From Planctomycetia bacterium (GTDB lineage: Bacteria > Planctomycetota > UBA8108 > UBA1146): a stretch of DNA of 34,722 nucleotides. The translations under genes were made by a program, and so were the position numbers. The DNA lies in assembly GCA_009937185.1 (NCBI GenBank), contig JAACCY010000104.1, forward strand, positions 1-34,722, in the 5' to 3' direction. Every line of letters starts with the position of its first letter. The stretch's first letter is position 1. A model generated the notes under the pieces. It made no database searches, had not been told where the DNA came from, and was given only the letters and a program-made list of their open reading frames with translations. Positions 1-34,722 of the stretch are shown one piece after another.

Positions 1-46
1 AGTGTTTCCGAACTTGAGGCCCGCCCAAATCGATCCAGCATTCTGA
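1..46 (+). CDS. possible 3' tail of an upstream gene
   Basis: Reading from base 2, one frame gives a 14-residue tail (ending PAQIDPAF) closed by TGA at 44-46, 14 bases before the next start. This spacing fits the last codons of an upstream operon member. In MacAB-type clusters that member is often a periplasmic adaptor, but nothing in 14 residues identifies it. The alternative is that these bases are simply leader: frame 1 is also open and runs into the gene starting at 61. Low confidence. Confidence 0.3.
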   Translation, partial: VFPNLRPAQIDPAF

Positions 47-60
47 AGAGGACAAAAGGT

Positions 61-1365
61 ATGTTAAGTGCCCTATACGGTGCTCTGAGTGAACTTCTCA
101 GACATCCGGTGCGGACATTATTGATCTGCCAGGGAATTTTGTGGTCTGTCACCCTGATGGTGGCCCCTGCTGCGATTCTTGAGGGTTCCAGAACTGCCGC
201 GATCGAAAGGTCCTCAGAACTGGGTACAGACCGGATTCAGATCGAATCTGACGCCGGGGCGGATCGTTCTATCGATACCGAGGACGTCAAAGATCTTCGT
301 GAAAAGTTGCTTGAGACGGATCCTGACAGTTTTGTGAGTGGAATCTCTGCAGCGGACGCTCTTTTCAATGGTGAAAGAAAGATGCGAGGTTGGGTTCTGT
401 ATTCCGATTCGGAAGAGCTCTCTGCACGATCTATGAAAATGTTGGCAGGCCGCTGGTTTCAGAGCGGCTCTGATCTTGCAGAAGTGGTCGTTGAGGAAAA
501 TCTTGTCGAGGTTCTGCTGGGATCTACTGGGCAGGCAGAGGGTTTGCTGGGTAAGGAGCTGTGGATTTCTCCGCAACGATTTGGATTTGTGAGAGTGGAC
601 TTACAGTCTTCCTCTGAGAGTTCGACTCCTTTTATCGTTTCTGGGGTCGTCGCGAAGCCCAAGGGAATCGATCCTTTAGGGTTCGACAAGGATCACACTT
701 TCTCCGACATGGTCGAGGGGGTCCTGAAGATGTTGGGGGTCGCTCCAGACTCTGCTCCTTGGCTTGACGAAGGAGTGTCTGTTCATATTGATCGAAATGC
801 TTCTCCCGAAATCGATCGGGAAGTGGACTGGACTGTTGTTTCTACAAACCCATCTCGTATTACCGAAATGGGTGCACTTGTAGAAGAGAGTTTGATTCGG
901 CGTGGTTGTTCTCCTTTGATTTATAGTAATGCAGCGTGGGCCGTACTGGCCAGTCCAGAGCTCGATGGATATCTGGTTCTTCATGATGTTTTCTTTCTGA
1001 TTTCGGCACTCACCGGATTGGTTGTGTTGGCGAATCTCCTACTGTTAACCGGTAGGCGAAGACGTGCAGAAGTGGGTTTGCGTCGGGCAGAAGGCGCCAC
1101 TCGGGTAGATATTTTCAGCCAGTTTTTCTTTGAGGGATTAATCATCGCTTTATTGGGTGCACTTTTGGGTGCAGTTGCAGGTGTCGGACTCGCGGAAATC
1201 CGTGTGCTTATCGGTCCGTCGGAATTGCTCGAAGTGGTTTGGCCCTGGTGGACGATCATGAAGTCGGCCTTATTGGTAACAGCGGGTGCAGCATTGGCTT
1301 CCGCAGGGCCAGCATGGACTGTGAGTGGTGTGGACCCTGCTCTCCTTCTGAGTGAGAGGCGATAG
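61..1365 (+). CDS. FtsX-type ABC transporter permease (MacB/Lol-like), first of two
   Basis: Inner-membrane permease subunit of a MacB/LolCDE-type ABC transporter. Of 434 residues, one membrane segment lies near residues 18-40, a large periplasmic (MacB_PCD-like) domain fills about 40-300, and three membrane segments follow at about 305-330, 348-380 and 395-425, which is the four-segment FtsX plan. The cytoplasmic loop RRRRAEVGLRRAEGAT is the conserved FtsX-domain coupling loop (usual form EIGLRRALGA). ATG at 61 is preceded by AAGAGGAC at 46-53. The stop overlaps the start region of the next permease, so translation is probably coupled. Family proteins extract or export lipoproteins, peptides or small molecules; the substrate cannot be read from the sequence. 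Confidence 0.9.
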   Translation: MLSALYGALSELLRHPVRTLLICQGILWSVTLMVAPAAILEGSRTAAIERSSELGTDRIQIESDAGADRSIDTEDVKDLREKLLETDPDSFVSGISAADALFNGERKMRGWVLYSDSEELSARSMKMLAGRWFQSGSDLAEVVVEENLVEVLLGSTGQAEGLLGKELWISPQRFGFVRVDLQSSSESSTPFIVSGVVAKPKGIDPLGFDKDHTFSDMVEGVLKMLGVAPDSAPWLDEGVSVHIDRNASPEIDREVDWTVVSTNPSRITEMGALVEESLIRRGCSPLIYSNAAWAVLASPELDGYLVLHDVFFLISALTGLVVLANLLLLTGRRRRAEVGLRRAEGATRVDIFSQFFFEGLIIALLGALLGAVAGVGLAEIRVLIGPSELLEVVWPWWTIMKSALLVTAGAALASAGPAWTVSGVDPALLLSERR

Positions 1366-1367
1366 TG

Positions 1368-2627
1368 ATGTCTCTAATGAAGGATGGAATGATTCGGATT
1401 CGGCGAAGTCCCATGCGTGCCATCTTGGTGACTTTAACCTTTGCTTTGGGCTTCTCAGCAGTTGTGGCCATCGTGGGCACCATCGAGGGAGGGCGCCGAG
1501 CCATCGGCAATGATTTAGAAGCATTGGGTTCAGATTTGTTGGCTCTCGTCAATCCGGTGGAGTTAGGCACAGTGAGTTTGGGAAGAGTGACCGAAGGATC
1601 TCCGGTGACTTCTCAAGACATCCCTTCCATCAAAACGGCATTAGGTTCTGAGGTCGAAACGATATCCCCGTTATTGGTGAATTTAGGATTGACCACATAT
1701 GGAGAGATTTCGTGGAGACATACGATGGTTGCCACGACTCCGGGTTTTCTTTCGGTTCTCCGTTCAGGGATGCTGAAGGGACGATTCTTGGAAGAGTCAG
1801 ACCGATGGCCCGACGATCGTGAGGGTATCGTTCCCGTTGCGATCGACGAAGCATTGGCGCTGAAGTTTTTCACTTCAGCGGAGTACGCTATGGGACGACG
1901 ATTTCGTTCGATTCGATCTGGGATCCCATTCACTTGCGAAATTATCGGAGTAGTGGGTGATCCTCTTCTGCTGCGTCAGCATCTGAGTTCCTTTGATGCC
2001 ACTTCTCGTGCTCGTTCTATTCCTGCCCGTAGGTTGGAGTTTTTGAATTTGTACATGCCTTGGAGAGAAGGAATAGATCAACCTACGGTTACCATTTTGG
2101 ATGTCGATACTGTCGATAAAGTCGACGGTGTGAAGTCTCGACTGGATCAATGGGTTGAAGATAATGACAAGGGTGTATACCTACATGTTCAAAAGCAATG
2201 GACAGCGATCATTCTACAAATGGTGGATCGGTTTAGTGGGTTGGGGCATTTCATCTGGGTATTGGGATTGACCATTGTATTGATACTGACAGCGACCATG
2301 TCATTATTAGCGATCGATGAGAGCATGGAAGAAGTCGCTCTGAGAAGAGCCGAGGGAGCCCGAGTGTCACAAGTCATTACGCCTGTTTTTCTAGAAGCAG
2401 GAATGTTGTCACTATTGGCGTTGTTCCCTGGATATTGGGTAGGGCTTTCTATCATTGAGTGGGGTGTTCAACCCGTCTTGGGATGGGAGGCGTGGCTGCC
2501 GCTCGAAATGATTCTGGGAGTTTCTAGCGCTCTCGTAGTGACGGCGATGTTGAGCGCCGTCCTTCCGGCATATCGAGTGGCAACGCTTGATCCTGCCCCG
2601 GTACTTTGTGGACGGAGAGACATTTGA
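1368..2627 (+). CDS. FtsX-type ABC transporter permease, second of two
   Basis: Partner permease to the preceding gene, about 419 residues with the same plan: an N-terminal membrane segment (about 17-40), a periplasmic domain to about 300, then three C-terminal membrane segments. The coupling loop reads EEVALRRAEGARVSQV. Two starts are possible in the overlap TAGTGATG: GTG at 1365, which overlaps the upstream stop by one base, or ATG at 1368. Both lie within reach of GAGAGG at 1354-1359; ATG is preferred. The two permeases differ in sequence, so the transporter is probably a heterodimer. The gene ends in a stop that overlaps the likely TTG start of the ATPase gene. Confidence 0.9.
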   Translation: MSLMKDGMIRIRRSPMRAILVTLTFALGFSAVVAIVGTIEGGRRAIGNDLEALGSDLLALVNPVELGTVSLGRVTEGSPVTSQDIPSIKTALGSEVETISPLLVNLGLTTYGEISWRHTMVATTPGFLSVLRSGMLKGRFLEESDRWPDDREGIVPVAIDEALALKFFTSAEYAMGRRFRSIRSGIPFTCEIIGVVGDPLLLRQHLSSFDATSRARSIPARRLEFLNLYMPWREGIDQPTVTILDVDTVDKVDGVKSRLDQWVEDNDKGVYLHVQKQWTAIILQMVDRFSGLGHFIWVLGLTIVLILTATMSLLAIDESMEEVALRRAEGARVSQVITPVFLEAGMLSLLALFPGYWVGLSIIEWGVQPVLGWEAWLPLEMILGVSSALVVTAMLSAVLPAYRVATLDPAPVLCGRRDI

Positions 2628-3316
2628 ACCAAGTTGACACAAAACGTATTGTTGAAATGCACGGGATTTCTCGTCATTACGGGGATGGTGTTTCGCAGGT
2701 CAAGGCTCTGGACGATGTCGATCTCTCCATTCAAGCGGGAGAGTTTGTTGCTATCGTTGGAGCATCAGGGAGTGGGAAGAGCACGCTGCTCCAAATATTG
2801 GGCTGTCTTGATCGAGCGGATAGCGGCCAATATTTGTTGGCTGGAAAAAATGTACTGTCACTGCCGGAGAAAGAGTTAGCTCGAGTCCGAAATGAAGTTT
2901 TGGGATTCGTCTTTCAGTCATTCCATCTACTCGGCGACAGAAACGCTCTCGATAATGTCCGGCTTCCACTGGAATATCGCAGGGGTAAGGTGGAAACGAG
3001 CCTCGCCGAGCAGATGCTTGAAAGAGTGCAGTTGTCTGATCGAGTGAAACATTTCCCTTCTCAACTCAGCGGAGGAGAGCGTCAGAGAGTGGCCATCGCC
3101 AGAGCTCTCGTAAAACAGCCTCAATTGTTGCTCTGCGATGAACCCACCGGGAATCTGGATAGCCGAAATGGGCAGCAGATTTTGGATCTTCTCTCCGGAT
3201 TAAGGGAAGAGTATCAGACGACTTTAGTTCTCGTGACTCATGACACCGAAGTGGCGGATCGAGCCGATCGTGTCGTGACTCTGAAAGACGGTCGGTGGTC
3301 AGAGGAGTCTTCTTGA
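2624..3316 (+). CDS. ABC transporter ATP-binding protein, LolD/MacB type
   Basis: Nucleotide-binding subunit for the two FtsX permeases just upstream. It carries Walker A (GASGSGKST), a Q-loop (FVFQSFHLL), the signature [15 protein letters not shown], Walker B ([12 protein letters not shown]) and the H-loop (LVTHD), all intact. The TGNLD after Walker B is characteristic of the LolD/MacB/FtsE class. TTG at 2624 is chosen as start because GGAG (2614-2617) lies six bases upstream and it overlaps the previous stop (TTGA); an in-frame GTG at 2606 would add six residues without a comparable ribosome site. Length (230 aa) is normal. The stop overlaps the ATG of the next gene (TGATG). Confidence 0.93.
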   Translation: MNQVDTKRIVEMHGISRHYGDGVSQVKALDDVDLSIQAGEFVAIVGASGSGKSTLLQILGCLDRADSGQYLLAGKNVLSLPEKELARVRNEVLGFVFQSFHLLGDRNALDNVRLPLEYRRGKVETSLAEQMLERVQLSDRVKHFPSQLSGGERQRVAIARALVKQPQLLLCDEPTGNLDSRNGQQILDLLSGLREEYQTTLVLVTHDTEVADRADRVVTLKDGRWSEESS

Positions 3317-4326
3317 TGAGCATTTGGGCCAGAGTGTTGCTGGCTTCGATGGTCGTATTTCTGAGCAGTTGCCAAAGCGATTCCAAACCTTCTGTGACAA
3401 TTTATTGCGCTCATGATCGGGTTCATGCGGAACAAATTTTGGATCTTTTTGAGGATGAGACGGGGATTCGTGTCGATGCCATTTTCGACACGGAGGCCAA
3501 TAAGACGGTAGGCCTTGCTGAAAGGCTTCGAGCTGAGAGAGGGCGTCCACGTTGCGACGTGCATTGGTCGAATGAGCCTTTGAGATCTGTCAGATTATCA
3601 CGTGAGGGTTTGTTTAGAAAAATGCCATCTGATCTTGGGGCCGCCATCCCCGAGATGTGGAAAGACAAATCAGGACTGTGGTGTGGTTTCGCCGGGCGTG
3701 TCAGGGTTCTTGCCGTACAACCCACTTCACCCGCAGGGCAGTGGACCGGTCCCGTTTCCATGAAGCAACTCACAGAGGATCAGTGGTTGGGCAAAGTGGC
3801 CTTGGCAGATCCTCGATTCGGCACAACGGGTTCTCACTTGGCAATCATCCGATCCATGGAGGGTGAGGAATCCTACCTGAATTTATTACAGGGGCTCCAG
3901 CTGAACGACGTTCAATTGGTGTCTTCAAATTCTGCTAGCCGAGATCGCGTACTCTCAGGAGAGGCATGGATAGGTGTCACTGATACCGATGATATCGAAG
4001 TGGTTCGCCGGAGAGGTGAGAGTATTGGCGAGGTCTTTTTAAGTACGGATGGAGATGTGCTTTTGCCGAATGTGATTGCATTGGTAAAGGGAAGTCCGAA
4101 TCCGACAGAGGGAGAGATCTTGGCCCGCTGGTTGCTGAGTTCCAGAGTTGAAGAGTTGTTGGCGGCTTCTAGCAGTCGGCAAGTTCCTCTTATTCCTGGC
4201 ACGTCAGTACCTGTGGGTGGACTCAGTATTGAAGACCTTGATCCACTCGTTATTGACTGGGATGATGCCGCCGACGCTCTTCCTGCGGCTATTCAGGAAG
4301 CTGAAAGGTATTTGCTGGACCGCTGA
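3316..4326 (+). CDS. lipoprotein extracellular substrate-binding protein, Fe(III)/FbpA-like family
   Basis: Predicted binding protein of a Fe(III)/thiamine-type ABC importer, 336 residues. The N-terminus is a lipoprotein signal: a short charged start, a hydrophobic stretch and LSSC with the acylated Cys at residue 19. The mature protein opens with VTIYCAHD, the usual first strand of FbpA-like proteins (VTVYSAHD). The hinge region contains GVTDTDD (222-226 for TDTDD), typical of this family, but I see no paired tyrosines like the iron ligands of FbpA, so the substrate is uncertain. ATG at 3316 overlaps the preceding stop and follows AGAGGAG at 3301-3307; the longer frame from 3295 would spoil the signal peptide. 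The permease and ATPase follow directly. Confidence 0.88.
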   Translation: MSIWARVLLASMVVFLSSCQSDSKPSVTIYCAHDRVHAEQILDLFEDETGIRVDAIFDTEANKTVGLAERLRAERGRPRCDVHWSNEPLRSVRLSREGLFRKMPSDLGAAIPEMWKDKSGLWCGFAGRVRVLAVQPTSPAGQWTGPVSMKQLTEDQWLGKVALADPRFGTTGSHLAIIRSMEGEESYLNLLQGLQLNDVQLVSSNSASRDRVLSGEAWIGVTDTDDIEVVRRRGESIGEVFLSTDGDVLLPNVIALVKGSPNPTEGEILARWLLSSRVEELLAASSSRQVPLIPGTSVPVGGLSIEDLDPLVIDWDDAADALPAAIQEAERYLLDR

Positions 4327-5825
4327 TGAGAAGATTGCTTTCCTGGATTTGGCCTCTTCTTCCACTTCTCTGTGGTTTCTACATACCGGTTTTCATTGCT
4401 GTTTTGGATGATGTCGCACTGGGTTCCATCGAGGTCGCTTTTTCCAGCGTTGTCACTTCGATACCCGTAATATTTTCTACAGCGATTCTTGCCATCTCCG
4501 CAGCATTTTTGGCCACTCTGATCGGGGCGGTCGATGCATTGTTGATATCCGGAGTAAGAGGCGTGACTTCGGGTCGTCTGAGATTTCTTTGGGTACCCCT
4601 CCTGATTCTCACCTTCACCACACCACCTGCGGCAGTCGCTTCTGCAATTCAGTCTACATTTGGATCTTCATTTCTTGTCGCAGGAGTCAGGGATGAGTTT
4701 GGCGCATTGATATTGTTGTCATTACGTTGGGCTCCGGTCGCACTCGCGATATTGCTAGGGCTATCGCTGACGATTCCTCGTGAACAGGAATGGGCATTGC
4801 GATTGCTCCCACCAGTGAAAGCTCTCAAGGTGAGATGGCAACTTCAGCGAAATTGGCGTCGGGCTTGTATGCTCTTGCTCTTCTTGTTGATGCTGCCCGC
4901 CGCAGAGATTCCTTCTTATGCAGGAATAGAAACGATATCTCGAAGAGTGATGGCTCGCTTGACTGTTGGAGATGGTCTTTCGGGCTGGATTTTATCTGCG
5001 GGCCTTGCCGGAATTGTGGGGCCATTGTTGGCATGGTTGATGCCTGGAAATCAATGGTGGGGGCGGGGTTTGAAAACTTTGTCGCCAGCGGGATTGCCCA
5101 CATGGAAGTTTGCCAGTGGATGGTGGATTCTTAGAGTGGTCCCTGCGATATCTCTGATTCTGATATTGATCTACACCGCTTGGCCTAGAGCCAGTGAAGT
5201 GGAGTTAGCGAAAAGCGAGTTTTTGTCAGCCTTATGGAATGGAATTATTGAGATTCAGAGGGCACTGCTGGTCTCTGTCTTGAGTGTGCTTTGTTGCTGG
5301 CGACTTGCTGTTGCAAAGAGAAAGTGGGCGTTATGGGCTTGGTGTCTTCCAACGTTTTTGCCCGCGAGTTTATTGGGCTTGTCTCTCGCCTCGACATGGG
5401 GTGTTCATGCACCCGTGTTTCTGGACCGCATTCCTTGGTTGCTGTCTTTGGCACACGTCGTTCAACTGGGAGCGTTGTCAGCGCTGGCTGGAATATTGGC
5501 AGTGAGCATGATTCCGGAAGAAGAAGCGAATGCGGCAAGATTTGTGAAGCCTGAAATTGCATGTTGGCGTATCTTCTTGCCCCGTTCATTGCCGGTACTG
5601 ATTCCTGCCAGCATCATGGGAGCGATTCTTATACTGGGGGAAGTAGAATCGACTCTGTTGTTGGCGCCACCTGGGCACCCCTCTCCAGCACTGGAGTTGC
5701 ATCAGTTGCTCCATTTTAGGAATGACGAACAGGCGTCTCGGCTGGCACTCGCATTGATCATTCTCAGTTCAGGGCTCACCTTGTTGTTTTCAGGAGTATC
5801 ACTCGGAAGGAAAGACCAAAGATGA
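4326..5825 (+). CDS. ABC importer permease, two-domain FbpB type
   Basis: Inner-membrane permease of 499 residues with about twelve hydrophobic segments, arranged as two six-segment halves in one chain as in FbpB/SfuB iron permeases and ThiP. The second half has a recognisable EAA loop (EEANAARFVKP followed by FLPRSLPVLIPA), the site that contacts the ATPase. The equivalent loop in the first half (around EQEWALRLLPPVKALK) has lost the central glycine and the ILP end, so it is degenerate. The gene overlaps the binding-protein gene by one base (TGATG) and the ATPase gene by four (ATGA), which supports a three-part importer made from one mRNA. Confidence 0.87.
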   Translation: MRRLLSWIWPLLPLLCGFYIPVFIAVLDDVALGSIEVAFSSVVTSIPVIFSTAILAISAAFLATLIGAVDALLISGVRGVTSGRLRFLWVPLLILTFTTPPAAVASAIQSTFGSSFLVAGVRDEFGALILLSLRWAPVALAILLGLSLTIPREQEWALRLLPPVKALKVRWQLQRNWRRACMLLLFLLMLPAAEIPSYAGIETISRRVMARLTVGDGLSGWILSAGLAGIVGPLLAWLMPGNQWWGRGLKTLSPAGLPTWKFASGWWILRVVPAISLILILIYTAWPRASEVELAKSEFLSALWNGIIEIQRALLVSVLSVLCCWRLAVAKRKWALWAWCLPTFLPASLLGLSLASTWGVHAPVFLDRIPWLLSLAHVVQLGALSALAGILAVSMIPEEEANAARFVKPEIACWRIFLPRSLPVLIPASIMGAILILGEVESTLLLAPPGHPSPALELHQLLHFRNDEQASRLALALIILSSGLTLLFSGVSLGRKDQR

Positions 5826-6454
5826 AGACATCTCCCCTTCTCGAAGTGAAAGCGCTCACGGTTAAAAGAGGACGGAATAGTTTGGGGCCACTTTCTCTGA
5901 CGTTGTCAGAGGGGTGTGGGCTCGCACTGGTGGGAAGTAACGGATCTGGGAAGAGCAGTTTCATGCTCGCCATCGCAGGGCTTCTGGAAACTACCGGTGG
6001 GGATGTGCTACTCAATCTCCCTGGAAGTGACGGAAAGCACGATCAGGGAAGTCATACAGAGGGCTGGAAAAGGGGGCTGGGTTGGCAAGGTCAGCAGTCT
6101 GGTCTTTGGCCGCACCTCTCTATTCGGCAGCAATGTTATCTATTGCAGGACGAAAAAAATCAGTCGTCTCTGGAATCTTTTGCCGAAGCCCTCTCTATGG
6201 TTCCATTACTCGACCGTATGCCGCATCAGCTCTCAGGGGGGGAATCTCAGAGGGCAGAATTTATGAGGGCACTTGGCTCACCGGGGAAATTGCTACTGCT
6301 GGACGAACCTTTTTCTTCGCAGAACAGCGAAGGCAGATCTTTAATGCTGAACTTGATCGAGCAGGAAAAAAAGCGTGATCGAGCTTTTATATTGGCACTT
6401 CATGAACCCATGAATGGCTGGGATGTTATTCGGCTGCCGTTAGGGTCCGATTGA
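5822..6454 (+). CDS. short ABC importer ATP-binding protein
   Basis: ATPase expected to drive the permease just upstream. Visible motifs are Walker A (GSNGSGKSS, about 38-46), a Q-loop (GWQGQQSGLWPHLSI), the signature LSGGESQRAEFMRAL, Walker B (KLLLLDEPFSS) and an H-loop histidine in LALHEP. At 210 residues it is far shorter than the ~350-residue FbpC/PotA proteins and lacks the C-terminal TOBE regulatory domain, being closer in size to ThiQ. The signature helix has AEFMRAL in place of the usual VALARAL, and H-loop Asp is replaced by Glu, but no essential catalytic residue is missing. It is the last gene of the operon; only 21 bases separate it from the end of the convergent LolD-like gene. 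Confidence 0.88.
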   Translation: MKTSPLLEVKALTVKRGRNSLGPLSLTLSEGCGLALVGSNGSGKSSFMLAIAGLLETTGGDVLLNLPGSDGKHDQGSHTEGWKRGLGWQGQQSGLWPHLSIRQQCYLLQDEKNQSSLESFAEALSMVPLLDRMPHQLSGGESQRAEFMRALGSPGKLLLLDEPFSSQNSEGRSLMLNLIEQEKKRDRAFILALHEPMNGWDVIRLPLGSD

Positions 6455-6475
6455 ATAACAACAGTCTATAAGATA

Positions 6476-7213
6476 TTAGGATGTGCTCTCGGCTTCGAAT
6501 CGACCGTCCACCATCTGAAGGCGTCTATCTCCACGTGCTGCGAGATCTGGGTCATGAGTCACGACAAGGATCGAAGTCGAATAGTCTTCGTGGAGTTCCC
6601 TTAAGAGTTCATGGATGCTCTCACTGGGTCGAGAGTCCAGATTACCCGTCGGTTCATCACAGAGAAGCAAAGGGGGCGAGAGCATTAAGGCTCTCGCGAT
6701 GGCGACTCGTTGTCTCTCTCCGCCAGAGAGAGTTCCTGGAGCTTGTTTTTCACGACCACTCAGTCCGACTCGTTGAAGTAGCGATTCTGCTCGGCCATGA
6801 AATTCATCGCGATTCTTGTTCCATGCCCTAGAAGTCCTGCTGACTTGTGATGGTAACAATACGTTTTCCAGGACATTGAGATCGGGAAGAAGATGAAAGA
6901 ACTGAAAAACGAAACCAATGAAGTGATTCCTCAATTGGCATCGTGAATCTTCATCCAACTGCGAAGTTTTCCAGGTTTTTTCTCCGGATCGATAAGTGAT
7001 CTCACCACCAGAAGGTGTATCGAGTAATCCGAGGCAGTGAAGCAGAGTACTTTTTCCTACTCCGCTGAGTCCGACGATAGCTACCATTTCAGCTTCGTAG
7101 ATTTGAAGATCGAGGCCTTTTAAGACCATCAGTTTTTCCCCGTTTACAAGGGGGAATGACCGTTCCAGGTTACGAACGCTGACAACAGGAAGTGGAGCGG
7201 AGGAATCACTCAT
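6476..7213 (-). CDS. ABC transporter ATP-binding protein, LolD-like
   Basis: Nucleotide-binding subunit of a lipoprotein-release type (Lol) transporter. It has Walker A (GLSGVGKST), a Q-loop in [11 protein letters not shown], the signature [15 protein letters not shown], Walker B ([12 protein letters not shown]) and the H-loop (VVTHD). ATG at 7213 gives 245 residues, beginning [20 protein letters not shown], and overlaps the stop of the upstream permease gene by eight bases; the longer frame back to 7282 would run deep into that gene and has no purpose. It is similar in class to, but clearly distinct from, the ATPase at 2624-3316. The gene ends 21 bases from the convergent operon, with no obvious hairpin between them. 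Confidence 0.92.
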
Positions 7214-8621
7214 GATGGAGCGCCTTGATCGGGTCCTGTCTTCCAGCTCGCATCGAGGGAAGAACGCTCCCAAGAAAGCCAAAGATCAGGGTAGGTAGAC
7301 AAACGAGAAGTACATCCTGATATCTGAGAACTACCGGGATTCTTTCTAGATAATAAACATTGGGTGGGAACAACTGGAGGCCGGTCATTCTGAATATGAA
7401 GTCATGAAACTCATTGATGTTTTCCAGAAAAATCCAACCTGAGAGTAATCCAAGGATGGCACCGGTTGTGCAAAGAAACATCCCCTGCTTCAGGACGAGT
7501 AACACGATGCCGGATCGAGTGGCTCCGAGAGCCCTCAGTACACCAAGGTCGCGTTCTTTTTCTATCACCAGCAACATCAATATCAAAAAGATCATGCCAG
7601 AAGCGAATGCCACGATGAGGAGCATCAGTACCGAAATGATACGTTTTTCAATTTCCACGGCTTTGATGAGATTTGCGCGCTTGTCTTCCCAAGTCTCTAT
7701 ACTCGTTATACGACTTGGGATCGACTTGGGATCATCTTCTGGGAGAGACATCCGAGATTGAATCTCTTTATGGAGAGTCTCGCTGATCTCGTCAGCCTTT
7801 TGGAAATCTTCGAGTTTTATTGATATCCCAGAGATGCGCATGTCTTCGGCGGAATCATCCCAGAGTTGAAGAGTATCTTGGAGAGCCCGAATGTTGGTGT
7901 AAGCCCAGCGGAGGTCTTGTTCGTAAACTCCTGATTGAAATGCACCGACCACCAAGAAATTGCCGGAACAGGGTTCCAGAGTGACAGGTGAATATGAGGA
8001 TATCTGAACTACGTCTCCCATTTGGAGGCGGAAACTTCTCAAGGCTTCGATGCCCACGATGATCGCCTGGGGAGGGGATTCGCGAGTGAAGCCCGGTCCT
8101 GGGTCTTCATTTAATCGAAAACTCATGATCTGTCGTCGTCTCTCGATGGAGAAGACATGTGCAATTTCCTCGGCTGTGGAGGGTTCTCTGTCGGGGGGGA
8201 GCATCGAGAATTTATCCGAGAGCATCTGGTCGATTTCATCATCGCTGAGGAGGTATCTCGCGAGATCTGAAACCTTCGACTCTGGGATAGGATCGATTCC
8301 CCTGAGGACGCAGTGGTCCATGATGCCCACTTTATAGAGTGCGAGTGTGCTCACATGTGGAGCCGCAGCCTCGACACCTTCAGTGTTTCGGATCGCCTCC
8401 AGTAGAGAATCTTCACCGACGAGACCCCTGAATGGATCGGCTTCGACCACCAGATGAGAGAGGGTTCCACGAATACGCTCTCGCATTTCGACCTTGAATC
8501 CTTCCATAACGGCGAGGACCGTCAGAAGCGAAAAGACACCTAGAGTGACTGCAAGGGTGGAAGCCCAGGGAGCCCAGCGTCGTTTCAGATATCTGCGTGT
8601 CAGGTCGTCATGATATTTCAA
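7206..8621 (-). CDS. LolC/LolE-type lipoprotein-releasing permease
   Basis: Inner-membrane permease of about 471 residues. It opens with the family pattern TRRYLKRRWAPWASTLAVTLGVFSL, written here as its parts TRRYLKRR and a first membrane segment, followed by a long periplasmic domain, then three segments near the C-terminus. The coupling loop is ERDLGVLRALGAT, nearly identical to classical LolC/E (REIGVLRALGAT form). TTG at 8621 is chosen as start because AGGAG lies six bases upstream; the longer frame from TTG 8678 lacks a ribosome site. With the overlapping LolD-like gene it forms a two-gene unit. A single permease suggests a homodimer (LolF-like arrangement) that moves lipoproteins to the outer membrane; that substrate is inferred from family. 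Confidence 0.88.
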   Translation of the reverse strand: MKYHDDLTRRYLKRRWAPWASTLAVTLGVFSLLTVLAVMEGFKVEMRERIRGTLSHLVVEADPFRGLVGEDSLLEAIRNTEGVEAAAPHVSTLALYKVGIMDHCVLRGIDPIPESKVSDLARYLLSDDEIDQMLSDKFSMLPPDREPSTAEEIAHVFSIERRRQIMSFRLNEDPGPGFTRESPPQAIIVGIEALRSFRLQMGDVVQISSYSPVTLEPCSGNFLVVGAFQSGVYEQDLRWAYTNIRALQDTLQLWDDSAEDMRISGISIKLEDFQKADEISETLHKEIQSRMSLPEDDPKSIPSRITSIETWEDKRANLIKAVEIEKRIISVLMLLIVAFASGMIFLILMLLVIEKERDLGVLRALGATRSGIVLLVLKQGMFLCTTGAILGLLSGWIFLENINEFHDFIFRMTGLQLFPPNVYYLERIPVVLRYQDVLLVCLPTLIFGFLGSVLPSMRAGRQDPIKALHHE

Positions 8622-8702
8622 GGGAACTCCTGATTGAGGGGAACGTCTAGGTCTACCGTCTAAGGAGATGGATTGCAAGGTCCACAGAAAGACCGTTTTA
8701 TT

Positions 8703-8735
8703 TCCACAAGGCTATATACTACTTGGACTTGTGGA
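8703..8735. promoter_or_regulatory. 8-bp inverted repeat around a -10-like box
   Basis: TCCACAAG at 8703-8710 and its exact complement CTTGTGGA at 8728-8735 flank 17 bases that include TATACT (8715-8720). The layout suits a dimeric repressor or activator site over a promoter for either divergent gene. No factor is recognised, and the promoter reading is an inference. Confidence 0.4.
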
Positions 8736-8871
8736 CGGATCGCTTGGTTTTTCAGAGGTTTTCGATTCACTTCAGGGAACATTGGTGTGTGGTTACAATA
8801 CGGATGATTGAGAGATTAGAATCCTAGAAGATTAGAGAATCGTTCTCATTTCGACCGTTTTGAATCCGATG

Positions 8872-8892
8872 AGGAGCGCTATCGCTCCTTTT
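8872..8892 (+). terminator. terminator-like hairpin in the leader of the dehydrogenase gene
   Basis: AGGAGCG (8872-8878), a CTAT loop and CGCTCCT (8883-8889) form a perfect 7-bp stem running into TTTT at 8889-8892. The T-tract is short. It sits about 105 bases before the dehydrogenase start, so it could attenuate that gene or simply end a short upstream transcript. Confidence 0.45.
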
Positions 8893-8950
8893 GCCCGTCA
8901 GAATCAATGAGAACCTTTTTTCTCCCAAGACTGGGTTCAACATTGCAAAG

Positions 8951-8963
8951 CGACTCTGAGTCG
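8951..8963. promoter_or_regulatory. palindrome CGACTCTGAGTCG upstream of the dehydrogenase
   Basis: Six-base arms (CGACTC/GAGTCG) around a single central T, about 35 bases before the start codon. It may be an operator or an RNA element; no known factor matches by eye. Confidence 0.3.
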
Positions 8964-8996
8964 TCTCTCCAACTACTCCACTGATTAAGGGGAAGC

Positions 8997-10079
8997 ATGA
9001 AAATTGAGAGAATAGAAGCTGAAGGATATGAAAATGTAGTGATGTGCAGCGACCCTGATACGGGTTTGAAAGCTATCATTGCCGTTCATGACACCACATT
9101 AGGTCCCGCTCTTGGTGGGCTTCGCATGTGGAACTACAAGACTGACGAAGAAGCCATCACTGATGTTCTGAGGCTCTCAAGAGGAATGACCTACAAGAGT
9201 GCCTGTGCCAACACCGGTCTGGGTGGCGGAAAAGCCGTAATTATCGGTGATCAAAATAAAGATAAAAGTGAGCGATTATTCAGAGCCATGGGTCGATTCG
9301 TCGAAACTCTGGGAGGATCTTACATCACCGCTGAGGATGTGGGTATCGGAATCCAGGAACTGGAATGGCTCCACAAAGAAACGAAGTATGTGACAGGGCT
9401 TTCCCGTCAGTCTGGATCGAGTGGAAACCCGTCACCCTTTACTGCTCGTGGCTGTATTCGCGGCTTGTTTGCATGCACTGAAGAAAAGTTTGGAACCAGT
9501 CATCTGGATAGGCTTCACTATTCAGTTCAAGGATTAGGCCAAGTCGGTGGTGAGGTCGTTCGCTGCCTCTCTATGCTAGGGGCACGAGTTACCGTATCGG
9601 ATATCAATGAAGATCGTTGCGTTGAATTTTCAGCACTCCCGGGTGTCGAAGTGGCGTATGGAGATGAGATTTACGATATCGATGCTGATGTCTTTATGCC
9701 TTGTGCTCTCGGTGGGGTTCTCAATGGTGACACCATTCCGAGGCTGAAAGTCAAAGTGATTGCAGGAGCCGCCAATAACCAGTTATTGACAGAGTCTCAT
9801 GCGACCATGATTCATGATCACGACATCTTGTATGCCCCTGATTTCATCATTAATGCAGGAGGAATCATCAACGTCTCAGTTGAAGTTCGTCCTGAGGGTT
9901 ACGATGAGCGTACGGCTGTGACGAAGATCGAAAACATCTACAATGGACTGAGGGAAGTTTTCGAGACCTCTCGCAGAGAGAACCTGACTCCAGCGGAGGC
10001 TGCCTACCAGGTTGCACAAAACCGCTTGGATGAGGCTCGGCAGGTGAATGGTCATTCGGTTGCTGATTCGACTTCCTAA
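8997..10079 (+). CDS. Leu/Phe/Val/Glu-family amino acid dehydrogenase, leucine dehydrogenase-like
   Basis: NAD-dependent oxidative deaminase, most like leucine (or valine/phenylalanine) dehydrogenase; it interconverts branched-chain or aromatic amino acids and 2-oxo acids in the cytoplasm. The 360-residue length matches the family. The N-terminal domain has GPALGGLRMW (36-45), then LRLSRGMTYKSACANTGLGG and GGGKAVI: K67 and K79 correspond to the substrate-binding and catalytic lysines. A Rossmann motif reading VQGLGQVGGEVV starts the second domain, and NNQL and the downstream INAGGIINV segment are conserved. ATG at 8997 follows AGGGGA. It is followed after about 20 bases by rnpA, so the two may share a transcript. 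Substrate choice between Leu, Val and Phe is not resolved by eye. Confidence 0.92.
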   Translation: MKIERIEAEGYENVVMCSDPDTGLKAIIAVHDTTLGPALGGLRMWNYKTDEEAITDVLRLSRGMTYKSACANTGLGGGKAVIIGDQNKDKSERLFRAMGRFVETLGGSYITAEDVGIGIQELEWLHKETKYVTGLSRQSGSSGNPSPFTARGCIRGLFACTEEKFGTSHLDRLHYSVQGLGQVGGEVVRCLSMLGARVTVSDINEDRCVEFSALPGVEVAYGDEIYDIDADVFMPCALGGVLNGDTIPRLKVKVIAGAANNQLLTESHATMIHDHDILYAPDFIINAGGIINVSVEVRPEGYDERTAVTKIENIYNGLREVFETSRRENLTPAEAAYQVAQNRLDEARQVNGHSVADSTS

Positions 10080-10099
10080 GGTTTGATAAGGGGGCTGAC

Positions 10100-10462
10100 T
10101 TGACAGATCACCGACTTCCAAGGTCCTGCAGGATCTGTCGACGTCGTGATTTTCAGGTCGTCTTTGATCATGGAATTCGATTCAACACTCCCCATCTCAG
10201 GGCTGTGGTTCATGAAGCCGATCGGGAAGCCTCCCGAATCGGTTTGGCTGTCAGCCGCAAAGTGGGAAATGCCGTCGTCCGAAACCGATTGAAAAGACGT
10301 CTTAGGGAGATTTTTCGCACCGAGCGAGAATGTGCTCCTGAGCTCAGAGATGTCGTTTTCATCCCCCGGCCTGGATGTGCTGATCTCTCTTTTTCTGATC
10401 TTCGCTCCGAAGTCGTCGATCTCCTTTCCCGGCGTATTCATCGAAAAAATGAGACGCCATGA
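10100..10462 (+). CDS. rnpA: ribonuclease P protein component
   Basis: Protein subunit of RNase P, which helps the catalytic RNA remove tRNA 5' leaders. The 120 residues hold the family core: [21 protein letters not shown] near the start (seen as RRRDFQVVF) and the RNR motif [20 protein letters not shown] at 10100 is the only sensible start; it is preceded by a run of Gs (AAGGGGGC). The last codons overlap yidD by four bases (ATGA). In many bacteria rpmH (ribosomal protein L34) precedes rnpA; here a dehydrogenase gene does, and no rpmH-like ORF is visible in the window. Confidence 0.93.
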
Positions 10463-10716
10463 AGGATAGACCGAGGAGCGGGGGGACCGGGGTTGGCGCC
10501 CGAATCCTTATAGGATTGCTCCGCTTTTATAGGTCTGCGATCTCGCCACTGTTGCCGCCTCTATGTCGGTTTGAGCCGAGCTGCAGTTGTTATTCTATGG
10601 AGGCGATCCAGCAACATGGCGCCTTGCGAGGATCATGGCTCACCATGACTCGACTCTTGAGGTGCCACCCCTTTTCAAAGGGTGGATTTGATCCTGTCCC
10701 AATAAAAGAAGATTAA
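10459..10716 (+). CDS. yidD: membrane protein insertion efficiency factor YidD
   Basis: Small (85 aa) protein that assists YidC-dependent membrane insertion. Diagnostic motifs are present in order: [19 protein letters not shown], then [12 protein letters not shown] with the paired cysteines, [19 protein letters not shown] and GGFDPVP. ATG 10459 overlaps the rnpA stop, matching the rnpA-yidD coupling seen widely, although yidC itself does not follow here. A charged N-terminal extension precedes the amphipathic helix. Confidence 0.95.
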
Positions 10717-10756
10717 ATAAAGCCAGAAGAAGCGGATCTGGGCTTGATGGATATTT

Positions 10757-10770
10757 TATAAAGTATAAAG
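10757..10770 (+). promoter_or_regulatory. AT-rich direct repeat, possible promoter of the MerR-like gene
   Basis: TATAAAG occurs twice in tandem (10757-10763 and 10764-10770), 14 bases or fewer downstream of a TTGATG at 10744-10749. Either copy resembles a -10 box, but the spacing to the -35-like hexamer is shorter than the usual 17, so this is a weak promoter guess for the regulator gene that starts at 10821. Confidence 0.3.
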
Positions 10771-10820
10771 TACATTTTATCGGGGAGGACGCCCGGTGCC
10801 ATCGAGAGGGGACGCTACGC

Positions 10821-11078
10821 TTGGCCAAGCCTTCAGCAGGACAGGTGCCTAGGAAGCTATTCAAGATCGGGGAAGTCATGGCTGCGACGGGGATATCCCG
10901 TCAAACGCTGCATGACTACACCGTGTCTGGCTTCATCGAAGAAGAAGAGAGAACTCCTGCTGGGCACAGGCTTTATGCCGAGTGGGTGTTTGAGCGTCTC
11001 GCGCAAATGGCAGAACTTCAGAGAGAGGGCCAGCCCCTCAAAGAGATCAAGAGACTCATCGATGAGGGGAAACTCTAA
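10821..11078 (+). CDS. miniature MerR-family transcriptional regulator
   Basis: DNA-binding protein of only 85 residues. Residues 15-80 form a MerR winged helix: FKIGEVMAATGISRQTLHDYTVSGFI (first helices), then a wing with TPAGHRLYAE and a helix LAQMAELQREGQPLKEIKRLIDEG. The effector-binding and dimerisation coiled coil of full-size MerR proteins (about 130-160 residues) is missing. TTG at 10821 is the start, with GAGAGGGGA at 10803-10811. Its stop directly abuts the ATG of a 49-codon ORF for a single-segment membrane peptide. Which promoter it controls is unknown; autoregulation from the AT-rich upstream region is plausible. Confidence 0.85.
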   Translation: MAKPSAGQVPRKLFKIGEVMAATGISRQTLHDYTVSGFIEEEERTPAGHRLYAEWVFERLAQMAELQREGQPLKEIKRLIDEGKL

Positions 11079-11228
11079 ATGTTTTGGACAGAGCCTACTT
11101 TTTTGACGACCGCGCTGATCGTTGCTCTCGCCATACAGTGGATTCCTGTACGTAGAGGGCCATCTGTTCCTTCTCGTATCCGTTTCTGTTCGGCCCTGAA
11201 GAAGGACAAAAAAACCTCAGAAGAGTAA
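11079..11228 (+). CDS. 49-residue predicted single-span membrane peptide
   Basis: Small ORF beginning with ATG immediately after the TAA of the MerR-like gene (no gap) and ending with TAA at 11226-11228. Residues 8-23 (FLTTALIVALAIQWIP) form one hydrophobic segment, followed by a basic, polar tail (VRRGPSVPSRIRF, then KKDKKTSEE). This inside-positive pattern predicts an outside N-terminus and cytoplasmic tail. GAGGGGA at 11064-11070 is a good ribosome site eight bases upstream. No family is recognised. The exact abutment to a regulator gene argues for translation, but there is no homology to prove it. Confidence 0.5.
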   Translation: MFWTEPTFLTTALIVALAIQWIPVRRGPSVPSRIRFCSALKKDKKTSEE

Positions 11229-11331
11229 ATGGGAAGAGGAGGGGTGCGTCCTGACTCATTTCTTTATTCAGCGCACCGCATATCTGGGAAGTCCTTCCGG
11301 GCATGATATTATCCTTATTGACTTAGCGGGG

Positions 11332-11349
11332 TCTTTTCAAAAGAAAAGA
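11332..11349 (+). promoter_or_regulatory. AT-rich inverted repeat upstream of the radical SAM gene
   Basis: TCTTTTC (11332-11338) and GAAAAGA (11343-11349) flank AAAA, about 40 bases before the GTG start at 11388. A TTGACT at 11318-11323 could be a -35 element, but no good -10 follows. It may be an operator or only local AT-rich symmetry. Confidence 0.25.
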
Positions 11350-11387
11350 TCAGCTAGAAATTCATTCTAATTAAAGGTGGGAGACGC

Positions 11388-14261
11388 GTGTCTGACGAGA
11401 ATTCTCTTTGGGACTCTATGGGCAAGGTCGGTTTCGTCAGCGGTTCATCCGAAGCGCAAGAAGGTGAGGACCTGACGGTACTTCCCGATAAGGAAGACAT
11501 CGCTCATCATCCATATAAGGCCTTTCTTCACCGACTTGAAAAACCCGGTCGATACACCGGTGGTGAACTTCATTCCGTAAAGAAAACAGAGACTCGTCTT
11601 TCGTTCCTTCTCGCATTTCCAGATGTTTACGAAATCGGGATGAGCCATCTGGGATTCAAGATTCTCTATTCACAATTGAATGATCTCGAAGATGTCAGTG
11701 CCGAGCGTGTTTATACGCCCTGGATCGATTGTGAAAAGGAACTGCGAACTCGTGAACTTGAGCTGGTGAGTCTCGAGACTTGGAAAAGGATGAGAGATTT
11801 CGATGTTGTCGGATTCTCACTTCAGTATGAACTGACCTTCACTAACGTTTTGACAATGTTGGACCTCGGTCAAATTCCTATTCGATCTGAGGATAGAGAT
11901 GATGACTGCCCTCTGGTGATGGCCGGTGGGCCCGTCGCATTCCAGCCAGAACCCATGAGTGCATTTATCGATGCGTTTCTCATTGGTGATGGAGAAGGGC
12001 ACTTCCACAAAGTTGTAGACCATTGGAAAACCCTAAAAGAACAGGGTCTCTCGAGACGAGATCGATTGATTGCTATCAGCCAGTTTGATGGCGTCTATGT
12101 CCCCTCCCTTTACAGTACAAAAGTTGAACCTGATACAGGCTTCACGGTGGTCGACAGCCCTCTTGACGATCGTGTTCCTGCGAGTGTGACTCGAGCCCAT
12201 GTTCCGGATCTCTCAGAGTTTCCGTTCCCCGCCAAATCTCCGGTTCCCAATACCGAAGTCGTTTTTGATAGGGCGAGCATTGAGGTTGCGAGGGGCTGTA
12301 CTGAAGGGTGTCGTTTCTGCCAAGCGGGCATGATTTATAGACCCGTCAGAGAAAGACCACCTGAGGATATTCAGAAAGTAGTGAGAGACGCCGTCAAGTG
12401 TGGTGGATTTGATGTAGTATCACTCACGAGTTTGTCGACTGCGGATTACAGCGCCATCGAACCGCTCGTAAAGAAAATCATGCCTGAACTGAGAGAGAAA
12501 AATATTTCTCTCAGCGTGTCATCTTTGCGCGCCTATGGACTGACCGATGAAATGCTCGAAGAGATGTCGAGTGTCCGTAATACCTCATTGACGTTTGCCC
12601 CTGAAGCGGGAACCCAGCGTATGAGGGATGTGGTCAACAAGAACATTACTGAAGAAGACATCGCCAAGAGCGCCCATAGAATCTTCTCCCGAGGTTGGAG
12701 ACGCATGAAGCTTTACTTCATGATTGGCCTTCCCACAGAAGATGATTCTGATATCCGAGGCATTGCTGAAACTGGAAAAAGGATGCTCGATATCGCAAGA
12801 GAGTATCTGCCGAAGGGAAGAGCACAGGTAACGGTCTCAGTGTCTAGCCATGTGCCCAAGCCATTTACGCCTTTTCAATGGGCAGCGATGGATGACCTTC
12901 CCGATATTGAAGAAAAGCATGACGTATTGAGGAAACTGACCCGTTATCCAGGTCTTCAATTACGTTGGCATGACCCTTCGACGAGTCACCTAGAAGGTGT
13001 CTTGAGTCGTGGGGACAGAACTCTATCAAATGTGATTGAGACCGCGTGGAGAAAAGGCTGTCGCTTTGACGGTTGGTCAGATCGTATGAGATTTGACTAC
13101 TGGATGGAGTCGATTGAGGAAAACGAAATCGACCGATACAAGTTCCTGGGAACGATTCCTGTCGATGCACGACTCCCTTGGGATCATATCGATTGCGGAG
13201 TAGAGCCTAAGTTCTTGGTCCGTGAATATCAGCGCGCACTCAAGGACAGAACCTCGCACCCGTGCGGCAAGCCGGGCAAGCGTTTGACACATTACACAAA
13301 TGTTGAGGACGCCAGCGAGGACAAGCGCAGGTTGGTTTGCTATGACTGTGGAATCGCCTGCGACCTCAATCGCATGAAAGAGGAGCGGATCGAGTACCTC
13401 GACCATCTGGATGCCACAGAGCGAAAGCATGGTGCCAACTCTTCTCAAACGGATGCCGGAGTAGAAGAAGTTCGCGCTGAAGCCAAGAAGCGATTTGCAC
13501 TGAGAGCCAACCCCAAGTTGCCGCCGGAACGAAAAGAGCTGGAGCATCCCAGTCATGGATACCGAATTCGGTATGCGAAATTGGGAAGAGCTCGCTACAT
13601 GAGCCAGCTCGATCTCAATCGTTTCCTTCCTCGTGCGATTCGCAGAGCAGGATTTTCTCCTGCATATTCTCGAGGATTCCATCCCATCCCTCAGATGTCA
13701 TTTGGGCCTCCCTTGCGATTAGGAATGGCGGGACTTTCTGAAGTTGTGGACATCAAGTTGCAAGAGGACCTTCCTGCCGAGCAGGTGATGGAAGCACTCG
13801 CAAAACAATGCCCACAGGGGATCGAGATTCGTAGTCTTCATGCTTTGGGGAAAGAAGCACCCAAGTTGTCGGCTATCAGTAATTGGGCTGATTTCCTGAT
13901 CTTTATCCCCAGAGAAAAAGCGGATCAGATCTCTTATGAGAAAGTCGAAGCATTCCTGGGTCAGGATGAGGTCCTTGTTGATCGATTGACCAAAAAGGGC
14001 AAGCCTAAGGTTGTGGATATCCGCCCTGGAGTGGGCTCCATTGAGTGGCTTGAAGAAGTGCCGACAGATGCGGAAGGCTATCAGGTGAGACGCTCAGACG
14101 AGTGCCTGCTGGGTATGAGAGTTTGCCTTCAAGGGGATCACCTCACAAAGCCTGAAGATGTTCTCGCCAGACTTTTTGATGGGGAAATGCCCGCCGGTAT
14201 TCAAGTCGTACGTCGTCGTTTGTTGCCCGCGCCGAGTCCGCGCAGAACGGTTCAGGTCTGA
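11388..14261 (+). CDS. radical SAM protein fused to a C-terminal DUF2344 domain
   Basis: Large (957 aa) radical SAM enzyme of the TIGR03960-like family, with the TIGR03936/DUF2344 domain joined at the C-terminus. The N-terminal part (about 60-250) resembles the B12-binding-type domain of this group (LAFPDVYEIGMSHLG). The cluster motif CTEGCRFC supplies C304, C308 and C311 (Cx3Cx2C) for the 4Fe-4S centre. A cysteine-bearing linker (CYDCGIACDLNR) follows near 645-657. From about 720 the DUF2344 domain opens with YRIRYAKLGRARYMSQLDL and SRGFHPIPQMSFGPPL. Start GTG 11388 has AGGTGGGAG just upstream. The family is widespread, often near ribosomal or RNase genes, and an RNA-modification role is suspected but unproven. 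A strong terminator follows. Confidence 0.9.
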   Translation: MSDENSLWDSMGKVGFVSGSSEAQEGEDLTVLPDKEDIAHHPYKAFLHRLEKPGRYTGGELHSVKKTETRLSFLLAFPDVYEIGMSHLGFKILYSQLNDLEDVSAERVYTPWIDCEKELRTRELELVSLETWKRMRDFDVVGFSLQYELTFTNVLTMLDLGQIPIRSEDRDDDCPLVMAGGPVAFQPEPMSAFIDAFLIGDGEGHFHKVVDHWKTLKEQGLSRRDRLIAISQFDGVYVPSLYSTKVEPDTGFTVVDSPLDDRVPASVTRAHVPDLSEFPFPAKSPVPNTEVVFDRASIEVARGCTEGCRFCQAGMIYRPVRERPPEDIQKVVRDAVKCGGFDVVSLTSLSTADYSAIEPLVKKIMPELREKNISLSVSSLRAYGLTDEMLEEMSSVRNTSLTFAPEAGTQRMRDVVNKNITEEDIAKSAHRIFSRGWRRMKLYFMIGLPTEDDSDIRGIAETGKRMLDIAREYLPKGRAQVTVSVSSHVPKPFTPFQWAAMDDLPDIEEKHDVLRKLTRYPGLQLRWHDPSTSHLEGVLSRGDRTLSNVIETAWRKGCRFDGWSDRMRFDYWMESIEENEIDRYKFLGTIPVDARLPWDHIDCGVEPKFLVREYQRALKDRTSHPCGKPGKRLTHYTNVEDASEDKRRLVCYDCGIACDLNRMKEERIEYLDHLDATERKHGANSSQTDAGVEEVRAEAKKRFALRANPKLPPERKELEHPSHGYRIRYAKLGRARYMSQLDLNRFLPRAIRRAGFSPAYSRGFHPIPQMSFGPPLRLGMAGLSEVVDIKLQEDLPAEQVMEALAKQCPQGIEIRSLHALGKEAPKLSAISNWADFLIFIPREKADQISYEKVEAFLGQDEVLVDRLTKKGKPKVVDIRPGVGSIEWLEEVPTDAEGYQVRRSDECLLGMRVCLQGDHLTKPEDVLARLFDGEMPAGIQVVRRRLLPAPSPRRTVQV

Positions 14262-14284
14262 ACTCGATCATCGTTAGAGTGAAA

Positions 14285-14331
14285 CTCGCAGGCTGAGGAG
14301 TCTCGACCGACCCCTCAGCCTGCGAGAGTTT
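14285..14331 (+). terminator. strong intrinsic terminator after the radical SAM gene
   Basis: CTCGCAGGCTGAGG (14285-14298) pairs perfectly over 14 bp with CCTCAGCCTGCGAG (14313-14326), and AGTTTTCT follows. The adjacent AA and TT can extend the stem only partly. It ends transcription from the radical SAM gene 24 bases after its stop. Confidence 0.88.
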
Positions 14332-14503
14332 TCTAAAAGAACTTCCTCGCTACAGAGGGTTTCGCTGATGGAATATTCGCGCCCACATAAAACAACACGA
14401 CACTTTGTTCCTCAAAGCGATGCTTCGAGGTGTCGGTGCCATATCGATGAGGCAACTGTATTATTTTTTGAAATGAAACCCTGCCCCCAAATATGTGGGG
14501 CCA

Positions 14504-14519
14504 TAGTTTCTGGAAACTA
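14504..14519. repeat. perfect 16-bp palindrome
   Basis: TAGTTTC at 14504-14510 and GAAACTA at 14513-14519 with a central TG. A GC-rich mini-hairpin (14485-14500) lies just to its left. Function unknown; it could be a protein-binding site. Confidence 0.35.
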
Positions 14520-14618
14520 AAAATAAACTAAGAACTCTGACGCTGCTTGTTCCCGTATGGATTGATCGCAGCTAGTTAGATTTAAAAACCAAGCGAAGAG
14601 GTAAACCGATGTTACTGG

Positions 14619-14852
14619 CTAATCGCAGTCGTCTCCGATGGCCTCAACTGGGCACTCTTCCTTCGCTTGTTCACAGAGTTCAGCTTCTTCAGCAGAGTCG
14701 GGCTGTTTGAAGATAAAGGAATAACCCTCGTCTTCATTCGCTTTGAAATTGTCAGGTGCAGTGGTCCTGCAGAGGTCGCAATCGATGCATTCCTCATCCA
14801 CATACCACTTACCGGTGACATTACTCTCGACTTTGTTCGCGGGATCTGCCAT
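14619..14852 (-). CDS. small 4Fe-4S ferredoxin
   Basis: Electron carrier of 77 residues, acidic, cytoplasmic. CIDCDLC supplies three cluster ligands (Cx2Cx2C) and the CP of ECPVEAI the fourth, the usual pattern of single-cluster bacterial ferredoxins; another cysteine in ELCEQAKEE may stay free or pair as a disulphide. ATG at 14852 is chosen because AGGAG lies upstream and the protein then begins MADPANKVESN; the frame is open further up to 14981 but that region lacks conserved features. It is divergent from mqnD with 263 bases between them. Its redox partner is not identifiable here. Confidence 0.9.
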   Translation of the reverse strand: MADPANKVESNVTGKWYVDEECIDCDLCRTTAPDNFKANEDEGYSFIFKQPDSAEEAELCEQAKEECPVEAIGDDCD

Positions 14853-15075
14853 TGAGGGGCTCCTGCACATTTTTCGGTTTAAATTAGAAATCAGGTGATC
14901 GGCATGTCTTGATCCGATCACAACAAACGGCCCTCTTCCCAAAGAAGAGTTCCGGATCCAGTAGTTGAAGAATAGAATCAAGAAAGGAATCTGGCAAGTG
15001 AACTAGGGGATGGCTTTGCTGGCGGGTGACCGAATTTGACCGTATTGTGAAATTATTGACCCAGAATGAAGAATT

Positions 15076-15094
15076 CCAGAAATGTAATTTCTGG
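15076..15094 (+). promoter_or_regulatory. 8-bp hairpin just upstream of the mqnD ribosome site
   Basis: CCAGAAAT (15076-15083), loop GTA, ATTTCTGG (15087-15094): a perfect stem about ten bases before the Shine-Dalgarno CGGAGGGA. As RNA it would lie close enough to affect translation; as DNA it is a near-palindrome that could bind a regulator. No T-tract follows. Confidence 0.45.
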
Positions 15095-15115
15095 TCATGA
15101 CCCCCGGAGGGAACC

Positions 15116-15946
15116 ATGAAAGTAGTCATCGCACACAGTCCTGATTCTGACGACGCATTCATGCATTTCGCTATTGGCGAAGGCAAAATCGATACCGGAA
15201 TCTATGAGTTTGATCACATGATGGCAGACATCGAAACCTTGAATCAGCATGCAGTTGAGGGTAGGCATGAAGTCACTGCCATTTCAATTCATGCTTATGC
15301 CCACCTTTCTGATAAGTATGCATTGCTCAATCATGGGGCAAGCATGGGTGAAAATTACGGGCCGGTGCTGATTGCTCGCGAGCCAAAAACTCGTGAAGAT
15401 CTGGCGGGCGTCAAGATTGCCGTTCCCGGAAAATGGACCAGTGCAGCACTGGCAACAAAACTTTGGTACCCGGAAGCGGTGACTGAAGTTGTTGAGTTTG
15501 ACCAGATTATGGATCGTGTGGGATCCGGCGAATTTGAAGCGGGCGTCATCATTCATGAGGGTCAGGTCACCTACGAAGAACAAGGCTATCATTCGGTGGT
15601 CGACCTCGGTGAATGGTGGGCTCAGACACAAGATGGATTGCCGCTGCCACTGGGCGGTAATGCTATTCGCCGAGATCTCGGTGAAGAGCACATCCAAGAA
15701 ATCTCGAGAATACTACGTGAGAGCATCGCGTACGCTCTCGACAATCGTGAGGAAGCTCTTCAATATGCAGAGACTTACAATCGTGGTTTGACGAGAGAAT
15801 TGACGGATAAGTTCGTCGGGATGTACGTCAATCAAAGAACTCTTGATTACGGAGATGACGGTCGAGAAGCCGTGACCCGCTTCCTTCACATGGGTGAAGA
15901 GATGGGTGCGATTCCTCCGGTAGCACATCCCGAGTTCATTCGCTGA
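15116..15946 (+). CDS. mqnD: 1,4-dihydroxy-6-naphthoate synthase (futalosine pathway)
   Basis: Enzyme of the futalosine route to menaquinone; it converts cyclic dehypoxanthine futalosine to 1,4-dihydroxy-6-naphthoate. The 276-residue protein has the periplasmic-binding-protein-like fold of MqnA/MqnD. The MqnD hallmark segments are clear: AHSPDSDDAFMHFAI at residues 6-20, AISIHAYAHLSDKYALL, then HGASMGENYGPVLI, and a histidine in GVIIHEGQ that matches the catalytic His region. ATG 15116 has GGAGGGA seven bases upstream. Other mqn genes are not in this window, so the pathway genes are scattered. An oxidoreductase gene follows 72 bases later, possibly co-transcribed. Confidence 0.93.
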   Translation: MKVVIAHSPDSDDAFMHFAIGEGKIDTGIYEFDHMMADIETLNQHAVEGRHEVTAISIHAYAHLSDKYALLNHGASMGENYGPVLIAREPKTREDLAGVKIAVPGKWTSAALATKLWYPEAVTEVVEFDQIMDRVGSGEFEAGVIIHEGQVTYEEQGYHSVVDLGEWWAQTQDGLPLPLGGNAIRRDLGEEHIQEISRILRESIAYALDNREEALQYAETYNRGLTRELTDKFVGMYVNQRTLDYGDDGREAVTRFLHMGEEMGAIPPVAHPEFIR

Positions 15947-16018
15947 TCGCGGCCTCAAGCCAGAAGGTTAGCGGAGAGTGGCTCATTGGGGCCTATTTGA
16001 CCAAAATCAGGGAGTTTC

Positions 16019-17374
16019 TTGCCTCTATCCAAACCTGAGGGCTCACCCGAATCACAGTGCAATACCCGCGTTGTCTCGGGTTGGTCCGGGACATCCCATT
16101 GCACCGGTCAAGTGGTCTCCTGTTTCGACCAAGACGGTTTCCTCAATATTTTTCAATCTGGGCAGCCTTGGTTACCACGTGGTGCAGGGTGCAGCTACGG
16201 AGATGCCGCACTGTTATCAGGGGGCACTATGGTCTTGCCCACCTTCGAGGATCGCCTGAACTCCATCGGGAAAGATTTTCAAATCACAGCGCCGTCTTCG
16301 ATCACCGTATCGGAGTTGTTGGCGAGACTTTCTTTGATCGGCTGGACTCTTCCGGTCGTACCCGGAGTTTTGGGTGCGACTCTCGGAGGAATGTTGGCGG
16401 CTGATATTCATGGAAAAAATCATTTCCAAATGGGGTCTCTTGGTACGTGGGTGAGATCTCTAAGCCTCATGATTCCGAGCGGCGAAGTTCTCGAGTGTGC
16501 AAAACAGAACGAACCTGAAATATTCCGAGCCACTCTGGGAGGTATGGGGCTGACTGGAGTCATCCTCTCTGCGTGCTTGGAAGTGGTTCCTTTGAAGGGG
16601 CTTCAGGCAGCTGTGAATGTGAAGGCGACAGAGTCACTCAGAGAAACGATTCAACAACTGGAATCTGAATCTGGAAAATCGGAATACGTCTCAGCATGGA
16701 TCGATTTTTCTAAGGGGTCTGTTGCTCCGGGAAGAGGAGTCGTCGTTTGCGGAGATCGGATTGCGGATGAGCAGCTGAAGGATTCAGGTTCGCTATGGCA
16801 GCCCGAAACGGGGCCGTCCTTGCCGCCCATTCCAGGATTCGGGAATACACTCGTTCGGTGGCATAACTCTGTTTACCACGGATTGGCTCGTTGGCTCCCT
16901 CAGCAGCGACTTTGGCCGCTGGAAAGCCTATTGTTCCCTTTGGAATCCTGGGGGAACTGGCGAAAGGTCTATGGTCAGAGGGGTTTCTATCAACATCAGA
17001 GCCAGATTCCGCTTTCCCAAGCCGAAGATCGAATTCAGGAAATCATGGACCTCGTTCAGGCCTCCCCCTACAGACCCACTCTTGTTGTGTTGAAAAGAAT
17101 GGGCGAGGGAAGAGGGGGCCTCTCATTCGGTGAATCGGGATACACCCTTTCCATGGATTTTGCAAATGAGTCGGGCTGTAGAGATTTACTCCATCGATTG
17201 AACGAGTTTGTCGCTGAGATTTCAGGGAAAATCTATCTCGCTAAGGATTCCACGCTCACCCAAGAGCAGTTTGAGAAAATGTATCCAGAGGTCGATGGCT
17301 TCAGAGAACTTCGCAAAAAAGTTGATCCTCGAAGAGAGATTCAGTCCGAGCTCTCTCGGCGGCTTGGGCTCTAG
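16019..17374 (+). CDS. DprE1-like FAD-dependent oxidoreductase
   Basis: Flavoprotein of 451 residues that aligns along its length with decaprenylphosphoryl-ribose 2'-oxidase (DprE1, about 461 aa). The FAD-binding (PCMH) half has PRGAGCSYGDAA and PGVLGATLGGMLAADIHGKNH, where DIHGKNH equals the conserved His region of DprE1. The substrate half ends YLAKDST, MYPEVD and RKKVDPR. K409 matches catalytic Lys418. S378 falls exactly where DprE1 has Cys387 (31 residues before that lysine in both). TTG at 16019 follows AGGGAG. In actinobacteria the enzyme works with DprE2 on arabinan precursors; no DprE2-like gene is adjacent, so here the substrate, perhaps another polyprenyl-linked sugar, is unknown. 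Confidence 0.88.
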   Translation: MPLSKPEGSPESQCNTRVVSGWSGTSHCTGQVVSCFDQDGFLNIFQSGQPWLPRGAGCSYGDAALLSGGTMVLPTFEDRLNSIGKDFQITAPSSITVSELLARLSLIGWTLPVVPGVLGATLGGMLAADIHGKNHFQMGSLGTWVRSLSLMIPSGEVLECAKQNEPEIFRATLGGMGLTGVILSACLEVVPLKGLQAAVNVKATESLRETIQQLESESGKSEYVSAWIDFSKGSVAPGRGVVVCGDRIADEQLKDSGSLWQPETGPSLPPIPGFGNTLVRWHNSVYHGLARWLPQQRLWPLESLLFPLESWGNWRKVYGQRGFYQHQSQIPLSQAEDRIQEIMDLVQASPYRPTLVVLKRMGEGRGGLSFGESGYTLSMDFANESGCRDLLHRLNEFVAEISGKIYLAKDSTLTQEQFEKMYPEVDGFRELRKKVDPRREIQSELSRRLGL

Positions 17375-17383
17375 GGCGAAAAA

Positions 17384-19291
17384 TTATTCGGTATGTGATT
17401 CGCTAGAAGATCGTTCATTGAAGATGGGAAGCTTCACTCTGAATGTTGTGCCTTTTCCTTCTTGGCTTTCAACTTCTATGCTACCCATCTGTTTCAGGCA
17501 AACGTGCTTCACGATTGCTAGCCCCAAGCCTGTTCCTCCGATTTCCCGAGAACGGGCTTTGTCCACTCTGAAGAAGCGTTCAAAGATTCGCCCTAAAAAT
17601 TCTTCGGGAATGCCAATGCCATCATCTTTGACCAAGACGATGGCCGTCCCATCTTCGACACTCAAGTGAGTGTTGATGTTTCCATCGATTTGAGTGTACT
17701 TCAGACCATTATCAATGAGGTTCCCGATGGCTTGCCTGAGTTCTTCGTCATCGCCCATAACAAAGACGGGGTGCTCTGGACCATGATAATGAAGTGAAGC
17801 TTGTGAATCTGGAGAACTGACTTTTGATAGAGAATTGATTCTTTCTAAAATTATTTCACGGAGATCGATAGGTTCAATAGTTGTTGAGTCTCTTTCGTCG
17901 AGTCGAGCCAGTGCCAATAAGTCGCTAACTAGGGTGGACAATCGGTGTGATTGATCGGTGATTTTGCCCAAGAAACGTTGGCGTATTTCTGGCTTCATTT
18001 CCTCATCGTCGTATAGCGTTTCCGCGATTCCTCGTATGGCCGTGATAGGTGTTTTCAACTCGTGAGAAACATTGGCTACGAAATCTCTGCGCATACTTTC
18101 GAGCAATCGATTTCCGGTGAGATCGTGAAGTACAATTAGCGAGCCTGATACACCATGGTCAGCATCGATGAGAGGACTTGTGTAGGCCTTCAAATAGGTA
18201 GTGGAGTTGTTGCTCGAAAGCTCGATTTCAGATTCCATAGCATGTTGCATGCGAAGTGTACTCAAGAGTAGTTCGACAATCGCAGATTCATGAATGACGT
18301 CGCGAATGTATTGGCCACGCACTTCCCGAATCTCGAATCCCATGATTCTGCTGATCACGGAGTTGATCAATACGATTCTCTCCTGATCGTCAATGGCAAT
18401 AAGGCCATCTCGCATACCCCCAAGAATGACCCTCAGGCGGTTGTGTTCTAGGTGCATTTCGGAGATTTGCATTTGTAGTTCGTCTGCGAGTTTGTTGAGA
18501 GCATTGCCGAGTAGGTCTCCTTCTTTATCCATACCTTTAGGGGCGCGAATAGAGAAGTCTCCTTCGGTGTATGCGACAGCAACTTGGGTCAATAAATGAA
18601 ATTGACGATTAATTCTACGGTATAGAAGGTGCCCCATGACCATGGCTATAAGTGCAGCGATGCTGCCGAGCATGATGACGCTTTCGAGAACCGAATCTAT
18701 CTGAGCGTTGATGCTCGCCGGATTCCTAGCGATCCGAAGAATGTATTTTTGGTTGTTGTCTAAGGTGAATACGCGAGAGATGGCGGGCTGTCGTTCCTGG
18801 GCTGCTGCACGATTGAAAGAACTGAATCCAACGCTATTTTTTAAACATGAGATCACGTCTGGGAGTGATTGTGGCGATTCCAGAGGAGAAGAGATGGGGT
18901 CTTGGAGAATGACCGTAGTTCCGTCAGCACTGATCAAGTCGACTCTGGTTTCTTTACTCATGGACACATAAGTATTTTGGATCAGCTGAAGAGGGTTTTC
19001 TGTATTGGGCGGAGTTTCCAACGAAAGAATATTCGAAGATTGCTCGTCCATGTGGGTCTTTAAGTTAAGAAAAAGATCATTACTGAATCGCTCGTAGAGC
19101 AAATACCCAAAGAAACTGACACCGATAAGGATGAGCAGTGCGTAAATCGAATAAAGCTGCCAAAAAAATCCTGGAGTATTGTTCTCGGAATCAGTATTTG
19201 AATCTGTAGCCGACACCTCGGACGGTTTCGATGAGTTTGCGATGGTTTTCTCCGAGCTTCTTTCGAATCGATCGAATGTGAACATCAACAT
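17384..19291 (-). CDS. phoR: PhoR-like membrane sensor histidine kinase
   Basis: Membrane-bound kinase of up to 635 residues. In order: a first membrane segment near 45-68, a periplasmic domain to about 205, a second segment at about 207-228, HAMP (about 230-285), a PAS domain (about 290-390), HisKA with SHELKTPITAIRG (phospho-accepting H410), and HATPase with N-box AIGNLIDNGLKYT, G1 VKDDGIGIPEE and G2 GGTGLGLAIVKH. This is the PhoR plan. The ATG at 19291 overlaps the phoB-like gene by 101 bases; the true start may be GTG 19216 (still overlapping) but no ribosome site decides it. Phosphate as signal is inferred from architecture and the PhoB-like partner; pst or phoU genes are not in the window. 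Confidence 0.88.
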   Translation of the reverse strand: MLMFTFDRFERSSEKTIANSSKPSEVSATDSNTDSENNTPGFFWQLYSIYALLILIGVSFFGYLLYERFSNDLFLNLKTHMDEQSSNILSLETPPNTENPLQLIQNTYVSMSKETRVDLISADGTTVILQDPISSPLESPQSLPDVISCLKNSVGFSSFNRAAAQERQPAISRVFTLDNNQKYILRIARNPASINAQIDSVLESVIMLGSIAALIAMVMGHLLYRRINRQFHLLTQVAVAYTEGDFSIRAPKGMDKEGDLLGNALNKLADELQMQISEMHLEHNRLRVILGGMRDGLIAIDDQERIVLINSVISRIMGFEIREVRGQYIRDVIHESAIVELLLSTLRMQHAMESEIELSSNNSTTYLKAYTSPLIDADHGVSGSLIVLHDLTGNRLLESMRRDFVANVSHELKTPITAIRGIAETLYDDEEMKPEIRQRFLGKITDQSHRLSTLVSDLLALARLDERDSTTIEPIDLREIILERINSLSKVSSPDSQASLHYHGPEHPVFVMGDDEELRQAIGNLIDNGLKYTQIDGNINTHLSVEDGTAIVLVKDDGIGIPEEFLGRIFERFFRVDKARSREIGGTGLGLAIVKHVCLKQMGSIEVESQEGKGTTFRVKLPIFNERSSSESHTE

Positions 19292-19907
19292 TTCTGTCGA
19301 TGACGATAGTATCGTTTCCGGTCACCCTTGAGAGAAGGTGATCACGACTGAAAACTCGCCCAGGATGCGAGGCGAGGAAATGGAGCATTCGGAACTCTGT
19401 GGCCGTAAGGAGAGCCGATTCGCCATCTACTGTGACATCGTGCATATGAACGTCGAGAACGAAGCCCTCTCGATCGATACGTACCTGGTGCTCTCTGGAA
19501 TCTTTGAGTGGCGCTCTTCTTAGAACTGCTTTGACTCTGGCAACCAACTCTTTGGGACTAAATGGCTTACTGAGGTAGTCGTCGGCGCCCAACCCAAGCC
19601 CAAGAATTACATCACTCTCCTCTGTTTTCGCCGTAATCATGATGACGGGGATGTTTCGGGTTAGAGGATCTTCTTTGAGTTTCTTGCATATTTCGAGGCC
19701 ATCGATGCCTGGAAGCATCAGGTCGAGAAGGATGAGATCAGGATGGCATTCACGAATCGCCGAAAGCCCGACTTCGCCATCTTTGTAGCCTGAGACTTTA
19801 AATCCTTCACGGGACAAATTGTAATCGATGACATCCAGGATATCTGCTTCGTCTTCGACGATGATAATGGAGTTCTTGTCCTGCACTTCTCTGCTCTTTT
19901 CGTTCAA
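19191..19907 (-). CDS. phoB: PhoB/OmpR-family response regulator
   Basis: Two-component regulator of 238 residues. The receiver domain has the acidic pocket at D19-E20 (VEDEADI), phospho-acceptor D62 (LLDLMLPG), and the conserved lysine in YLSKPFSPKELV. The C-terminal winged helix of OmpR/PhoB type covers about 140-236 (TATEFRMLHFLASHPGRVFSR, split here as TATEFRMLHFL and HPGRVFSRDHLL, then RGVGYRF at the end). Start is TTG 19907 by length; a GTG at 19886 with AGAG upstream is an alternative that removes seven residues. Its 3' end overlaps the kinase gene, indicating a coupled pair. The upstream gene in the same direction encodes an outer-membrane-type lipoprotein. Confidence 0.9.
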   Translation of the reverse strand: MNEKSREVQDKNSIIIVEDEADILDVIDYNLSREGFKVSGYKDGEVGLSAIRECHPDLILLDLMLPGIDGLEICKKLKEDPLTRNIPVIMITAKTEESDVILGLGLGADDYLSKPFSPKELVARVKAVLRRAPLKDSREHQVRIDREGFVLDVHMHDVTVDGESALLTATEFRMLHFLASHPGRVFSRDHLLSRVTGNDTIVIDRNVDVHIRSIRKKLGENHRKLIETVRGVGYRFKY

Positions 19908-19943
19908 CGAAATGTGAGTCTAGTTACGGAATTAATGCGGTTA

Positions 19944-20819
19944 CTAAAATTTGAACGTCGCACCGAGTTCAAAAGAGGTCAGAGCAAAGTCGAGCTTCGC
20001 AGAATCTCCACTCCCTGATCTATCAAACTCCAGTTCAAGTTGATTGTAAGCGGCATGAAGACTCCAGCTTGAACTCGGCTTCCATGAAACTCCAAATGAA
20101 CTGTCTCTATATTTTGAGGGTTGAAACTGCTCTCCGTAAAGCAATGAATTTGTATAGATTACGTAAAGATCCCACTGTTCTCCCAAATCCCAATTCAAGG
20201 ATAGGCCTCCCACTGGGATTTGGACCAGATCGGACAGTTCTGTGGAAATTTGAGGATCCAATACTGAGGTCGCTCCGAACTTGTAGTCGAGGAAATCCAG
20301 ACCCGCTAACCATTGAATCTTTGGGGAGGTGATTCCAAAAAGAGGGTCTAAGGGGATCGACTGTAGCAGTCGAGTTGAGGTGACCTTGGTGTCGAATTGG
20401 TAGTCACCTGCAGGTAGCTGTGAGCCTCCGAATGATCCTGAAAACGGTTGGCTTGATTCTGATTGCCCGTTGAGCAGTTCGAGGCTCCATGAAACAGGGC
20501 CGTGTGAAAGTTTGAGAGCAGGACTATATGTCACTTCAGAAGCGTCGAGCCCCAGTTCACCCAGAGTCACTTGCGACTCTTTTCCGGGGGAGTCTGAAGA
20601 AATGGTTCCTGAAAGTGATGTTTGGGTTAGTGAATGTGAATGCTCCAGTGAAAATCGATCCAAGTTTTTTGAAGTGGTCGAGCACCCGACTGTAAACACG
20701 ATCGGGATGAGAATAGTGAAAAGCAGGAGGTCGCGGCCTGCTCCAGCTGAGCGGATCGAAGAGATTGTTACACTCTTCCCAGTGATTAAATATTGCTCAA
20801 AGATGGTCACCACCGTCAT
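19944..20819 (-). CDS. predicted outer-membrane beta-barrel-like lipoprotein
   Basis: Protein of 291 residues with no family I recognise. A hydrophobic stretch (LLLFTILIPIVFTVGC) ends in a lipobox with Cys46. The long 45-residue lead suggests that the real start may lie a little further in, but only ATG 20819 and two GTG codons next to it are available. The mature part is rich in alternating polar/aromatic strands (WSLELLNG, WDLYVIYTN, WSLHAAYNQLELEF) and ends in FELGATFKF, a terminal phenylalanine typical of outer-membrane barrels. It is the first gene before phoB and phoR on this strand, 36 bases from phoB, so it may be co-transcribed or be a regulated target. Lipidation plus a barrel is unusual. 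Confidence 0.6.
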   Translation of the reverse strand: MTVVTIFEQYLITGKSVTISSIRSAGAGRDLLLFTILIPIVFTVGCSTTSKNLDRFSLEHSHSLTQTSLSGTISSDSPGKESQVTLGELGLDASEVTYSPALKLSHGPVSWSLELLNGQSESSQPFSGSFGGSQLPAGDYQFDTKVTSTRLLQSIPLDPLFGITSPKIQWLAGLDFLDYKFGATSVLDPQISTELSDLVQIPVGGLSLNWDLGEQWDLYVIYTNSLLYGEQFQPSKYRDSSFGVSWKPSSSWSLHAAYNQLELEFDRSGSGDSAKLDFALTSFELGATFKF

Positions 20820-20928
20820 AAAGGGCCTGATTAGTCGATTCTCATGAATGTGTCTTTCCCCTGATTATTCTGGATAGGTGTAAAAGTGCAAGGATCGACA
20901 GAGATCCCGGTTCTGGTCGAGGCTTCTA

Positions 20929-23900
20929 TTGAAGGCTAGGATAGGGAGGCGACGATTTCAGACCATTTCATTGGGATTCGAGTGTTACATGTCTTCTATG
21001 CCTCTCAGTAATGAAAGAGTGAAAGTGGCTTTATTGATAGCTCGCGCTCTGAAGATCTGCGTTGCGGGGGGGGCTCTGGCAGCCTCGATGATCATTCTGG
21101 GAATCCCGAATGTGATCGATAAGAATTTCGAAGTTGCCGCAATGACGTCGATGGAAGATCCGCGTCTGGAATTTTTCGAGAAGAAGGTTCGGCCCTTATT
21201 GGTCGACCGGTGTCTTTCTTGCCATGGGACAGCAGGCCAAAAGCAGGAATCAGGTCTCAATCTGACCCATAGGGAAGGGTTGCTGACGGGCGGGCAAAGA
21301 GGCCCAGCAGTGATTCCAGGAGATGCCGCAGGTAGTTTGTTGATCTCTGCGGTGCGCGGGTTGGATCAAGGGGAGCATCTCGGGCTGAAAATGCCGCCTG
21401 AGGGGGAACCTCTCTCTGTTAAAGAGATCAGCGTACTTGAGCAATGGATTGAGGATGGACTTGTCGATCCTCGAACGAATTCCCCTGCACATTCTTCGGG
21501 TTCAGGAAACGGCATCCCAGACATGGAGTTGAGGGCGAACCATTGGTCATTCCAAGCGATGGCGCATCCCCAGATTCCAGAGGTGAATTCAAAAGATAGG
21601 ATTCGTCAAGATCTCGATGCCTTTGTCCTCGCACAGTTGGAAAGCCTCGGTTGGCAGATGGCTCCGGAGGCTTCGACGGAGACTTTAGCCCGCAGATTGT
21701 CCCAAGGGCTTACGGGCTTACCCATCAGTTGGGATCGATTGATCCAACTTCGAGATTCCGAAAACCCAGAAGCTTTGGGGGACTACGTCGAGGAACTATT
21801 GGCTTCTGAAGCGTTTGGGGAGCGTTGGGCTCGGTGGTGGCTTGATCTCGCACGCTATTCTGATTCCAACGGACTGGATGAGAACCTGGCCTATGGTGAA
21901 GCATGGCGTTTCAGGGATTACGTCATTCGATCCTTTAATCAGGACAAACCATACGATCGATTTTTGACGGAACAATTGGCGGGTGATCTCTTACCTCAGC
22001 CTGATTCCGATGAATCTTGGAGAGATCAGAGGACCGCAACCGCTTTCCTCGCTCTCGGACCGAAAATGCTCGCAGAGCAGGACAAAGATAAATTAGCCAT
22101 CGATGTCGTGGACGAACAACTCGATGTTGCCGGGCAAACATTTCTGGGAATGACGATCGGTTGCGCCAGATGTCATGACCATAAATTCGATCCTGTCACT
22201 GCTCGTGATTATTACGCGATGGCAGGAATATTTAGGTCGACCAGTACTTTTGAAGATCTGAACTTCGTTTCGAGATGGCGTGAGATCTCCTTAGAGACAG
22301 CTACGGAAAAAACTGCGAGAGAAGTCTGGCAGAAAAAAAGGAGTGAAGTTGTCGAGCGACGAGAGAAGACTTTAGTTTCCTTGCGGCACGATCTTGAGAA
22401 TCTTCTGTTGGAAGAATTGCCTGAACAGTTACTCAGCGCTGAAGAACTGGCATCCCGGGTTCCCGGAAAGACAGTGGTTGAAAATTCTTCCATGTCTTTG
22501 GGGCTCAATCACCAAATGTATGGAACCCCATACTTTCCAGTGGCCCACACCGTTCAAAGTGGAATGCAACAGGTGACGTGGCACATCGAAGTCTTGGAGT
22601 CTGGGCTTCACGATCTTCAGGTTCGGTACACTGCGCTCGAATCAAGGCCTATGAAGTTGTTTCTCGATGGTGAGTTGCTGACGGATCAGGCGCTCAAGTC
22701 GATGACGGGCACGTGGAGTGCAGATGGATTGCGCTGGGAGTCTCAAGCAAAGTTAGATCTGTCTCCCGGCATCCATGAGATACAGTTGGTCGGTGGTGGG
22801 CAGTCAGTGCCACACATCGACAGGGTTCGATTGTTACATGAAGATTTGTTGGCAGAAGTTCAGAACCCGTCCGGTGTCTTGGCATGGGTGGATTTTCTTC
22901 GGAGGCCTTCTACCCTCAAAGATCCTCTTTGGGGCAGTTGGGCAAGAAGCGCAGCCCAGCAAACTTCCTCCCCTCGATTTGATGGCGAACAAGATTTTCT
23001 GAGGGAAGAGGATAGAGGCGCGCTTTCCGCCGAAATCGTAGAGATCCTTGTGAAGCTTGAGGATAACCCCGATTTCTCTGAGCCACATCGACACTGGGCT
23101 TTGCGTTGGCAAGAGCTGCTCAGGGAATCGTCCCCCCGTGAATCGGATCCGCCGTCGGAGTCGTTGAAAAAAGTACACGATCATGTCGTGGGAATTTCAG
23201 GACCTTGGTATGAGATCCTCCAGAGCGCGGAACAGACCGCTCCTGAGGATTTAAAAGAGAAACTGAACTCTGATCAGAAAGAATTGGTTCGCCTCGACGG
23301 AGTGAAGCCTCCTGACCCCCAAAGATCACTGGGAGTTCAAGATGGGGAAATCGTAAACTTACCTGTTCACATTCGTGGCAGTCATCTTCGATTGGCTCAA
23401 GAAGAGGTACCCCGAGGATTTATGGGGGTGATTGAAAATGTCTTATCTGCTCCAGAAATCCCTGCGGATAAAAGCGGAAGGTTGGAGTTGGCGAATTGGA
23501 TGACGCGTGAAGAGCATCCTTTAACCGCAAGAGTTCTCGTCAACAGGGTTTGGTTAGAGTTGTTCGGCGATGGATTGGTTGCGACGCCATCTAACTTTGG
23601 TTTGAGGGGGGACGCTCCTAGTCATCCGGAGTTATTGGATCACCTGGCTCGAGATTTCATAAAAGATGGTTGGTCTATTAAGAAACTCATACGAAAGATT
23701 GTGGATAGTTCTGCTTGGCGACAACAGGTGGTCGAGAACTCTGAATATCAGAACATCGATCCTGAGAATCGTTGGTTGTGGAGTCAGAATCGGCAGCGAT
23801 TAAGGGCTGAATCTGTAAGAGATGCTGTTCTCTTTGTCAGTGGGCAATTGGATCAGGATTTGGGGGGGACCCTTTTGATGACCCCAAACCGGGGTTATGT

Positions 23901-24351
23901 CACCAATGACCAGTCCAATAATCAGGCCCGATACGATGTGCCGCGCCGATCGATCTATCTTCCAGTGATTCGAAATGCAATGTACGAGTTGTTCAGCGCT
24001 TTTGACTACAACGACCCCTCGATACATATTGCACGCCGGCCTTCGACAGTTGTTCCGCATCAAGCGCTCTATTTCCTGAACTCTCCAATGGTGATTGAGG
24101 CTTCTGGGAAACTGATCACTCAGGTTTTTGCAGAATCTGAGGGCTCTGAGGAGAGAGTCAGAAAAATCTATCAGAGAGTTCTATGTAGAAATCCTGATGC
24201 CGAAGAGATCGAGAGAGCTCACCTGTTTTTGGAGAATGCAAAAGTGATTTTGGCGGCGGAAGAATCTGACGTCGAGACGAGAGTTCTTTTAGCATGGCAA
24301 AGTTTTTGCCAAACACTGATAGCCGCAAGTGAGTTCCTTTACTTGGATTGA
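20929..24351 (+). CDS. planctomycete-type cytochrome-like protein (PSCyt1-PSCyt2/DUF1549-DUF1553)
   Basis: Large (up to 1140 aa) exported protein typical of Planctomycetota and Verrucomicrobiota. After a hydrophobic signal/anchor at about 33-57 comes the PSCyt1 domain with a haem-type CLSCHG (C95, C98, H99) and MPPEGEPLS; then DUF1549 (NHWSFQAM; ARWWLDLARYSDSNG; DKPYDRFLTEQLAGDLLP) containing a second CARCHDH (C412, C415, H416); a carbohydrate-binding-like middle section around 515-650; and DUF1553 at the C-terminus (from about 830, with LANWMTREEHPLTARVLVNRVW). TTG 20929 follows GAGG, but ATG 20989 is possible. It ends nine bases before the DUF1501 gene. Such pairs are suspected in polysaccharide breakdown or redox work at the cell surface, without firm proof. 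Confidence 0.9.
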   Translation: MKARIGRRRFQTISLGFECYMSSMPLSNERVKVALLIARALKICVAGGALAASMIILGIPNVIDKNFEVAAMTSMEDPRLEFFEKKVRPLLVDRCLSCHGTAGQKQESGLNLTHREGLLTGGQRGPAVIPGDAAGSLLISAVRGLDQGEHLGLKMPPEGEPLSVKEISVLEQWIEDGLVDPRTNSPAHSSGSGNGIPDMELRANHWSFQAMAHPQIPEVNSKDRIRQDLDAFVLAQLESLGWQMAPEASTETLARRLSQGLTGLPISWDRLIQLRDSENPEALGDYVEELLASEAFGERWARWWLDLARYSDSNGLDENLAYGEAWRFRDYVIRSFNQDKPYDRFLTEQLAGDLLPQPDSDESWRDQRTATAFLALGPKMLAEQDKDKLAIDVVDEQLDVAGQTFLGMTIGCARCHDHKFDPVTARDYYAMAGIFRSTSTFEDLNFVSRWREISLETATEKTAREVWQKKRSEVVERREKTLVSLRHDLENLLLEELPEQLLSAEELASRVPGKTVVENSSMSLGLNHQMYGTPYFPVAHTVQSGMQQVTWHIEVLESGLHDLQVRYTALESRPMKLFLDGELLTDQALKSMTGTWSADGLRWESQAKLDLSPGIHEIQLVGGGQSVPHIDRVRLLHEDLLAEVQNPSGVLAWVDFLRRPSTLKDPLWGSWARSAAQQTSSPRFDGEQDFLREEDRGALSAEIVEILVKLEDNPDFSEPHRHWALRWQELLRESSPRESDPPSESLKKVHDHVVGISGPWYEILQSAEQTAPEDLKEKLNSDQKELVRLDGVKPPDPQRSLGVQDGEIVNLPVHIRGSHLRLAQEEVPRGFMGVIENVLSAPEIPADKSGRLELANWMTREEHPLTARVLVNRVWLELFGDGLVATPSNFGLRGDAPSHPELLDHLARDFIKDGWSIKKLIRKIVDSSAWRQQVVENSEYQNIDPENRWLWSQNRQRLRAESVRDAVLFVSGQLDQDLGGTLLMTPNRGYVTNDQSNNQARYDVPRRSIYLPVIRNAMYELFSAFDYNDPSIHIARRPSTVVPHQALYFLNSPMVIEASGKLITQVFAESEGSEERVRKIYQRVLCRNPDAEEIERAHLFLENAKVILAAEESDVETRVLLAWQSFCQTLIAASEFLYLD

Positions 24352-24360
24352 GAGACGTCA

Positions 24361-25776
24361 TTGATCATTGATCCGTCGAATATGCATCCCGGAGGTATTT
24401 CGCGTAGAAGCCTTCTTAAGGGATGTTGTGCAGGATTTGGCTCTCTCGCCCTCGATGGACTCATGGGGTCGTCCTCTCTTTTTGCTGGGATTCCGGGTGG
24501 ACCTCACCATGTACCCAGAGCGAAGAGGGTCATTTTCCTCTTCATGCATGGAGGGCCTTCTCAGGTCGACACGTTCGATTACAAGCCGCGATTAATCAAG
24601 GATCATGGAAAGCCATTGTCGTTGCCCTTACCTCGGGTCACATTTGCGGACCCTAAGCAATACGGGGGCGTATTGCAGTCACCCTGGGAATTCAGCAGGC
24701 ATGGGGAATCCGGGATGTGGGCGAGCACTCTGTTTCCCCACGTCGCAGAGATGGTCGACGATCTATGCTTCGTAAAAAGCTTACACGGGACGAATGACGC
24801 CCATGGAGGGGCACTGTTGGCTCTCCATACCGGCAGCGACACCTTTGTCAGGCCTAGCATGGGGTCTTGGATTCAGTATGGGCTCGGTGAGGAAAACTCC
24901 AACCGTCCCGGATTTATTACGATTTGTCCCACCTTGGGTCATGGGGGCGTGAATAATTGGTCCAGTGGCTTTCTGCCCGCTCGTTTTCAAGGGACTCCTA
25001 TCGGTCACGCAGGAGTGAAGGCCAGAGAAGCAACGATCCATCATCTGAAAAACAATCACTGGAATCAGGGATTACAGCAGCTGCAATTGGGACTGCTCGA
25101 AGAAATTAATCTAGAACATTTAGGAAAGAGAGAAACGGACGATGCTCTCGAGGCTCGAATCCGTTCATTTGAACTGGCATTCCAAATGCAAACAGAAGCT
25201 CCAGAGGTCATGGACCTCACAGGGGAAACAGAAACGACCCTCGATCTTTATGGTATCGATGAAGAGCCCACTGATAACTTCGGTCGTCAATGTTTGATGG
25301 CTCGTCGATTTGCCGAGGCTGGGGTTCGGTTTATTCAATGCACTCACTCTTATAAATGGGATCAGCACACCAACCTCGAAAGAGATCATTCGAAGAATGC
25401 TCATGAAGTGGATAAGCCGATCGCTGGACTTCTCAAAGATCTGAAAAGTCGAGGCCTACTCGAGGACACCCTCGTTCTTTGGGGTGGAGAGTTTGGAAGA
25501 ACACCGATGGCACAGGACGGGACAGGACGAGATCACAATCCTCATGGATTTACGATGTGGATGGCCGGGGGTGGAGTGCGAGGAGGTTTCTCTTATGGAG
25601 AGACAGATGACTTTGGTTATCACGCGGTGATCGACAAAGTGCACGTGCATGATCTTCATGCCACGATTTTACATTTGTTGGGAATCGATCACGAAAAGTT
25701 GACCTATCGCTACGCAGGTCGTGACTTCCGTCTTACCGATGTTCACGGCAGGGTGGTCAATGAGATCATTGCTTGA
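24361..25776 (+). CDS. DUF1501 family protein with Tat signal
   Basis: Exported protein of 471 residues from the sulfatase/alkaline-phosphatase-like DUF1501 family. The N-terminus has a twin-arginine signal: SRRSLLKGCCAGFGSLALDG. Conserved stretches include HGGPSQVDTFDYKP, MWASTLFPHVAEMVDDL, KSLHGTNDAHGGA, GPSMGSW-like RPSMGSWIQYGLG, and LVLWGGEFGRTPMAQ followed by GRDHNPHGFTMWMAGGG, which carry the likely metal-binding His and Asp residues. TTG at 24361 is the start by the spacing to GAGAG upstream; ATG 24382 would also retain the RR motif but lacks a ribosome site. It forms a pair with the DUF1549/DUF1553 gene directly upstream; partner proteins of this kind are probably folded before export. 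Biochemical activity unknown. Confidence 0.92.
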   Translation: MIIDPSNMHPGGISRRSLLKGCCAGFGSLALDGLMGSSSLFAGIPGGPHHVPRAKRVIFLFMHGGPSQVDTFDYKPRLIKDHGKPLSLPLPRVTFADPKQYGGVLQSPWEFSRHGESGMWASTLFPHVAEMVDDLCFVKSLHGTNDAHGGALLALHTGSDTFVRPSMGSWIQYGLGEENSNRPGFITICPTLGHGGVNNWSSGFLPARFQGTPIGHAGVKAREATIHHLKNNHWNQGLQQLQLGLLEEINLEHLGKRETDDALEARIRSFELAFQMQTEAPEVMDLTGETETTLDLYGIDEEPTDNFGRQCLMARRFAEAGVRFIQCTHSYKWDQHTNLERDHSKNAHEVDKPIAGLLKDLKSRGLLEDTLVLWGGEFGRTPMAQDGTGRDHNPHGFTMWMAGGGVRGGFSYGETDDFGYHAVIDKVHVHDLHATILHLLGIDHEKLTYRYAGRDFRLTDVHGRVVNEIIA

Positions 25777-25837
25777 GCGTGATTCTGTTGCGTTGGCGAT
25801 GGGGCGATAAGGGCAGATTTACGGCGTCATGAAGCAA

Positions 25838-25874
25838 AAAAAGGGCCCCGCACTCATCGTGCGGGGCCCTTTTT
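25838..25874. terminator. bidirectional intrinsic terminator
   Basis: AAAAAGGGCCCCGCAC (25838-25853), loop TCATC, and GTGCGGGGCCCTTTTT (25859-25874): a perfect 16-bp stem with As on one side and Ts on the other. It can end both the DUF1501 operon (+) and the lipoprotein gene (-) that points at it. Confidence 0.92.
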
Positions 25875-25970
25875 ACTGAAGCTCATATATACTGAAGCTC
25901 ATATATACTGAAGCTCAAATTTACTGAAGCTCAAATTTACTGGAGCACACAGGTTACTGGAGCACGCAGG
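25874..25970. repeat. six tandem 16-17 bp repeats next to the terminator
   Basis: Units start at 25874, 25890, 25906, 25922, 25938 and 25955. Units 1 and 2 are identical (TACTGAAGCTCATATA), units 3 and 4 are identical (TACTGAAGCTCAAATT), and units 5 and 6 are diverged (TACTGGAGCAC, then ACAGGT or GCAGG). The array starts in the T-tract of the terminator and ends about 43 bases before the stop of the minus-strand lipoprotein gene. The pairwise identity suggests duplication of two-unit blocks. It is not a CRISPR: there are no spacers. Confidence 0.85.
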
Positions 25971-26013
25971 CGCATTGAAAGCAGCCTTGCATGCTTGATC
26001 AAGGTCGAAAGTC

Positions 26014-26595
26014 TTACCAGTTGACTCCGGTCATCACCGAGAAGACAGATCTATCAGAAATACCGTCGTAGGTTGAGAAGCGGTAGTCGATACCAATGTG
26101 AGAGTTATCTCCCAGGTGAAGCACTGCGCCTCCGTGGAAGTAGACTCCGCTTTCATCGGCATTGACGTCGTACTCATTTATTTTCAGCTGAGTGATTCCG
26201 CCCCCTCCGATGAGAGAGAAGGGAGTGAAGGGAAGCTCAGCGGTGACTCGGCCACCGAAGAAAAATTCCGAGTTATCGATATCTCCCAAAACACCGTTGT
26301 CCTCGGTGGCGTTGAGGTATCCGACTTCCGGAGCAACGTACCAGTCACTCTTGCGAGCGCTGATCCAAAGTCCGTAACCATCGACGTCGACGAGATCCTG
26401 AGGATTTTCGTTGTAGTCATAGGTTCCATAAAAAGCGCTGACTTGCCCCGAATATGGTTTTTCGATCGGCTGATCGACTCCAGAGAAGGGGGACTTCGTG
26501 TCAGGTCTTAGACGGACCCAATCCTCATTTCCGGCGCAACCGGCGAGGAACACGAGGCACAAGAGAGCGATACTTGAGGTTTTGAGACTGGACAC
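26014..26595 (-). CDS. predicted outer-membrane lipoprotein with beta-strand-rich domain
   Basis: Protein of 193 residues. GTG at 26595 is chosen because GGAGA lies six bases upstream and it gives a textbook lipoprotein signal: SSLKTSSIALLCLVFLAGC with Cys20. The longer frame to 26670 would bury this signal. The mature part alternates short strands (YSGQVSAFYGTYDY; WYVAPEVGYLNA; FFFGGRVTAELPF; VYFHGGAVLHLG; HIGIDYRFSTYDG) and ends VMTGVNW with an aromatic residue, as in small outer-membrane barrels (OmpA/OmpW-like). No named family is recognised. It stands alone, pointing at the shared terminator; its promoter should lie in the 720-base gap to the right. Confidence 0.7.
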   Translation of the reverse strand: MSSLKTSSIALLCLVFLAGCAGNEDWVRLRPDTKSPFSGVDQPIEKPYSGQVSAFYGTYDYNENPQDLVDVDGYGLWISARKSDWYVAPEVGYLNATEDNGVLGDIDNSEFFFGGRVTAELPFTPFSLIGGGGITQLKINEYDVNADESGVYFHGGAVLHLGDNSHIGIDYRFSTYDGISDRSVFSVMTGVNW

Positions 26596-27316
26596 TTTGG
26601 GTCTCCAATTCTTCCATGGGCTAGGTGCACTAAAGGGCACCTTCGGTCGCGACAGAGGGCATAGACGCACAGGTTACCGGGTAGGCTTCCTGCTTCTCTT
26701 TAACCGTGTCTGGTTGATCGGGTTACTTTTCGGACTCCAATACTGCCAAATCTAGGAACCTTGGAAGTCTCAACTCCTTCGGTATAGATGACAGCATAAG
26801 AGCGGGATTCTAGACCGATGTCTGTAGAGCGGCAAGGGTCCCGCCTCAGGCTTTTCTTCTCAAGGCGTCCAACATCTCGTTATCGGAGCGGATTCTGGAG
26901 TAAAAAAGACCAATGATTGGGCAATTCTTGACTCGAACCGGGCATCTCTTACGATCACAGGTTGGCGGATCCCCCTTCGGGAGGTCCGTCAACCCCAGAG
27001 TTCCCAGGGGGGGCGGCTCAAGCCGTCTCTTCATGTTTTCATCACGATTCGGGGAATCCGGTTCGAATCCATGCGGATGTCGCGCTGATCAGGATTCTTC
27101 CTTTGGAAGATCTTCTCATGCTCGTCGAGCTTATTGAGGAGATTTTTTCGGGGATGTTGTCCTGCAGTTTGCGTCATTTGAAGTGACTACGATTTTTCGT
27201 GGCCACTTTTGCTGGCGTTGCTGTGGCTTCTGAAGAGTCTCAAGCATTGCATTCTGCATATTTTCGATCGGGTCAACTCACGGATTGCCAGGAGCCCCTG
27301 CTAGGGAAGGCCGCGC
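26596..27316. other. large intergenic region upstream of the pil cluster
   Basis: This 721-base gap separates the divergent lipoprotein gene and the first pilB gene. It contains a cluster of GC-rich hairpins at 26960-27058 and two GTTCGA-type sequences that do not fold as tRNA arms. A 62-codon minus-strand frame (27034-26846) contains three cysteines (CDRKRC, then VKNC) but lacks a convincing ribosome site or homology and overlaps the hairpins. The remainder, especially 27060-27300, shows nothing I can name. Confidence 0.55.
26960..27058. ncRNA. cluster of GC-rich hairpins, possible structured RNA
   Basis: Three adjacent stem-loops are seen: GGTTGGCGGATC (26960-26971) with GGTCCGTCAACC (26983-26994), 12 bp including two G-U pairs and capped by a CCCC-TTC-GGG loop; GGCGGC (27012-27017) with GCCGTC (27022-27027); and GATTC (27046-27050) with GAATC (27054-27058). 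CCCC 26993-26996 can also pair with GGGG 27007-27010. Strand is undecided because G-U pairs favour the + strand RNA. It is about 260-360 bases before pilB. It does not match the GEMM c-di-GMP, cobalamin, SRP or RNase P patterns that I know. Confidence 0.35.
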
Positions 27317-29011
27317 ATGAAGAAGAAAGTCGGAGAAATCCTGCTCGAAAAAGGCTGGGTTACCGAAGAGCAAGTTCAAAAAGCTCTCTCATACGGTAAG
27401 GCAGAAAATTGTCGTATCGGTGAGGCTTTGTTGAATCTTGAGATTTGCTCACAGGAGCAAGTCACGAGAGCGCTTGCGATTCATTTCCAGTTACCATTTG
27501 CCAACCTTGGTAAGCACGTGATTCCTCAGGAAATCATCGATGCTGTACCCAAGGATGTGGCACTGGAACATCGAATTATTCCGGTAGCTCGTAAAGGTCG
27601 AAGTCTGGTGATTGCACTCTCAGACCCGCTCGACTTCTTTGCTCTCGATAACCTCAGATTCATTCTTTCGACAGAAGTCGATTGTGCACTCGCTATGCCG
27701 GATGCCGTGGATGAAGCCCTCGACGATTACTATCGCTTAGCGGGGGGATACGACTCGGTTCTGGGTGAGGATGCCGGTTCAGACGAAGACGTCGAATTCG
27801 GTCGTGGAGATTATTCCGGAGAAGATGGGGATGCCAATGATGCTCCCGTCATCAAATTGGTGCATATGATCATTGCCAATGCGCTGAAGGCCGGAGCCTC
27901 TGATATTCATGTCGAGCCGATGGAGCACCATCTTCAGGTTCGGTACAGAATCGACGGTGTTTGCCAGATCATGGACTCCCCGCCAAAAAAACTGCAGGGC
28001 CCCGTACTCTCCAGAGTAAAAATTATGGCTCGTATGGATATGGCAGAGAAACGTCGACCACAGGACGGCCGTATCAAGATCAAGATTTCGGGTAAAGAGA
28101 TCGACCTTCGAGTCTCTGTTATCCCGACAGTTCATGGCGAGAGCATCGTTATGAGGATTCTTGACAAGGACGCGGGACTGGTTGATCTGGAGAAATTAGG
28201 ATTCCACGAATCGGATCTGAAAAGATTCAATAGGATCATCAAGCGCCCGAATGGAATCTTCCTCGTCACCGGGCCTACAGGTTCAGGTAAGACGACAACA
28301 CTTTATTCGGCACTGATGAATCTGAATAAGCCTGACACCAAGATCATTACTGCAGAGCACCCGATTGAATACAACTTGACGGGTATCAATCAGGCGGAAG
28401 TTCGACACGAAATCGGACTCGATTTCTCTCGAATCCTTCGCGCCATGATGCGTCAGGCTCCCAACATCATCCTTGTCGGTGAGATTCGTGACCGGGAAAC
28501 AGCGGACACCGCTATTCAGGCGGCCCTGACTGGACACTTGGTCTTCTCAACCCTCCACACCAATGATGCGCCGTCAGCATTGACGCGTCTCATTGATATG
28601 GGAGTGAAGCCGTTCCTCGTGGCCTCCGCAGTCCTCTCTATCATGGGGCAAAGACTGATCAGGAAATTGTGTTCGACATGCAAGGAAACCTACGAGCCGG
28701 CTGAAACTGAACTGCGAATGATTGGCCTGACCACTTCGGAGATACAAGGTCAGCAGATCTATAGGCCTGTCGGCTGTGACAAATGTTCTGGTGGATACAA
28801 AGGAAGACTTGGAATCTATGAGTTGCTGGAGATGTCCTCTGATTTGAGGGACCTGACTTTCAAAAAGTCGGTGTCGAAGGATCTTCGCAACAAGGCAAGA
28901 AGTGAGGGCATGGTGACTCTGCAGGAAGATGCTGTTCGCAAGTTGCTTGCCGGAGTGACCTCGGTTGAGGAAATCCTTCGTGTGACGCACTCCTCGGAGT
29001 TTGCTGGTTAG
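27317..29011 (+). CDS. pilB: type IV pilus/type II secretion assembly ATPase, first PilB/GspE paralogue
   Basis: Hexameric motor ATPase of 564 residues for a type IV pilus or type II secretion machine. The N-terminal MshEN-type domain (about 1-140) begins KKVGEILLEKGWVTEEQVQKAL and repeats the pattern as RIGEALLNLEICSQEQVTRAL. The core has Walker A GPTGSGKT at 319-326, Walker B region ILVGEIRDRETA, the His box HLVFSTLHTNDA, and a four-cysteine zinc site (C452, C455, C487, C490). Two departures: the Asp box reads TAEHPIEY with His348 where TxEDPxE is usual, and RQAPN (379-383) stands for RQDPD. ATG 27317 follows AGGGAAGG. A second paralogue and pilC follow closely. Confidence 0.9.
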   Translation: MKKKVGEILLEKGWVTEEQVQKALSYGKAENCRIGEALLNLEICSQEQVTRALAIHFQLPFANLGKHVIPQEIIDAVPKDVALEHRIIPVARKGRSLVIALSDPLDFFALDNLRFILSTEVDCALAMPDAVDEALDDYYRLAGGYDSVLGEDAGSDEDVEFGRGDYSGEDGDANDAPVIKLVHMIIANALKAGASDIHVEPMEHHLQVRYRIDGVCQIMDSPPKKLQGPVLSRVKIMARMDMAEKRRPQDGRIKIKISGKEIDLRVSVIPTVHGESIVMRILDKDAGLVDLEKLGFHESDLKRFNRIIKRPNGIFLVTGPTGSGKTTTLYSALMNLNKPDTKIITAEHPIEYNLTGINQAEVRHEIGLDFSRILRAMMRQAPNIILVGEIRDRETADTAIQAALTGHLVFSTLHTNDAPSALTRLIDMGVKPFLVASAVLSIMGQRLIRKLCSTCKETYEPAETELRMIGLTTSEIQGQQIYRPVGCDKCSGGYKGRLGIYELLEMSSDLRDLTFKKSVSKDLRNKARSEGMVTLQEDAVRKLLAGVTSVEEILRVTHSSEFAG

Positions 29012-29061
29012 TTAATTTTGAAATCTAACGGTGCCGCCCCGTCATGGCGGTGAGGTGAGAC

Positions 29062-30771
29062 ATGGCAATGGCTTCTCAGCCACTCGGACAGATCCTCAAG
29101 GAGATGGGTAAAATCTCCGAACTCGACATCCAGGAGGCGCTGCAGGATCAAAAAGCCCGCGGCGGCGCCATCGGTAAGATTCTTTCTGACAAGGGACTCG
29201 TTACTGAAGAGGACCTTCGCATTGCGATTGCAAAGCAGTCAGGAATGGAACCGGTCAATCTGGATGAAATCGTAATGACTACGGATCTTCTCGATATGGT
29301 TCCTGCCCACGTGGCAGAGACGTACCAAGTAATTCCTGTGGACTTTGATGGCTCAGTTTTGACGCTGGCCCTCGCAGATCCACAAAACGTGAGTGCACTC
29401 GACGACATGAAGTTCATGCTGAATGTCGACGTCAAAGGTGCTCTCAGTGATGCGACTTCTGTAGAAGCTGCATTGACGAAATACTACAGTGATCGTTCGG
29501 AATCGATGGAGAGCTTGCTCGGATCGATGGATTCCGGAGATATGGAAGTCATGGATGACAGTCGTCATCAAATGATGGACATGGATCAGTTGGAGAAAGA
29601 CGTCAACGCTGCTCCTGTGGTCAAACTTCTCAACATGGTGCTGTTGTCAGCGATCAAGGATCGTGCTTCAGATATTCACCTGGAACCCTTCGAGAAAGAG
29701 TTCAAGATTCGATACAGGGTAGACGGGGTTCTCTATGAGATGATGCCACCGCCAATACAATTGGCGAGGGCTGTGATCTCAAGAGTGAAAGTCATGTCCA
29801 ATCTGGACATCGCTGAGACGCGATTACCTCAGGATGGTCGTATCGAGTTGAACATTGCCGGTCGTCCGGTTGACCTTCGTGTTTCGACACTTCCGACTAT
29901 GTACGGAGAATCGGTCGTAATGAGGGTTCTTGACCGAGGTCAGGTTTCTCTCGATCTGGAACAGATCGGATTGAGAACCAAGGATCTGGAAATCATTCGC
30001 AAACTGATCCTGAAACCAAACGGGATCATTCTTGTGACGGGGCCTACGGGTTCTGGTAAGACGACCACTCTTTATTCATGTCTGAATGAAGCGAACGATC
30101 CGATGACCAAGATCATCACGACTGAGGATCCGGTAGAATACAACATCGATGGAATCGTTCAGATTCCCATCAACGAGGATATCGGGGTGACCTACGCTGC
30201 TTGTCTCCGTGCCATCTTGCGTCAGGACCCGGACAAGATTCTCGTCGGTGAGATTCGTGACCTTGAGACGGCTCAGATTGCTGTTGAGGCGAGCTTGACG
30301 GGTCACATCGTGTTCTCAACCCTTCACACCAACGATGCTCCTTCCTCAGTCATTCGATTGGTGGACTTGGGGATCGAAGCGTTCTTGCTGACTGCGACCG
30401 TTGAAGCGGTTGTGGCTCAAAGACTGGTGCGTCGTGTCTGTTCAGAGTGCAAAGAAGAGTTTGAGCCGACGGACGAAGTCTTGATGGAGCTCGAATTGAC
30501 CCGTTCAGATGTTCAGGGTCGAACGTTCTTCTACGGAAAAGGCTGCAAAGTTTGTAATGGATCGGGATACAAGGGTCGTATTGCCTTATTCGAGATCATG
30601 ATGATGTCGGACAGACTCCGGGATTTGATCATGGATGGAGCCAGTACACAGGAAATTCAAAATGCGGCTCGTGAAGAGGGTATGCAGACCCTCAGGGACG
30701 CAGGATTGATCCATATTTACGACGGTGTGACCACGATTGAAGAAGTCGTCAAGGAGACCATCGTCAGTTAG
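29062..30771 (+). CDS. pilB: type IV pilus/type II secretion assembly ATPase, second PilB/GspE paralogue
   Basis: Second motor ATPase (569 residues), about half identical to its neighbour by eye. The N-terminal MshEN-like domain has PLGQILKEMGKISELDIQEAL and GAIGKILSDKGLVTEEDL, where the usual arginine of RxG is replaced (PLG, AIG). The catalytic core is canonical: Walker A GPTGSGKT at 327-334, Asp box TTEDPVEY (D356), RQDPD (387-391), ILVGEIRD, HIVFSTLHTNDA, and a C4 zinc site (CSECKEEF and CKVCNGSGYKGR). ATG 29062 has GAGGTGAG upstream; a small GC-rich hairpin (CCGCC/GGCGG, about 29033-29050) precedes it. The gap to the first paralogue is 50 bases, so one transcript is likely. This copy is the more probable main extension motor. 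Confidence 0.9.
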   Translation: MAMASQPLGQILKEMGKISELDIQEALQDQKARGGAIGKILSDKGLVTEEDLRIAIAKQSGMEPVNLDEIVMTTDLLDMVPAHVAETYQVIPVDFDGSVLTLALADPQNVSALDDMKFMLNVDVKGALSDATSVEAALTKYYSDRSESMESLLGSMDSGDMEVMDDSRHQMMDMDQLEKDVNAAPVVKLLNMVLLSAIKDRASDIHLEPFEKEFKIRYRVDGVLYEMMPPPIQLARAVISRVKVMSNLDIAETRLPQDGRIELNIAGRPVDLRVSTLPTMYGESVVMRVLDRGQVSLDLEQIGLRTKDLEIIRKLILKPNGIILVTGPTGSGKTTTLYSCLNEANDPMTKIITTEDPVEYNIDGIVQIPINEDIGVTYAACLRAILRQDPDKILVGEIRDLETAQIAVEASLTGHIVFSTLHTNDAPSSVIRLVDLGIEAFLLTATVEAVVAQRLVRRVCSECKEEFEPTDEVLMELELTRSDVQGRTFFYGKGCKVCNGSGYKGRIALFEIMMMSDRLRDLIMDGASTQEIQNAAREEGMQTLRDAGLIHIYDGVTTIEEVVKETIVS

Positions 30772-30838
30772 GTCATCATCCACTAGGATATCAGCGACCG
30801 GGGCAAGAAGTCTTGGTCAGATTTAAGGAGCAACCCAG

Positions 30839-32080
30839 ATGGCGGTATTCGAGTTCGAGGCAATCGGACCTGGGGGACAAAAAAAGCGTAGTACTATCGA
30901 AGCTGCAAACCAGGCAGAAGCGATTAAGCAATTACGTTCCAGGGGCATGAAGCCAACAAAAATTCGTGAGAGTAAAAAAGCCGCAGCAGGAGGAGCAGCC
31001 TCGGGTGGTAAGAAAAAGAAAATGGGTGGAGGTCTGTTCGGTGGCTCAGTGTCACAGGCTGACCTTGTCCAGTTTACCCAGCAGTTGGCGACTCTTCAGG
31101 ACGCGGGACTTCCCATCGTGCGTTCGCTCAAGATTCTTGCGGACCAAATGAATCCGGGAGTCTTCCAGAACCAGCTCAATCAGGTGACAGAAGATGTTGA
31201 GGGGGGTTCCACTCTTTCGGAAGCTCTCGAAAAATATCCAAAGACTTTCGACACACTCTTCGTTGCCATGGTGAAAGCCGGTGAGGCGGGTGGTGTTCTC
31301 GATACCATCCTTCAGCGTCTCTCGGACTTCCAAGAAAAGTCGATGAAGCTGCGCAAGAAGGTTCAGGGTGCCTTGGTGTATCCGGTGGCCGTTATTTGTG
31401 TGGCCGCGTTGATCCTTGGTTTCATCATGACTCAGGTGATTCCTCAGTTCCAAAAAATGTTCGCCGATATGGATACTGCTCTGCCAGGTCCCACTTTGGC
31501 ACTTTTGGGATTTGCGGAAGCGGTTCAGGGATATTGGTGGGCTGCACCGGTAGTGATTTTCTTGGTGATCGCAGCATTGAAAGCGCTCGCCAAAACCAAC
31601 GGCGGTGAATTGGCCATCGATAAGTCCAAGTTGAACGCGCCGATCTTTGGGCAGATTGTCCGAAAGTCGACCATTTCCAGATTCTGCAGAACTCTTGGAA
31701 CCTTGATCAGTTCAGGTGTCCCGATTCTTGAGGCGTTGGAAATCGTGCGTGCCGCTGTTGGTAACCGAGTGATCTCGGACGCCATCGAGTCTGTCTGCGG
31801 CTCCATCCGTGAGGGTGAGACGATCGCAGAGCCTCTTGGGGCCTCCGGTGTTTTCGATCCACTTCTGGTGAACATGATCGATATCGGCGAGGAAACCGGA
31901 GAACTCGATAAGATGCTGAATAAGATCTCCGATAACTACGATCTCGACGTGGACGTCCTTGTGGACTCCCTTTCCAGTCTCTTGGAACCCGTTCTGATTG
32001 TGGGAATGGGAGGGGCCGTGGGATTCATCGTTGTCGCGTTGTTCATGCCGTTGCTCTCGATCATTCAAAAGGTCGGATAA
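30839..32080 (+). CDS. pilC: pilus/secretion inner-membrane platform protein PilC/GspF
   Basis: Integral membrane platform protein of 413 residues that couples the motor ATPase to pilin extraction. The N-terminus (FEFEAIGPGGQKKRSTIEA) matches PilC/GspF, followed by a Lys/Gly/Ala-rich linker at about 42-64, then two T2SF domains: the first with FTQQLATLQDAGLPIVRSL and VAMVKAGEAGGVLD, the second with FCRTLGTLISSGVPILEAL and NMIDIGEETGELD. Membrane segments lie near 182-205, 228-245 and at the C-terminus (about 383-407). The ATG at 30839 follows AAGGAG. It is the last gene of the pil unit, closed by a terminator 26 bases after its stop. Pilin, PilD and the PilMNOPQ genes are not in this window. 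Confidence 0.92.
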   Translation: MAVFEFEAIGPGGQKKRSTIEAANQAEAIKQLRSRGMKPTKIRESKKAAAGGAASGGKKKKMGGGLFGGSVSQADLVQFTQQLATLQDAGLPIVRSLKILADQMNPGVFQNQLNQVTEDVEGGSTLSEALEKYPKTFDTLFVAMVKAGEAGGVLDTILQRLSDFQEKSMKLRKKVQGALVYPVAVICVAALILGFIMTQVIPQFQKMFADMDTALPGPTLALLGFAEAVQGYWWAAPVVIFLVIAALKALAKTNGGELAIDKSKLNAPIFGQIVRKSTISRFCRTLGTLISSGVPILEALEIVRAAVGNRVISDAIESVCGSIREGETIAEPLGASGVFDPLLVNMIDIGEETGELDKMLNKISDNYDLDVDVLVDSLSSLLEPVLIVGMGGAVGFIVVALFMPLLSIIQKVG

Positions 32081-32106
32081 GGCATTTAACGATCGATGAC
32101 CAGATA

Positions 32107-32146
32107 GGGCCGTGTCGGGTATGATCCCGACACGGCCCTCTTTTTT
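32107..32146 (+). terminator. intrinsic terminator after pilC
   Basis: GGGCCGTGTCGGG (32107-32119), loop TATGAT, CCCGACACGGCCC (32126-32138): 13 perfect pairs, followed by TCTTTTTT to 32146. It closes the pil transcript and overlaps the extreme 5' end of the longest RNase R reading frame. Confidence 0.93.
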
Positions 32147-32168
32147 GTCTCCAATCAAAGGAACCCTG

Positions 32169-34484
32169 TTGAGTCGAAACAAGGAAATACTATCCCAACT
32201 TCGTGAGTGGGCACGCAGCAAGGCGTATCACAAAGTGACCCTCTCCGAACTTCAAGGTGAGTTGGAACTGACCGATTCAAAGACCTCGTCTTTATCTGAG
32301 GCTCTTGAGGAGTTGGAGAATTTAGGAGAGTTCGTATTCCTGCAAGCGCGTGGCTGGTTTGTTCCATGGAGAGAAAACTGGTTTGTCGGAACTTTGACCA
32401 TCGCGCGGAAAGGATTCGGATTTGTTCGTGCTTTGAGTGTCGATCCCAGGGGTGACGTGTTTATTCCTGCTCGAAGATTAAAGGACGCTCATCACGGCGA
32501 CCGAGTACTCGTCGTATTGGAACGACCTCGTCGAGGAAAACCTGTTTCGGCTCAAGATGGCCGATCAGGAAAGATTCTCGAAGTATTGGAGAGAAGTCCA
32601 AGGGTGTTTCCCGGTTACTTTCGTGAAGCTGAAGGCGGCGCTGGAATCGTTGAACCTGCCCGACACGAAAGTGTCCGGGAAGTGTGGATCGATCCCAGTT
32701 TTCGATCAGGAATTGAAGATGGAGATCGGGTGCTGGTTCGACTGCGTCAGGGATCGGCCATAGACGGTCTTCCCCCTGGTGAAGTCCTTTGTGCTTGGGC
32801 TCCAGAAGGTACTTGGTTGGCCGACTTACAAATGGTTTGTGCCGAGCATGGATTGAGAGAAGCGTTCCCTCGTGAGGTGGAAGAACTTGCCTCACAGTAT
32901 CCGAACACTATTCCTGAGGAGGAGTTTTCTCGACGGAGCGACTTGAGGGAAGAACCCTTCATGACCATCGACCCTGTCGATGCCAAGGATTTCGATGATG
33001 CTCTCGTGGCTCCTCCTCTTCCAGAGGGAGGGGTTCGTTTGGGAGTCGCGATTGCTGACGTCAGTCACTTTGTCAAACAGGGCGATCCTATCGATGCCGA
33101 GGCATTGTTGAGGGGAACCAGTGTTTATATTCCAGGTAAGACGATTCCCATGTTGCCGGAACGACTGAGTAATGATCTTTGCTCGCTTCGACCGAACGTC
33201 GATCGTTTGGCAAAAGTGGCATGGATGGATATCGATGCGTCGGGAGAGTTCCAAAATATCAGAGTTGAGCACGCGGTTATCAGAAGTGCTCGTCGGTTTA
33301 CCTATGAAGAAGTGCAGTCAATTCTCGACGGTGTTATCGCTGAAAAAGAAGATCCTGTATTGGTCGACCAGGTGACGATTCTCAATCAGGCACGTCAGCT
33401 TCTTCATGACAGACGCATACGCCAGGGATCACTCCAGTTGGAAATTGAAGAGATGAAACTCGTTCTTGACGATGAGGGCGAAGTGATCGACGTGGTCAGC
33501 AGGGAACCTCTGCTGGCTCATGGATTGGTCGAGGAGTGTATGTTGGCCGCGAATGAGGCGGTGGCCACCTTGGCCAGTAGGGAGGACCTCCCGGTTCTTC
33601 GCAGAGTTCATGCTCCACCCGATGAAGCAGAACTTGAAAAGTTTATTAAACTCTGTCGAGTTCTTGTGCCTGAAGCACCCATCAACACAGTGACAGAACT
33701 GGGCAAGTTGGTTGAAGCCGTGAAGGGAAGCGACGTCGCGCCTGTAGTTTTCTTCGCTCTCTTACGAAGTTTGAGCCGTGCGGAATACAGTCCGGTGAAA
33801 GCGATTCACTTCGCATTACAGAAACTTGAATACTGTCACTTCACTTCTCCAATTCGTAGATATCCTGATCTCCAGGTTCATCAGGCTCTCGACAAGCACC
33901 TCTTCTCAGGAGGGGCAGGTCCCAAACTGGGGCAAGAATCTGTGACATTAATGGAGTTGGGAGAATCTTGTTCCACTCGAGAGCGTGCTGCGGAAAGCGC
34001 TGAGCGTGATATGACCCGATTGAGGGCGATTTCTTGGCTCAGGCACAGAGTCGGCGAGCGTTTTCCGGGGATGGTGACAGCGGTGAGGGATCAGGGGTTC
34101 TACGTCCGCTTGGATGGGATTCTCGTCGATGGATTCGTACATGTCTCCAGATTGCGAGATGACCATTACGTCTACAACGAGACCCATTTTGCCTTGAGAG
34201 GCATCAATAAGGGCAACATGATCCGTCTCGGTGACCCTGTGGAGGTGGAACTTGAAGGAGTAGATCCCCTGCAAAGAGACGTCGATTTAAGGTACCTTCA
34301 TACCAGACCGGGTGCCCGCAGGGGCAAAGGAGCGGGAGGGCATCCCGTGAGTAAGGGCGGCAAGAAGAAAGCCGGTCGTGATTCACACCGTAAGGATGCC
34401 GGAAAATCTGGGAGAGGTCACCGAGGATCCTCTCCAGGGAGGAAATCCGGCGGTGGTCAGAAAAAACGCAGAAACTCGAGGTGA
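32169..34484 (+). CDS. rnr: ribonuclease R
   Basis: 3'-5' exoribonuclease that degrades structured RNA, 771 residues. An N-terminal winged-helix-like region (about 1-65) precedes cold-shock domains (NWFVGTLTIARKGFGFV), the RNB catalytic domain and an S1 domain (about 630-715, PGMVTAVRDQGFYVRLDGI), then a 55-residue Lys/Arg/Gly tail. In DPVDAKDFDDA the metal-binding aspartates are D268, D274, D276 and D277, matching the four of E. coli RNase R. TTG 32169 is chosen as start because AAAGGA lies six bases upstream; the frame is open from GTG 32112, but that codon lies inside the pilC terminator stem. rnhA follows after six bases, suggesting a ribonuclease operon. Confidence 0.93.
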   Translation: MSRNKEILSQLREWARSKAYHKVTLSELQGELELTDSKTSSLSEALEELENLGEFVFLQARGWFVPWRENWFVGTLTIARKGFGFVRALSVDPRGDVFIPARRLKDAHHGDRVLVVLERPRRGKPVSAQDGRSGKILEVLERSPRVFPGYFREAEGGAGIVEPARHESVREVWIDPSFRSGIEDGDRVLVRLRQGSAIDGLPPGEVLCAWAPEGTWLADLQMVCAEHGLREAFPREVEELASQYPNTIPEEEFSRRSDLREEPFMTIDPVDAKDFDDALVAPPLPEGGVRLGVAIADVSHFVKQGDPIDAEALLRGTSVYIPGKTIPMLPERLSNDLCSLRPNVDRLAKVAWMDIDASGEFQNIRVEHAVIRSARRFTYEEVQSILDGVIAEKEDPVLVDQVTILNQARQLLHDRRIRQGSLQLEIEEMKLVLDDEGEVIDVVSREPLLAHGLVEECMLAANEAVATLASREDLPVLRRVHAPPDEAELEKFIKLCRVLVPEAPINTVTELGKLVEAVKGSDVAPVVFFALLRSLSRAEYSPVKAIHFALQKLEYCHFTSPIRRYPDLQVHQALDKHLFSGGAGPKLGQESVTLMELGESCSTRERAAESAERDMTRLRAISWLRHRVGERFPGMVTAVRDQGFYVRLDGILVDGFVHVSRLRDDHYVYNETHFALRGINKGNMIRLGDPVEVELEGVDPLQRDVDLRYLHTRPGARRGKGAGGHPVSKGGKKKAGRDSHRKDAGKSGRGHRGSSPGRKSGGGQKKRRNSR

Positions 34485-34490
34485 TGGATA

Positions 34491-34722
34491 ATGGGTGAGC
34501 GACAGCAATACCAGATTTGGACAGATGGCGCATGTCGTGGCAATCCCGGTCCCGGGGGTTGGGGTTACATCTCAAGATCAGCCTCCGGTGATGAGTCTTC
34601 CCAGTATGATGCTGAGCAACAGACTACGAATAACCGAATGGAACTGATGGCAGTGATTGAAGCGTTGAGATCATTGCCGGGGTCTAGTCAGGTACAGTTA
34701 TTCAGTGATTCTCAGTATGTGA
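34491..34722 (+). CDS. rnhA: ribonuclease HI, 5' part, cut by the window end
   Basis: The first 77 codons of an RNase HI, which cleaves RNA in RNA-DNA hybrids. [15 protein letters not shown] (11-25) is the family signature with catalytic D12; [11 protein letters not shown] supplies E51 and SDSQYV supplies D73. The fourth carboxylate lies beyond the window. ATG 34491 has GAGG about nine bases before it and begins six bases after the RNase R stop. An ATG at 34484 is out of frame and stops after four codons. Nothing seems missing in the visible part. Confidence 0.93.

Follow-up and report, generated by a model that had tools for sequence, protein, structure and literature searches.

Two ancient PilB-type extension ATPases paired in a planctomycete and told apart by one clade-fixed residue

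A 2024 review asks what purpose multiple PilB homologues serve and whether they assemble into separate or mixed rings (PMC11656802), and in Acinetobacter baylyi two phylogenetically distinct extension ATPases, TfpB and PilB, serve one pilus system (PMC8213720). The same question is raised by a locus of a Planctomycetia bacterium in which two PilB-type genes stand in tandem before a pilC. A sequence-only reading of this locus had described the first copy as carrying "altered catalytic boxes" and the second as canonical, and had suggested that the two have split jobs. A search of the open-licence full-text literature returned no paper on such a PilB pair in the PVC bacteria; one article mentions up-regulated Tad/Pil genes in Singulisphaera (PMC11279305). 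In the following we will refer to the two proteins as PilB1 and PilB2, and to the whole stretch of DNA analysed (34,722 nucleotides) as the window. Its relevant features are:

27317..29011, + strand: pilB1, first PilB/GspE-type extension ATPase, PVC PilB1 clade, 564 aa (profile matches and tree)
27326..27484, + strand: degenerate MshEN c-di-GMP motif pair of PilB1, residues 4-56; K4 and R33 kept, Gln gone at both motif ends (G27, H56)
28271..28294, + strand: Walker A of PilB1, GPTGSGKT, residues 319-326 (sequence and alignment)
28349..28369, + strand: Asp box of PilB1, TAEHPIE, residues 345-351; H348 in place of Asp, E347 and Mg-binding E351 intact
28451..28465, + strand: RQAPN of PilB1, residues 379-383; A381 is the clade-fixed switch (equivalent to P. 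aeruginosa PilB D388), R379 intact
29062..30771, + strand: pilB2, 569 aa, the second extension ATPase of PilB type, with canonical boxes; PVC PilB2 clade (profile matches and tree)
30118..30138, + strand: canonical Asp box of PilB2, TTEDPVE, residues 353-359, with D356 (sequence and alignment)
30220..30234, + strand: canonical RQDPD of PilB2, residues 387-391, with D389 and D391 (sequence and alignment)
30839..32080, + strand: pilC, platform protein with T2SSF in two stretches, at the 3' end of the conserved cluster (profile matches and locus comparison)

Both proteins match the Pfam T2SSE domain (1.7e-133 for PilB1 and 5.4e-139 for PilB2; 445.3 and 463.4 bits against a curated cut-off of 24.9), and sequence and Pfam bear out the earlier description of Walker A (GPTGSGKT), zinc cysteines (C452, C455, C487 and C490 in PilB1, with equivalents in PilB2) and MshEN-type N-termini (1.4e-19 and 7.3e-17) in both copies. 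The NCBIfam equivalog model for type IV-A PilB, TIGR02538 (cut-off 675.65 bits), is narrowly missed by PilB1 (640.2) as well as by PilB2 (644.9); it therefore sets neither copy apart, and we assign both to the broader PilB/GspE extension ATPases rather than to the TIGR02538 equivalogs. Likewise, both score far below the cut-off of 850 of the TfpB model NF053534 (490.8 and 466.4). With canonical type IVa PilB (Geobacter metallireducens 5tsg/5tsh, Myxococcus xanthus, Thermus thermophilus PilF) PilB1 shares the fold, the domain order and all catalytic residues (sequence E 5e-150, Foldseek E 9.9e-49), but its RQDPD has Ala where the first Asp should be, its Asp-box Asp is replaced, and the cluster holds another PilB next to it. 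The AlphaFold model of PilB1 has a mean pLDDT of 79.7, with low values at residues 347-352.

The pair is not peculiar to this genome. A PilB1-PilT-PilB2-PilC cluster of Planctomycetota is common to Verrucomicrobiota, Lentisphaerota and Kiritimatiellota; the class to which the window belongs has no pilT between the two genes, which is why they form a tandem here. The order PilB1-PilT-PilB2(-PilC), or PilB1-PilB2(-PilC) where pilT is missing, was found at 66/66 loci containing both genes (34 from relatives and 32 from named records, partially overlapping, e.g. L098). The order B1-B2-T-C shown for one locus, L055, is only an effect of the PilB2 reading frame there staying open a long way upstream. 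The tree was built from 160 rows selected from all extracted PilB ORFs, with near copies and fragments excluded and 29 of 80 named loci not entered. With the motif columns removed, it supports the PilB1 clade at 98/97 and the PilB2 clade at 100/100, and independent duplications are rejected both for Planctomycetota and for the remaining phyla (p 3.2e-6 and 8.7e-6). PilB1 and PilB2 are separate clades that predate the PVC phyla, and the PVC setting guessed from the letters proved right. A recent local duplication is rejected, as the two proteins are 45% identical over their full length and their clades are older than the phyla. A plasmid search returned distant homologues only (<60% identity).

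What distinguishes the two clades was sought in 153 rows (68 PilB1, 64 PilB2 and 21 single PilBs), seven of the tree rows being excluded from the counts (L091, L089, both of L126, both of L136 and one of L152). Two of these excluded records, L126 and L136, have RQAPN with weak tree placement, and two others, L091 and L089, come from Planctomycetota, have RQDPD/RQDPN and group among the single PilBs. The motif differences noted earlier are real: PilB1 of the window reads TAEHPIE (H348) and RQAPN (A381, N383), PilB2 TTEDPVE (D356) and RQDPD (D389, D391). Only one of these three substitutions, that at residue 381, is a clade-fixed switch: Ala stands there in 67/68 PilB1 rows (Ser in the remaining one), Asp in 63/64 PilB2 rows (Asn in one) and in all 21 single PilBs. 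Among the 564 positions scanned it was the sole one to behave as a switch, far beyond chance. The motif itself varies somewhat around it, as RAAPN (L104), RQSPN (L117, L147), RQAPD (L123) and RCAPN (L086). In a pattern scan, blind to variants such as RCAPN, RQAPN occurred in 170 of 244 Planctomycetota genomes and, in the phylum containing the Akkermansia record L144, in 120 of 144, these being pattern matches not individually confirmed as PilB1; one of those 144 genomes (G405) has two matches. In the acidobacterial phylum of L129 the scan matched a single genome of 99, in a PilT-like ORF.

The other two substitutions have a different history. Residue 348 is Asp in 21/21 single PilBs and 62/64 PilB2, so that the Asp-box change is not common among active relatives, a possibility raised beforehand against its importance; in PilB1 it is D in 39, N in 20, H in 5 and E in 4 of the 68 rows. 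When mapped on the tree, these rows require at least 14 letter changes at 348 and one at 381. H348 is a late, repeated loosening of the position, and we reject it as a fixed PilB1 trait, His being found in 5/68 rows only. N383 is rejected as the key change, since Asn also occurs in 8/21 single PilBs.

These figures bear on a first alternative, that the substitutions are functionally silent, the two copies being equivalent and kept for dosage, with A381 a frozen accident. The free variation at 348 and the presence of N383 in single PilBs would suit it. Against it, 381 changed once while 348 changed repeatedly and PilB2 of the same genomes keeps its Asp; were the site neutral, one would not expect several phyla all to hold Ala in the first copy and to bar it from the second, and the corresponding substitution is harmful in Pseudomonas aeruginosa. 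We regard this alternative as decidedly unlikely.

The P. aeruginosa case is PilB D388A, recovered in a phage-resistant mutant: the protein is stable but a poorly functional motor, the cells have fewer pili and no twitching, and the authors term it likely dominant negative (PMC13170266). It is the identical substitution at the equivalent position, eight residues before the catalytic Glu. The difference is that D388A arose under laboratory selection and costs a system with one motor its function, whereas the Ala of PilB1 belongs to a conserved paralogue of its own, in which it has become fixed. By this analogy PilB1 could drive extension poorly, unless further changes make up for the loss.

To speak of altered catalytic boxes would nevertheless overstate the case. 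The Mg-binding Asp-box Glu E351 (GmPilB E357) and the catalytic Glu E389 (GmPilB E395), with the literature numbering transferred by homology alignment, are intact in 153/153 rows, as are the arginine fingers R265 and R280, R379, the His-box residues H407 and H414, and the Walker A Lys, identical in PilB1 and PilB2. Both copies are under purifying selection: dN/dS against the nearest relative is 0.086 for PilB1, 0.044 for PilB2 and 0.063 for PilC, in the one usable pair (G000-G005, dS 0.10-0.14), all others being dS-saturated and set aside. Among Planctomycetota, conservation over residues 300-450 is even higher in PilB1 (0.839) than in PilB2 (0.791). Decay of PilB1 to a pseudogene is rejected by its open frames, its dN/dS and its intact catalytic set. 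With two clades, one fixed residue switch and purifying selection on both copies, the suggested split of jobs gains ground, and a division of labour between PilB1 and PilB2 is likely.

Where the changes lie hints at its nature. In PilT of G. metallireducens R195 and D161 make an inter-chain contact (PMC6858323; numbering verified against the PDB sequence). The PilT counterpart of residue 348 touches the arginine of the adjoining subunit, which in PilB1 is R379, two residues before A381. Mapped in this way from PilT rather than from a PilB structure, the fixed change (381) and residue 348, the most variable of the sites that are otherwise invariant, fall at or beside the two ends of one inter-subunit contact, from the Asp-box Asp to the LRQ arginine. 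Covariation partners of 348 were sought in six columns, none significant by independent pairs; M242, present in 18/29 rows without Asp at 348 and in 0/39 rows with it, is likewise not significant by that test.

We propose that PilB1 is a functional second extension motor with retuned subunit contacts, sharing the adjacent single PilC and the pilus with PilB2, a reading to which we give an even chance. PilB1 would hydrolyse ATP, and the type IV pilus it extends would be that of PilB2, with the neighbouring PilC as the one platform on which both motors act. The changes at 381 and 348 may weaken or reshape the coupling between subunits at the closed interface, so that a PilB1 ring would fire with a cooperativity, speed or force unlike that of a PilB2 ring. 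The work of extension might then be divided, for example between pilus start and continued growth, as proposed for TfpB/PilB of A. baylyi; there too the extension ATPases are phylogenetically distinct, but tfpB does not adjoin pilC. PilT/PilU is likewise a paralogous motor pair within one pilus system, but of retraction motors, with PilU needing PilT and separate homohexamers reported (PMC6821130).

Alternatively, PilB1 might be a weak or conditional ATPase acting mainly as a brake or tuner, entering PilB2 rings as mixed hexamers or competing for PilC and so setting pilus number. The stable, likely dominant-negative D388A protein would fit, as would the greatest likeness of the two proteins in N2D (51% identity) and CTD (59%, vs 33% in the N-terminal domain), and PilB-TfpB hetero-oligomers have been raised as a possibility in the review cited above; PilT and PilU, however, form independent homohexamers, and catalytic residues fully conserved across the PVC phyla are unexpected in a mere blocker. 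We consider this rather doubtful. That PilB1 works on a different filament or platform within the cell (a further pilin set, or the pseudopilus of a secretion system), its place beside pilB2 and pilC being merely inherited, is unlikely: the cluster with a single adjacent pilC is kept in Planctomycetota, Verrucomicrobiota and Lentisphaerota, and the two remaining full-length PilB/GspE-type copies of the genome sit elsewhere (C53 and C115). Yet with 8 T2SSE-domain proteins, 15 pilin-like N_methyl hits and 5 hits to secretin in the genome, each motor could have a pilin set of its own, and in a few relatives (e.g. G037, G049) the two genes are on different contigs.

The signal-responsive role that the earlier proposal gave to the first copy is not supported. 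An MshEN receptor motif consists of two 24-residue motifs with Arg at the start and Gln at the end (PMC5013675). A complete pair is found in neither PilB1 (K4/G27 and R33/H56) nor PilB2 (P7/Q30 and A36/Q59). The contrast drawn at the RxG site, RIGEAL (R33) in PilB1 against AIGKIL (A36) in PilB2, is correct as sequence but only half the picture, as PilB2 lacks the arginines and keeps both glutamines that PilB1 has lost. The two N-terminal domains are degenerate at different places, and the c-di-GMP motif model NF053729 (cut-off 38) scores PilB2 slightly higher (51.2 vs 48.1 bits).

More tentatively, and with considerable doubt, PVC type IV pili may be extended by an engine that requires both motors. 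In it PilB1, whether as a ring of its own or within mixed PilB1/PilB2 rings, would carry the fixed substitution that poisons an ordinary PilB; the change would uncouple neighbours at the Asp-box/arginine contact and act as a built-in clutch setting the timing or strength of extension. The PVC pair amounts to a superphylum-deep natural experiment, in which one substitution already known to do harm is present in one copy and absent from the other. Our analysis names the residue (381), the contact (348-379) and the groups with named records, Neorhodopirellula and Akkermansia among them, and residue 381 provides a one-codon signature for annotating PilB1 versus PilB2.

Two PilB/GspE-type pilus-extension ATPases, PilB1 (564 aa) and PilB2 (569 aa), are encoded in tandem on the forward strand of the window. 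Both open reading frames (ORFs), their coordinates and every motif quoted for them in the sequence-only reading were confirmed in the sequence:

27317-29011 (+), pilB1, with Asp box TAEHPIE and RQAPN
29062-30771 (+), pilB2, with TTEDPVE and RQDPD
30839-32080, pilC, directly after pilB2
32112-34484, RNase R-like gene, after pilC

The two proteins share T2SSE and MshEN domains and four zinc cysteines, and are 45% identical overall, rising to 59% across the core ATPase region and falling to 33% over the N-terminal domain. The window, which belongs to Planctomycetota, is one entire contig of a 2.77 Mb genome (87% complete); a PilB1 in a named planctomycetote record (L098) is 86% identical to that of the window. 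Across the genome there are eight T2SSE proteins, two GGDEF domains and 15 N_methyl hits of pilin-like type, with PilM-like and secretin genes together on one contig (C51). Upstream of the pil cluster lie a PSCyt1/PSCyt2/PSD1 protein and then a DUF1501 protein (20929-25776, +), and, just before pilB1 on the opposite strand, a 218 aa ORF whose start, LVFLAGCAG, resembles that of a lipoprotein (26014-26670, -). Neither this ORF nor those of 499 aa (4326-5822, +), inside an ABC-transporter-like group of FtsX/MacB permeases and a solute-binding protein, and of 291 aa (19947-20819, -) had a Pfam match.

Residues were counted in 68 PilB1, 64 PilB2 and 21 single PilB rows, using PilB1 numbering. At position 381, PilB1 has Ala in 67 rows and Ser in one, PilB2 has Asp in 63 and Asn in one, and all 21 singles have Asp. 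This was the sole position to pass a scan of all 564 for residues at least 85% fixed in PilB1 and differing in both other groups (at least 70%). Position 383 is Asn in 67 PilB1 rows and Asp in one, and Asp in 63 PilB2 rows and Asn in one; since the singles have Asp (13) or Asn (8), N383 alone is ordinary. Position 348 is Asp in 62 PilB2 rows (Glu in two) and in 21/21 singles, while PilB1 has Asp 39, Asn 20, His 5 and Glu 4, so that the His of the window is a local state of a repeatedly loosened site; at least 14 letter changes fall at 348 on the PilB1 tree, as against one at 381. Walker A Lys325, the arginine fingers R265 and R280, E347, E351, R379, the catalytic E389, R391, H407 and H414 are unchanged in 153/153 rows. 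Work on Geobacter metallireducens PilB describes magnesium held by the Asp-box Glu E357, and E395 as catalytic residue (PMC5424180); in a gapless alignment these are E351 and E389 of the window PilB1. The catalytic boxes of PilB1 are thus altered, as had been proposed, but beside the catalytic residues, which stay intact.

In PilT of G. metallireducens, closed-interface contacts include R195-D161, and the Asp box spans E160-E164 (PMC6858323). Its PDB sequence identifies D161 with the Asp in EDPIE and R195 with the Arg in LRQDPD, corresponding to PilB1 348 and 379; 381 lies two residues beyond. In Pseudomonas aeruginosa PilB, D388 may be equated with 381 by residue count, because it stands 8 residues before the catalytic E396. 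D388A, selected by a pilus phage, leaves a stable protein, fewer surface pili and no twitching, and is likely dominant negative (PMC13170266). PilB1 therefore carries as a fixed, conserved state a change that harms this one-motor system.

Decay of PilB1 is ruled out. Comparison with the nearest relative (G005) gives dN/dS values of 0.086 for PilB1, 0.044 for PilB2 and 0.063 for PilC. Within Planctomycetota, conservation over residues 300-450 is higher in PilB1 (0.839) than in PilB2 (0.791), and over the whole length slightly higher in PilB2 (0.665) than in PilB1 (0.641).

In a FastTree phylogeny of 160 rows, PilB1 (68 rows) and PilB2 (64 rows) of the PVC phyla (Planctomycetota, Verrucomicrobiota and relatives) and the single PilBs fall apart, and IQ-TREE, on 58 rows with the motif columns removed, supports PilB1 at 98/97 and PilB2 at 100/100. 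Trees with a separate origin of the pair within Planctomycetota, or within the remaining PVC phyla, were rejected (p 3.2e-6 and 8.7e-6). The pair is an ancient cluster; the trees are unrooted and give no age order between PilB1 and PilB2.

Each of the 59 genomes in the relatives search gave PilB-type matches. The pair is adjacent in the window's class, and most other classes have an intervening gene of about 360-395 aa, which is PilT in 3/3 copies tested (L057, L058, L103; TIGR01420 443-462 bits, cut-off 319). Records from Planctomycetota, Verrucomicrobiota and Lentisphaerota repeatedly show the order PilB1-PilT-PilB2-PilC, with or without pilT; PilB1-PilT-PilB2 was read in one Kiritimatiellae record, and in one Omnitrophota record the two PilBs are neighbours. 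Records from other phyla that this search brought in mostly have a single PilB followed by PilT and PilC, that pilB occupying the place of PilB1 in the pair cluster. Two records outside clear PVC groups (L126 and L136, one titled UBP18), weakly placed in the tree, carry an RQAPN PilB, PilT, a second PilB and PilC, and a Goldbacteria record (L152, at 4989 and 6682) has a further tandem PilB-like pair that lacks the PVC signature, the search pattern used matching no Walker A in its second ORF. In two genomes of the window's genus and family (G003, G015) the best PilB1 matches reach only ~1e-130, so that both genes seem to be missing; either a gap in the assembly or the loss of the entire cluster may explain this.

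A nucleotide pattern covering RQAPN and the Walker B strand matched 170/244 Planctomycetota genomes (a single time in each one listed), 120/144 of the phylum holding an Akkermansia record (L144) and 1/99 of an acidobacterial phylum (that of L129); this last match is a PilT-like ORF. Many pattern-negative Planctomycetota are concentrated in a few families; the one member read of such a family (L086, family f35) has RCAPN, a variant outside the reach of the pattern. A 388 aa ORF on the minus strand of an acidobacterial-phylum genome (L189) encodes an ATPase resembling PilT, whose motifs read TIEDPIE and RQAPN; here, too, Ala stands in place of Asp, in a motor of the retraction type and outside PVC.

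The N-terminal RxG motif had been read as retained in PilB1 and lost from PilB2. A basic residue at position 33 is indeed mostly kept by PilB1 (in Planctomycetota R 23, K 21, n=53) and not by PilB2, but PilB2 keeps the glutamines at the motif ends (Q30 in 47/51, Q59 in 48/51), where PilB1 has Gln in 20/53 and 30/53. In MshE, Arg and Gln both contact c-di-GMP, and a change of Arg9 or Gln32 is reported to cost at most about fivefold in affinity (PMC5013675). Such motifs do not suffice to conclude a signalling asymmetry between PilB1 and PilB2.

A functional precedent is the PilB/TfpB pair of Acinetobacter baylyi, in which each single mutant is impaired and over-expression of one fails to replace the other; its authors proposed a division into initiation and processive extension (PMC8213720). 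By the NCBIfam cut-off PilB1 does not count as a TfpB itself. Rings mixed from PilB1 and PilB2 are possible, although PilT and PilU each assemble into homohexamers of their own (PMC6821130). The most economical account, its functional side being throughout what we infer, is that PilB1 would be a second motor for extension, retuned in the coupling between its subunits, and would share PilC with PilB2.
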